Assembly (NCBI GenBank): GCA_910890315.1
Contig: CAJVGD010000001.1
Location: forward strand, 2,480,001-2,544,000
DNA length: 64,000 bases
Source: Serendipita indica DSM 11827
Taxonomy: Eukaryota > Basidiomycota > Agaricomycetes > Sebacinales > Serendipitaceae
Reading direction: 5' to 3'
The position numbers and the translations under genes are program-made. Each line of letters opens with the position of its first letter. The stretch's first letter is position 1. The notes under the pieces are model-generated. The model was not told the DNA's origin. It saw nothing but the letters and a program-made list of their open reading frames with translations, and ran no database searches. Shown in pieces: positions 1 through 64,000 of this stretch.

Positions 1-1231
1 CAGGCAACAGTCATCCCGAAATGGCGCAGCTAATTGCAGATCGGTGAGTAGCGATACCTTTACTGGACGCTAATGACTGACATACTCTAGTCTTGGCATC
101 AATATGACGCCGACGACCGTCAAAAAGTTCTCCAACGGCGAGACATCTGTTCGGATCCACGAATCTGTCCGAGACGAAGACGTGTTCATTCTCCAGACTG
201 CATGTGGACCGAATTGCTCCGTGGATGACTCCCTCATGGAACTCTTGATCCTAATCTCGGCGTGCAAGACGGCTTCAGCACGTAGGATCACGGCCATCAT
301 CCCCTTTTTCCCCTACTCGCGCTACTCGTTCAAGGACAAGTCTCGCGCACCCATCACGGCCAAGTTTGTCGCCAACATGCTCACGGTCGCCGGATGCGAC
401 CATGTGATCACGATGGACCTCCATGCGTCGCAGATTCAAGGCTTTTTCGATATTCCCGTCGACAACTTGTACTCGGAACCGATTATGGTAGGGTTTATCA
501 AGAGGTGGATCAAGGGCTGGAAGGAGAGTGTCATCGTCAGCCCGGACGCTGGTGGTGCAAAGCGTGCTAGTAGCGTCGCGAGCAAGCTGGGCGTGGAGCT
601 TGCGATCATTCACCGTGAACCGGCCTAAGGGAAACATTGCCGAGCGCATGCAGGTCCTCGTTGGAGATGTGAGCGGCAAGGTATGTGGTTCCTTTCCCGA
701 CTAGGGGTCTTCCAACTAAGCTGTGGGGAATAGATTGTGATCCTCTTGGATGACATGATCGATACTGGCGATACGCTTTCGTTGGCTACAAACACGCTCC
801 ACGAAAACGGGGCAAGGGCCATTTTTGTCCTCGTCTCTCATTGCACCATGCAGCCCAACTCTTCCTCGCTCAAAAAGCTCTCTCAGCTCCCCATTGCGCG
901 CCTCGTCGTCACCAACTCGCTTCCTCAGACACATCTGATGGAGGAAGTCAACGAGGAGACGAGAGATACCATTACGGACTCGACACCTGTCGACTCTCCG
1001 CGTACCACGAGCTCAAAGCTCGACTCTGGGTCCTCGGCTGGGTCAACGAATGGGTCGATGAATGGAAAATTGCCCAATGGTCCCTCACCGACCATGGGCG
1101 GAAAACTTACCGTGCTCGATATCAGTCCGCTTCTCGCAGAAAGTATCCGTAGGACTCATAATGGCGAGAGTATCAGTACTCTCTTTGGTGGATGGGCGGA
1201 GCGAGCCGGTATGACGGGTTCAGGTTTCTGA
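1..1231 (+). CDS. PRS: Ribose-phosphate pyrophosphokinase (PRPP synthetase), 5' end outside window
   Basis: Makes PRPP from ribose 5-phosphate and ATP in the cytosol, feeding nucleotide, His and Trp synthesis. Exons read as 1-43, 91-680 and 734-1231. The first exon opens in the GNSHPE motif near the usual N-terminus, so only a few codons are missing. Seen are the catalytic-loop region ([18 protein letters not shown]), [20 protein letters not shown] and the PRPP-binding motif [13 protein letters not shown]. About 60 Ser/Thr/Gly/Asn-rich residues are inserted between the VTNSLPQ strand and the C-terminal [13 protein letters not shown] segment, recalling the non-homologous insertions of some fungal PRS paralogs. 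One extra base near 620 (in GAACCGGCC) breaks the frame inside the conserved HRERPKGN stretch. No intron explains it; sequencing error is the simplest reading because both sides are well conserved. Confidence 0.93.
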
Positions 1232-2476
1232 GTTTTTGCGTAATTGATAGAGGACGTATATGAGAATTCTGTATCTCTAGTTTTGGTCTCGATAGCTGCG
1301 TTTCTAGATGGATCGGTAGCTTTTGGTCGCTTGATGCATTTTTCGCCACTATGGGTCTCCGATCGTCTTTTACGTCACTTTCGGCCTCAATCTACGCTTT
1401 ACATACGGCACCTTGCGCGCATCGAGCATTGAACGTGAATATAGATCCCGTGTGTGGACTTTGATTCTGGACGAGTTGTAGGACCGTGGGCGATATCTTT
1501 CTTCATTCTCAGTGTCATCGTTATGCTCATGCGCAGCCGACTTGATGGGCTGCCATGGGAGGCTGGAGGTATGAGGCGGGGAGATGCCATGCCACCCAGC
1601 CTCAATCCGATGCTCACGCTTCTACCTCTGCACGAAGAGGTAAAGTCATGGCGGATGACATGAAGCTTAGTCTGAGTCGAGCGGACCTCCCGAGCGTTGG
1701 TCGTCGGGGCTGCTCGTTTATACGACAAGTAGGCGGTATTCGGGTGAGAAGGCATTACAATCAGAAGTTATTTGATATCAAAATAACCTGTATCTCCTCG
1801 TGAAGCCCTAGTCAGGCCCTTACATTTTCGCGGGGGTGCCGGAACAAGGAATGTAAAAAGTGTAGCCAGCCCTCCTGAGTAGAGAAGGAGTATATATCTC
1901 CTTTATAGAGTGCACTGTGTGTCATTATGGTCATGAATCCACCGCGGAGCTCAATGTTATCCAAGTCAGTCTCCGCGCGCCCATGTGGCCGCGTGGACTG
2001 GGGACATGAGTAGACTGCTTGCCTGCTTGTCTTATGCTGTAGTTATATATCCAACGATTGTTCTGATGTCGATAGTTTACATTGTAGCCAGTAGTGAATT
2101 GCCCTTTGTGCCAACTTGGACTCAAACTTCTTCCTTCGACTGCCGCAAATTTGCTCCAGTTACCCGGATTCTGTGCCTTGGACACTTCTAGGTCAATTAT
2201 ACACACAAGGCACCGCTTTAGGGACTTTGAGGCCAACTGCCAGCCCTTGAAGATACGCGCCAACCGCTTGTACCGCATTGTGGACATTCATTTTAAACCT
2301 TGAAGACGCCAAGTACTAACCGAGTTTCCTTTTTCTTCACGGTAAGCTCGTTTGTGTTCATAATGAGACTGCACTGCTAAGGCGCGGAATGTTGTTCGCC
2401 CAACAGATAGCCATTACCACGGTACAAGTCTCTTACAGAGATTGCTCAGTTGCTATACTCGATTTGAACACGGTCT
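1232..2476. other. Intergenic, no gene seen
   Basis: Between the PRPP synthetase stop and gene A. Only short overlapping reading frames without recognisable domains or plausible splice sets are present. The right part should hold the promoter of gene A, but I see no clear TATA box or repeat. Confidence 0.5.
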
Positions 2477-3473
2477 ATGAACTCGCCACGCGCCCATCAA
2501 AGCACCGCCGACCTCCATTCGCACCTTGCCACAGACGACTCGGGCACGAGCACCATGAACTCGTGGAGACCAGATACCTCTGAGGCGATAGATGACGTGG
2601 ACGACATAACTCCTCCCGACTGGGCCTATCAGGTCAGCGCCGTCCTCGGTGCAAATCTCGGTGTACCCGCAGAGGACATTTTGTTTGCCAGTCTCGATGG
2701 GGAGGGCAATATTGTTCGCAAAGAAGAGAATCAGCCACAAGCTCCACCGACGAGTTGTCCACCCATGTCGGGGAAGATGCGCAACCAGTTTCAGGCGCGC
2801 AAGACGGTTCAGGAGGCGCTTGCGGATTGTGGAGATGATGAAGAGTTGCGAAAGGCAGTCAAGCTTGCTGTCGAGTGTGAAGAGTATAAAGCTGGCAAGG
2901 CGGTTCCATCCGAGTTGCTTGCGGCGCTTTCAGAAACGGGCGGTGGGCGTAGTCAGAGCAAGTGTCGGTTTCCTGGATGCGGAAAGCCGAGTGTGAGGAC
3001 GGATCGCGCCAAGGAGCATGCACGAGTTCATATTGGGAACCACCCTTACAGCTGTACACGGGTTCAGGCTGATGGGAAAATAGGCTGGTGAGTGGGCTTA
3101 TTGATTACAGTGTCTTTCTCATCTTTGATTTAGTGGAGCGACATTCCTTCGCAAGCACGACCGTAACCGACACGATAATGGTGCGGACATTCTATTATGT
3201 GATGACTGGTGGGTACGAGTCCGTCGCATCTTAATTAATCTAACCATCGAATACAGTGGCGCAAAGATTCAGGGTAAAGGTCGCGAGTACAACCTCCAAC
3301 GGCACAAGACAAACTATTGCCCCGTACGAAAGGCGACTACCACCAAGGAGAGCGTAGCCAAATCACCAGACGTACAGAAAAAGTCCCAGGTCAATGCCAA
3401 GTCTCTTGGGCTCGACACCAGTCAAGGGCATGCACCGGTACCATCCACGTCTGCGTTGCCCATGGGAGAATAG
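2477..3473 (+). CDS. C2H2-type zinc-finger protein (gene A), 300 aa
   Basis: Three exons (2477-3087, 3134-3208, 3257-3473) sum to 903 nt. The N-terminal half is acidic and unstructured. The C-terminal half holds three finger-like units: C-x4-C-x12-H-x3-H followed by a linker of the classic type (IGNHPYSC); a second unit whose Cys codon (in GKIGC) is split by intron 1; and a last unit opened by CDDC, whose second Cys codon is split by intron 2, ending in H-x4-C. Both introns are phase 2. The same intron placement recurs in genes E1-E3, so A is probably a less derived member of that family. DNA or RNA binding is inferred from the fingers only. The stop codon lies inside a sequence block also found downstream of B1 and B3. 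Confidence 0.75.
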
Positions 3474-3545
3474 TCGATGGTTCCACGTATTTATTTCGTC
3501 TACCTCGTTCACCTTTGTATACCAATTCGTATTAACCTGTATTCC
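3468..3545 (+). repeat. 3'-flank block shared by A, B1 and B3 (copy 1)
   Basis: The stretch around ATAGTCGATGGTTCC, then a GTATTTATTTC-like and TTTGTATA-like tract, recurs near 8975-9050 downstream of B3 and, shorter and more diverged, near 5706-5765 downstream of B1. It appears to be a duplicated 3' UTR carried along with the tandem gene units. Confidence 0.6.
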
Positions 3546-3685
3546 AGCGATGTTTGTCATTCTATGGCGTTCCCCGGGGTGATAGTTCATTTCTTGACTT
3601 TTTGCAGGCAATAGCACATCTCGACCCATAGAGCGCTGGGAGCCAGAGGCGCCATCGTCTCTTGGCACTCCTCCTCGTTTGATCA

Positions 3686-5590
3686 ATGGCTACAATGAAC
3701 GCTTTAGTGAATCCTACGTTGCAAGAACGTATGGATAACCGGCGCCAAACTGTTAACTTTGGAGCCAGAGGCGTTGTGGGCGATCACGGACACTATGACC
3801 GGCGTGCTTCCCTTCCACAGCGGCTCAACTCAACAGGAAGCGCAAATCGTTCTCTCCTGCAACCTTCTACGGAGAGTGGACACTCCGTTGTGTCGTCTAT
3901 GCTCTACATTACCAGCTCACAGTGTGCCTCTCCATCACTGGGACCCATGCTCCTGCCTGAGGAGGCACGTACCAGCACAAAAGGACATAGGGTGAAGCTA
4001 TCTATTGTGGCAGAAGAATTTGAGGACGGGCTCGCGGCTACGTTACAGGACATGGCATTGTCTGAGCCTGTTCCTGACTCAGGGATCATTCCTAGAGAGG
4101 ACCTATATACCAGAACAGTACATTCGATCCACAGGTATTGTCATATGACCTTGAACAGGAGCATCAACAAGACGCGCCGATGCCGTATCGGCGCTTTGCC
4201 TACGACAGGGATATCACTCCTGGAGAGTGGTCTACCTTACGAGATGTAAGCATTATCTCTACCATAGCTCTAGGATCTCGGTGAACAATGGCATTTCTAG
4301 CACGTACTGGCTCTTTGGAACGGCGAGGGTGATCTTACCCAGACGCGGAACGCCGAGATGGAAACGCAAACTCGCGTGGATGAGTGGAACACTCATTTCT
4401 TCAGCTCGAGGTGTATGCATCTCGTGCTGTTCGCTGGAAATGTGGCCAAAGGCGGGTCCCTTTCCGGCTGGAAAGAAACCAGGATAAAATTCAAGGCTTC
4501 CAACGATTGGGATCTTGCTCCTGAAGAGAAGTCCACTGTTATCACTGCCTCGACAGACGTATCGGAAGCCAACCCGTCTCAGGTCCCAAGTCGATCTCAG
4601 AGTCGTGAGTCTCCGTCCAGGTTTAATCATAAAGCTGATAGTAGAGCCAGTACCATATGCTCTCGTCATGTACGACCTGCAACGCTCCTATCTACCCCGG
4701 GTACTAAAGGATGCTCGTGCAAGTCGATCACCAGGGTTCCTTCTACCGTGGATGGATAGTCCACCAGCACGTAGATTACTACCCGAAAGACACTACGCCA
4801 TTCCATCCAACCTCTATGGAGAAGTAAAGCCACGTGGCATCCCCAGATCTCCATCTTCCCTTGTCCCATCATCCGCGCGTGGCAACGCCGAGCGCATGTT
4901 TTACTCGTTTGCGCCCGATAAAACGCGTGTGAGGTGGAAGGTAGACCTCGACAAAGCCCTCCCGGATTCTGGAGTGGCGCCAGGAGACCACACACTCTGG
5001 CCGTTTCTTCAAAGCATCTTCTTGTCTGCGTTCTATCAAGAGAATCATCTCGAGCCACGACTTGGTTCGCAAACGGGGCGCCAGTTGGCTACCTCTACAT
5101 TCCTTTCCACCTACAATTCGATGTTGGGTCAGAATGCCTTGGCTAAGTTGCGAATGATTGATAATCCAAACAATGATCAGGATGTGTGGAACGCTGTCTC
5201 TCTGTACACGGTACTGTACAGGTCACAGGCGGACAGTGCTCTCAAGCCTTGTTACTACTGCCTCGTATGCATGCTCCAGTTCCCCAGGTCGGGTATGGAT
5301 GACATGCTGGGTCACGTCCGCAAGCACTTGGGCCATCAACCGTATTTGTGCAGCTGCTCGACGTGTACTTCGGAATATGGGTGCGTGACCGAGTTACGCA
5401 TAGGAAAAATTACTTATTCGCTGTCAGTTCTTCGCGCTTCCACTCTGAAAAGGCGCTGATCAGACACCAAGAGGAGGCTCGTCGGATGGCTGTAAACCGG
5501 CACGGTTTTGAATCTGGTCCGGTTACATACTCGACGCCAACCACATACTCGATACCGACATTTGAAGAAGAGTTGCGCAACTTGGGTTGA
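3686..5590 (+). CDS. Tandem zinc-finger family member B1, one frame break
   Basis: Exons 3686-4245, 4301-4604, 4651-5380 and 5428-5590 match the structure of B3 and B4. Order along the protein: Ser-rich N-terminus with the family motif SMLYITSSQCASPSLGP; a conserved middle segment (HVLALWNGEGDLTQ, then VLFAGNVAKGGSLSGWKE); a second conserved block (PYALVMYDLQRS, FYQENHLEPRLGSQTGR); and a C-terminal finger C-x2-C-x14-H-x3-H with linker LGHQPYLC. After a phase-2 intron follows a second half-finger ending FHSEKALIRH. Compared with B3 and B4, one base is missing near 4097, shifting the frame before the first intron. The 5' N-terminal exon of B4 is absent. No function recognised beyond metal-binding fingers. 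Confidence 0.62.
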
Positions 5591-5881
5591 CCTATTGTTT
5601 CCCTCGTGGTCAATGAGACATAGGACAAAGTACTCGCCTGTTCTTTGTTACTTTTGCACTATGGACGCTATTCTTCATGTTCTCTCGTGAAAGGAGGTGC
5701 TAATGGACAATAGTCGACACCGTTCACCTCTGTATACGAACTCATATACTGCCCTCTTTATTCTACATTTTATCCTTCTACGGTGTCAATATCAAACTCC
5801 CGAACTGGTAGAACAGCTAGCGGAGCTTCTTGGGCCTTAACCACGACCTTTGCCGTGTAGGTTTGCAGGGTTGCTTGGTCG

Positions 5882-5896
5882 TATAAATATAAATAT
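5882..5896 (+). promoter_or_regulatory. TATA-like box upstream of B2
   Basis: TATAAATATAAATAT lies 8-22 bases before the ATG at 5904 whose codons match the B4 N-terminus. That is close for a fungal TATA element, so the true start may be further downstream. Confidence 0.35.
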
Positions 5897-5903
5897 CCAT
5901 AAT

Positions 5904-6772
5904 ATGTCAACGGAAGCCATCGATCGAGCTGTATCTTTCCTCACCACTCCGCTCTCTCATATGATCTCCCCGGCACGCTGTCTGTCCTCAGGCGTCACCT
6001 CTTTGCTTCGTTGGTCATAATCGCAGGCTCGAGCGGGAGTAAATCACCTCTCGACGACACCTTTGAGATTCATCTCCGCCTCGCCTCCTCCACTCCGCCG
6101 CCCGAGTGCATCGTGGGCGCATGTGAGGCTTCGGGCGTCGACTGGTGCAAATGGCGTTTCCTCCTCGGTGGCGGAATGGGTCTCGATCTTGATGTCACCA
6201 TTCGTCACGACGCCGTCACTGCTGGCTTCAGCCGCGCAGCAACTCCGTCGCTCGGCCGAGTCACCATTTGGCAGGAGGTATGCACCCTCCAAACAGCGAA
6301 TTGAACTCACTACATATCACAGAGTCAGCCCGAGACGAAGATTGATGCCGACGACGAAGACTTGTTCAACGAGATTAGCGATTCGCAGCAGTCGACTTCT
6401 ATGCTCTTGTATAAGCGGATGGATCAAGGACTTGCTGCATCGCAGTGGCTCAGTTTAGCCAGAACTGGGAGCAGACCTTTCATGCAATCGGACAGCGGTC
6501 ACTCTCCTACATCCTCTATCCTCTACAGAGCAAGTTCTCGGCATGCTTCCCCATCGTCGGATCCCACAATCCTACGCAACAATGCACAAACAAGACATGC
6601 AGCAGCACAACCTACCTCTCTTCCACGGCACCTGGCCTTGACCGGAGGAAGGAACAGACCGCGCTCCCATTCCGTTACGGAGAGTGATTATTCCGTTGCA
6701 TCACCCATGCTCTACATTACGAGTTCTCAATGCGCCTCTCCTTCTTTCGGACCCGTCATCGTCGATGATTGA
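5904..6772 (+). pseudogene. Truncated N-terminal copy of the B family (B2)
   Basis: The start (MSTEAIDRAVSFL) resembles the B4 start (MWQEAIEKAVSFL), and TPPPECIVGACEASGVDW matches TPPAECIAGASKTSGVDW of B4. An intron at 6278-6322 sits where B4 has its first intron. After it comes a Ser-rich stretch with one degenerate and one good copy of the family motif (PMLYITSSQCASPSFGP), then a stop at 6772. The middle and zinc-finger parts are missing; B3 begins about 200 bp downstream. The reading between 5904 and about 6030 needs an unresolved splice or frame change. Either a decayed 5' half separated from B3 by rearrangement or a short expressed paralog; I favour decay. Confidence 0.5.
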
Positions 6773-6997
6773 CCTCAAAACCTCCACCCTCATACCCATG
6801 TTTGTTGTTTGCCAGCTATGTCTCCAAAATGAATTCATCATACACTAATTTTATGTTAGGATCGCGTAGTCATGGACATCATTTCACTTCTCAACGCATT
6901 ATACGCCGAATATACCGCTATCTCGAGCTGCCAGGTATAGCTGGCTAGTAGGCGCCGTCGTCTCTTGGCTCCTTCCTCGTTTGTTCGACCGGCTGAA

Positions 6998-8882
6998 ATG
7001 GGTGATGTCGTGTCCTCTGATTATCAAGACGATACACGTATTCGACGTCACACCGTAAGCCGTACATCTACAGGTGTCACGAGTAGTCGTGACCGCCGTT
7101 CCTCTGCTCCACGGCGGCTCAACTCTACCGCAAGCGAGAATAGATCTCTCCTGCAACCCTCGACGGAGAGTGGCCACTCCTTAGTGTCTTCTATGCTCTA
7201 TATTACCACCTCACAATGCGCCTCGCCCTCGTTGGGACCGATATTCCCACCACGTAGTGACAAAAATACCAGTTTGAGACACAGGAAAGCTCTATATATT
7301 GTGAATGAAGACTTTGACAGCGGGCTCGCTTCATTGTTGCAGGACATGGTATTGTCGGAACCGCTTCCTGAACCAAGCGACATTCCTACGAGAGAACCTA
7401 TATACCAGAACGATATATTCGATCCACAGGTACTATCATATGACCTCGAACAGGAGCATCAACAAGACGCGCCGATGCGGTACCGGCGCTTCGCGTACGA
7501 TAGGGATATCACTCCTGGAGAGTGGTCTACTTTGCAAGAGGTATGCAGTGTCGCTGCAGGAACTCTAGAATCTAGGTTAATCATGGCATTCTTAGCACGT
7601 TCTTGCTCTTTGGAACGGCGATGGTGGTTTTACCCAGGCGCGGGACGCCGAGATGAAAACGCGAACTCGCGTAGATGAATGGAACGCCCGGTTCTTTAAC
7701 TCGAGGAGCATGCTCCTCGTCCTGTTCGCTGGGAACGTAGCCAAAGGTGGATCGCTCTCGGGATGGAAAGAAACAAAGATTGCTTTCAAAATTACCAACG
7801 ACTTGGGCGCTTCAACAGAAGAAGAGGATGAAAGCATCACCGACTCGGTTGATACGTCAAAACACGGGGGTGAACCATCTATGGTCCCCAATCGGTCTCG
7901 CGGCCGTGAGTTTCCACCTAGTTCTGACTCTTGGCTTACACTAGCCTAGTGCCATATGCTCTTGTTATGTACGATCTCCAACGCTCGCATCTACCACGGG
8001 CAGTCCAGGATGCTCGCGCCAGTCGAGCGCCGGGGTTCCTTCTTCCTAGGATGGGTAGTCCGCCGACACGCAAGCCGCTCCCCAAAAAAGGTTACTCGGT
8101 ACCCACAAATCCTCGTAGAGAGAAGACTGCATCTTTATCGTCCGCTGGTCCATCGACCGCACGTGGCAACGCCAAGCGCATCTTTTACTCTCTTGCCACT
8201 GATAGGGCCCGTATAAAGTGGGAGGTGGATCAAGACAAGGCCCTTTTAGATTCTCCTCCACTCTCGCTGACCGCACACTCTGGCCGTTTCTTCAACGCAT
8301 CTTCCTTTCTCCATTCTACCAAGAGAACCATCTAGAGCCACGACTCGGCTCAGAAACGGGGCGGCGGATGGCGGTCTCGTTATCACTTTCTATCCACAAT
8401 TCCATGTTCAGTCAAAACGCCATGGCCAAGTTGCGAGCAATCGATGATCCGAGCAGTGATCATGATTTGTGGGGTAGCCTTTCCCTATACTCGATACTCT
8501 ACAGGTTGGAGTCGGAGAACGTTCTCGAACCGTGCTACTACTGCTACATATGCATGCTCCAGTTCCCCAAGTCGAGCATGGACGATATGCTTGGTCACAT
8601 CCGAGAGCATTTGGGACATCGACCATATGTGTGTAATTGCCGCCAGTGTACTTCTGTGTGCAATTGTCACAAGTGTACTTCGGAATATGGGTGCGTAATG
8701 AAATGGCAGTCGGAAGATCTACTTATCCATTTCCAGAGCCTTCGCGCTTCCACTCTGAAAAGGCGCTGATACGGCACCAAGAGGAGGCTCGTCGAATGGC
8801 TGTAGGCCGCCAGGATTTCCAATCAGGTCCAAATGCGTATTTGATGCCGACATTTGAAGAGGAGTTGCGCAACTCGGATTGA
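6998..8882 (+). CDS. Tandem zinc-finger family member B3, one frame break
   Basis: Exons near 6998-7540, 7596-7905, 7950-about 8694 and about 8739-8882. It carries the motif SMLYITTSQCASPSLGP, the DPQVLSYDLEQE segment, HVLALWNGDGG, VLFAGNVAKGGSLSGW, PYALVMYDLQRS, FYQENHLEPRLGS and the C-terminal finger CYICML...GHIREHLGHRPYVC. A 27-nt insertion near 8650-8680 duplicates the CNC-x2-CTS element of the second half-finger. One base is missing near 8255 relative to B1 and B4, breaking the frame within exon 3. The last intron seems to use a donor four bases downstream of that in B1 (GTAATG instead of GTGCGT) and a CAGAG acceptor to keep frame. The start is uncertain; 6998 is the first ATG in the conserved region. 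Confidence 0.6.
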
Positions 8883-8974
8883 GATAGGACAAAGCATCCG
8901 TCTGTTCCATGTTGATTATTGCACTATGGACGCTATTATTCATATTCTTTAGTGGAAAGGAGATGCTAATGGGG

Positions 8975-9050
8975 GCATAGTCGATGGTTCCCGTGTATTT
9001 ATTTCTTCTATCGTTCAATTTTGTATATGAATTTGTATTTTGCCTTCTGT
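8975..9050 (+). repeat. 3'-flank block shared by A, B1 and B3 (copy 3)
   Basis: CATAGTCGATGGTTCC followed by GTGTATTTATTTC matches the sequence that begins at the stop codon of gene A; a weaker copy lies at 5706-5765. It marks unequal exchange or segmental duplication boundaries between the A and B units. Confidence 0.55.
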
Positions 9051-9165
9051 ATGTTCTCATCCTACGGCACCAAAGCTAGTGCTTTTAGCTAAGAGGCTGA
9101 CAAGCGACTGCTTGTTGGCGCTTCTTGAGCCTCAACCACGTTAGCGCACGTATCCCAACACAGAT

Positions 9166-11570
9166 ATGTGGCAAGAAGCCATAGAAAAAGCCGTATCTTT
9201 CCTCATAAGCCAGAGGCAAACCAACTCGTCCGCACCTAGTGTCTTTCAGCTCGCTTCCACTCCGCCGGCTGAATGCATTGCGGGCGCATCCAAGACGTCG
9301 GGCGTCGACTGGTTCAAATGGCTTTACTTCCCTGATGATGAATCATTTCACTATTTTGAAATTCTCGTTTGCATCGAGGTGGTCGTCGGGATTTTTGTTG
9401 CGTTATGTCTCAAGGTATGGCAAACATCAATTGAGCTATTTTCTTACAAATATCGCCTGACCAAGCTCAATCTGCATTATCCCCACGACTCGGAACGACC
9501 TTTCAACGTCAGCGCCTTGCAGCACTTGCCACCCTTAGTCTCGCCTCCGCCTATCAGAAGTAGTCAAGAATACGATGAACGGCGAACCTCTAATCTACAA
9601 CTATTCGAATCGACACCACACCAGGCCCTATCTTTCTTACTAGCTTCGAGGGAGAGTGGCAACTCTCTTGGCTCTGTACTCCGTGCGAACAGGTCCCATG
9701 GTCCTGACCCCTTGCGCAGACGCAGGTTACCGGGTACGCACAGTTTACCGAGTAATGGCGTATATGTCAATTCGACAAGGCATACAGCAACGCAACGCAT
9801 TTCTCTTCCACAGCGACTAGTCTCGGCCCGAAGTGGGAACGGAACGCGTCCCCACTCTACGACTGAGAGTAATTATTCCGTTGTCTCCTCGATGCTCTGT
9901 ATCACTACCTCTCAATGCGCCTCTCCCTCGTTTGGACCAATATCACTGCCGCGTAGTGAGAGGAATACCAGTTCGACGACACAAATGACGTCATTATCGA
10001 TTGTAGGCAAGGAGATTTACAGCGGGCACGCTCCAATATTGCAGGATATAGCATCGTCTGAGCCTCTCCCTGATCCAGAGGACATTCCTACAAGACGACC
10101 CCGATGCAAGAATGGTGTATTCGATCCACAAGTGCTATCTTATGATCTCGAACAGGAAAGTCGGCAAGATGCGCCTATCCTCGGTGGATGCTTCGCCTCC
10201 GATAGGGATATCACTCCTGAAGAGTGGTCTACTTTACGAGCGGTACGTAGTATAGCTACAAAAACCTAGAACGCGGGCTAATATTATTATTCTTAGCACG
10301 TACTTGCTCTTTGGGCTGGAAAGGGTAGTCTGACGCGGGCGGGGAATGCTGAGATGGAAATGCAAACTCGCGTAGATGAATGGAATACCCGTTTCTTTAG
10401 CTCGAGGGGTATGCTCCTTGTGCTGTTCGCTGGAAACATAGCCAAAGGCGGGTCACTTTCAGGATTCAAAGAAACGCGGATTGCTTTCAAAACAATTTGC
10501 GACCAAGAACCTTTCTCTGAAGAAGAGAATGTGGTCATCATCGACTCGGCTGATCGCTCCGAAGCCAGTGTCAAACCATCTTGGATCCGCAACCGCTCCC
10601 GGAGTGAGTTTACATCTAGTTCTGACATCTTTCCTAACCCAGCCTAGTACCATACGCTCTCGTCATGTACGACTTACATCACACGCATCTACCACTGGCA
10701 ATACAGGATGCTCGCGTCAGCCAAGCACCAGGGTGCTCTCTTCCTTGTATGGTTTCCAAATCCGCGCCGACGCCGCTGCCCAACGCGTCAAACAACGTGC
10801 CAAACAACGCGCCAACAGAGTCCTATCGAGAGACCAACGTTACAACCAAACACACTGGAGAGATGGCTGCGCCGATCTCGTCCACTGTTCCATTGACCGC
10901 ACGCGCCAACGCTGAGCACATTTTTTACTCCCTTCTGACCGATAGAACTCGTCTCTGCTGGGAGGTGGATGTCAACCTGGCACTCCCAGATTCTGGTATC
11001 GCACTCGTCGACCACGCGCTCCAGCCGTTTCTTGAAAGCATCTTCTGGACCATGTTTTACCAAGAGAACCATCTCGAGCCACGACTCGGTTCGCAAACGG
11101 GGCGTCGGCTGGTGAAACCTACGTTGAGTCTCAGCTCGGCGTTGAGTCGAAACGTCGCGGCCATGCTGCGACTGGTTGATGATCCGAGCAGTGACCGTAG
11201 TAACCCTTCCATATATTCAGTACTCTACAGGTTGGAGTCTGAGAATATTTCGGAACCATGTTACTACTGTTACATATGCATGCTCCAGTTCCCCAGGTCG
11301 AGCATGGACGATATGCTAGGCCACATCCGGGAGCACTTGGGTCATCGACCGTATGTCTGCAATTGCCGCAGATGTACTTCGAAAACTCGGTGCGTAATGA
11401 AGTAAAAGTCGGAAGACGACTGATCTATTGCTAGTGCTTCGCACTTCCACTCTGAAAAGGCACTGATACGGCACCAAGAGGAGACTCGTCGGATTGCTGT
11501 AGGCCGCCAAGACTTCCAGTCAGGTCCAAATGCATATTCGATGCGAAAATTTGAAGAGGTGTTGGAATGA
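9166..11570 (+). CDS. Tandem zinc-finger family member B4, intact, 736 aa
   Basis: The only intact full-length B copy. Exons 9166-9414, 9466-10242, 10297-10603, 10648-11389 and 11435-11570 sum to 2211 nt. Exon 1 (83 codons) ends with a hydrophobic segment at residues 64-82 (FEILVCIEVVVGIFVALCL) that could be a membrane anchor. Next come a Ser/Arg-rich region with the motif SMLCITTSQCASPSFGP, the conserved middle block (HVLALWAGKGS, VLFAGNIAKGGSLSGF), a variable Pro/Asn-rich insert, FYQENHLEPRLGSQTGR, then finger C-x2-C-x14-H-x3-H with linker LGHRPYVC and a second half-finger with CRRC and HSEKALIRH across a phase-2 intron. The first intron is 51 nt, so its retention would keep frame. Function unknown; a membrane-tethered metal-binding protein is inference. 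Confidence 0.75.
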
Positions 11571-12658
11571 CTTCTTGATTCTCTCGTGACGGGATGTAGT
11601 ATTCGCCAGTTCTTGTACTGTAGTAATCTATGGTTTCATCTTCTTTTGTTATTACAGCAGCAGAAGGAGCGGTCAATGGTGGTAAACTCGTGTGAGATCG
11701 TTCCGAATTGACGAGCGCACAACAACCCAATAAAAGACGACAAAGTGCTATTACATCAATGCGAAACATTGTCGGAACCTTGTTCGTCTTCGAAACTCAG
11801 GGCGAAAACCGAGAACAAAGGCGAGTTGCCAGTGAATCGGGTGCGCTTCGTGCCAAATGTCGACTTGATATGGTTCTGACATGTCTTCCGATGCATTTTG
11901 AGTGAATATATTCAGTCTTCGCCGACGCTGGTGCACGCCTTCCGAATCGAGCGCCGAATGGCCGGCCGCTGCTGGAGCTATGGACGCCTGTAGACGATCG
12001 AATTGGAGCATATGGGCATTCCAGCCAGCGTAGGGGATGAAACAAGATGCATACTGGCCGCAAACTTCCATGCCCGATGTCGTCGAGACCCCCGTCGCTC
12101 GCTGCTCGTCGCTGCTCGTCGTAGCAAAGACCACAGCCCAGTCAAACGCAAGGAACACATGTCGAGACGTTATCCAAACCACCGACGTCAAACGGCGGTG
12201 CATGTCTCTACTAATTTTCCATTTTGGGAAGGGGCCTTTGTACGCGCCTCTCATAGCAACCCGGCGGGCATTCAAGCGAAACGCGTGTGGTAGATCAACG
12301 CAGGCAATTCATACTCGGACGCCCATCTAGACGTCCCTTTGGACCGCCCCATTCGTCTTTACACCTTGATCCCGTCCACGTCCAGCTCCTCCCTCGTTCT
12401 ATCCTCGTTCTTTCTTTTCTTACGACTTTCCTTTTCACTCGTCGTCTCGCTACGCTCTGGAAGCTTTAAACAACCGTCTTCAGCGCAAGCACGACACTCT
12501 TTACTTTCGTCCCCATCCATCTTTGGCTCCCTTTCGCCTTTAATCTACGCCAGTCACGAACTCTCTACACGAACGAACGCTCCACGAGCTTCAACGCCGC
12601 TCTCTAACTCTCACGTCTTGACGACGCCAAAGCACGCACCATTCAGGACCACTACGCA
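11571..12658. other. Intergenic with CT-rich leader of gene C
   Basis: No convincing gene. The last 300 bases (about 12347-12640) are strongly pyrimidine-rich, as in leaders and core promoters of well-expressed fungal genes, and belong to gene C. A short direct repeat of the type GCTCGTCGCT lies near 12095-12122. A 174-codon minus-strand open stretch at 11751-12275 shows no domain and was not accepted. Confidence 0.5.
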
Positions 12659-14983
12659 ATGACTTCGTATGTTTCTTCCTACCACGTTATCGTACCCCAT
12701 GTTTTGCTCATGCGACCTTGTTGCCAGCCAACACCCGCACTTTGTTTTCAACCCTGCTCAGACCTTTGTCGACCTGCAAGCCGAGGCATTCTCTGGCTTT
12801 TACAACGTCGCTCCAGAGATTAAAGTCATGGAGAATACCCCCATGCCTTCCCTCCCTGGTGACTTTGTCGGTACTGACTATGACAGTTACTCCAACGTCG
12901 CATCCAATCCATTGTCCTACGGTGTGTAACTCTTTGTCGCTCGACGTGGCCCTTCCAGGATACTCATCGACCAACAGCAATTTCCGACGACGAGCTGCTC
13001 ATCACTCCAATTCCTCCGACTCTCGGCCCTCTCCCGTCATCTGAGCAAGGCATCAACCCAATAGTCCTTTCCAGAAATCCGTCGACGTCGCCGAGCAGTG
13101 CCTACCATACTCCCTTGGAGGACCCACTCTCGTTAATTGACTTGCCTCAATACTTTTCGAGCCAGTTCGCGGCCCAAGGCAATCAAGCGACGATCCTCCC
13201 CCAAGATCTGATTCCGATGTACTCCGGAGATGCTGCGTCTCTTCATACTTCTCCCAATCAGTCCACCATCTCGCCCAATGCTCTTCACAGTTCGAATCAT
13301 CTGACCAGTTCGGCCCCCTTTTTCGTCGCTCCCGCAGCTCTACATCCGGCACACCCACTGTCCAGAGTCTCTTCGCCCACACCAAGCTTTCGCACGGCTC
13401 CAGCGACTCTGAGCAGGCCAGGATCCGCCTACTCCGCTCGTTCGGTTCAATCCTTCCATAGCCAACGTCCCTCGCTCCAGCTGTCAGCTTCGTTTGCCTC
13501 CCACTCTGTGGTCGAACCAGGCCGCTCAACTTTTCCCGCGGTCAATCTGCCCCCGTTGGTCATCAATGAACACGCTCGGGTCACCGCTCCCACCCTCGCC
13601 AGCCCGACTCCTCAGCGGATTAACCCCGCCAGTGCACCGTTTGCCTTCCCACCTCAATTAGACGCCAGTGTGAATGCTGGCGCCACTCTCCTATCCTCAA
13701 TGGGCCCTTATCCGGCAACGATTGATCCTGCTGCCATTGTCTCTCCTCGGATTGCAAGGCATACCCGGTTTGGCTCGGCACCAACGTCTGCGTCTTACTC
13801 TCCTATGCATGGCGCAACGCTCGTGACCGCAGACAACGGACTCCCGGCTCACGAATCGCTGATTCTCGCGAGTCGGTCGTCGTCTATTGCGTATTCACAG
13901 TCCATGCTGTTAGGCGACGCACTCCGTACCACGCGCCGATCTGTCTCGCCCACTGCCCGCTCTTCATACCATCATTCGGAGATTGAAGAGAGTGGGAGCA
14001 GTGCTGGTTCGCCCTTCACACCATTTGCGCACACCAGGAACGCGAGCATTGTCAGCGCTTCCATTCCCGTCAACTACTTTTCCAATACGTTTAATGGTGC
14101 GGAAAGCATTGGCTCCTTGCAGCAAGCACCAGGAGGTATCGACCCCAGTTTGCTTAGCGCTCAGTCTGCGTGCGCAACGTCTTCACCAAGCACTCGGCAT
14201 TCGACGCCGTGGTCCGAGTTTGCTCAGTATTCCGTCGAGCAGAGTGAGGCCCTTGGATCGTACTACCCTGCTGTACCCGCTCTCCAGACGACTAGCAAGC
14301 GGATGGCGGCGCCTCGCAAGACCAAGCAGCAACCTGCCGAGAGTCGCACTGTAAACGCAGAGTATACAGATGATGAGTATATCAATGGACAGGACACGGA
14401 CGACGACTATGATGGTGACGACAAGAAGCGCAAGCGTGGCAAGTCTGCTTCTGGAGCCAACAAGAGACGAAAGACGACCGGTTCCGAGGACCAGTCCGAC
14501 GCTGAAAGCGCTCAAATCTCCAAAATGATGAAACGCAAATTCGATACGTTGCCGAAACTTACATCGGACATGCGGAGTTGCCCAGTGTGCCATTTCGTGC
14601 CTTCGAACAAGCGCTTTTCAGACGTCCAACGACACTATCAGAGCCATTTCAAAGAGGGCGCCAAAGATAAGCGCATCTACGTATGCACTCTCTGCGGCGA
14701 CGTGGAACACGACCCAGTAACCATGCAACGTGTGTATAACAATAGGCCCGGTCACCCCAAATCGGTGACGACGGTTTACACACGCAAGGACAGTGTGAAG
14801 CGTCACTGGAACAGTTATCACAAGCCAACGGATCCCAATTGGCAAGAGGACTACATCACGACTGTCGATGCCGTGCACCCTGATGCGGCTGGCGCAAAGA
14901 AAAAGTCGGCAAGGCAGGGCGAAGAGGCGATCGATGAGTGGTCCCTGGGCGACTCGAGCGTTTCTTTCCCCTTGTCCGTCTGA
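12659..14983 (+). CDS. C2H2 zinc-finger transcription-factor-like protein, 735 aa
   Basis: Three exons: 12659-12666 (only MTS), 12728-12921 and 12978-14983, summing to 2208 nt. The acceptor at 12977 rather than 12958 is chosen because it alone joins the frames. About 500 residues of Ser/Pro/Thr-rich low-complexity sequence are followed by an acidic stretch (TDDDYDGDD), a basic nuclear-localisation-like run (KKRKRGKSASGANKRRK), and two C-terminal finger units: CPVC...H-x3-H, and CTLC with a long loop before RKDSVKRHWNSYH. Nuclear DNA binding is inferred. It differs from genes A/B/E in having its fingers in one exon, although the chain of a short CxxC finger followed by a long-loop finger is similar. 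Confidence 0.82.
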
Positions 14984-15844
14984 CCTCGCTCGTCGTCCGC
15001 CGACCAAGCCCTCTATGCCAGTATGCCCCTCTATGCCGCCTATGCCACTCACACGCACGAATGTCACTCTGGACTGCTCATCGGTGCTCTCCGGGAACTG
15101 TCAAACACTCCGAAAATCGCGTCGCGTCGCACATTTACGATCAAACAAAAATTTACGACCCATCAGCTGGCCTATCTTATTACCTATCTTCTACACTCTT
15201 TTGACTTATTAGCTGGACACCATACCACCCACACCCTGCATCCCGCATCCGCAACCGCACTCCTATCTATGGCACGCACTCTCCTCCTCACACTACCTCA
15301 CACACACCTAGTACTCTCACGCCCGCTACCGCTCCTCTAGCCTATACTCACCCTAACGCTGCCGCATTACAACTCAAAATCACCACCTATCTATCCGTGC
15401 ATCCCCTATTTACCGCTCGAGGAACACTTCTCTGCGTGCCATACACTCACCATACATCCTGTACTCGTTGCTGTACGAATAGCCCTGTCACGAATTTACG
15501 AAAGAGGCTGACGCCTCACCCTTTGCATCCACTCTCTGCTCGGTGCGGCGAATCAACCGCATATGTCGCCTTTGAGAGCAGCGACTCTATTGAAGATGGA
15601 ACTACTGTGATTTGGATAGGTAACTCGCTTCGTCAGAGTCATGAAGGGTTAGCGCCGACCAGACAAAACTTGGAACTAGTCACCTTCGTCCGACTTTCTA
15701 TACGCGTTGGCCCGTACATTCCAAGAGGTAGAGATAAATAAGGGTACCACATATTCTCTCTACGCGGTTTCTGGTCTACTACGAAGGAGTGAAAGCTATC
15801 TGGATTTGCATCTGGGGCGTTACTCCCCGAGCCATCAGTGAACG
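14984..15844. other. Intergenic, no gene seen
   Basis: 3' region of gene C and 5' region of gene D. Low-complexity CA/CT-rich stretches (about 15200-15400) give short frames only. No regulatory site is clear. Confidence 0.45.
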
Positions 15845-18800
15845 ATGAGCGATCAACTCCCTAAGGATTCCAATGGACCTTCAAAACCTATCGATATCGT
15901 CGTCGTCATCGACTCGACTGGATCCATGGATCATTGTGCGTGCTCGACCCTAATCCTTGCATCTGCCATACGCGTACTGACCTTTTTAATACGCAAATGA
16001 TCAGATCTCATGGCACTCGTACGGATAATCCCCCAGCTCCAAGCCATTCGCGGCCTCACCTCTCGCATCCGACGCATCGGGGTCTTGTCCTACAAGGATT
16101 ATTACCAACCCCGGTCCTCAGCATCGGACAGCGCTCCGTGATTGACCCTGTCCCTGTCAACGACGAGGCGGCGCGGTTGATGGAGCCGCTGTTGACGATT
16201 GACGACGTCGTAGAGTGGAGTGGCTGGGATGAGCCACCTGATATGAATAAAGCTGGAGATGTAGGTCGTGGGAGGATCTTGGGCGAGTGGGTTAAGGGAC
16301 TCGTTGCGGAAGGTGGAGGGGATTATCCAGAGGCGGCAAAGACGGCACTCCGCAAGTTACTCGACATTCTTGGTGATTCCAGATCAAAGGAAGAGACAAA
16401 GGGGGACGTAGAGGAGGATACGCTCGTACTCTGGTTTACCGATTCGCCACCCCATCATCGTTCGCAGCGAGGGTTCAATCGCCTCCTCGAGATTGCTGCG
16501 CATCACCCTCCCAACGACGATACGCTACCAAAATTAATCTAAAGTCGATGAATTTCCCTACTCCGCGCGGGGCAAATTTTCCGGCAGACAAGTGTCTCGA
16601 CTGGGTTCACCTGTGTCGAGCTGCGAGCGCTGCAAAGCTGAGAGTATTCACCTTTCTCCCAGCGACCATGCCTGTGGAAGACACAGCATTTTGGGTCATG
16701 TTGGGTACTCTTACTCGCGGGCATACGCATGTCATTGGGAACAAAGAGCAGGCTACCATGCCGAAGCGGTACGAGCCGGAACCGCATTTGTCTACTGAAG
16801 GAGGTACATTCATGAAGATACTCGTCGCATCGACGATACATCTTGTCCTGGAGCACCTGGCCTTACCTGGAATTTCCGTAGAGGACACTGCGGTGCCTAC
16901 AAATCTTGCGGCGACCTCTCTTCGTTTCGAAGACGACATCACAAAGCATCTCCCAGAGAATCGAAGTACGGCCTTTGTTTGGAATTCGCATCCGTTTTAT
17001 TGACACGTCCGCAGCGTCCAAACCGGATGAGTGGGATGGAAAGGTCCTCAGGGACGAGGACTATTCCTCACAGGATTTTCTCCCGAGAGAGCAGAGCCGC
17101 TACAATGCCCTTAAAGGTCGGCTGCGCCCCATCGTTGAGACACCCATGGTGGAAGACTCTCAAGCATCGTCAGCGACACAACCACAGCATTTACCCCTTG
17201 CTGCAAACGATGAAACTTCCGATGTTCGCGAATCTGTTGTCGCGCTCTTATACGCTGTGGCGGAGTTGGACGTAGAGGCGCTCTACAGAGTCAAGCTGTT
17301 CTCCGAGATGTGGAAGTCTGGTACGTACAAGATCAGGATAGGGTATTACCTTTCTGATCAGCAATCATTCTCAGCCACCTCGTGGCCTAGTTTTACTGCC
17401 CAAGAGTTCCTCATCACCACCTTTTTGAATCGTCTTACCAAGATTCGGAATACAGACATTCGCGAAGCTATCGAAAACTGGGCAGCCATTAGCTCTAATC
17501 GCGAGAGCGAGGTATATGAACTCATTCATAACCGAGATGAGACATCCAACGCTCAGCCGTCCACCGGAGATCTCCTCATCCTCGAAGAAGGTTCAGTCAC
17601 CACGCTCGGCATCTCGCAAAATGACCTCTCGAATCTCTGTACAAGCTACGACCACCGGTTACTCGAAAAGATTGGCAACCTTTTGCGCTACACAAAGGTG
17701 AATTAAACCCGTCGAATGCCACCGCTGACGATGCCAGATCTCTCCCGCAGGAGATTCTACTAGTACAAAACGCTTCATCGACGTCGGAAAGGCCCTTCCT
17801 CAGACCGTCTTTCGTCTGCTTCCCCATCTGGCTTTCGAGGGGATGCTTTACTCGCCTCGTACTGCCATCATTCTCGCAATCGTCGCAATCACTGCTGGAA
17901 TTCCACATCTCGAGCGGCCCGCTCGTGGTGTGGTCGAAGGTATGGCGGGTAAATGGATCGATGCACGAACTCCAGAAAACTTTACGACGCAATTCATTTC
18001 CTTTATCCTTTCCGCTCCGTGTTCAGAGGAAGCTTTATCCTCTGAAGAACGCGCACTGTACCTCAATATGGCGCGGTACGCATATCTGGAGGAGCAACTG
18101 GATATAAAGCTCCAGGCGCGCGTACCGTGGACACCAATGAAGACCCGCGGCATCGGCGATAGGAAGCGAGTGTGTGAAGGATGCGGTATCCGTCGTTCGG
18201 AGACGATGATGCATCAAGTTGGATCGTACGAAGATGGAGGAAAGGCAGGGAACGACGAAGCCATGCGATGTGGGATGTGCGTCGACTCTGACAAAAATCC
18301 ACAAGATTGGCGAGATCTCGGCGAAATTCATAGTTGCTGGGTGGAATGCTCTGAGCGTTGGTGTCGAGCTCAGTATGTCATCGAAGACGAGGATGGTCTG
18401 CGAGTAAGTCTCTCCTCTCTCTAAGCTACACGCACACTTAAACCAACCAGATACCTCCTCGATGTTACTATTGTCGTAAACGAAAGCCGTGTCCCTGGAT
18501 CGAATGCACCGTTTGCGCAAACCGCATCGTCCTCCCAAAATCATACCGCATCCCGCCAGACGACACCCTCGATTCTTTCGTCTGCCCACCATGTCGCAAT
18601 GAGAAGCACACCGGCCACAAGACTATTGTTCCAAGGCTTACCACCCTGCGTTCCATCCTCTTCGCCAATGCATATCGCGTCGAATGGCTTGGCGTCCAGC
18701 CGTTTAGAGAGGTTTTCCGTGGACGGACTACGTTCATGCTCTGGGAACTGTATGGCAATGACATCTTTGCGCCTGCTCCACCGCTCGCCTCGTCACCCCC

Positions 18801-19104
18801 TCCTTCCCCAGCCTCCACTCGAACAATGCCTACCAGGAGGATGCAACTCAATGGAAAGAAACTGTTAAACGCAGCCGAGATAAAGGACGAGCTCGATGCA
18901 GGAGTGGAGCGCCGATTGCACGTTAGGACGGTTCTTTGTCCGATTACGTTTGAACACGTCCCAGAATCCGAGTTAACTCGGGTGTGTTTGAACGACGCAT
19001 GTGACTTCCTGGCCAGTCTCAAAGGCCTGAAGCGCTGGTACACAGGTCAGGACGATCGCAGGAGACTCTGTCCAAGCTGTCGGTCACCACATGTAAAGCG
19101 ATGA
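15845..19104 (+). CDS. VWA-domain protein with Cys-rich C-terminus (gene D)
   Basis: Reads as exons 15845-15935, 16005-16965, 17015-17697, 17738-18408 and 18451-19104. The start gives a von Willebrand A domain: IDIVVVIDSTGSMDH carries the DxTxS metal-site motif, then IRRIGVLSYKDYY, WSGW and LVLWFTDSPPHH. The C-terminal part has many Cys pairs (CEGCGIRRSE, CGMC, CYYCRKRKPCPW, CTVC, CPPCR, and a last RING-like LCPITFEH...LCPSCR), suggesting zinc binding and perhaps ubiquitin-ligase or scaffold work; that is inference. Two joins fail by one base, near 16135 and 16535, with no convincing intron. The acceptor at 17737 and the intron 16966-17014 restore frame at two other places. Either a low-quality region of a real gene or an early pseudogene. 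Confidence 0.62.
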
Positions 19105-19498
19105 GATTGGTGCCTTTTCTTAGATGTTGACTATCCGTTCTTGGTAATGCGCTGGCGACGTAGTGCCACACTCTCCCTGTAGATTGCGTTATGGAAGCCG
19201 CGATTACCCAACCAGCAAAACTGCTATCTCGTCTCAGTGCTCTCTCAACCAGCTGATCGAATGGAGAAGGAGGGGAGAGGGCGACATTACGAGGTACGAG
19301 TTCGATCGTCAATTCAAGGGGCGGATACCCCACACGGTCTTGTCAGCCTCCTATTGAAGGGGCGGTGATAACCTTGTACCATGTCCAGCTGATCCAGATC
19401 CACGCAACTGAGCATATAAGAGATCTTTTCATTTGTGTCCGAACCAAAGACATCCACGCCGTTCTCCCGCGGTCGGACCAGTCTTTTCAGCGATCATA
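19105..19498. promoter_or_regulatory. Upstream region of E1 with duplicated promoter block and TATA-like site
   Basis: Sequence 19247-19345 (AACCAGCTGATCGAA, then an AG-rich run and CTTGTCAGCCT) is similar to 23798-23890 upstream of E3 (AACCAGCTGATCGAA and CTTGTCAGTCT). A CATATAAG site at 19413-19420 lies about 80 bases before the E1 ATG. The block looks like a promoter duplicated together with the gene. Confidence 0.5.
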
Positions 19499-21178
19499 AT
19501 GTCGGGCCATAATACATCTGGCTGGGCACAGCTTGAATTTGATGAGAGCTATCATTACAGGGTTCCTCCTGTATCCTTAGCTCAATCATACGTACCCAGT
19601 ACGTGCATCCCAGTCCCTTGCGAACATATTCAGTTCCATTTCGCCCGGCGAACCTTCTCTCATTCGTACCAATAATATCCTGGTGGAGCCGAGTCATTCT
19701 CGTGGGAATGACGAAGAAGCTCGAATTCGGTTTGGCTCGGTTACTCACTCTGCGGTGTAGATGATTCGCCGCGTGCCGATCCATCGTTTTCGTTCGACTT
19801 CTTCCACGCAGAATCATCTCAGTGGCATCCAAACTCTGTTGAGCCTTCGTTGGTTCGTCAAGTTCTACGATCTACTTTACTACCTAACCAGACTTTACAG
19901 AGTGCCGACATCAACCAACCATGCTCACAGAGTCACGACCTTTCAGTAAAGAACTGCCGACAAGTTCTTGAATCGGGTCAATCTGCTGCAGATTATCACG
20001 CAGCACTCCTCTGGGAACGCTTTCTGAAGCAACAACCGGGGGACGAGGCTTCCTTGATATCAAATCCAATCAGCCTTGAAATGCGGACTCGTTCCCTTTT
20101 TGCGCATACGGGTGACCAGGTGAGCGGATTGAGGACTGAGGAGCTTGTGTCGCATAATATTCGATTCGGATCGCCTCCTTCACAATATCTCGAAGACTTC
20201 GGTAACGGTTCGGATTCGACTTGTGTCTCAGTGATTCGTGGCTCGGGCTCGGGATTCAATGATGTGTATGAGCAGACGTATGCTGACCATGTCCATCTTC
20301 AAAGGGGCGGTCTCGGGTTTCGTGATCAAAGCCAGACGTTACAACCTCGACACACGCCTTCTTCCTACCCCGTACGGGCACCGGATTGGGATTATCACCT
20401 ATCTTCGAAAGCACCGACAGGCTCCGTTCCCTCAAAACGTCATTCGACTAGCTCGCCAACAGCGATCTCTCCACCACTATCAAAAAGGGCCACCAGACGG
20501 AGCCGGCAACAATACTCCAAGTTTGCGAGCGTCGAAGCGCTCTTATTGACACTCCCAACTCTCAATAGGAGTGAGGCTCACATCGAGTTTCTTGATCTCT
20601 TCCTCCGCAGTGATCACTACCGGCTCGACCTCCTGGAGCCTGTTGCGGGGAGCGCGGAAGCATATCAGTTCCAGACGTTTGGGCACGACTCTTTACAGAA
20701 CATCAAGTCAGGATCGTCGATTTTGCTTGCCCTCGTCGAGATTCGTGATCGGGCTTATCGGTGTATGCTTTGTGACCAGCCCAAAAAGACTTCAGATAGG
20801 GCTCTGGGATGCGTGCGAGGTTGTTTGAACCATCGACCATTTGCTTGTCCCGGCCTTGTGGTTGGTTGTGATCGGTGCTCTAAAATGTCTGGGTGAGCCA
20901 CTGTTGCCAACTGCTGGTTACTCAACGTTTGGCTGCCCAGAAACGCTGCTCGTTTCTTTACACAAAATCATTTGAATGGGCATATCCAGGGTCCGATTTA
21001 TAAACAGCAATGCATTGGATGGTAAATAGCACGTTTGAACCCAGATCGGCCGCTAATCGTCTTCAGCTGGAGCTGGTTTCGCCGTGGGGGAATGTTCCGA
21101 CATTGGCAATCCCAGCATGCATCTTCTCCGTTTCCATTCACAACTTACCCTGGATACAAGAGTCACGATAAAGTCTGA
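19499..21178 (+). CDS. Zinc-finger family member E1, 511 aa
   Basis: Exons 19499-19665, 19717-20892, 20941-21021 and 21067-21178 sum to 1536 nt. The N-terminal 340 residues are variable, with a basic patch (SKRATRRSRQQ). Then comes the family core: LEPVAGS, SGSSILLALVE, and a first finger CMLC...LGCVRGCLNHRPFAC, where both usual His ligands are Cys. The CDRC unit continues across a phase-2 intron into ARFFTQNHLNGHI, and a last unit QQCIGC is split by a phase-2 intron in its second Cys codon and ends RRGGMFRHWQSQH (H-x4-H). The 81-nt third exon is the same length in E1, E2 and E3. Metal binding is likely; the biological role is unknown. Confidence 0.75.
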
Positions 21179-21847
21179 GCATTTACATATAGGGTTTCTG
21201 CTTCATCATGCGCTATGTATGAGCCTATGTAATCTTACCTTGAGTTTCATATCATATATTGGCGTCGCTCATTTCATGATCAGATCATTTCTATTCTATG
21301 GGCTCAATCCAATCAACATGATTGCCGAATTGGCTTCAAGTTGTGCCGCTTATTGGATAGTCGGAACTACATCTTCTACACCGTCTGAGATATTTCGACT
21401 ATGAACTGCTGTGCACACATCCCGGCCTAGGCACCTGCCGACTAATAACTCGCAAGGCTGGATATGGCAGATCACGCTCGTCGGGCCACAATCCAAATCA
21501 GCACTGCACTACGTTTTTTCTTTATGCTGATTTGTTCTGGGCGACTGTCTTATGAGTGTCTTTCTCCGATCGATGGAAGTTCTCTGATCGTAATTCATGG
21601 AGACGGTTAGTGCTGGGATGTGGCTTATGTCTGTCAGAAACTTGACGTCGTCTCAATACGATCAGAGCACTGTAACCGAGCCAACCTGCGACAGTGCTTA
21701 CTTGTTCCATTGATTTGAGGCGGGGAGGCCTGGAGAATAGCAATATACCTATCAGCTGAATACCCATTAATCGTGATAAAAGGCCGTCGCAGCAACTACG
21801 GGTCTTTCTTCTCGTACTGACACCCCTTCCCCGCTTTAGTCCATCCT
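21179..21847. other. Intergenic between E1 and E2
   Basis: No gene recognised; only short frames. It should contain the E1 terminator and the E2 promoter. I see no copy of the E1/E3 promoter block here. Confidence 0.4.
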
Positions 21848-23129
21848 ATGGCATATACAAACCCGTGAGTGGTGTTATCGTTTCAGTTTATGTACTTAAA
21901 ACACTGGGTAGAGGTTTAATTGTCGTTGACTCGAGCTGGACTTCGAATGGGCCATTTAATACCGACCCACGCTTTATAGTTGCGACGATGGGCGTCCAAC
22001 GTCGTCATCTATATGAAGATCTGGCAAGTACAGAGACGCATAACGGGCAGTACATGCCTTTACAATCACAAATGAGCCTGCGATTCAATTGTATGTAATG
22101 CGAGAGGTATGAAGACCCAAGGGTACTATTCGATGAAAGCGATGCCATTCGGCGAGTTGGCATCGAATAGGAATCTTTGTGTCACTGGATTCGGTGCTGA
22201 CGGGTATCCGAGTGGACAACCAGTAACACCTCTACCGGCCATACTCCCGGAAGTACACCTAGCCTCCGAGAAAAGGATATCCATGCGTCCTCGTTGTTTG
22301 ACAGGAGCAGTACAACACGTCAAATTACAGAGTCTCCCGGACTCCTTGCCGGCAACATATCCCAACAGAGGGCAAGTGGAGCTAGTGGAACAGTTTCTTA
22401 AGAGCCATCAATATCTAGAAAACTCCCTGGAACCGACAGTAGGCAGTCATGATGCCTCATATCTCATGTCGAAAATGGGAATAGAAGGCAGACGCATGCT
22501 CTGTCAGCTGGAAAATGGGTCTTCCGTTCTTCTCGTCCTTGTGGAGAAAAGGGGGAAGGAGTATATCTGCGTTCTATGCGGCAACAGCAAAGGCAGTCGA
22601 TGTCGCGCCTTGGGTTGCGTCCGAGCATGTCTTAATTTTCGTCCTTTCGTGTGTCCTGGAAACCAAAGTGGATGTAATTTATGCATTGATGGCTATAGGT
22701 GAGCATATTAGTGCCATATAGTGGCATGATGGATGCTCGTTGGTCGATTCATATACAGAGATAGAGCCCGTTTCTGTATGAAGAGTGGATTGACCGACCA
22801 CGTAAACAGCCAGACGAAAAAAGCAATCTGCATCGAGTGGTGATTATGGGTGCTGCATCGCAAAATTCTCACTGACACCTAGCAGCTTCGACTCGCTGCG
22901 CCGTGGGGGAATGTACAAGCACTGGCTTGCCCGACACTCGTCCATACCTTTTCCATTCGACCATTATCGAAAATATGGTAGAGCCCACACAAAAAATGCT
23001 CAGTTACCCTTGCTTCACAGCATGCCTATTCCAGGACTAAAACCAACCAGAACTCATCCCCAGTTGTCGCTAATCCATCCTTGGCTTTCGAATCCTCGTC
23101 ATCACAATCAGAGACTTATTAATCGTTAG
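21848..23129 (+). CDS. Zinc-finger family member E2, 359 aa
   Basis: Exons 21848-21864, 21912-22090, 22140-22698, 22759-22839 and 22886-23129 sum to 1080 nt. The first exon (MAYTN plus two bases) is chosen because its intron 21865-21911 joins an open frame with good GTGAGT and TAG sites. Core motifs: LEPTVGSHDASYL, GSSVLLVLVEKRGKEYICVLC, LGCVRACLNFRPFVC, CNLC, RARFCMKSGLTDHV, then CIEC split by a phase-2 intron and RRGGMYKHWLARH. The C-terminal 50 residues are basic and Pro/His-rich. Same arrangement as E1 and E3, with the Cys-for-His change at both ligand places of the first finger. Confidence 0.74.
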
Positions 23130-24164
23130 GTTTGCACCTCAAAGGGTGTCCATTTCTCGCCTCTTTGACCTGAATCTCGTCGCATTGATCGTTTATCTCC
23201 GTCACATTTTGACTCTATCTTAATGTAGATTTTACATTTTCCTAGTCCCTTGTCCGATGTTCTATCAGCTTATTTCAATTTATTTCTACACTTCATAAAC
23301 TACGACTATAACAACCATCCCATTCACTACTTCACCATATTAACCTCCACGTGTGAGACTTTTCGGCATCGCACTTGGTTCTCTGCTACTCGACTTTTAT
23401 TGTGGATGCTGTGGCGGAGCCTTTTGGGCGTCCCTGGTACTCTCACTCTTGGCGTACATAGTCTCATATACACAATAGGCTGCTTTATTTCATGGGTGTA
23501 ATAACGCTATCCCTTCTCCTTTGCTTCCCCAGGCAGTGAGACCTCTGATCTCCAACCCTGACCTGTGTATCATAATACCTGCGTGTGCGAGGGTACAAGG
23601 CAGTCGTCGGAAGTCACGTGCAAGATGCCGTACTCTCTACAAGTAAATTGATGGAGAGAGGCATCCTTGATTGGATCGTGGCTTCTAAAGTCAGTTAGCC
23701 ATCTACGAACTATCAGTGAAAATCAATCGTCTATTGGAAGTTTGTCTACATATTAACCGGCAGCATTGTCTTCCTATCAGTCAGATGCTATGCTAACCAG
23801 CTGATCGAAGGGAGAGAGTGACATGACAGCCATCAGTTCAGTCTCTTGATTTAGCAGGCGGCATGCCCCAAGGAACTTGTCAGTCTCACCTTGAACAGGT
23901 GACAGGTGACTTTGGCCTGTTGGCCGTCTCGTGTCCTTATTTGGATAACTCTAATTCACGTACATCCTAATATTCAATTCCTTTGTGTATACTCACCGAC
24001 ACTTTGTATTCACGCTCCGCTCCGGCTGGGTGGCAATTGATTCATAGCGGCGGTGAGGGCCGTCTGCCTCATGTACCTTTGAACGTACGTGGGCTGTAAT
24101 TATATAAAGTCTTCCTTATAACTCGCTCCAGCTAGCCCTCCGAGAGTACCCAACATCTCTGCAA
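23130..24164. promoter_or_regulatory. E2-E3 intergenic with duplicated promoter block and TATA box
   Basis: No gene seen in the left 650 bases (T-rich, short frames). The block 23798-23890 repeats the sequence found upstream of E1 at 19247-19345. TATATAAAG at 24101-24109 lies about 55-60 bases before the E3 ATG and is a good TATA candidate. Confidence 0.5.
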
Positions 24165-25400
24165 ATGGCTGGTTCTGACAGTGGATTTTTCGACCCACTA
24201 TCGGTGGCACTTGACGCATATACGACCACTCCAGGAGGCTATATAGAGTCTGATCCCTCCCTCGGGCAAATCTACTTCTCGAGCGTGGCCGTCCCTTCGC
24301 GGGCATCTACTCATATTTCACTCCTCCCTCCAACCGGCGTATACTATGGTATCCCGCTTCCAGCACAATACCAACAGCCCAGCGAATTGGATCTATGGGT
24401 GAGCTTCCCTCGTGCATGCCATAAGGAACTTGCACGAATTACCCGCTGTGTAGATGGACTATTACACGTGCGCAAGGCGTTATCCAAATAAGATGCTAAA
24501 TCAATGGGAGCAGCCTTCTTCCCTGGCCAATGAATATATCCATGAGAGCGTACAAGGGGTATGCGATAATAATCAGCACTCGGCCGATGTAGGTGCGAGT
24601 CAAAATCGTCTCGGGGTTCTTTCCTGTGTGCGAAGGCGTCCCCAGGAGATTTCCTCGAGGCGTTGTATGATGAACGGTACTGATAAAGGCGATAGAATGC
24701 AAAAGGCCAGAAAGGCCATAAATGTCACCTCTCTATCTCCTGGCCTCCTTCATTCGCCATTGCACCTCAAACTCCTCGAAGCATTTCTCCAAAGCTTTCA
24801 ATATCTTGGAGACATACCGGAGCCGGCGATAGGAGACATTGGTGCAGACTCTTTGCTCCTCCAAACAGGGGCCGAGACTTGGTCTGCAATCCATGGACTC
24901 GAGCTCGGCTCCTCAATCCTCCTTGCATTTGTTGAGAAGGAGAAAGGGCGCTTTCAGTGCATGATCTGCGGAAAGTTCAAAAACAGTCGCTGTCGCGCGC
25001 TGGGATGCGTTCGAGCATGTCTGGACTACCGTCCTTTTGTCTGCCCGGGGAGAGGTGCTGGATGCGAGACCTGTAGCGATGAGTATGGGTAAGTAGGAAG
25101 GCCCACGAGCACCACAGGCTCACGATTCGTCTCGAATCAACCCAGAGCGGTGGCCCGCTTCTGCACCAAGAGTCGGCTGGACGACCACATCAAGGGCCAA
25201 ACGAACAAAGCAGTTTGCGTGGAATGGTATTCTCAGGTTGCCGTACAGAATTGATGCTGACTTTGAGTAGCTTCGACTCCTTTCGTCGCGGTGGAATGTT
25301 CAGACACTGGAAGGCACGACATGCCTCCATCCCATTCCCAACCGACATCTACCCGTTGTATAATGGGGCCCGCTCCAAGAGAGCTCGCGTTCTGCCTTGA
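24165..25400 (+). CDS. Zinc-finger family member E3, 359 aa
   Basis: Exons 24165-24398, 24454-25088, 25146-25226 and 25271-25400 sum to 1080 nt, the same length as E2. Core: IPEPAIGDIGADSL, LGSSILLAFVEKEKGRFQCMIC, LGCVRACLDYRPFVC, CETCSDEYG at a phase-2 intron, VARFCTKSRLDDHIKG, CVEC split by a phase-2 intron, and RRGGMFRHWKARH. The tail is short and basic (GARSKRARVLP), possibly nuclear-targeting. It is the closest in layout to E2. Function beyond metal binding is not recognised. Confidence 0.76.
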
Positions 25401-25839
25401 AATGCGTTCTAGTTAGTATCCCCCAGATATGGTCTCCTAGTCTCGGTCTCGGTCTGTTTCGGTTTGGCTATCGTAATTTCTTGTATCCCCTCCACCCGGA
25501 TTAGTCGAAAGGAAGATTCTCGACGTCGTTGGTTCCAAGTCTCGGGGCCGGCTCGGCGGGGCGGCGAGAGGACTCGAAGTAGGCGACACCCGGGAGCACT
25601 CGTCATATGCGGATGGCATAGAGTGCAGTGGTAGTTCTCAGACGCAAGTTTGAGACTGCCACGCTACTTGGATTCGAAATTTCTGATTAGGATTAATGTA
25701 TTGTATGCTTACATGCCTTTATGCCATATACCACCCTTTCCTCGCTCCAGATCATACACGAACCACCGATGAGGTCCAAAGTTTTGTAGCGTCTATGACC
25801 AAGAGAACATGGCTCATCGTGAACACAAAGTCCACGAGT
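25401..25839. other. Convergent intergenic between E3 and PER1
   Basis: Both neighbours end here. No gene, and no clear hairpin noted. A CGGTCTCGGTCTGTTTCGG stretch near 25443 is simple-sequence-like. Confidence 0.4.
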
Positions 25840-26882
25840 CTAAGTGAGCATTCGATCCCTCCACGAAGGATCCTGTGCGTCCTTGATGAGAAAGTCGTAC
25901 CATTGCCAGACAATGGGCACGGTCGCGAGATGCCAAAGCGAGTGGGCGTCAATGGTCCTCCATAATGGTGGGAAATCGATAATCTCCAAACTGATAGCCG
26001 CAAACATCGTGAGCACGATGAGAGCCGGATGGAAAACATACGAGGGCCGATAGCTATTCGGCATCGTCCTGAATCGCTGGAATGGTGGATATGGAAGCGA
26101 ATACGCCATCCATAGAAGATTATGTAGGACCCCGACAGTCAGGTTGACTTTCATGTTCCAGCCATAGTCGAAGCGAGGGAGGACGCTGAGGTAGAATACG
26201 TGAACGATGTAAAGGACGGTGCAGAGGACACCCCAGGGCACGAGGAAGTGGTGTCGGAAGGTGGATTCGTAGGGCAAGGAGCCGGGTTTGAGGTAGAGGT
26301 GGTATAGTCGGACGACGGAATAGTAGACGCTGTAAATTACGCCAAGTCCTGCTGCAAAATAATCTAATCTCTCGGTCCACCACCAATCTATATTATAAAT
26401 GGTCAATAGAGAAAGTATGCGGGGAATAACGCACCTCGAGTGTGGTAGACGCAAGACCAGAACCAGAGGTTAACGTTCACGACGGTGAACCAGTTGTAAT
26501 AGGGACGCATGGGATGATTCCTGGCGATTCCTCTTCGCAACTTGTTACTCCCGCGAAGATGCGCCCAGAGATTGAGCACGGAGAAAAGGACGGAGAGGGG
26601 TTCCTGGATGCCCATATAGCGCCAGAAAGCCCATTTGCCATAATACTGTTCTATCTGTCTCCCTTCCCGTATTGCAATGTCCGTCACGATATGCGAGCAC
26701 CGATACTTGCAATCCTCTTCGCACGTCCAGCGGGTCAAACGGAGGCTGAGCGGGAGTTGAAAGTCGGGTGTACATCTTTGGGATTTCTGGCTTTGCAAGC
26801 AGTATTGAAAGCGAGTGTTTTGGTCGCCTGACGAGGCATTTACAAGGCCCGCGAGGAGGAGCAAAGGAATGGTCGGCTTCAT
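25840..26882 (-). CDS. PER1: Per1-like GPI-anchor remodelling protein (PGAP3 family), 331 aa
   Basis: Minus strand; exons 26435-26882 and 25840-26387 with a 47-nt intron, 996 nt in total, the usual length of the family. Family knowledge: Per1/PGAP3 acts on GPI-anchored proteins in the ER or Golgi, removing the sn-2 acyl chain during lipid remodelling. Seen: signal peptide (MKPTIPLLLLAGLVNASSG), Cys-rich luminal segment, KWAFWRYMGIQEPLSVLFS, several membrane spans, the HTRD motif formed exactly across the intron followed by WWWTERLDYF, and the C-terminal SLWHLATVPIVWQWYDFL segment with its conserved His. Divergent from the small membrane-protein gene at 26992 over 109 bp, so they probably share a promoter. 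Confidence 0.93.
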
Positions 26883-26991
26883 GGGTGCGCTCCTTCTGCC
26901 TCCTCTAAGGTTTGTGAGATTATTATTGTAGATGCAATCCTAACGAGTTGTAGAGTAGAGCTCAAACTTGGACACGTCCTCCTCTGCGGCA
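26883..26991. promoter_or_regulatory. Short divergent promoter region
   Basis: Only 109 bases separate the ATG of PER1 (minus strand) and that of the downstream plus-strand gene. Any promoter elements must be shared or overlap. No TATA box is obvious. Confidence 0.45.
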
Positions 26992-27582
26992 ATGACCCAA
27001 CTGCCTCAAACTCCAGAAGATTCCTCTTCTCCTCAACCATCAAAGTCTGAAGATACCGCTCCAGTGGGACAATCAGCCTCGAAACTAGCATCTACTCCAC
27101 AAACACCTCCGCCGACGCGTAAACTGACACGAAGACCAAAGCCATCGAGTTCCATTTGGTGTAAATCTGCACTATATACCCTTTTAATTCTATTCGTGGG
27201 TTATGTCTGGCTCTCGTGGACAGATCCAGACCAAGTCGCGCTCCGAAAGCAGGCGTGGGACATGGCAATGGAGAAAATTCGCGGTAAACAGATTGTACAT
27301 GCACATAGGTATGTACTCACACTCTCAAGTTTTGTATATCCGTCCCCAGTGCAAAGGTTGACGTGTCCTTGCTTGGTTAGATACTCGAAGCAGTACAAGT
27401 TTAGACCCGCAGCTTCACCCGTGATCACAGAGACACTCAAAGACGGCAGAACAAAGGTCTTTGGCGGTCGACCGGGCGACGACATGCCACTACCGACGTC
27501 GACAACGCCAAAGGCAAAGCCTACAAACTCTACGCCAAAGAAGACGCCGCGAAAGAAGAAGAGTAAGAAGAAGAAGAACTAG
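26992..27582 (+). CDS. Small single-pass membrane protein, 172 aa, unknown function
   Basis: Exons 26992-27308 and 27381-27582 sum to 519 nt. Pro/Ser-rich N-terminus, a basic patch (RKLTRRPKP), one hydrophobic span (ALYTLLILFVGYVWLSW, about residues 60-76), then a charged linker, a conserved-looking YSKQYKFRPAASPVITETLKDG segment given here only in part (YSKQYKFRPAASP), and a Lys-rich tail ending KKKKN, which fits a dilysine ER-retrieval signal if the C-terminus is cytosolic. The ATG at 26992 is the first in frame. No family recognised. The shared promoter region with PER1 hints at a secretory-pathway role, which is inference. Confidence 0.7.
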   Translation: MTQLPQTPEDSSSPQPSKSEDTAPVGQSASKLASTPQTPPPTRKLTRRPKPSSSIWCKSALYTLLILFVGYVWLSWTDPDQVALRKQAWDMAMEKIRGKQIVHAHRYVLTLSSFVYPSPVQRLTCPCLVRYSKQYKFRPAASPVITETLKDGRTKVFGGRPGDDMPLPTSTTPKAKPTNSTPKKTPRKKKSKKKKN

Positions 27583-27707
27583 GACATGGAGCGTGGCATA
27601 CTGTACACGGTGGCACGCAGCTGATAGCTCACTTTCTCTGGACTTAGTCTTTTGCTAATCTTCATTTGACTTTTACATACTGGTGCCTAAACTCTGACTT
27701 CGACTCC

Positions 27708-29060
27708 ATGCCCATTTCTCTTCCGTCCGACGTTCTCGGAGAGGTCTTTGCATGGTATGGTCTCTCCGAGGATCTATACCATCCATTGGAGACGCTTCTC
27801 CTCGTCTCTCGATCCTGGCACGACACGGCGCTGCTCAACAGAGGTATCTGGGCCCGCTTCAACATTGAAGTCGGGCATCTCAAGTCGATGGATATATGGA
27901 AAACGCGACTTCAGCGGCGTCTGGACCGCATAGGGCCGACAACGTTACTGGACATTCGCATTCGTAACGTCTGCAGTATCCCGAATCACCCTTGCGCCTC
28001 AGAATATCTCAACGAGAACGTCCTCAAAGGAAACGAACGGTCATCAGCAGTCATTCTCAATGCCTGTTCAGTCCGATACTTTATGATTGAGATTCTCAAA
28101 GATTTCAATGGCCATAAAGGATCGTTAGCCAAGAGGTGGCGTTCACTCCATCTATGTTTCGGTAACCAAGAATGGATCTATAAACACGCTGGATGGGTGG
28201 ATCACTTAGGCTTCGCATTAGATGCACTCTTTTACCCGACCCCGGCACTCGAAACCCTCACATTTGGATATCTCAATCCAAGTGGCGACAGTCGACGAAA
28301 AAATCCCTTTCTACCCTTCTCGCCAAACCTTCGGACGTGTACTCTCTCCAATTACCCTTTTTCGTCCTACCCCGACATGTCCGCCGCGCGAGAAGTCACC
28401 ATCATTCGCACTGTACACCAGGGCAGACATACGAAGCATCCCATGATCCCACTCGGCAATGCCGTTGAGAAACTCGTTCTCGGTTTGACGGCTAATGACG
28501 GGTGCACGTTGCCAGCCTCTTTACCGCGACTCAGGAATGTAGAGATTGGCAGAGATGGACTGTGGTGTAATCTCGACAGCGTACAAGCGCCTCTTTTGTC
28601 CCAGGTGACGCTACGGATACAGGGCCGCCGCTTCCTTTTCACCATCTTTTCCCGTGTCTCTTTCCTCTCCACCGTCACACACTTGACCATCCTCGACGAG
28701 GTATCAGCGCTCACCATAGACACCCACAAATTTACCCTCTGCCTCATCCTACAATCGATACTGTCTCTCGTTCACCTAGAGGCCGACAAATCCGCGTTGG
28801 AAGGGATACTGGGACTCGTAAGGGATTCCAGAGATGGTTCTATGAACCCTGGCGGGACTATTGGCAAAGTCGACCCTACCGACTGTCCTTTTTCATGCCG
28901 ACGCGTCTGCGTCTCGTGTGTAGAAAAACGGGGAGATGCAGAGATTTCATCTGACATGGATTCTTGGACGGCATTCTTTCGAATTTTGCGTACCTCGACC
29001 ATGTATACCCAGAACCCTGATATTGCGGACATGATTGAAGGCTTGGAGCGTCCGCAGTAG
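27708..29060 (+). CDS. F-box protein H1, 450 aa
   Basis: Single exon. Residues 1-50 form an F-box-like domain (LPSDVLGEVFAWYGLSED, PLETLLLVSRSWHDTAL, IWARFNIEVG); the rest lacks clear repeats but keeps blocks shared with H2-H4, such as LLDIRIRNV, RWRSLHLCFG, YPTPALETLTF, SPNLRTCTLSNY, AAREVTII, VTHLTILDEVSAL and a C-terminal QNPDIADMIEGL. F-box proteins usually recruit substrates to SCF ubiquitin ligases. Start 27708 chosen because the four paralogs share MP-I/V-LP-D there and a CTAA-CTCT leader just upstream. First of four tandem copies. Confidence 0.8.
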   Translation: MPISLPSDVLGEVFAWYGLSEDLYHPLETLLLVSRSWHDTALLNRGIWARFNIEVGHLKSMDIWKTRLQRRLDRIGPTTLLDIRIRNVCSIPNHPCASEYLNENVLKGNERSSAVILNACSVRYFMIEILKDFNGHKGSLAKRWRSLHLCFGNQEWIYKHAGWVDHLGFALDALFYPTPALETLTFGYLNPSGDSRRKNPFLPFSPNLRTCTLSNYPFSSYPDMSAAREVTIIRTVHQGRHTKHPMIPLGNAVEKLVLGLTANDGCTLPASLPRLRNVEIGRDGLWCNLDSVQAPLLSQVTLRIQGRRFLFTIFSRVSFLSTVTHLTILDEVSALTIDTHKFTLCLILQSILSLVHLEADKSALEGILGLVRDSRDGSMNPGGTIGKVDPTDCPFSCRRVCVSCVEKRGDAEISSDMDSWTAFFRILRTSTMYTQNPDIADMIEGLERPQ

Positions 29061-29283
29061 CCATATATACTTCGATGCTATGAATAGCAGTGCATATTGC
29101 GTCCAGTGAAAGCTGAACAACGCTCGATGGAGGTGACCATCGACTCGTAAGGACGCTTGGAGGTGGCTATTCAGGATTCAAGCCGGATTACCGATAATCT
29201 GATATCTGAATGTATCCAATCGCCCCTTCCTATTGTTGCCATGTGTTCTAACTCGGCGTCTAAACTCTAACTTGGACTACCCC

Positions 29284-30639
29284 ATGGTCACCTCCCTTCC
29301 CTGCGATGTTCTCGGAGAAATATTCGCACATTATGCTCTCTCCGAGGACTTATTTCATCCATTAGAGACACTTCTCCTCGTCTCTCGATTCTGGCATGAA
29401 GCGGCACTAATCTACGGAGAAATATGGGCCACTTTCAACATCGAAATCGGGAATTATAAGTCTATTCACATATGGAGAACCCGCCTTGGACGTCGTTTGG
29501 CTCGTGTGGGACCGACGAGGCTGCTGGACATTACCATTCGCAACGTCTATAGTGTGCCGAATCATCCATCTGCCTCAGACTTTCTGAATGGGAACAGAAT
29601 GAATCAAAAAGAACCCATTTCTAATCTCTCCCACAATATATATCAAGTCCGACATTTCATGCTCGACTTTCTCCAGGACCTCAATGGCCGTGACGGCTCT
29701 TTGACCTGGAGGTGGCGGTCTCTTCATCTGTATTTTGGTGACCATCCGTGGAACTACGACAGGGGTAGTAGCAGCGAGGTGACGCGGTTCTCATGGAAGG
29801 TCCTCTCCTACCCAACCCCCGCGCTCGAATCCCTCACGCTCGAGTATATCGAGACAAATGGCAATGACAGACGACGGCGGCATCCTCTTCTCCCATTCTC
29901 ACCCAACCTTCGGACGTGTACTCTCTCCGAGTACTCTTTCTCCTTTTACCCCGACATCTCGGCCGCGCGAGAAGTAACCATCATCCATCCACGACATCTA
30001 CAGAATACTACGAATCGCCCTAGAATCAAGCTCGGTATGGCCGTCGAGAAACTTGTTCTTGGTCTCCCATTCAACGGCGAGTGGACGTTACCACAGACGC
30101 TCCCTCAACTTAGGAGTATAGAAGTTGGAAAAGGTGGCCCGCAGTGCAATCTCGAAGATCTCAAAGCACCGCATCTGACTCAAGCAACCCTACGAATCCA
30201 AAACGCATTCTTTCTCCCAAACACTCTCTTAAAGGTCTCCTTCCTTTCCGCCGTCACGCATCTAACGATCCTCGACGAGGCGTCAACACTCATCCTCCCC
30301 GCCCCACGACTCTCCATCTCGCGTATCCTGAGCGCGATACTCTCCCTTGTTCACCTACGTACCAACGAAGCGGCTTTGCGTGGCGTTTTAGCACTCGTCA
30401 AGGATTCAAGAAGTCCTCAGACAAACCCAGACGGGACATTTGGCGACGTCGATCTCAGCACCTGTCCTTTTCAGCTCCGACGCTTGCGTGTGTCGTGTGT
30501 AGACTTTGAGGGGGACGCGGAGATTTCGTCGGACATGGATTCATGGGTAGCAGTGTTTCGACTTCTACGTGCCTCGACACTGTATACGCAGAATCCCGAC
30601 ATTGCGAAGATGATTGAAGGTTTGACCTCCCTCTCGTAG
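29284..30639 (+). CDS. F-box protein H2, 451 aa
   Basis: Single exon. F-box-like N-terminus (LPCDVLGEIFAHYALSED, PLETLLLVSRFWHEAAL) and the shared body blocks: LLDITIRNVYSVPNHP, FLQDLNGRDGSL, WRWRSLHLYFGDHPW, YPTPALESLTLEYIET, FYPDISAAREVTIIHP, AVEKLVLGLPFNGEW, AEISSDMDSW and the ending QNPDIAKMIEGLTSLS. Start at 29284 aligns with the starts of H1 and H3. Closest to H3 and H4 in wording. Probably an SCF adaptor; substrate unknown. Confidence 0.8.
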   Translation: MVTSLPCDVLGEIFAHYALSEDLFHPLETLLLVSRFWHEAALIYGEIWATFNIEIGNYKSIHIWRTRLGRRLARVGPTRLLDITIRNVYSVPNHPSASDFLNGNRMNQKEPISNLSHNIYQVRHFMLDFLQDLNGRDGSLTWRWRSLHLYFGDHPWNYDRGSSSEVTRFSWKVLSYPTPALESLTLEYIETNGNDRRRRHPLLPFSPNLRTCTLSEYSFSFYPDISAAREVTIIHPRHLQNTTNRPRIKLGMAVEKLVLGLPFNGEWTLPQTLPQLRSIEVGKGGPQCNLEDLKAPHLTQATLRIQNAFFLPNTLLKVSFLSAVTHLTILDEASTLILPAPRLSISRILSAILSLVHLRTNEAALRGVLALVKDSRSPQTNPDGTFGDVDLSTCPFQLRRLRVSCVDFEGDAEISSDMDSWVAVFRLLRASTLYTQNPDIAKMIEGLTSLS

Positions 30640-31613
30640 CCTCGTACTTTATCTGGTATTCGATTCAATATTACTTATATCTGATTGCGTCGAGCGAGGG
30701 TCAAGATAGTTGAAGAATTGATTTGGGCGGACTAGCCCGGCAACGTTCACGGCGACAAGGAGTTTATGGCCGTCCTCTCTCAACTCGACGCTAATAGAGT
30801 CGGCTCCCAAAAAGATGGCGGCAGGCATGTCCCTCGCCGCTCTTGGTCGTTTATTATTCCTGGGTATGGCTTGAGCGTGGTTGAATCGCTGGTACTTTCC
30901 ATACGGCTCAGCTCAGCGTCTAATCTCTGAACCTTGGATCAATCCCACATGCCCATCTCCCTTCCCCCTGACTTGCTTGGAGAGATATTCGGGTACTATG
31001 CTATCTCAGAGGACTTGAAGTATCCGTTAGAGACGCTTCTCCTCGTTTCCCGCTCATGGCACGAAGCCGCGCGAATCCATGGAGGGATTTGGGCCAGCTT
31101 CAACATCGAACTCGGAAATTACAAGTCGATTGATTTATGGAGGACTCGTCTTCCACGTCGCTTATCCCTCGCGGGCCCAACGAGGCCACTAGACATTACT
31201 GTCCGTAACGTCTACAGCATTTCTGGTCACCCTTTTGCCTCAGAGTTCCTGAGCCGGAAAGACTATAATCAATCAGAATCACCAGAACAATTGGCCCGCG
31301 GCGTCTATCAGGTTCGGCACTTTATGCTGGACTTACTTCAGGACCTCAATGGTCGGGACGGTTCCTTGGCGTGGAGATGGCGTTCACTTCACCTATACTT
31401 TGGCGACCATCCATGGACCTATAGCACAGGGAATAACAGTGGTGTGACCCGCTTCTCGTGGAAGGTGCTATCCCACCAGACCCCTGCCCTCGAATTCCTG
31501 ACACTTGAAAACATTGAAACAAACGGCACCGATCGAAAATGGCGATATCCACTGCTTCCCTATTGTCCCAAACTTCGAACGTGTACCCTCGTCAATTACT
31601 CGTTTTCATTTTA

Positions 31614-31700
31614 TGGCTGTTTCCGTTCAGGTTGGCGCGAGTCAATTTACACTGCCACCTATGTTGAGTGGCCTGTAGCTCTTCCCCACATTATCAGAGG
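31614..31700 (+). repeat. Left terminal inverted repeat of the transposon
   Basis: Begins TGGCTGTTTCCGTTCAGG directly after the TA duplication. Pairs with the reverse complement of 35279-35365: the outer 26 bp carry one mismatch, the inner part matches in patches (CCAC-TATGTTGAG, then CTCC/TTCC and CCAC). Confidence 0.85.
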
Positions 31701-31976
31701 GCAAATAATATTATATCATTAGAATCACTTGATATGGGTCTACCTTTTGTGAGTACTTTAGGCCTGCATTTCAAACGTGGGATGATTGTCACATTTGGTC
31801 ACGTCCTAGAGTATTCCCTTGTGTTTGGCAGTAGTGTTTAGTATATGATATTGGAAGTAAATAACTGTATGCTTATGTGGAATGACAGGTTTGTGGTTTA
31901 CTGGATGTGGGAAGGTTCGACGTCGTTCCAAAAATTTCGACTCTTGGACCCTATTAGTACTATCAGTCTGCCCTCA

Positions 31977-33810
31977 ATGCCCCCAAAGAAGGCTCGAAAC
32001 ACCGTAAAAGCATCAAATATGGTCGCATCTTCTGCTACTGTACTCTCCAAGCGAGGCCTGTCGGCGCAGGTGCTTCAGATCACGCAGACACCTCGTGAAA
32101 CTCGGTCATCTCGTCAAAAGATCAATATTGATCCTTTGAAGAGTTTCAATAAACCTATAAGAGAAGTGCCTGGTGAGTCAGACGTCATGAAGATACAGGA
32201 GAATGCTCACCATGAAGTTTGCACTGTACCTGCAGTCATTCTCCAAAGGAATCATCAGCTCCCATCGGTCAGAGAGGAAGAACATAGTGATTGTCTGACT
32301 CCCAAGGGCATACCTGCCTCGAAAGGTGGGATCCATGTGCAGCCCAAGGTGTACAAGACAAGCGTAGAATCACTAGAAGATGACATAGATGAAAAGGATG
32401 AAAACTCTGATAACCATCCTGACCTGTATGAGACTGCAAGCGAAGAAGGGGAGACAGCTATGGACCATGCATGGTTCCAGCCACCTTCCTTATCAGACAC
32501 GTCGAGTGGGATAGAAGAGTTCGTTTTTCAACAGAGAACGGGTCGCCATAAGCTGAAAAAGAACACAACTGACCAGCTAAACCTGGCAAATAGCACTGGT
32601 GCGTTTGATTTAAGAGTGTTAACTACATTAACAAGATGAGATTTAGCTTTTGAAGTCACTATCTGGTTCGTTTTTCAACGCCGCGAGGTGTTGGTCGCAG
32701 TCGAGAGCACGGATGACTATGTTGCTGTCAAACGAGCACTTGGACTTGCCATAGGCATTGAAGCTCGTGATTTACGCCCACTACAGTACAAAATTGAGAA
32801 GGATCGCAACCAGTCAGCATTCAGGGACTTCAACTCGCAGAGAGATTGGGAGCATATCATTACCTGGGCTCGCAAATATCGACAGTACCAGCTAAATCGA
32901 AAAAATGGGACACCAAATGAGTGGTCCGTCCGGATCAGAGAAGCAAGCGGCAGCAAGGCAGGGTTCAAGGTGTGTAATTGGTACTATATTGAGCTCGTTC
33001 ACAACTAATATGACAATTAGGCTGGGAGTACTAGTCATGATCGCAAAAAGAACATAGAGAATATGAGTAAAATAATCAATGCGCCGCGTTTGCAGGCCTC
33101 AAAGGAACTTGCCCAGGCTCGTCAATGCAACCAGCATGGTGGCAAATACTGCTGGGTCCCTTGTGGAGGCGATACTGCAGCTTTAACATCCTATGGAATA
33201 AACCTCAAGGCCAATCTTCACATCCAAATCACTGATTCCGAGTTTGAGATGTGGCTTGATGAAGTGGTATGTATTGACTGATTGAGTATTACTCCTTAAT
33301 TGATATTTAATTCTATAGCTTGCAAATAATGCTACAGTTCGCTCTCCTGGTACTCTCCTTGCCAGGCAAATTGCCCGCCGCTATTCCCAAATGCTTGCAA
33401 AAAAGGCTGAGCTATCTCAACCTGTTCCATCAGCCACTAATTCATTCGAAACACCTCGTTTTGCTCGCACATTTACAGCACTTGGTCCACCAACACCTCA
33501 ACGATTCCTTGCCCGCTCTCAGTCTGTGCCTATTTCTGGCGAGTTAGGTCCATCTGAGAGTAATCGCAGGAGACCTATTGGTTCTGGGAAGAGGCATATT
33601 CCCATAAACGAGTGGCTGGCATCACTCAGAGGGCGTATTGAGGGTGATAACACCAACTATCAGGCACTTTTGCAGCCGCTCTTAGCAGAAGATATACAAA
33701 GTACATTAGAGATCTGTCTCTTGGGTAAAGAGGGTCTTGTTGGTATTGGCGGCATTGCCAAGGGGACTGCTGCACGACTTGAGGCCTGGGCCCGTGAGGA
33801 TACTGGTTAG
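31977..33810 (+). CDS. Transposon passenger protein, 560 aa, unknown function
   Basis: Exons 31977-32598, 32647-32969, 33021-33266 and 33319-33810 sum to 1683 nt without internal stops. Order: about 200 disordered residues starting MPPKKARN; a folded-looking segment FEVTIWFVFQRREVLVAVES to ARKYRQYQ, which may be ubiquitin-like or PB1-like; a Cys/His cluster C-x2-H-x5-C-x3-C (CNQHGGKYCWVPC); a coiled or linker region; and a C-terminal segment (INEWLASLRGRIEG to ARLEAWARED) that resembles a SAM domain. I recall similar UBL-plus-CxxH proteins as dispersed hypothetical families in agaricomycetes, but cannot confirm. Not a recognised transposase. It may help transposition, bind DNA, or be captured cargo. 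Confidence 0.75.
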
Positions 33811-33874
33811 AAAATTGGATCCAAGACACACGTAGTATCAATATAGCATCATTTTCTGTATATATCAACTGAAT

Positions 33875-35046
33875 CTACACAATCCCTGCTCGTGCAAACC
33901 ATGCATATGCCATCCGAGGAGTTGGGTAGAATGCCATCTCATACAGTAGCCAGCGAGCCTGATTTGGGTTATTATTGTCATTCCATGATTCCTTAGCTTC
34001 CTCCATATGTCGCCGAATCCATGCTTTCATCCCTGCAAAGCATAATTCGATTGGATTCAGGTCGGGCGAGTATGGTGGAAGGAACTCAATTCGCATACCA
34101 CTGTACCAGAATCAGTGAACAATTTTATTTTATATGCTCTATACATACCGTTGCTGAACCATCTGGATCATTTCTGGGTCTTTGTGAATCCGGCAATTGT
34201 CGAGAATGATCACAGAGTTTGGAGGATGGTGCTCTGGATCATATTTGTTCATCTTCTCGAGCAATTCTGCAATAAACTGATTAAATGTTTCCATATTGAA
34301 TGCATCCTCCACGACTTTGACATGGAGAACACCCGAAAGGGAAAGTGCTGGTAGAACAGAGTAACTGAACAATTAGACTGCGAAGTAGAGATTGCACAAT
34401 GCTCACCTTTTTCCTCTCAAGAAGAATACCTTCTGAAGTGCTCGCTGTCCCCGGAAAGCCCAAGCACGGGTACGTTGGCTTGTACGCTGATCAAAGCGAG
34501 ATTCATCAACATAGACTCGTTCATGGGGTTTGTAGCGTGAGATTCTATTGAAATATTCAGCTCGACGGTCTATATCTTGCTCTCGGGCTGCCTTGGTAAC
34601 CTATAATCATAAGTCCCAATACGAAGGCAAGGACTTGGACATGCCTCTTTCATTGTAAGCCCAGCCTTGCGTAAGGATCGATGAATAGTACTGAGAGAGA
34701 CCAAAACACCCATCCCAGCAAGCAATTCTGCTCGTATTTCATCTAAGTACATGTCCGGCCGTTGCTGAACAAGTCCTAAAATAAACTGGATTTTATGAGC
34801 TGCTGACAGGGTATTAGGGCGAAGACAGACCTGAATACAATCATCTGTCATTTTCCGAGGCGAGCCACGACGTTGAGACTTGTTAGAGATGATTTTCTGA
34901 TCAGAGTGCACTGTTGCAATGATACGCTGGACTGAGCGCCTTCCAATCCCCAGATAGCGTGAAATAGTCTTCGTATCAAGCCTTTCAAGATGCATCTTGA
35001 CCACCGCATGGCGAAGGTCATTTGAGATGGGCCGTCCGCGCGTCAT
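33875..35046 (-). CDS. Tc1-like DD34E transposase, 330 aa, five exons
   Basis: Minus strand; exons 34831-35046, 34645-34785, 34407-34600, 34149-34364 and 33875-34100 sum to 993 nt. The N-terminus is a helix-turn-helix (RHAVVKMHLERLDTKTISRYL, GIGRRSVQRI) with a second HTH-like part (LSTIHRSLRKAGLTMKE). The DDE catalytic triad appears in VYVDESRFD, VIILDNCRIH and YSPDLNPIE, with 34 residues between the second Asp and the Glu once the 48-nt intron is removed. The third intron (34601-34644) begins with GC instead of GT, the only way found to keep frame. The intron 34786-34830 is 45 nt without a stop, so it could also be read through. Cuts and pastes the element at TA. Confidence 0.9.
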
Positions 35047-35278
35047 GGTCCGGTCCAAGATATGAATGACACGACGGCGACGTGAGTTATGCTAATGGAC
35101 TGATTAATAACACTGTCAGTTGTTTTCTTCAAGTAAGATTCTCACGTCAATGCAATGTGGGCAAGCAATAGAGGACGTCCAAAAGTGGGCCATTCTACCA
35201 CATTTGATTTTTGCGGCTAAAGTACACCAAACAGAAAGCTTCAACTCTTACGAATATCAGTATTAAGTATCGCTGCAC

Positions 35279-35365
35279 TACGACAACGTGGGGAGGAGAT
35301 AGGGGCTGCTCAACATATGTGGCTATGTAAAATTCAAAACGCGCCAACCTGAGCGGAAACAGCCA
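35279..35365 (-). repeat. Right terminal inverted repeat of the transposon
   Basis: Ends CCTGAGCGGAAACAGCCA immediately before the right TA duplication; the reverse complement of the left end. Confidence 0.85.
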
Positions 35366-36212
35366 TACCCGGACATCTCGGCCGCAAGTCGCGTAGCCAT
35401 CATTCATCCGCAGCACCTGCAAAACACTACAAAACGACCTTTGGTCCCACTTGGTAAAGGTGTGGAAAAGCTCATTCTCGGTTTCCCATTCAATGGCGAA
35501 TGGAAGATACCAAACTATCTACCCCGACTGTGGAGTATAGAGCTGGGTGGAGACGGTCCACGATGTCATCTCCAAAGCGTACAGGCACCCAATCTGTCCC
35601 ACGCCACGCTACGGATACAGAGCGCCTCCTTTCTTCCAACTGTCCTCTCTCACGTCGCTTTCCTCTCCACCATCACCCATTTGACCATCCTCGAGGAAGA
35701 AGCCGCGTTTTTATCAACGCAGCGACGTATCGCATACCGTCTGCTGAGCGCAATGCTCTCTCTTGTTGAAGTGCGGACGAATGAGCCAGGGTTGCGGGGG
35801 ATATTACTACTGGTGAGGGATGCACGAAACCAAAAAACGAATGTGGATATGATTACTGGAGAAGTAGAACTCAGCACGTGTCCCTTTCAGCTCCGACGTG
35901 TCCGTGTGTCTTGCGTGGACTGCGAGGGAGACGTAGAGATTTCGTCGGATATGGATTCCTGGGAAGTCGCCCTTCAGATTCTGCGCAGCTCATCGCTAGC
36001 TACACAGAATCCGCATATCGCAAAGATGATCGAAGGGTTGGCCACTTAGTTGCAGCCTTTTATTCCCATGTACAAGCCGATTTGACTCGGGTTGATAGAA
36101 ACTTGAGTAAAGAAACGGTTTATCCAGTGCAAATTCAATCGGAAACAACCCTCAATTCTCAACGCTTGCTTGCTAGCCGCCATCTAATACTCTAATCTCG
36201 ACCACGCCCGCG

Positions 36213-37558
36213 ATGCCCATCTATATTCCTTGCGATGTTCTGGGAAGTATATTCGCATACTATGCCCCCTCCGAGGACCTATTTCATCCACTAGAGACGC
36301 TTCTTCTCGTCTCTCGATCCTGGAACGAAGCGGCACTGCTGCATGGAGACATTTAGGCCAATTTCAATATCGAAATTGGAAATTAAAATTTGATTTATAT
36401 ATGGAATAGCCGTCTGCGACGTCGCCTGGCACGCACAGCACCAACGAGGCCGCTGGACATTACCATCCGCAACGTCTACGGAATCCTTGGACATCCACTC
36501 TCTGCGGACCGCCGGAAACGAGGGCTTTATAGTAATAGATCCCGGAACCAAGCAACGGACTTCAGAAACTACGAGGTCCGACGTTGTACGCTCAAGTTTC
36601 TTCAACTATTCAGCAGTCGCAACGGCTCCTTTATACGGAGATGACGCTCACTTGATCTATATTTTGGAGATCATCCATGTAACTACGGCCGTCGCTTGTC
36701 ATGGGCGATGCTCTTCTATCCGACCCCTGCCCTCGAATCCCTTACACTCGAGTATGTTAAGACGAATCGCAATGATGAGCGAAGACGACGACAAAGTATG
36801 CGACGACGGGGACTGCTTCCTTTCTCGCCCAAGCTTCAAACATGCACCCTCATACAATCGTTTCTTCTCTACTACCCAGACATTTCAGCGGCGCAGGAGG
36901 TCACCATCGTTCATCCACGAAACCTCGCTGCTGCTCTACCAATGATTGAGCTGGGTATGGCTGTTGAAAAGCTCGCCCTCAGTTTGCCGTTCCGTGGACG
37001 CTGGACGTGGCCCGACTCTCTACCACAGCTTAGGATTGTAGATGTTTGGAACTATGGTCCTCAGTGCAACTTTGAAACTGTGCAGGCTCCTCATCTATAC
37101 CAAGCCACGCTACGGATGCAAAACGTTTTCTGGATTCCCGAAGTCCTCCCTCATACTTCCTTCTTCTCTACTGCCACAGACTTGGCGGTTCTGGACGAGA
37201 TCTTTCTGCTTGTTGAAGCATCCCAAAGACTCGCATTCTCACACTTCCTCAGTGGGGTGCTTTCTCTTGTTCACCTACGTGCTAACGAGGTAGCCCTGCG
37301 CGAGATCCTGATCCTCGTCAGGACTCGAGGAATTGGCAGGCGAACCAGGACCGGACTCCTGGTAGCGTCGGTCTTCATTCTTGCCCTTTTCGACTCCGAC
37401 GCGTACGTGTTTCGTGTGTAGATCTAGAAGGGGATGTAGAAAGTTCTTCGGATATGGACTCGTTACTTGCTGTCTTTTGTATTCTACGCGCATCAACGCT
37501 ATGTACTAAGAATCCCCATATCGCGAGGATGGTCGAGGGATTGACTCTTCTACCGTAG
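36213..37558 (+). pseudogene. F-box gene H4, decayed
   Basis: Fourth tandem copy. The F-box start is good (CDVLGSIFAYYAPSED, PLETLLLVSRSWNEAAL), but an in-frame TAG near 36354 replaces the conserved Trp of IWANFN and a TAA follows near 36384. Later parts change frame: around 36500-36720 and again near 37320, after which the shared C-terminus (VRVSCVDLEGDVE, NPHIARMVEGLTLLP) continues in another frame to 37558. Long intact stretches in between suggest fairly recent loss. Confidence 0.8.
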
Positions 37559-37822
37559 TAGTATCATCTTCGCTTTATTTGGTTTAATGTTTATATTATC
37601 TGTCTGAGGTCGCTGAACAACAGAGGAATGAATATTTAAATCTCCTGGCCGTCGAGAAGACAAAAGGGGAGCGAGATTTCGAAGGCCCGAACCAATCTCC
37701 AAGCCATTTACACGTATTATTGGACTCTCAAAGGACATAGTACATGTGCCTTCCGTTGGACCCGCTCCTGAAGTGCGGTGGGAGCTAGCAGCATATACAA
37801 CATATGATATCATAGCCTTACT

Positions 37823-38669
37823 CTAGTGTACTCGTGATAGCCTTGTATCGTTCAAAGTCACTGTATCGTGGTCCCACGAGCTCTGACCGTCAAACATCGG
37901 CTGCAACTTCTTCACCTGGGCTGCCGCTCGGTTCGCACGTCTTCTTCGTCTCCTTCGAATAGTCATCATGAATATAACTATCATCAGTAATAACCATATT
38001 CCCCCTGCGATAGATATTAAGATCTTGAATTTCATGTCGAGCCTTGGGCCGCTAGTGTCTTTTGCCAAATTTACTCGTAGATTTGACATATGTAGTTGGA
38101 AGACTGGATTAGTCTGGTTTGCAGGGCTCGGATTGGCAACAGGGGTGCGGAGTTTAATGGAAAATGTGCGATTATCGCTGAGGATGAACGTGCCAGTATG
38201 ATGCAGAGTGGAGGATACTTGTTGAGTTTAGCGTCATGAGATTAGGCCTGGAACCAGACTTACAGGTAGGGCAGAAAGGAACCTCGTGGTTGACCCAAAC
38301 CCCTTCCACAGCCGAGGAGACTGTTTGATTAGTATGGTCTACTGTATGGCACATTGAGAAAGTAAAGTCGCTGTATGATATCTGAGTATATTTGAAGCGA
38401 GAGCGATACAGAACATACTATCCCATTCCGAATGAAGGCGTTGCCCAGGATTCGTTAAGTAGGATGTTGGCAGCAACGGTTCCAGTAAAGTCCAGGTGGC
38501 CCATCCCAGAAACCATGGTGCCTACATCTCAATAAGTGTATGTCATACGAAACACCCCCATCTACTAACAATTGTTTGTAGACTCCTCGCACGTCCATGG
38601 ACCTCCGTGTTCTACATCATATATACCGGCACCATTGAAGAGGGCATAACGGAATGATGAGCTTGCCAT
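37823..38669 (-). CDS. Single-pass membrane protein I (I/J/K family), 234 aa
   Basis: Minus strand; exons 38570-38669, 38419-38521, about 38264-38370 and 37823-38217 sum to 705 nt. The ectodomain starts MASSSFRYALFNGAG, has HGGPWTCEESTNNC with the last Cys codon split by a phase-1 intron, then a DFTFSMCHT block and a beta-rich stretch (FILSDNRTFSIKLRTPV). Then one membrane span (ILISIAGGIWLLLMIVIFMM), an Arg-rich stop-transfer (RRRRRRRANR) and a 40-residue cytosolic tail. Intron positions and motifs match genes J and K. No N-terminal signal peptide is seen, so N-out insertion would rely on the span itself. The start is chosen by alignment to J (MANSSSES). Function unknown; a cell-surface or receptor-like role is inference. 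Confidence 0.7.
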
Positions 38670-39834
38670 TGCGTTGTCGGCTGCGTATACAACGGTGGAA
38701 GTCTTGGATAGGTTTCCACTGGCGACTTCCAGGACTCTGTATCCTGTCGGTTCAAAGATAGGCCTTTTATGCCCCGTGCTAGACCTAGCGCTGAGCTCAA
38801 GCGCTGTGCACTGGGCGCGGGCCTCGAGGCGCGCGAAGCATGTACGACTCCAGATGTTCTCGCGCCCAAATCTCGTATGTCAATCGAGCTTGACATGAAC
38901 CAAGGTCGAAGGGATCTGCACCAATCTATTGGCCTCTTAGCCTGCTCGTCAGATGTTGAATCGAGAGGTACTGGGTGCGGACCGTTTAGACTATAGTATA
39001 GTGGAACGATTATAAACTCAAAAGCCCGGATGAATGGGCCTGGAGATGGTGGTATGTCACGTACGGTATATATAAAAAGAGCGCTGAGGCTACCCATTCA
39101 TCGACAGACTCGAAGGGCTCACTCCCCCTGGCTGCTCGAGTGTTCCCGGGCAGGCACAAATTGATGTTCCGTGATGGGCTCAGTCCCCAGCTGGGGCCGT
39201 GCGGAGAAACCGTAGAGGTATTGCAATAGTTCAACCAGGTTTGGACCAAGGGCTCAATCGATAACCCTCAAAGAAAGTTCTCCTACTTCGGCGTCACTAT
39301 TCGTCCAGTGAGTGTCTTTTTCACCTCAAGATATATAACAATGCGAATGCATCGTCCAAGGCTCCGGGAGACAGGTCAAGGTCAAAACTTGGCCAACGTT
39401 AAACCGCCGTTCCCGAAGCCGTTACCACGGCATCATGACTCTCGTCAGTAGTTAGCATAGTAATGAAGAGAGGGGCCGTTGAAGCGAGAATGTTAGCCAT
39501 CTGAAGGACGCACTTGCGTATAGCGATATGTGCCCGTCTTGCGTGAAGAATCTCATCCATCCTGAGAACACTATGACAATTGAATAAAGGCAGATATTAA
39601 AATGCATACTCTTACCCATCCTTCTGAAATCTCGTTGGCACGGAAGCGGACGGTGCGCCTCACGATACAAGTGTTTGCGCTGTATGAGCTTCTCCAGCGC
39701 CGTTGCTGGACAACTGTAATCACATTCCCACGTAGTTACTGGCTTCGATAAAATATAAAACCGGTGGTGAGAATGTCCATCTCTTGCATCGGGAGGGCCA
39801 AGCTTTGCCTCTTTTCCCCAATCTTCGTTGGAGA
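38670..39834. other. Intergenic between divergent genes I and J
   Basis: No accepted gene. The minus frame continuous with gene I can be followed upstream to about 38880 (reading ...IFEPTGYRVLEVASGNLSK), so gene I may have an additional 5' part whose start I could not fix. A TATATATAAAAAG sequence near 39067-39080 is AT-rich but not near either start. Confidence 0.4.
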
Positions 39835-40921
39835 ATGGCGAACTCGAGCAGCGAATCGACGCAGTATACCCTCTACAGTAGCCTTCAAACTGCACTTCAT
39901 GCAGACGTGGATACTGGTGGCGCTTGGTCTTGTCAGCCCGGTGATGCATCTTGTGAGTTAGAACAATCCTGATCGAACAAGCTTATGACCAGCTCTAAGG
40001 TCTCATTGCTCCTCATCAATCGCTTTTTGAAGGGAGCCTGGACTTTCTTGGTCTTCACGGCATGGTCGTCGCTCGCATCGTTGTCGATCAACCATGGGCC
40101 GCACCTGGAAGGACGGTACCAGTGTAAGTGAATCCACCTTGTGTCTAACGTTCTGCGCATCTGAGTACTTTTCATAGTGATTTTTCATTTTCTGCTTGCC
40201 ACCCACAGTCTCGAGGTGTAAATTGGCTGAAAGTCAGCTTTAATGAACAGCCAGTGAGATGGCAGACATTTGTAGCCCCCACTTGCAACAAAGGCAGGGA
40301 TGCAATCACCTGCCTCGACATCTTCTGACAGACATAGTTTCCATGATCCAGCATGTCTACGGTACCATCTTGCTTGGCCAAGCCAAGGATTTCACACTCA
40401 AAATCTCCACTGATGATACCTCCCCGACGGGCGCCGCCAATATATCTATGTATATACTCCAGCCAGAGCTCGTTGTTTCTCCTGGCCAGTTGACCACATC
40501 TTCGTCTGGTTCGTCAGGTCCAGTAGATACGGGTTCATCCACGTTTTCTTCTTCCACTTCGATGTCGTACTCATCATTGACTGCAGGAGCCTCGCTATCC
40601 GGGCTCTCGTCAACGTCTACCAGACTGTTCAGCGGAGTGGAATCGGAGGTGCCATCACAGAATCTCTCTCATAGTACACTTCATCTTGGTGATGGACATA
40701 TTGCTGCTATTGTGGGAGGTTGCGTCGGCGTTGGGCTCATGTTCTTCATACTATTTCTGGTATGGAAGAGGCGAGAACTTCAGAGGAAGAGATCGGTCAG
40801 GATGTCTGGTCTCCACACGAGGTTTGTGGATGCCGAAGAAGTGACTAGGGTGACGGCACCGGGTACGGAACCATCTTGGGAACCGAGTCCGCCATCCTAC
40901 GACGACAGACTGCATCATTGA
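39835..40921 (+). CDS. Single-pass membrane protein J (I/J/K family), 310 aa
   Basis: Exons 39835-39952, 40000-40123, 40178-40284 and 40338-40921 sum to 933 nt. N-terminus MANSSSESTQYTLYSS, then DTGGAWSCQPGDASC with its last Cys codon split by a phase-1 intron, DQPWAAPGRTVP, DFSFSACHPQ, and YGTILLGQAKDFTLKIS. A Ser/Thr-rich stalk (SSSTSMSYSSLTAG) leads to the span IAAIVGGCVGVGLMFFILFL with WKRRELQRKR after it, and a Pro-rich acidic tail (PSWEPSPPSYDD). The third intron needs a GC donor (40285), placed exactly where I and K have ordinary GT donors. Convergent with the decayed gene ending at 40944. Function unknown. Confidence 0.72.
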
Positions 40922-40943
40922 ATGCTCGAATATACATGATTCT

Positions 40944-42186
40944 TCAACAGCTCGTACATGTATTTGAGACCGCACTAAATGACAGCTGATAAATAACCTT
41001 CCGCATCTCAGGGCACAGAGACATCCGTTGTTCAGGACGGATTCCCCCACCAACGGATACGTACGTCTTGATACTAGCAAGGTCAGTAGATACTTCAATC
41101 CAGTATGGATTATCTGTTACCTGGTGGACAACGACAGCTGTTCGTGTCAAGTGGATGTCCTTGTGAATACCGCCTGCTGGTGGTGGGAGATACGAGTGAA
41201 GGTCATTTTCCAGGTCGATTTTAATGGGTTCCTTTGGAAGAGACAATATAACTCGAGACCCCTCGAGAGGATACACAGTGCCCGTGGGTCGTGTTCCAGG
41301 AATAAATCTCGTGCACCTTGGGCCCCATTCAGCCCAACGGAGATGTTGCTTGCCCTGCTGAGTAAGATGACGGAGAAGAACTTGGTATTTGATAGCCAAG
41401 TAGGTTTCATAAGAGGCGCGAGAGGCATCTCGCATGGAGGTAAGAGAGATGATACAGATGTCGTGCTCTCCAGTCGATGCGACGATCTGCTGACTCCGCG
41501 GGTGGGCCGGTGAGGCACGAAGGAGGTGCGGGTACACAGAGTATGGTGGCGCCTCGGGAAGATCGAGATAAAAAATGGATTCAGGTTTGTGTAGATCGAG
41601 GACAGTGATAACAATCCTAGATAGCTCGGAGCGGGCAAAAAGTAGAATATGCCAGCGAGCAGTATGGGATAACGATGGCATTCTTCGTCGTTGGAAATTT
41701 CCTAGAATCGTTTTCAGTCGTGGTGCGATATCAGAGCCAGCCTCACCTTGACAAGCCCGCCTGTATAGCAATCGAACACGCGTGCGCGATAATTCTCGCC
41801 ACCTGTAACGCACAGGAGTCTATATTCGGACACTATGCTGACCCTGAAGCCGTCCATTATAATTTCAGGGAACCATGCTCTGTACCTATAGCCATGAGAA
41901 TTTTTTCTCTGAGATCCGCAAACATGATTGAGTTGATATCGAAACTAGACTGTCGTAACGTTGTCCACCCCTTTGTATTCGACTGATCAAGGTTGCGGAG
42001 AGAGATGACATGTATCTTCTGAAGGCCGAATGCAAATATACAATCGTCGAGGACGCAGAGCCGCTGGTTGTAAGGAGCACCGTCAGGAAGATTTATAGTT
42101 ATTGGCTCTGGAAGACTTGTTCTCCTTTCGCGCCACTCAAGGTGCCGGTCTAGGAGATCAGACACCGACATATACATTAAACGCAA
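40944..42186 (-). pseudogene. Decayed F-box-family paralog L1
   Basis: Minus strand. LDRHLEWRERR, VLDDCIFAFGLQKIHVISLRNL, YRARVFDCYTGGLVK at a conserved splice site, HILLFARSELSRIVITVLDL and HLRWAEWGPRCTRFIPG match, in order, the body of the intact gene at 61227 (RHLAWREN, VFDDCIFVKAL, HLSWSEWGPTCARFLP). The F-box N-terminus is missing upstream of 42186 and the frame changes near 41640. Probably not functional, although the long C-terminal frame is open to 40944. Confidence 0.6.
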
Positions 42187-42365
42187 ACCAAGGAAAAGTG
42201 TTATTATGGCGGGCAGCTATGTTGCTGGGCTACTCGGAATCATTGGCTCCCGAGCACGGATCGCCCCACAAATAGATATGCACTCTGCGGCTCTGCTAAA
42301 GGTTAGCTCGTTGTGAAATCTATACACAGTGGTAACGACCTTGTAAACGACGAAGGCGGATGGGG

Positions 42366-42980
42366 TCAAATAAATCCGGCAGCCAAAAAATTCTTAACGA
42401 TGTAACTATCACGAAGATAGGTCCATACAAGTATATGTTCAGAAAACATGAGAGCCCGATGGCCGTTACTTGAGATTTCAGGAACAACTGGAATTTTCTC
42501 GAGGTTCTCCGAAGACAAGAGAAGCAATGATTTCTCCCTATAGAGTATTGAGATTGGCAAGTCCAACGAGAAGCGCCTACCTCGAGCCCTGCTCTCGAGC
42601 CCTGACTGCAAGTATCTTTTCCCTTGGGTCCACAAACAAGATAGCGGTGATCTCAAACTCCAATGGCTTCATGGGCACCCATTTTTTCGACGAGGAATGA
42701 CCAAGTTTGTGGAGAGGGAGGATATAGTAGCCCCCAGGTCTTGGTGCATATAGGTGATCGTCGAAAATCAATAGTTCGGATAAGTGTCCGACCTCGCGAG
42801 GGACGTCCACTACAATTGCCTCTGGTAGATTCACAACCTTTTCCTGCCACGCCAGATGATTGCGTAGGATGCTGGCCGCTGACGGTAGCCCATCGAACGT
42901 GTGGGTGAGCTCGTATCCCGATTTTGCGAGCTATATTATCAATCTTGCTCGTGTCGATGAATCAATTAGTTCACAGAGAC
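42366..42980 (-). pseudogene. Decayed F-box-family paralog fragment L2
   Basis: Minus strand. LIDSSTRARLII then a stop in place of the Glu of the paralog, followed by LAKSGYELTHTFDG, RNHLAWQEKVVNLPEA, LIFDDHLYAPRPGGYYI, an intron-like step near 42600, and LLLLSSENLEKIPVVPEISS. Ends at 42366 after about half the normal length. Same family as L1 and the genes at 61227 and 63350. Confidence 0.65.
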
Positions 42981-43219
42981 CTCGGTTGATCTGGTGATGG
43001 ATGAACCGAGTCTCCACGTTCCGAAAGGTCACTAACCTGTCGCAACCTGACCAGTTGAGGCGGATCTACCAATTATAGTATCTGAAGCTTTGTCTCGTTG
43101 GGTAAATGATACCAGTACATGGCCTTTACGAGGTAGGCGTCCAGGTCAGGAGGAGACGCCACCTTGGACCGCAAATAACGCGCAATGATCAAGACCAATA
43201 GATGTATGGGACGTGCTAT

Positions 43220-44137
43220 CTAGAGCGAGTACATAAAGTCTGTTCGCATCGTATACTTGACACCGCTCACAATCTCCTCGCCGGAATGAATGAGATCCTC
43301 TTGCTCAAAGACGAGGACACGACCCATACGTGGCTCTACGTCGTAGTACTTGTCCTTTTTGGTTGTACTATTGCGCATGCTATCCTCGGAGAATATACGC
43401 GTGGCACCTCCCTTGAGCGGCTCGCTCTCGTGGACCGAGCACTCTGGATCCACAAAGTCCCAACCGTCCATTGCGGAATCCACACCCTCTGGCATGGGTC
43501 CATTGAGGTAGATCTGGAGCGTCATGTAGCTCATCTCCTTTCTGTCGGGCGTATAGTAGCAGCCGTCGTAGTGCGGCTTGAAGAACTGGCCGGGTGTATA
43601 CTTGAGAAAGCGGAGGCGTTCGTTGAGACGGGTGAGATGTGCATCTGGTTCGGCGATCTTTGCCTTTACTTTGCGGGATGGTCTGCCAAGGGGTACTTCT
43701 TCTGGGTTCTCCCGTACGGTCTCTACCTCTCCCAGGGCCTTTCTCTTTGCCACCCAATCTCCATGTGCCATCAATTTGTGCATGGGAGCACCGCGTATGG
43801 CCTCTATGTCCCCCAAGTGTGGGCGTAGTTTGTTCAATACCCAGTCTGCGAGGTCGGGAGAGTCGAGGATGATACGCAACGAGTTGCGGACGTCTGTATT
43901 TGTGTACTGGGTTCCTACACCCGCATTGAGCTGGGCGATCTGCCATGGATTCTCGGTGGAGGTGGAGAGGACTGCTTGCTGAAGAAGCCATGCGCACTCT
44001 GCGGGTGAAAAGAGGCCATCAAGGACGAGTGCATAGCGTTGACTGTATTCTGGCAGACCGACTGCTGCAAAGTCGACGACATGAGCGACAACGGGTGTAT
44101 CTGAAGATGGAGGATAAGCTGATGGCTTGTCGCTCAT
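43220..44137 (-). CDS. 2-oxoglutarate/Fe(II) oxygenase, prolyl 4-hydroxylase-like, 305 aa
   Basis: Minus strand, single exon. Family members couple oxidation of a substrate to decarboxylation of 2-oxoglutarate. Seen: N-terminal LDGLFSPAECAWLL typical of this fold; iron ligands H189 and D191 in FFKPHYDG; distal H284 in DLIHSGEEIVSG; and R298 in KYTMRTDFMY as the likely 2-oxoglutarate anchor. YTPGQFFKPHYDG with SYMTLQIYLN is the usual order of the domain in fungal proteins of this type. No signal peptide, so cytosolic or nuclear. The substrate is unknown; proline or another side chain is possible. Confidence 0.88.
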   Translation of the reverse strand: MSDKPSAYPPSSDTPVVAHVVDFAAVGLPEYSQRYALVLDGLFSPAECAWLLQQAVLSTSTENPWQIAQLNAGVGTQYTNTDVRNSLRIILDSPDLADWVLNKLRPHLGDIEAIRGAPMHKLMAHGDWVAKRKALGEVETVRENPEEVPLGRPSRKVKAKIAEPDAHLTRLNERLRFLKYTPGQFFKPHYDGCYYTPDRKEMSYMTLQIYLNGPMPEGVDSAMDGWDFVDPECSVHESEPLKGGATRIFSEDSMRNSTTKKDKYYDVEPRMGRVLVFEQEDLIHSGEEIVSGVKYTMRTDFMYSL

Positions 44138-44559
44138 GGTGCTGTAGAGTCGAGGTCTAAACGAGGTCGGCGTCTAGCGGGCGTCTAGTGGGCGTCTAGT
44201 GGTTAATAGCCCCTATGAGGGTCTAGTCTCCGCTAATGTCCGCTGAATGTGTCGCTGCCTCGTGGCCTGTCTGGCGGGCCTCGAGGCGTGTTTGGCGAAT
44301 ATTTGGCTAAACCTCTGCAAAGTAGCCGTCCCGCAGTGTTTTGCTTTGTGTGGGTACAACACTTTGACCTCTCCCCCTCTCCGCCTTTTTAGCTGGGCTC
44401 CTCTTCTCCGCTTCTTCTACGAACTCTGCACGCTTGGACGTCGTCTTTACGATCTTGTCACTATTTTTCACGACCCCAGCAGCCATCCAGCGCTCGCTAA
44501 TCGACTTTTTCTTTCCACGCCTCGCCGCCTCTGACTAGACGTCTGAAATTTGTATCAAA
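44138..44559. other. Divergent intergenic with short tandem repeat
   Basis: Upstream of both the oxygenase (minus) and the lysozyme-like gene (plus). 44169-44202 holds three near-identical 11-bp units of the type GGGCGTCTAGT. The right half is CT-rich, as expected of a fungal leader. Confidence 0.5.
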
Positions 44560-45725
44560 ATGCAGCTTACATTCACGAATATCGTCGCTGTATTTGCCCT
44601 GGTGGCGACTGCCGTCTCTGCCTCGTCGGAGCATATCAACCCAGGCCACAAACGGATGGCACGGCGTATCAGCAGAAAGGCCCTCGCTGCTCGCCATCAC
44701 CCGCACTCGCATGTCACCGTCTACCAGACAATTACTTCCGATCCAGCTACTTCTACTACCCGTCCAACTGTAGTTACCGAATATGTCACTTTTACCACCA
44801 CGCCAGCAGACTCGGCATCCTCTACAGACGCTCCTTCTACGACCGAGACACCGTCCTCGACCGAATCTCCCTCTGAGACGGTCACAGAGTCGTCTTCTTC
44901 CTCGTCGGCCAGCCAGCCAGCAAACTCGGCTGGTCCAGTCATTCAAGCCACTGGAAGCCCATGCGGTGATCCAAATGCCACCCGTACGTTGCTAAGTTTA
45001 GACTACTTTTTTTTGACTGACGTGGCGCCGCAGCGGATCCCGCCCCCACGTCCGGACCAAACGGCTCTGAGAGTGAGTAGTACACTGTTGCTAGCGTACA
45101 CCCTTCTAACTGTACACAGACTGGCTCAACTGTGGTGTCGACGGTGACGGTTGGATCCCTCCACCAGTCACGCTCCAGAACATTGTCTACAAGGACCTGG
45201 CCACTGTCCTCCAAAAGCCAGGAAACGTCTTTGAAGCCTGCGCACCTTACCTCAACATTTTCCAATCTCTGGCTGACGAAACCGGCATCCCCACCATCCT
45301 CTTGGCTTCCATCGCCCTCCAAGAAAGCGGATGCAGACCCGGCGTTACGGGTGGTGCCGGTGAGATTGGCATGATGCAAATCACGAGCGAAAAGTGCCCT
45401 ACCGATGGCTCCAACTGCTATGATCCTGCGACCAACATTGGCATTGGTGCTCGCTACATGAAGTCGAGGATTGACGCCAACGACGGCAATGTCGCCGCCG
45501 GTATGGGCGAGTACAACGGATGGCGACGTGGGTTGACTGTTGCGGCTGCCAACAACTATGCCATTTGCGCGCAGCACAACAATCTCGGTATGTTTGCGTT
45601 GCGTGAGTTTGCAGTCCGCTCTGACCACATTCTGTATAGATTACCTCCACCGCGTCTTCAACGGCTACATCCAAGGCATCGACCCCCACACGCTCAACAT
45701 GGGCATCTACTTCAACACGTGCTAG
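44560..45725 (+). CDS. Secreted lysozyme-like (transglycosylase-fold) protein, 338 aa
   Basis: Exons 44560-44983, 45034-45072, 45120-45587 and 45640-45725 sum to 1017 nt. Signal peptide MQLTFTNIVAVFALVATAVSA, then a His/Arg-rich bit with a possible Kex2-type basic site (KRMARR), a Ser/Thr-rich linker that would be O-glycosylated, and a C-terminal lysozyme-superfamily domain: ASIALQESGCR with the likely catalytic Glu, GEIGMMQIT, NIGIGARYM, GMGEYNGW. These are the hallmarks of SLT/goose-type lysozyme folds (GH23-like). Likely cuts peptidoglycan or a chitin-like polymer outside the cell; the substrate is inference. Confidence 0.85.
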
Positions 45726-47250
45726 AATCGCCATTCTCTGCGATCCACTGCATCAATAGATACCCAGACCCGACCACCCTTTTGTTCACTGTAGCATCAT
45801 CCCCCTTTTGTCGACATCGGATACCTCTTTTGGACCCCCTTTTTTGCTCTCTTCCTCCTCTCCTCATCCCCAGCTTTTAGGCGTATCACCGCCCCCAATA
45901 AAACCATTTACGACTCCTCGCGTCCGACCACGGACGACGACTCTTACGTTTCGACATTCCACTGGCTGGACAGTGGCGGACTGGGCTTCATCCCGACCCC
46001 GCGCACTTTTCTTCCATCAGGGTTTGCAGGTGGTTGGGAAATGCAGGCTAACGATTCCGCCTGCCTGCATTTCCACTTGACAATCACCACAATCACCCGC
46101 AAACTCCCCCAATCGCGTCCTCTGATACTTCCGCCCGTTCAGCTCTTTCACGCTATCACGCTCGCTCACGACTCTCACGTCGTCTTTTTTTTCTTGGTTG
46201 TATCCTTTTAGAGGGCGAACTCTAAACTCGGAAAAGCACAATGACCAACTTTGCTCTCACATCCCTCTACTCGTCTTGTTGGCGGGCCGTTCGGGGTTGA
46301 GTAGCATGATGTACCTAGTCAAACAATACACACTAGCCTTGGAATCTGCATTTCACGATACGTAAAGCCGTTAGAGCAACTAATAAGAATAAACGGTCTT
46401 TGTGATTGTGGCATCAACTACAGCGACAAGCGAAAACTATGACAAGAACGCTCGCCCCGTTTGGTTGGCTTCTACGGATTCTGTAAAGCACGGAGAGAGT
46501 CGAGTCCGCAAAACAAAAGGAGAGCGAGATATCAGAGACGAATTCGTATTACAGAAAATACTCGGCGTCCTTTTTGTTGTCCGTTTCGTTTTTTGGGGGG
46601 AAGGATGCTGGGTGAGAAGTGGAAGCGCATATTGAACTGGATTGAGAAACACGGAGGGGGAAATTTTCCAACCGAGGAGGATGAGAACAATGTTGCGAGC
46701 TAGGTAGTCGAGCATGGGACGAAATTCCCAAGGCGCAGATTCCCTCGCGTCGGGAAAAGTTCGTCGTGCTATCAAGTGTCCGTGCACTGGATGTTTGGAC
46801 TACAACTACTAGTGGTAAAAAGGATCAAGTGTTCGAATAGGGCCAGGTGGGATAGCCAAATAGACGCGAATCACGCGAGAGACGACGGGCCCGTACCCAG
46901 GCAGTATGTTTCGTGGAGAAATCTAGCACTATAGCGTGCGCCTCCAACGATCACCAATGTATCCAAGGAAAAGAGACGAGGGACAGAGAGAGAGAGAGAT
47001 GGGAATAGAGACGAGACTGTAAAGGAGGGTGGTCAGCGCAGAAGAGTATGCGCTGTGTAGACTGTTTGGGTATACACGAAAGGGCCGCAGAGAAGAAAAA
47101 AAGATGAATTCCTCTTTGATGTATTGCGGGAAGAGCATTGTCCAGGTTCAATGATGTAAACGGATATCGAGAATACAATGGTGGGGATCACGGATCACCT
47201 AGAATAAACAAGCGATCAGATCTAGAACACCCAGCTCCGTAAAGGCCAAC
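45726..47250. other. Convergent intergenic, no gene seen
   Basis: 3' sides of the lysozyme-like gene and of gene P. Only short frames. A GAGAGAGAGAGAGA run lies near 46987-47000. Poly-pyrimidine stretches occur around 45830-45900 and 46180. Confidence 0.45.
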
Positions 47251-50200
47251 TCACTTGAAAACGCGAGAATCGCGACTTTTGAACAAAGACTTGAAACGGC
47301 CGCTGCTGCTTCCGGGGCGAACAGAAGCATCCGGATATGGGGTGGTAAACTCTTGATATCGGGGGAAGACGCCTCCAGATGCGGGTAAGGTGACAACGCT
47401 ACGCCGACCGCCAATTGTTTCGCCACTTTCACCAGAGTGCGACGACTTGCCAGTGAGCGCCGTAGAGGGTCGTGAAGCCGAGGACGGGCGTCCAGATGCT
47501 ACATCTGGGACAAACGCCGGCATTGGTTGGACTTGGTACTGCGGCGGGACGCTGCTTCCCATCGTTGGCAAGGAGCGAGTCGAGGCTTGGGTGGGAAGGC
47601 GTTTCTGATTATGCAAAGATGACGATGGCGGTGGGGCATAGGGCGCCGCTTGTGCGCGCACCTGCGCCATGCGCAACGCGCGAAGCTGCTCGAGCTCGTG
47701 TGGGCTTAACATGACGCTTATCTGTCCCGATACCGGCTCTTCGTCGTAGTGAGTGAACGCTGGCGAAGAAAGAGACGGTCCGTAGCCAGCTGGCATCTCT
47801 GGGAATTCCAACTGCGCGTGCCTCTCGTAGGGGATCTGAAGATTTGAGCGGGGCTCATAGTCTTTGTAGCCTATTGGATCGTGTCTCGAGAGCATTGTGC
47901 TGGGGATCGGAGCATTTCGAGCGGGCAGTCGATCCACTGGATTATAAGGATGCTGTATCTCTGGGAATTCCACCGGTACGCCGTACTCGTGTCCAAGGGC
48001 TTGGGAGTCTACGCGTGAGCGAGGCATCGCGGATGTAGGCGGCTCTGGCACAAACGATTTGGGGCCATACTGATACGTTTGTTGGACCAATGGAGCAGTC
48101 GATTGGCCACCCAAGGAGGGAGGTGCAGACCATTTCGCCTCTTCTTCCTTGCCCAGAGTCCAGATACTGTCACCGCCTAATCCGCGACGCGTAGCAGGCA
48201 GCCCGCTACCAACATTCCCGCTAGCTCGTCCACCCGTGTTGCTGATCGAGTCGAGACTGGGCATATTGGGCACAAGAGGCTGATGAGGGCGTTGTGTATC
48301 TAGCGTGGCTAGAGGCATACCGCCGCCAGCCGGCGCAGCGGTAATAGGCATAGCGTCGGAGAGATTTGAGCGACGACTGGCCGTAGAGCCGGCTCTTCCA
48401 CGACTGTCTTGGAGTCCGTAGCCACTAGATGAGTGCGAAAGCAGAGAGCCTGCGTTGGAACGCTCATAACTCCGACCGAGGTGACTTGCCCCGCTAGCAG
48501 CGTGAGAGCTACCACTCTCCACAGAGGCAGAAGAGCTCAATTCGTTGGCAGAGAGAACAGAGCGAGGACCTGCGCGTCCACGAAGATATCTAAGAGAGGC
48601 ATCATCATGAGCGTGGCTGCTAGAATGAGAGCTCCGCTGTGAATTACATCGTCAATATAGTTCAAGAACATAAAATATGCACATACAGACGCAGGGCCAC
48701 CACTCATCGACGGCGGGCTGAGTGCCGACATACTTCGTTGCCGCAGGGAGTCGAGTCGACCTTGACCGACAGCAGCCACTCGTGGAGACTCCATAAGGCG
48801 GTCATGTCCCATGATGCCAGACGACAAGGAAGAGACGCTAGGAATGGATGAGAGGCGAGTCCGCTCCTCTAGATCCCAGCGCTGCGGTTCGTCGCTAAAG
48901 CTCTGCACAGAGTTGGAATGCGAGTCTGTGGGGCTAGCCACGTCCGGGAGCATAGAGACTGGCGCAAAGACGGAGGTTTGCAGCTGGGGCGACTGGCGGG
49001 CGAATGGGGAATTCGTCGAGATTGGAGGGATAGCACTGCGGGTTTGCCGGGTATCACGTACTTCCGTTCTCTGGACACCTGGAGTGATCGAGTGTGGCAT
49101 ATTGTGCGCAAGGCTGACATCGTCGGCGGAGGCTTGAGCCCGCTCTGATGTTGGAGTCTGAATGCGACTGACTGAGCTGGCGGCTACTTTGTGCGCGTTT
49201 GAAACGGATGCTTGCGCCGTCGACGCCGCGACTTCTGACAAAGTCGGCTCAATGCGAAGAACAGTCTTGTTGGAGTCGCTAGACCCGGAGCTTTCGGCAC
49301 TGGTACGTGGTGATGCCTGCTGAGCGATGACGGGCTCCTCTGGGGTAGAAGCAACAACCTCTTGAATGTCTGGATGGGCACCGTCCGCTAACGGTCGAGG
49401 AACGTGCTCGTCGACTGTCGCAAGCTCTACAGGGTTTACCTCAGGGGTAGGTGCAATGACCTCGACCTGAATTGACGGCAAAACATCGAATGTGGGGATA
49501 GACTCAGTGGCAGGAGACTCGGTGCCATGAGATATAGCGCCAGAAGGAGATGGAAGAGGGGCAGCAGAGGAAGAGTTGGAAGGCGATGACCATTCGTGCT
49601 GGGCAGGGGAAGCTGGTGGATATTCCTCGTGGAGGTCCTTGAAATGGTCGTCGTGACCTCGATCGCCGACATTACTCCCAATCTCTGCTTCAGAGTCGAC
49701 CTCCAAACTGGAAGAGCTCTCGTCTTCACCTCGGGCATAGGCTGGCATCGGTGGCATAGGATTCCACTGGTCTGTCCACGAGTGGTAGCTCGCTCGGACA
49801 TCACCGGGCTGCATGCGGCTTTGCTGCACCGGCTCCATGACCTGAACTTGATCGTGGAATGAAACTCCCTTTGGCGAGGCCGAAGATACACTCTTCTCGA
49901 CCATGGGGGCTGTGCGGCTCGCCGAGCCCGGGGTACGAGAACGTTCAAGGCTTCGTTGACGAGTTCGCTCAGCTTTTGCAGCCTTGATCGCATATTCTTG
50001 CTGTAGAAGCTTGAGCTGCTGCGCGTACTCTGCCTGAAGGTTGTCGGGTAGAGTGAGTGATGGATCGGGTGGCGAAGCTCGGGTGGACGAGAAGCCGTAA
50101 TAGTCGAGGTCGCTCAGTGCGGATGCCGTGGTAGCATCAACATTTTGAGTATGGGGCACTGGGGGTATCGGGAGCGTGGTCGAAAGGTGGCCCTCGAATT

Positions 50201-51577
50201 CAGGGGTCGACTTGCGGACTTTGAGCACACCCTTGAGTGGTTTCTTCTCTGTTTGCTGCGTCAAACGGAGGGTCGTGCTCAATTCATTCGTCACGGCTCG
50301 CAGGCTGTCGTCCACTGGTTGCTGGCCGGGATTTGGCAGGATCCCAGATGGTTGTACAGGAAGCGAGACGTCCAGAGGGTTCATCAGACTACGACTTCGG
50401 TTACGCAAATGCGCTGGCACGCCGAACTCTGCTGGGTCTATTTGATGGCCAAGCCCGTTGAGGAGTCCGGGGTCAAATTCGAGTTGTTGCTGGCGATATG
50501 TAGGTTGTACGCCATGATGGGACTGTGAACGGGCCCGAAGGTTGAGAGAAGGAAGCTGCGTCGAAGGCAAGAGTTCGCCGGGGACGACGAGTCCAGGCCT
50601 GACAGCGCCTTGATGGATGGCAGCGTCCTGTCAGAATCCGGAATCATCACGTCAGCAAAGGAAATGTCGCGAATGGCAGCAAGGGTAGGGCGGCGGCTTC
50701 ATTTGACGGAATAATGATTGATAGACAACCGAATACACACGTCAAGGTACCTGGCCCCCGCGTGGCTAAGGACAAGGATACGGCGCAAATGGGGAAAATT
50801 GATGTAAAGATGAGAGAGAAAAAGACGCACCGGATGATAGACGTCGAGAGGAACAGAAGGCGATGTCGGATGGCCCATACCAAATGTGATTCTGTTGTGT
50901 AGCTGCACGGGGTCTAGGTGCACCTCTGATGTCGCCGTTAGGGTTGAATCCGCCAAAGGAATGCCGTGGCTGTCGTTCATGAGTGATCGTGATGACGATG
51001 CCGCAGCGGCAGCGGCTGCTTGGTGGAGGACCGAGCCACGGGCGCTGGCAGCGTTGACAGCGGCCATGCTGAGACTAACGACGCTGCCAGTTCCAACTCC
51101 CCAGTTGTTCGCAGGTCCCAGTGTCAGCGTTCCAGCATTGCCGGCAGTGGTGGATTGGGTGTTTGCATTGCGTCCACCACCACGACGCGACGAGGAGCCT
51201 CCTCCGTTGTTATTCTTGGTATTATTGGACCCGTTCCCATTTGCAGCGAGCGCTTGCTGGACGCGTGGTGGACGCTGCTTACGCTGGAATCGCGGTGGGG
51301 GGAGAGCTCGGCCACCGGGTCGCCCGCTGTTGCCAGTTTGATTCGAGGAAGAGGTGCCAGACGAGTTTCCGGTCATCTTTATAGGCTTTTCGTGTGCATG
51401 GACCGCCTGCGCTGCCCAGGACGGTGAACGAAGACGGGTCTGTGTGGGTTCGCGGTCGCGCCTAGGCGAAAGAGACGAGTCAGACGTAGTGATTGGAGTC
51501 TGAAGAGCGCCTTGTAGAGAGCTTTCGATGGATTGTAGGCTTGGATTGGGTGGAACCGGGTTGGATCGGTGGAGCAT
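47251..51577 (-). CDS. Large low-complexity protein (gene P), about 1357 aa, unknown function
   Basis: Minus strand; exons 50831-51577, 48687-50627 and 47251-48636 sum to 4074 nt. The sequence is Ser/Pro/Thr/Gln-rich nearly throughout, with an Asn/Gly run (NGNGSNNTKNNNGGG), a poly-Ala run, a short coiled coil (LQAEYAQQLKLLQQEYAIKAAK) followed by RTRQRSLERS, and a basic ending GRFKSLFKSRDSRVFK. The second-exon join (DVYHP to DAAIHQG) uses a long 203-nt intron, so a small exon may be missed there. The start could instead be at 51376 (MTGNSSG). No domain recognised; a regulatory or scaffold protein is a guess. Confidence 0.68.
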
Positions 51578-54500
51578 ACACGTCAAGAGTAGCGTTGAAG
51601 ACCGTCCAGTGTGACTAGAAGCTTCCAGACGTGAGCTCTACGCTGTTTGAGACATGGCGAATGGCCAGAACACGCACCAGACGCGGATTAAACGACGGGC
51701 GGTCGGGAGCTAAGAACGTATTGAGAATTAGGAGAGAATGGTGCAGAGTAAAATGTGGAAAACGAGTCGGAAAACGAGTCGCCAGCACGCGACAGACACA
51801 GAGCGGCCACGGCAGGTCGCGTTGGGTTCAGGTCCAAGAACGCAAAAAGGGTGTATGTGTTTGGCTCTGGTGCCTTGGGCAGTGGCCCCCAGTCGCCGAC
51901 TAGTCTCCTGCGGCCGTCGTCAATTCTCAACAGATTTCTCCCGATGCTTTCGACAACGGATCCCGCTCTTCTGGCGGGGTGCAACGGCTCGCACGGCGCG
52001 CAAGGTTCCTGTGAGACGATGAGAGTGGGAGCGTGTGCAACGACCACGACGACAAGAAGGATAACCCTACCCGTTGTTTAGATTCCCCCGAGGTACCAGG
52101 GTGACCTCTCAATAATCACCTGAATACCGCTCCCCTCCTCTGGCTTCCCATGTCCAGTCGCCCCCGCGCGGTCCCCTTGTCCGAGCTGCCGTTTAATTTT
52201 TCTTGACCTGCAATATCGGGCTCGTTACTCTATTCCCTTTCTCCCAGATCCTGACGCCCTTTGGTGTCAGCCAATATTATGGAACACGCAAGAAGCAGCC
52301 TTCTCCCACCTATTGCTGCGACTCTTCCGTACACGCCCATCAGAATGGCTTCTTCTCCCATCAATTACTGCGCGTTTTAGGTGTGGTCAACGCCAGGACG
52401 ATCAGGGCCAACGGCTTCGTTATCGCCCGTGTCCGTGCGGCCTCTGGCGAAACTTGTTTCTGGTGTTCAACGTTCCCTCTAGAACCAGGTACGTCTTTGG
52501 AAGTGATTGTGTGAATCCCAGCTCCACTCGAGTGATGTGCCCATTTCGAGGAGTTTTCCGATCCGCCCACATTGATCAATGTGTACATCGTTCAGTAATC
52601 ACAGGAGAGGGGGTTAAATTGATCCTATGCAGACTGACCTGTGTCGTGCGCTTACCGTTATTCTGGCTCGGGGGTTCCCCTACGCATGATCTGCAGCACG
52701 CACTCTCCGCCGAACGTATTGTTAGCCCATGTTGTTCAAATTCTGGCCCCGAGAATAGGCATATTAGCCACACAGAAGTGGCAAACTCGACTGTTTCTCA
52801 CCGGCTGGGCACTGTCCTTTCGGGCGATAGGTCCCCGAATAGAAGATGATACTCCCCTAAACGGTGAATGGAACCAGTCGGTTCAGGTATAACTCCGAGG
52901 TCAGCTGCATATACCGACCAACCTCGAAGGCTTCCATCTCCGCCGTTCCTTGGAAGATCAAGCCACCAAATCACGAACAGGACGTCAGTACTCCTTACGC
53001 GATAGCGATAGAATCGAAATAATGAGTTCCTTGATGGGGCCTACCACCTGCACGCTAACGCCCAAAGCGGCCCTTTTCCTGTGACCAAATATTTCTTTCT
53101 CTTTGCCGCGTGGCGAGACGCCGCTGATGTGCTGGCTTGCGATCGTGTTTCGTCAGAGTCTAGGTCAGAAGCATTAACCGCTTACCCTTGTTCACGCTCA
53201 AACGACCCCACAACCTTGCTCTGTCCTCTAACTCACGTCTTGTCCTCGACGAGAGAGTTTTCCAACACACCTTGAAAATCTCAAGTTGTCTCTGGCGTAA
53301 TGAGCCTACTGAGACGTCAAACGTCCAGATGTGGCGCCCGAATGGTTGCGCTCCCGAGCCGTGGTAGACACTTTGACAGGCCGACGTCGTCCATGTCGAA
53401 CACGTGGGCCAGGTATGAGTGCCAGTTCAGAGAATGTCGACGTTCAAGACCATGACGAGTTGACGAATGTTCTCAAACACTCATGCCGCTTAGGCTGATC
53501 AGTTTTACATCCCCAGGGTGGCGAACTCGCTCCCATCGCCTGCAATTTCGCCTAAAACGTCCATAGCGACCAATCTTAAATGTCAGATCAGACGGTGAAG
53601 AGACGCATCCGAGCGTCTGAATATTGCAATCTCCGATGATGACGTGGGATAACCTGACTGACACAGGTCAGGCTTGATGGTTTAATTTCCTTTCCAGTGC
53701 GATCATGCGCAGCGGAATCACCTCCTGGTGACTTGTTTGAGGTGACGAGGCCCCGTATCATCGTTGTCGACGCGCGCCCTGTCACCCTCTGTCCTCAAAT
53801 GAATAGATTCGATTCTCCGCATTTACATCGACGTCGATACGAAGAGCGACTTCCAGATATGACACCGAATCGGAGAACCGACTTTTGACAGGCAGGCATG
53901 ATCTGTGTAAACGGAGGTTTGTTCCATGTCCTGTACTCTGACTTTCACACCTCTTTTGGCTAGCATTTCGCATGAGAAGGCGGCCGACAGGCAAACGACG
54001 GGTCGACTTTGCGGTTTGTTCGGCGTAGGGAGACGCCTGTGAGAACCCTTGACAGGGTAGTTCCGGGATCCCTCTTTCGGTTTACGTTTAGAAGACCTGA
54101 GAGTGTCCGGAGAGCTCCGGTACTGCTAACACCCATAGGACGGCGCGCCGCTCTGACGAGGCAAAGACCAAAAGTCACCTGTATGAGGATCCTTGCGACT
54201 TTGATGCCATGAGGATAAATAGTATCCTTTGTCTTGGGTTTTCCCGAGCGTTGCCAACTGGAATCAGGGCCACGATGTACGCGAGAGTGCGGTGGGTTCC
54301 TGGAACCCAATAAAGATGCATGGTGAGCCCGAGGAGACCATGGAGGCTATGGTTAGTCATCAAAGGTATCTCTCTCCAGCGTACTTATCAGTCAGACCCG
54401 CAGTTACTAGTTTCGACCCGACGGCACTATCTACTTGGCGTCTTGAGATGCAAGCGCAACCTGTTATGTACTCTGTGCGCACTATTCAATCGATCAGCAG

Positions 54501-54917
54501 CTTCTGACGGGAAACTGTTATTGAGTGCCAACGCGGCGAGGTCGAAGGATAGCGGCGGCGAGCTCAAGGCGACTTGGACCCATTTCGGGTGGAACAACTC
54601 CAAACTGTGTCTCTAATAGAATTCGATAGACATGATTGGTACACATGTCTTCGGTTTCCTACACCATTTGTGTGGGCGTGCGCGTTCATGCGTTCAGTCC
54701 ACGCGGAGCAAGGTCGACATCCTCTCTCGCTGATCCCGAATAGACGTCCGTTCTTGTGACGAAAGCCCGCATTGTTCGCCGGACGTGCTCGCCCTCTAAC
54801 AATGTTCGCGAGCCCCACATGTACCACTCACAGGTTCAAAATCGTCTCCTGCAATGCTCTTTTGTTGGTCATTAGACCCACAACTTGTCATTTCCTTGCC
54901 TCTTCTATGTATATATC
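51578..54917. other. 3.3 kb without recognisable genes
   Basis: The first 500 bases are the leader and promoter side of gene P. From about 52200 to 54900 frames are short, mostly overlapping on both strands, and none shows a domain, a splice set or similarity to other parts of the window. GC content is not obviously lowered. It could be decayed repeat or simply non-coding. Confidence 0.45.
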
Positions 54918-56156
54918 ATGAGCATCGGTCACGCTTCGACGTTTGCGCAGTTTCCGTACTCTCGATTCGCTGATGCTCGCAATGACGACCACGAGCACGG
55001 TGGACCTTGGGGGTGTGACGTGGAAGATTCGAAATACTGTGAGTAAGTCTCCTGCATCGACGTTCACTGACTGTCTGCAGGTAGCTTTCTAGTCCATCAG
55101 CAACTTGCAAACTACGCCAATGATCTTGTGGCATTTGGTGGATACTTAGGAAGTAGATTGCTAGTTGATACACCGTGGAGTAAACCTCAAGCCTCTTTGG
55201 CATAGTAAGGTCTTCCTTCTGTTTCACTACAAACGCAGTTCTGACGCAAGAACGATCAGTGAATGGTCACTCTCAGCTTGTTATACCGATTTTAACGTCA
55301 ATAAATCCATTGCGGTGTTTATTGGGCTCGACTTAACTAGACAAGAGGTGTCTCTTTGCCGTGATGGTTAGTACTGCCAGTCATATTTCGAGCGAGATCT
55401 CATATTTCACCAGGAATCACAAGTATACAACGTCAGGGGCGCCTCAAACTCGATGAAGGATCGAGCTTTCTGCTGGCGCTCGCGGCCCCCTGGGTTGGTC
55501 CAATCACTGCAGACGGTACAAACGTGACAGCATACGTCTTCACATCCTCTCTTCTGTTAACTCCCATTGCCACAAGTCCTACAAATAACCCGCCTTCCAC
55601 CATCCCACCATTCTCCTCTGCGAGTAACGCTCTTTCGACCACGCTTAGTCTTGTTCCGCCATTCGGATTATCTTCCAGTACTATTGCTGGAGGTTCCACA
55701 CCGTCTCTGGCTACATATCCAGCAGATGGCCACAATAGGGCGGCAATCGTTGGCGGCAGCATCGCCAGCGGCATTATTGGCCTCTTTATTGTCGTTTCTT
55801 TGGTGTTTCTCCTTTGGAAATGCTACCAGAAACGACGATCTAGGCAGCTGGGACCGCGTCCAGTGCCGTTTGTTCATATTCCGTCAACCGAGAACATCGC
55901 GTTGACTTCAATTCTTCAAAACTCGAGCAATCACGCTTTTCCTACAGCGGCAGAGTTTGCAACACATCATGTCACGCCACCCGTCGCCTTTGCCAATGCA
56001 CCGGCATCGCCCTGGATTTCGGGTGCGCATATTCAGTTTCCAGCGGACGCGAATGCGGGAGGCGCGACTGGTGCTCCCTACTATGGAGCGCGAGAAAGCC
56101 GAGATACTATGCAATCTTCGGGAAGAGTTTGGTTTTCTCAACACCCACAACTATGA
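54918..56156 (+). CDS. Single-pass membrane protein K (I/J/K family), 371 aa
   Basis: Exons 54918-55038, 55081-55204, 55239-55366 and 55414-56156 sum to 1116 nt. N-terminus MSIGHASTFAQFPYSR, HGGPWGCDVEDSKYC with its last Cys codon split by a phase-1 intron, then DTPWSKPQASLA, WSLSACYTDF and a strand-rich stretch. A Ser/Thr/Pro-rich stalk leads to the span IVGGSIASGIIGLFIVVSLVFLLW, then KCYQKRRSR and a 120-residue cytosolic tail. Exon 2 is 124 nt, as in J. Intron phases (1, 2, 1) match I and J. No signal peptide seen. Function unknown. The gene ends 376 bp from the convergent TRAPPC10 stop. Confidence 0.74.
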
Positions 56157-56531
56157 GAGAGTCTCATTACCTTGTACACTTAGAGTTGTCTATCATACTT
56201 ACAGAGTGATGTCTGTTTGCAGTTACTACGTCGTTGAAAATTGCAACTCAATTCTGATCTGACCATGAGCTGGCGAGATCCACTGGAGGGCGTAAAATTC
56301 GAGGTCCCTCTGTTAGATGGGCCGACTTTACTGAAGATGCGAGAGGACCGTAAGAGGGCCTGGCCACAAACGAGTCTAATGATCGGCTCTCGTGGACCCA
56401 CCAATGTTTGACTAGGTGAAAACCCTAGTGCGGAGATTGGAACGGTTAGAGATGAACTACGCTATGACAGAGCAGGATACCCAGACAGAATTTTGGTATC
56501 TATACATTTACTGCTTGATCTGGTTTCGAAC

Positions 56532-59500
56532 CTACATATCACCACCCATCCCAACTACAAAGGTGCTGCGTCCCCCTCGAGGGAGTACCATGATCCGTTG
56601 AGCGGCGTGTACATGGTAAGTCTCCGTCGAAGGAAGCTGGCCAGCCTTGCTCTGGCCATCTATAGCCAGTGGTAGGACCGAGATTGTTGGCAAAGCCAAC
56701 TCGCCATGATGGAGCGGAACAAGTGTAAGGTCGACAGAATGAGAGCCATCATTCTACGAGGTTCAAATGAGTGGGTGTATAAATGCGTGGAATAGCGTAC
56801 CACTGCGAGAAAATCTCCTTGCTTGTGCCCGCTCACCAACCAGTCCGTCACAAGCTCTTGCACGGAGTATCTCATCGAGAACTCGACGATATCCTCCGAC
56901 TCATTATGACGTATTGATCCCCAGTGAAACGATGTTGTAATCTCTATCCTCACCCCCACCGGTTGACCGGCGTAGATGAGATCTAAATCCGCGTTGATAT
57001 GGATCTGTATCGCACATAGGATCTGCACTCTCGAGTGAGTATTTAAGCATGCGCTGACCGACACGTACATGCATAAAGGGCAGATCGACTGGAATAATCA
57101 GGTGCTGCCACCCTTTCACCGTCTCTTCAACACCATCGATCGCTCTCGGCACTTTGAGACGCTGCATGCCAGTCAGGATGCGATGACGACGTATTACATG
57201 ACTGACCTCGAGTACCTCGTTCAAACCTCGCCGAAAGTCGGAACCCAGTTTATCGTCTGCTGGCGCAGACAGAGCTAATTCTCCCGAATGAAGGTACAGT
57301 TGAACCCAGCTTGCATTCGCAGCAAGAGCTGCGATGAGGAACGACTTGGCTAGTTGCCCATTTATGTCGTCTTCCCCAAAGACAGAGGCTACCTCGTCGT
57401 CGAGGCGCCTCTCAATTTCTAAACTAGTTAGCATCATGTAAAGGAGTAGGAAATGAGACTTAGGCGTACCTTCTTTTAGTGTTCGGTAGGTAACGTGGAG
57501 GTACAAGGTCTCCCGCTCTGGATCTATTTAGTTTGGGCTTCACGCTGAGCAAAGACAAACCATAGCGAGGCTCTTCAGACGTCAGTTGGTAGATTGCATG
57601 AATTGGTCGCTGGGCAGTGATAATCTCCCAGCGGGTAAGCAAAGTAGATAATAACCATCGGCAATAACATACCAGTGACGGCTGCTTGCTAGTTCGTTTC
57701 GGGCATCTAATTCGCAAACCCGTTCCACCTTCCAGTTTTGTCTCCAGCACACGAACTTGGAGATGGGAAGTAGAAGAAATCGTGAACTTGGATATCAGCC
57801 TGGATCATACGATTAAGTAGAATGATCCCCTGCAATAAAGAGCTCACGTTTTGCCACGGAAAGAGTCCATGACGCTGACTTGAAGTGGAAGAGAGGTTTG
57901 CACCTTTTGGGACAACCTCAAGGTTCGCCGAGATTGTGGTTCGGCGGAAATGATGTCGACAACTTGATAGGAAACTTTGATGGCAACGTGCAAAGGTACA
58001 CCCGCCGGCGGAGATGAATGTGGTATTGTAAAGGAAATAGTTTGTCGTGATTTCAAGTTTCTGACAATCATCCCACTCGGAGAAAACGAAAATGCAGCTG
58101 AACCTGAAATCGATGTGTTTGTCAAGTCTTGGGTGCCTAAATGCGTGCTTACTTTCCGATCCCATCGAGTCCTCTAAGAGCGTTGCCTCGGCTGGTCTGA
58201 ATACCACTCCTTGTGGACTGGATATATCGATGGTGGCATCTTGAACCACGTTACGTCCTGTATGAAGCTCGAGCATCACGGCCGGCTCGGCATCCCATTG
58301 AACTCGAGAATTGTGAGTGTGCGTAGGTAACGCCTGGAGCCAACGTACTGGAGCGCGGAAGAGAAATTTTGATGTCCAGGGACTCCTTATCCAGGGGAAC
58401 ACGGACCAGTTGACCGTGCAACGTAGAGGGAAATTGAGGAGCCCTTGAGCAGATTGAGGAGTAACGACCTGAGGCGTCATCGGAGCCTTAGATTCCGAAG
58501 CAGATGGTTTCCATTCGAAGTGCACTTTAGAAAGCCACAGAGAGGCCGAGGCAACATTGAAAACGCCTTGATGAGAGTCCTATCGTAGGGTAAGCGAAAT
58601 TTGGGTGTGAAAATGGATAGATACCCCGCAGAAGAGACTCGTCGACGTGGTTCCAGGATAACAAACTACAGCACCGGTTACATAGATTAGAGTCTCGTCT
58701 CCTTCCCCGGCGAGTTGAAGCTCGACTCGGTCGAATTCCACATTCTGGAACGAGGTCAGATATAGCATAGAACAGATGATCGCACAGACGCATGGAAGAA
58801 AGTTACTAATCGAGATCGACAGGGTCGAGCCATCTTGGTCTTTTGACAACTCGGCATTTCCATTCGTCACAGTGACTAAAAACGACGGGTGGTTGTACTT
58901 GAGGATCTCTAGTATTATATGATGAGGAAAACTCGTCGGTTCGGGGCCACGTACCCGAATTTGACTTGTCAGCGACCCGTCGAATGTTGGCAAACAACGA
59001 GAGGAAGTACTCCTTTCTTTCATCTGATGAACGTGTGATTGGTGTCTCTGGTTCGTATCCCGCCAGTACAATATCCACATCGTCTTGTGTACCATACTGT
59101 CCACCAATATGTTCGACCTCGGCGCATACTCCCAGAAAAGCGATGGCAGTATCAAGCCAAGCACCATCTTTCTCATTCTCCAGGCGGGTGTGAGAGTCTA
59201 AAGCGCGAGCGAGCATAAAGGCTTCCAGAGGTGGCCACCTGTGCTTTGACGTTGAATAATGGGCGGGTAGAGAAGAAAACGTCTGATACGCGGTTTGTAT
59301 TTGGCCACGGCACCTAAAACGGCGTCTTTTATACGGAATAAAGCAATGTAGTACTGTACGTACTGATCTAGAGCGGCCAAATCGCCATGAAGTTTGAGGG
59401 CGAACTTTCGTCGACGACCATCTGCATAGTACTCAATTGCGCGCTGGGTGATGGCAACGTAGAGAGTATCGAATGCTGATTGGTCACGAAGACAGCCGAC

Positions 59501-61051
59501 AAGGTCGGAATTCGAAATCTTGCTACTCATACTTTCTCCTTTGGCAAACCTCGGCTCAATCCTTTCTGTAGAAGAATGCCAGGAGAGCGAAAAAGGCGGA
59601 GCGTTTGGTAGAAACCCAAGATGAATACCGATTTTGTCGAGCTATGATTGTTTAGAGATGTGGGGATATAGGCGGACCTCTCACTTGATTTCTCGCCAAC
59701 TCTGCCAACTCTGCTCGCTTCGCGGCATAACTGGCCGTAAACGTTGCATCTTCATGCAACTTTGTGAATCTAGAATAAGCTTGGTCGCATTGGTCGATGA
59801 TGCTGAGAGAAGCGGAGTATATCCACGATTCCAGAAAGAACACGGTAAGGGACCGCTGAACGTCATTAGTGTGATTTCGTTTCAAGGATAGACATGCTAA
59901 CCTCGTTCTCCCTCAAACTTCGCGAGAATGAAATGATAAACTGATGGCTACGTGTAATGACTTCCAAGACTCGCTCTTGCTTTGCGAGAATAATCATCTG
60001 ACACGCAAACAGGTAGATGCGAAAGTCGAAAAGAGTGACTGTGTTGTTGAGAATAAGTTCCCGGTACGGCTTTTGGAGCACATCTAGTAGTGGTCGCGAA
60101 TCATCTCCAGCAGTCGTGCCACCAACATTGCCAAACCATGGAAGATTCTTCTCTAGGACAGAATCAGGGGGCGTTTTAGTGAATTTCATAGGACCTACCA
60201 TCGAGTGCTTGAAAGAATGACGCCTCGAGCTCGCGATACTGCTGCAGTGCGTCCTCCAGGAGACCAACGCCCTCGTAGGAAATGGCCAAGCTTTCCTTGA
60301 GTATGGTCAGAACTTCCATCCCAACCCAAACAGAGACGAATCACCTTCAAAATGAAATATGTGCAGAAGTTCCAACCTGGAAGAGTTCGCTGCGACTCGG
60401 ATTTGGCAATCTCCTCCTGCCTTGAGGTGACTGCCGCGTCAAAGCTTGCCAAAAGGCCTTCCTTCATTTTAGTAATAAAGTCGGACCATGCTGTCACATC
60501 GTCTGTGCTAGCAGGCCACGCAAGTTCGACGCATCGATCCCTTCGTTTGTCCAGATTGATGTCCGCCTTGACCTTGTCGAGCACAGGAGCACGCATAGAA
60601 AAGATGCGGGATGTCCCTGTTACTCTAGAGTCGGGTCGAACGACCAAGACGACGAGCCATTCTTGATTACGCTTTGACGAGATGGTAGCTTGCCAGTCCT
60701 TGACCAGTTTCTTGAAGGTAGTTCGATAAGTCTCATTGTCCTGGACGCGTTGAGTTTTAATTACATCACGGATTATCCAGGATACCTCGCAGGCAAAGAA
60801 ATACATGTTCATGAGCGGGCGGTCGAGTAAACTCGACGGAATCTGTGAGGATCCCTCGTCTCTCAGCGACTCCAAGGACAATAGATCGACTTCCATTTCA
60901 GGAATCGTTCGGACGACGCCATCGTTGTTCCTCCATTCGAGTTTCTGAGCGGCAGATGATTGTCGAGTGCAGTTCTTATCTGAATCCACTGATCTGATGC
61001 GAGAAAGTTTGTTGGCGCAGAGTAAGTGACCTTTATGCGCGACGTCGGCAT
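56532..61051 (-). CDS. TRS130: TRAPP complex subunit 10 (Trs130/TRAPPC10)
   Basis: Minus strand, about a dozen exons. Family knowledge: TRAPPII subunit acting with Rab GTPase exchange at the trans-Golgi. Seen in order: VTYSAPTNFLASDQW, EGSSQIPSSLLDRPLMNMYF, the block PVLDKVKADINLDKRRDRC, FCTYFILK joined by a 49-nt intron to ESLAISYEGVGLLEDALQQY, LFDFRIYLFACQ, LDKIGIHLGFLP, YYADGRRRKFALKLHGDLA, ARALDSHTRLENEKDGAWL, and the C-terminus LPSTETYHVHAAQRIMVLPR with STFVVGMGGDM. Start 61051 (MPTSRIKVTYSAP) fits the usual N-terminus. One base seems missing near 60940 in LPLRN/LEWRN; sequencing error is likely. Divergent from the F-box gene at 61227 across 175 bp. Confidence 0.92.
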
Positions 61052-61226
61052 CAAGGTTGGGTTCAAGTTGCGACTGGGAGCCCCGTCCGCGGTTGATGAG
61101 AATGGATGAGCATGTCCATAGAGTGCATCCTATGTCGTTCATCTCTTCGCTTCTTCCACGCTTCTCTAGGCGGGCAGTGGTCAACGGTGGCGAACCAAAC
61201 TTGAACTCGGCGTGCGTGACCAAATT
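61052..61226. promoter_or_regulatory. Divergent promoter between TRAPPC10 and F-box gene M1
   Basis: 175 bp between the two ATGs. The part 61179-61226 (GGTCAACGGTGGCG, AACTTGAACTCGGCG) recurs at 63301-63349 before gene M2, so the F-box promoter was duplicated with the gene. Confidence 0.5.
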
Positions 61227-62888
61227 ATGAGCTGGCAGAGATTGCCCGAGGACATTCAGCACGAGATTCTCTGTTACTTGGACCCGCCACAACTGGTGGA
61301 AGCGCGGGAGGTGCGCCTCATTTCTCGTCTCAGTCGTGTTCTCACAACCAGACAGATTGACCGCAATACTCAGTCGCTGATCGACTCCTCAAAGCGAACA
61401 CAGCTGATTATTGAGCTCTGGAGGTCAGGTTTTTCACTGGCAGGCGACATAAATCGTCTTTCCCCGGTGGCAGACGTCTTGAAAAGACATCTGGCATGGC
61501 GAGAAAATGTCATACGTCTTCCAGATCCGAAGCGTATCGACTTTCCATCTAGTCCGGACGCAGTCGAAAGGCTGTTCGTCTTCGACGATTGCATCTTCGT
61601 GAAAGCTTTGGACGAATTATATTCGCTCTCCATTCGCAAGCTCGCTAAATCGGGCTCCGCAGAATGGAAGTTGATAAAAGTGGACGGGTTTACCATCAAT
61701 GATGTTATTTTCGCCCACCTTGCGACAAATGTCCTCGTGGTAGGAATGACCCTGGACAATTCCATGTATGTGTTCGACTTGGCTCCCGGACGAAATCTCA
61801 GGGGTTTCAAGGAACCAAGAACTCCTCTTTCTTAGTTTGGATACACTCTCCCAAATCCCAGGCACTCCACGACTTTCGATGGAGAAAATTTACAACATTG
61901 GAGTTTCCGGGTCGACGCTTATCTTTGTCGACGATACTGAAGGCTACATGCTACGAGCTATGAACTGGCAGAAAGGGGATATCATCAAGGTGAGAGGTGC
62001 TGTTGCGTCTATAGACTCGCTCATTTGTTGTAGGAGATGGACCTGGGGAATATGTACCAAGCGTCTTATTGTCCGGCCTTACTGGCCGGGCACTACTTAC
62101 TGTTGTCATTTGTTGAACGGTCAGAGATGATCATCTCAGTGACCAATCTGTACAACCCCGAGACTTCTGTCTCCTTCCATCTTCCGCGCCTTGGTCGGTT
62201 CTTTTCAGTGTCGAGCTTCTCTTGGTTGACGCAGGATAATCAATTCGGGGCTGGCATCCTCTCCTCGACTGAAATTCACGATATCTGCGTCCTCATTATC
62301 TCTCTGGAGCCAAAATTGAAGGGCATAGCCAGTCAAGAGATTACACTTGTGCTCAAGTACAACAAGCTCTTCCACTTTGCTGCTGAAACGGGCAAAAGCC
62401 ACCTCAGCTGGTCTGAATGGGGGCCAACGTGCGCGCGTTTTCTTCCAGCATATCAAGAAGCAGCCCTGGAAGGTGCCCTCTTCTGCTCACGAGTTCACCT
62501 TTACTTATCAGACCGTATTGTCTCACCGCCCACTACTCGTCGAGGGCACAGGACTAAGTCCCCTCGACGGGTTGCGACGCTCGAATTTAATCCGAGCATG
62601 ACTTCCCGCTGTTCTGGGAGATCATTTCATGTGATAAAAGGGAAACTCTATGACCGACTGTTCTCAGAGGTCTTCCTGTTTCCGGAAGAAGCCTTGGAGG
62701 GAGTGCCATTCACCGTACTCGACCAACCCCTGGGAGTATTACCTGAGCAGCCCACGGCAGATATTCTTCTTGCATGTTCATCCATTGTCGTAGACAAAGT
62801 GAGTGTAAATTTCTTTCTGTGAAAACAACCTACTTAATCCCGGGAGGTTGATCACCTGGACGTCTTCTGGTTGGGAGAACCGTGTTGA
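61227..62888 (+). CDS. F-box protein M1, 492 aa
   Basis: Exons 61227-61310, 61356-61765, 61812-61989, 62034-62798 and 62847-62888 sum to 1479 nt. N-terminal F-box (MSWQRLPEDIQHEILCYLDP). The body keeps blocks shared with L1, L2 and M2: RHLAWRENVIRLPDP, RLFVFDDCIFVKAL, ELYSLSIRKLA, FLSLDTLSQIPG, LLAGHYLLLSFVERSEMI, HLSWSEWGPTCARFLP. The repeated short hydrophobic strands suggest a beta-propeller-like body, which is inference. Intron 1 (45 nt) is placed by comparison with M2 and lacks a stop, so it could be retained. The last short exon is less sure; without it the protein stops at 62822. Confidence 0.75.
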
Positions 62889-63349
62889 AGTATTTTTGCA
62901 TATCTCGCGCCATCAGGAAGGTGCATCCCCCACCAGCCTCGGCTCTTTGGTAACGTCCAATGCCTTGTTAATGATGGACAGTATTTCTTGACTTGATAAT
63001 ACTAATACATGCTATTCGACGACTCAATCAGAATCCTCCCTGAAGTCGTGTAAGTCGTGTATCCAACTTTCAACCCAATCATATACAGAGTTCGGCAGAA
63101 AGTGCCAATATTTACAGCAGCATCCATCCAGCCGGCATAATTTGGTCTTGAACGGCAGTACGATTACCTTACACTAAGTACTTTCCCTCAACCCCAGGTG
63201 CTAAACGTATTATTAGAAGCGCGCTTCGTATATCGACGATATCGAGGGAGTGTACTCTCATACCACTCCTCTTTTCTGCTACAGTTATGAAGGTGGCACC
63301 GGTCAACGGTGACAACAAAACTTGAACTCGGCGCCTGTGTAGCCAGAGC
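62889..63349. other. Intergenic with duplicated F-box promoter
   Basis: No gene seen. 63301-63349 is the second copy of the short upstream block found before M1. Confidence 0.45.
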
Positions 63350-64000
63350 ATGACCTGGCAGAGATTGCCCGAGGAAATCCAACATGAGATTCTATGTTAC
63401 ATGTACCCACTAGAACTGGTAAAAGCGCGGCAGGTACGAATCACTTGGTCGTCTCGGCCCTGCCTAACGACTTGAAAGATTTGTCGCAGCATTCGCTCGT
63501 TAGTCGACGCCTCGAAGCGAGCGCAACTAGTCATAGAGCTCGCAAGGTCGGGCTACTTGCTGGCGTGCGACGTCAATAGCCTGTCCTCTGTGCCGGATAT
63601 GCTAGTAAAGCATTGGGCATGGCGAAGAAACCTCATAGACCTCCCGAAACCTGTGGCTATCAGTCTGCCATTGGACATGGACGTGGTTAGAAGGTTTTTC
63701 GTCTTTGACGATCATATCTTTATTACAACTACCGAGGGGGTCTACTCGCTCTCCATTTCCGACTTTGCTCAAACAGCTACCGCGGACTGGAAGGTAGTGG
63801 AATCGGTTGGATTTACTATCAAGTTTATTATCTTCGTGGATACAAGTGCCAATGTCCTCGTGGTAGGAGCGACCGAGTATGATTCTACGTAGGTTTCAAG
63901 GTCTAGTCCTGCACCGATTCTCACGGTTTGTTAGAAACCCAGAACTACTCTTTCTTACCCTGGATACTCTCCTCCCGATTCCAGGCGCTCTCAAGCTTTC
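63350..64000 (+). CDS. F-box protein M2, 3' end outside window
   Basis: Starts MTWQRLPEEIQHEILCYMYP, nearly the same as M1. Intron at about 63436-63478, then SLVDASKRAQLVIELARSG, VKHWAWRRNLIDLPKP, FFVFDDHIFITTTEGVYSLS and, after an intron at about 63891-63947 in the same place as in M1, ELLFLTLDTLLPIPGALKL, which runs off the window. Same tandem family as M1, L1 and L2. Confidence 0.75.

Follow-up and report, generated by a model that had tools for sequence, protein, structure and literature searches.

The sequence analysed here (hereafter the window) is a 64,000-nt stretch of the genome of Serendipita indica DSM 11827. At 31614–35365 it contains a transposable element of 3,752 bp that splits a host gene and carries two convergent genes, called A (the transposase gene) and B below. 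The features of the locus, in window coordinates, are as follows.

30931–36049 (halves 30931–31613 and 35366–36049), plus strand: F-box-type host gene, interrupted by the element; joined frame open
31612–31613, no strand: left TA target-site duplication; the empty site matches paralogues
31614–35365, no strand: whole element, 3,752 bp; flanked by TA, with inverted ends; host frame restored when the flanks are joined
31614–31639, plus strand: left outer inverted repeat, near-perfect
31640–31867, plus strand: left imperfect inner inverted repeat, aligned to 35117–35339
31977–33810, plus strand: gene B, 560 aa; exons 31977–32598, 32647–32969, 33021–33266 and 33319–33810 (stop included)
33811–33874, no strand: 64-bp spacer separating the convergent stop codons
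33875–35046, minus strand: gene A, DD34E transposase, 330 aa; exons 35046–34831, 34785–34645, 34600–34407, 34364–34149 and 34100–33875 (stop included)
35117–35339, minus strand: right imperfect inner inverted repeat, aligned to 31640–31867
35340–35365, minus strand: right outer inverted repeat, near-perfect
35366–35367, no strand: right TA target-site duplication

When the element and one TA were removed, the flanks (30931–31613 and 35368–36049) formed a single open frame with no internal stop. The joined flanks aligned over the junction with all three of the paralogues tried, at 110/144, 70/87 and 75/103 identical columns (gap columns left out of the counts); the best of them, with 110 of 144 aligned columns identical, was the gene at 29203–30639. 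Because the flanks form an open frame and match paralogues over the junction, the insertion is genuine and the element borders are exact. The TA duplications and inverted ends claimed in the initial annotation were both found, and the restored empty site matches the paralogues. Since the remainder of the broken host gene is still open, the insertion looks fairly recent.

The first half of the host gene resembled the Pfam F-box-like family at E 7.6e-05 (22.8 bits, just under the curated cut-off of 24.3). The paralogue ORF at 27648–29057 had no Pfam match at E ≤ 0.01, so the F-box label for the array comes from a single match. The array extends over 27648–37561 and consists of at least four F-box-type paralogues in tandem (27648–29060, 29203–30639, the split gene at 30931–36049 and a fourth from near 36208), the third of which harbours the element.

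With the TA included, the outer arms of the element (31612–31639 and 35340–35367) form a 28-nt pair with 96% complementarity; a second inverted pair in the ends, of 58 nt, is 76% complementary. The near-perfect 28-bp ends continue as an imperfect inverted repeat of about 250 bp, which reaches to about 31867 on the left and 35117 on the right. The inner repeats (228 and 223 nt) are identical in 160 of 203 aligned columns, plus gaps. Their local alignment score was 116 (maximum of 500 dinucleotide shuffles, 53), and the innermost stretch alone scored 67 (at most 49 in shuffles). The element thus ends in terminal inverted repeats and is flanked by a TA target-site duplication, as are Tc1/mariner elements. 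The duplication in Mutator elements (MuDR) is about 9 bp; TA was the only duplication seen at the borders here. A search of the ends for direct repeats of at least 11 nt did not reveal an IR/DR-type arrangement, the left end having one 16-nt pair at 75% and the right end none. With up to three mismatches allowed, the end motif had no further site in the window beyond the two ends (chance expectation 0.00). Within the 28-bp ends, CAGGTTGG is present at 31628–31635 and 35344–35351, and we take it to resemble the outer end of some mariner elements. Despite this mariner-like motif inside the ends, the true border is the outer TA, because this is what the empty site shows.

Gene A is identified as an IS630/Tc1-type DD34E transposase by its matches to DDE_3, HTH_32, PAX and IS630. 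In Pfam, DDE_3 was matched at E 1.2e-28. HTH_32 (36.9 bits, cut-off 33.7) and PAX (24.1, cut-off 22) indicate the N-terminal paired-like helix–turn–helix that is characteristic of Tc1/mariner transposases; HTH_SB, at 26.1, stayed under its cut-off of 43. The IS630 transposase model was matched at E 1.3e-46. The predicted catalytic triad consists of D151, D239 and E274, and the 34 residues that separate the last two give the DD34E spacing. No MULE-type transposase, as found in Mutator elements, was recognised: MULE models were absent from the Pfam hits of A, and B had no Pfam hit at all.

The five-exon, 330-aa structure proposed for the transposase in the initial annotation is correct. A four-exon reading of 345 aa was rejected, since removal of a 45-nt intron raised the IS630 score from 151.5 to 159.4 bits and the HTH_32 score from 22.8 to 36.9. 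When compared by sequence with the PDB, the 345-aa reading matched SETMAR (E 0.0069) and Sleeping Beauty (E 0.29). Gene A has four introns, one of which is GC-AG (34601–34644). Its first intron (34786–34830) has a GTCTGT donor and a length that is a multiple of three; its retention would leave the frame intact and lengthen the protein by 15 residues.

The convergent second gene claimed earlier, with four exons, 560 aa and a stop codon 64 bp from that of the transposase gene, was likewise borne out. The three introns of gene B are all GT-AG and measure 48, 51 and 52 nt. Using a permissive splice grammar (donors GTNNGT; up to three introns, each of 42–60 nt), we obtained a longest spliced frame of 604 aa on the plus strand, whereas 60 dinucleotide shuffles never exceeded 173 aa. 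On the minus strand the grammar yielded no more than 158 aa, since it allows neither the four introns of gene A nor two of their four donors; with gene A missed in this way, support for that gene comes from the family matches instead. In all four exons of gene B, the proposed frame scored best of six with codon usage taken from seven window ORFs. B has no family match beyond chance, as might be expected if it were a mere chain of open stretches and not a real gene. Against this stand its 560 codons with three GT-AG introns, the shuffles, the frame scores of the four exons and a CpG pattern that is specific to codon position (see below), and we consider it highly improbable that B is not a gene. 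The borders, the inverted ends and the two open frames support, for this copy, the view that the locus is a single transposon carrying both genes intact.

We searched for relatives of gene B in several collections. Pfam (whole protein and three pieces) and NCBIfam gave no match, a comparison by sequence with the PDB gave chance-level matches only, and PHROGs gave a single chance-level match (E 0.29). In Pfam, NCBIfam and PHROGs, where B had no family match beyond chance, it was not recognisable as a recombinase or zinc-finger accessory ORF of the kind known from the ciliate elements Tec and TBE. Scans of viral contigs (for B and the 345-aa reading of A) and of prokaryote genomes (for exon 4 of B and the 330-aa A) found no relatives; both scans reach close relatives only and are uninformative on fungi. 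An additional copy of protein A or B was not present in the window (best other match, E 0.60). Neither an RNA family at gathering score nor a tRNA was found.

The following regions of gene B were considered separately.

32649–32969, plus strand: exon 2; low-confidence strand-strand-helix-strand-strand-helix order, ubiquitin/PB1-like guess, mean pLDDT 54.4
33021–33266, plus strand: exon 3; Cys/His/Trp-rich stretch, evident from the sequence itself
33568–33807, plus strand: C-terminal helical region; SAM-like guess, mean pLDDT 47.3

Exon 2 and the C-terminus were folded without an alignment, and a Foldseek search with the predicted folds gave no match at E ≤ 0.001. The ubiquitin/PB1-like reading of exon 2 and the SAM-like reading of the C-terminus are therefore offered as guesses from the models, prompted in part by a presumed likeness of gene B to uncharacterised mushroom proteins. 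That the Cys/His/Trp-rich exon 3 might bind metal is a guess from its residues. The N-terminus is basic and then acidic in composition and, judged from this composition, is probably disordered.

To describe the base composition of the element, we compared it with the remainder of the window. The ratio of observed to expected CpG (o/e) was 0.70 for the element, 0.63 for the B gene and 0.79 for the A gene; 211 overlapping segments of element size elsewhere gave 0.85–1.15. TpG and CpA were raised in the element. The loss of CpG is uneven at the ends (o/e 0.57 left, 0.95 right), and the non-coding parts of the element contain 30 CpG compared with 43.0 expected.

Within the coding regions, the depletion depends on codon position. 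For positions 1-2, 2-3 and 3-1, CpG o/e was 1.17, 0.40 and 0.47 in B and 1.86, 0.42 and 0.33 in A; the corresponding values for 15 pooled window ORFs were 1.06, 1.06 and 0.99. Depletion in A and B is thus confined to positions 2-3 and 3-1, where synonymous change can remove CpG, and position 1-2 (arginine CGN) is not depleted in either gene. We redrew the codons for the same proteins from window codon usage. At synonymous sites, A has 13 CpG compared with 42.7 expected (0.30 of expectation) and B has 31 compared with 86.6 (0.36), and for each gene none of 2000 simulations was as low. CGN arginine codons were near expectation (A, 32 vs 28.4; B, 30 vs 33.2). When synonymous codons were permuted within each gene, CpG across codon boundaries was also reduced (A, 6 vs 17.1; B, 18 vs 35.2; 0/2000 as low in each case). 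As a control, 14 of the 15 window ORFs were tested singly, the joined F-box-type ORF being left out, and their synonymous CpG was 0.66–1.29 of expectation. The lowest of these controls was the ORF at 62034–62819 (0.66).

The two genes are also alike in GC3, which was 0.436 in A and 0.441 in B; it was 0.483–0.705 in the 15 window ORFs, which are unannotated stop-to-stop frames, two of them overlapping and some possibly including non-coding ends. Among blocks of window ORF codons from the 15-ORF set, GC3 was as low as in A in 79 of 5266 and as low as in B in 0 of 5036; low GC3 is less striking for A than for B. A comparison set of 12 ORFs, from which the low-GC3 ORFs 19712, 9145 and 26959 were omitted, gave 0/2000 blocks as low for both A and B, and the 15-ORF figures are preferred. 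Twelve of the 15 comparison ORFs were scanned whole against Pfam, and eight of these had no match at E ≤ 0.01.

The simplest reading of the CpG pattern would be that, in both genes, methylation-type decay was filtered by selection at the protein level. The initial annotation had taken the two intact frames to argue for selection or recent capture. Of these, long residence under selection is favoured by the CpG pattern, whereas recent capture of an ordinary host gene is disfavoured, because in B, as in A, synonymous CpG was lost but CGN arginine was kept. Alternatively, the pattern could stem from a CpG-avoiding donor genome; B, like A, would then still be under protein-level constraint there. 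On balance, we favour the interpretation that B is an old, selected accessory component of a complete cut-and-paste Tc1/mariner-type transposon inserted in the F-box-type array, and we regard this as somewhat better than an even bet. Counting against it are the uneven CpG loss at the two ends, the use of unannotated frames as comparison ORFs, and the failure to match B to a known domain or, at E ≤ 0.001, to a known fold. The evidence on the history of B, which is what is new here, comes from a single copy of the element.

Two other origins of B have to be weighed against this interpretation. B could be a host gene without a role in transposition that a single copy of an otherwise one-gene Tc1 element took up as cargo. 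Two points would fit cargo: most Tc1/mariner elements have a transposase only, and no DNA-binding or recombinase domain was recognised in B. However, in base composition and in synonymous CpG loss B goes with the transposase gene and departs from the window ORFs; the rest of the window holds no relative of B at E below 0.9; and the remaining inverted pairs in the region are of 17–19 nt, none of them framing gene B. Cargo therefore appears rather unlikely to us. B might instead come from another mobile element, or from a CpG-poor genome, and have been joined to a Tc1 transposase later, in which case the CpG signature would predate the union and be silent on the role of B. Any methylated transposon is expected to lose CpG, and the span of B is indeed more depleted than that of A when whole-gene o/e is compared. 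This difference does not extend to synonymous sites, at which depletion is similar in the two genes, and no inner border was seen, there being only short inverted pairs besides the ends and no tandem repeat inside the element. We consider such a composite origin improbable.

The TA duplication, inverted ends, paired-like helix–turn–helix with DDE_3, and DD34E spacing of the element are those of Tc1/mariner DD34E elements, from which it differs by its convergent second gene, its length of 3.75 kb and its imperfect inverted ends of about 250 bp. A single gene in about 1.3–2.5 kb is typical for Tc1/mariner elements, not defining; here two genes lie in 3,752 bp.

The ciliate elements Tec and TBE qualify the statement in the initial annotation that a transposase is normally the only gene of a Tc1/mariner element. 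Within PMC7325037 and PMC2836289, these are described as Tc1/mariner elements with a DD34E transposase and three ORFs, and purifying selection has been reported for the TBE ORFs. As described there, Tec resembles the present element in combining a DD34E transposase with extra ORFs, one of them in the complement, and in having long inverted ends; it differs in its site-specific recombinase and its ends of about 700 bp, and B matched no recombinase model. TBE differs in carrying a zinc finger protein, and B matched no zinc-finger model. Also described within these papers is a fungal Tc1/mariner consensus, TremE of Paracoccidioides, with two ORFs of 335 and 217 aa in 1,883 bp and 42-bp ends. We suspect that its two ORFs are a split transposase and not a transposase plus a second gene, because their lengths sum to about that of one sister-element transposase (525–559 aa).

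For MuDR, pogo and MarorTcMar-18 we rely on excerpts from among PMC9674265, PMC8290104, PMC10512250, PMC7386202, PMC3440606 and PMC8224964. In these, MuDR of maize is described as having two convergent genes, for a transposase and a second protein, with inverted ends of about 200–215 bp that act as promoters; for mudrB, one paper says that it is required for integration and the other that its function is unknown. The present element resembles MuDR, as far as the excerpts describe it, in having two convergent genes that start just inside matching ends, here on a Tc1 chassis. It differs in transposase superfamily and target duplication; the likeness is one of gene layout, and a promoter role of the ends would be by analogy. 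The pogo superfamily of fungi and animals is described as 1.20–5.20 kb long with one or two ORFs encoding transposases, unlike the present element, where the transposase is Tc1-type DD34E and no CENP-B domain was matched. MarorTcMar-18 of Marasmius oreades is likewise a Mariner-type family of a basidiomycete, with a length of 3,972 bp; the new insertion that the excerpt describes is a 1,120-bp version without protein domains. Given Tec, TBE, pogo and TremE, a Tc1/mariner element with additional ORFs is nothing new in kind. A fungal Tc1/mariner element with a convergent, intron-bearing partner of the 560-aa type was not among the matches listed in open-licence titles and abstract beginnings (Repbase excluded), and an earlier description is possible.

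A Tc1-family transposase cuts and pastes its element at TA. By the action of its family, the 330-aa DD34E transposase would bind the inverted ends, excise the element and reinsert it at TA; here the element has entered a TA inside one gene of the tandem F-box-type array. The synonymous CpG loss would reflect cytosine methylation of the element, and selection would have kept the B protein working. B, read inward from the opposite end, may be an accessory protein that aids transposition, like mudrB of MuDR. We think of B as an accessory part by analogy with MuDR, not by homology. As to what it might do, we think it most likely that B is a nuclear scaffold or regulator that aids complex assembly or insertion, or one that counters host silencing; we can only guess between the two, and hold each on its own to be possible yet doubtful. 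Equally tentative is the broader proposal of a fungal Tc1 lineage with a conserved second gene that is read inward in the fashion of MuDR and is needed for insertion or for shielding from methylation-based silencing.

The general view is that Tc1/mariner transposases work without an element-encoded partner. If B has long been kept under selection, the element would be a test case for the contribution of a second protein, be it to insertion, to the assembly of the complex or to escaping silencing. A lineage with a conserved second gene, if true, would be an accessory system, of which none was found described for Tc1/mariner outside ciliates among the matches listed in the open-licence literature. 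The single-copy CpG test, in which synonymous CpG is lost and arginine CpG is kept, could be used on other suspected transposon passenger genes that have no second copy.

Elsewhere in the window, another gene family is present as three diverged tandem copies (3796–11564) with a Cys/His-rich stretch, for example CYYCYICMLQFPRSSMDDMLGHIREH in the third copy. In the ORF at 45110–45877, Pfam recognised a lytic transglycosylase SLT domain (E 9.2e-13), a domain best known from bacteria.
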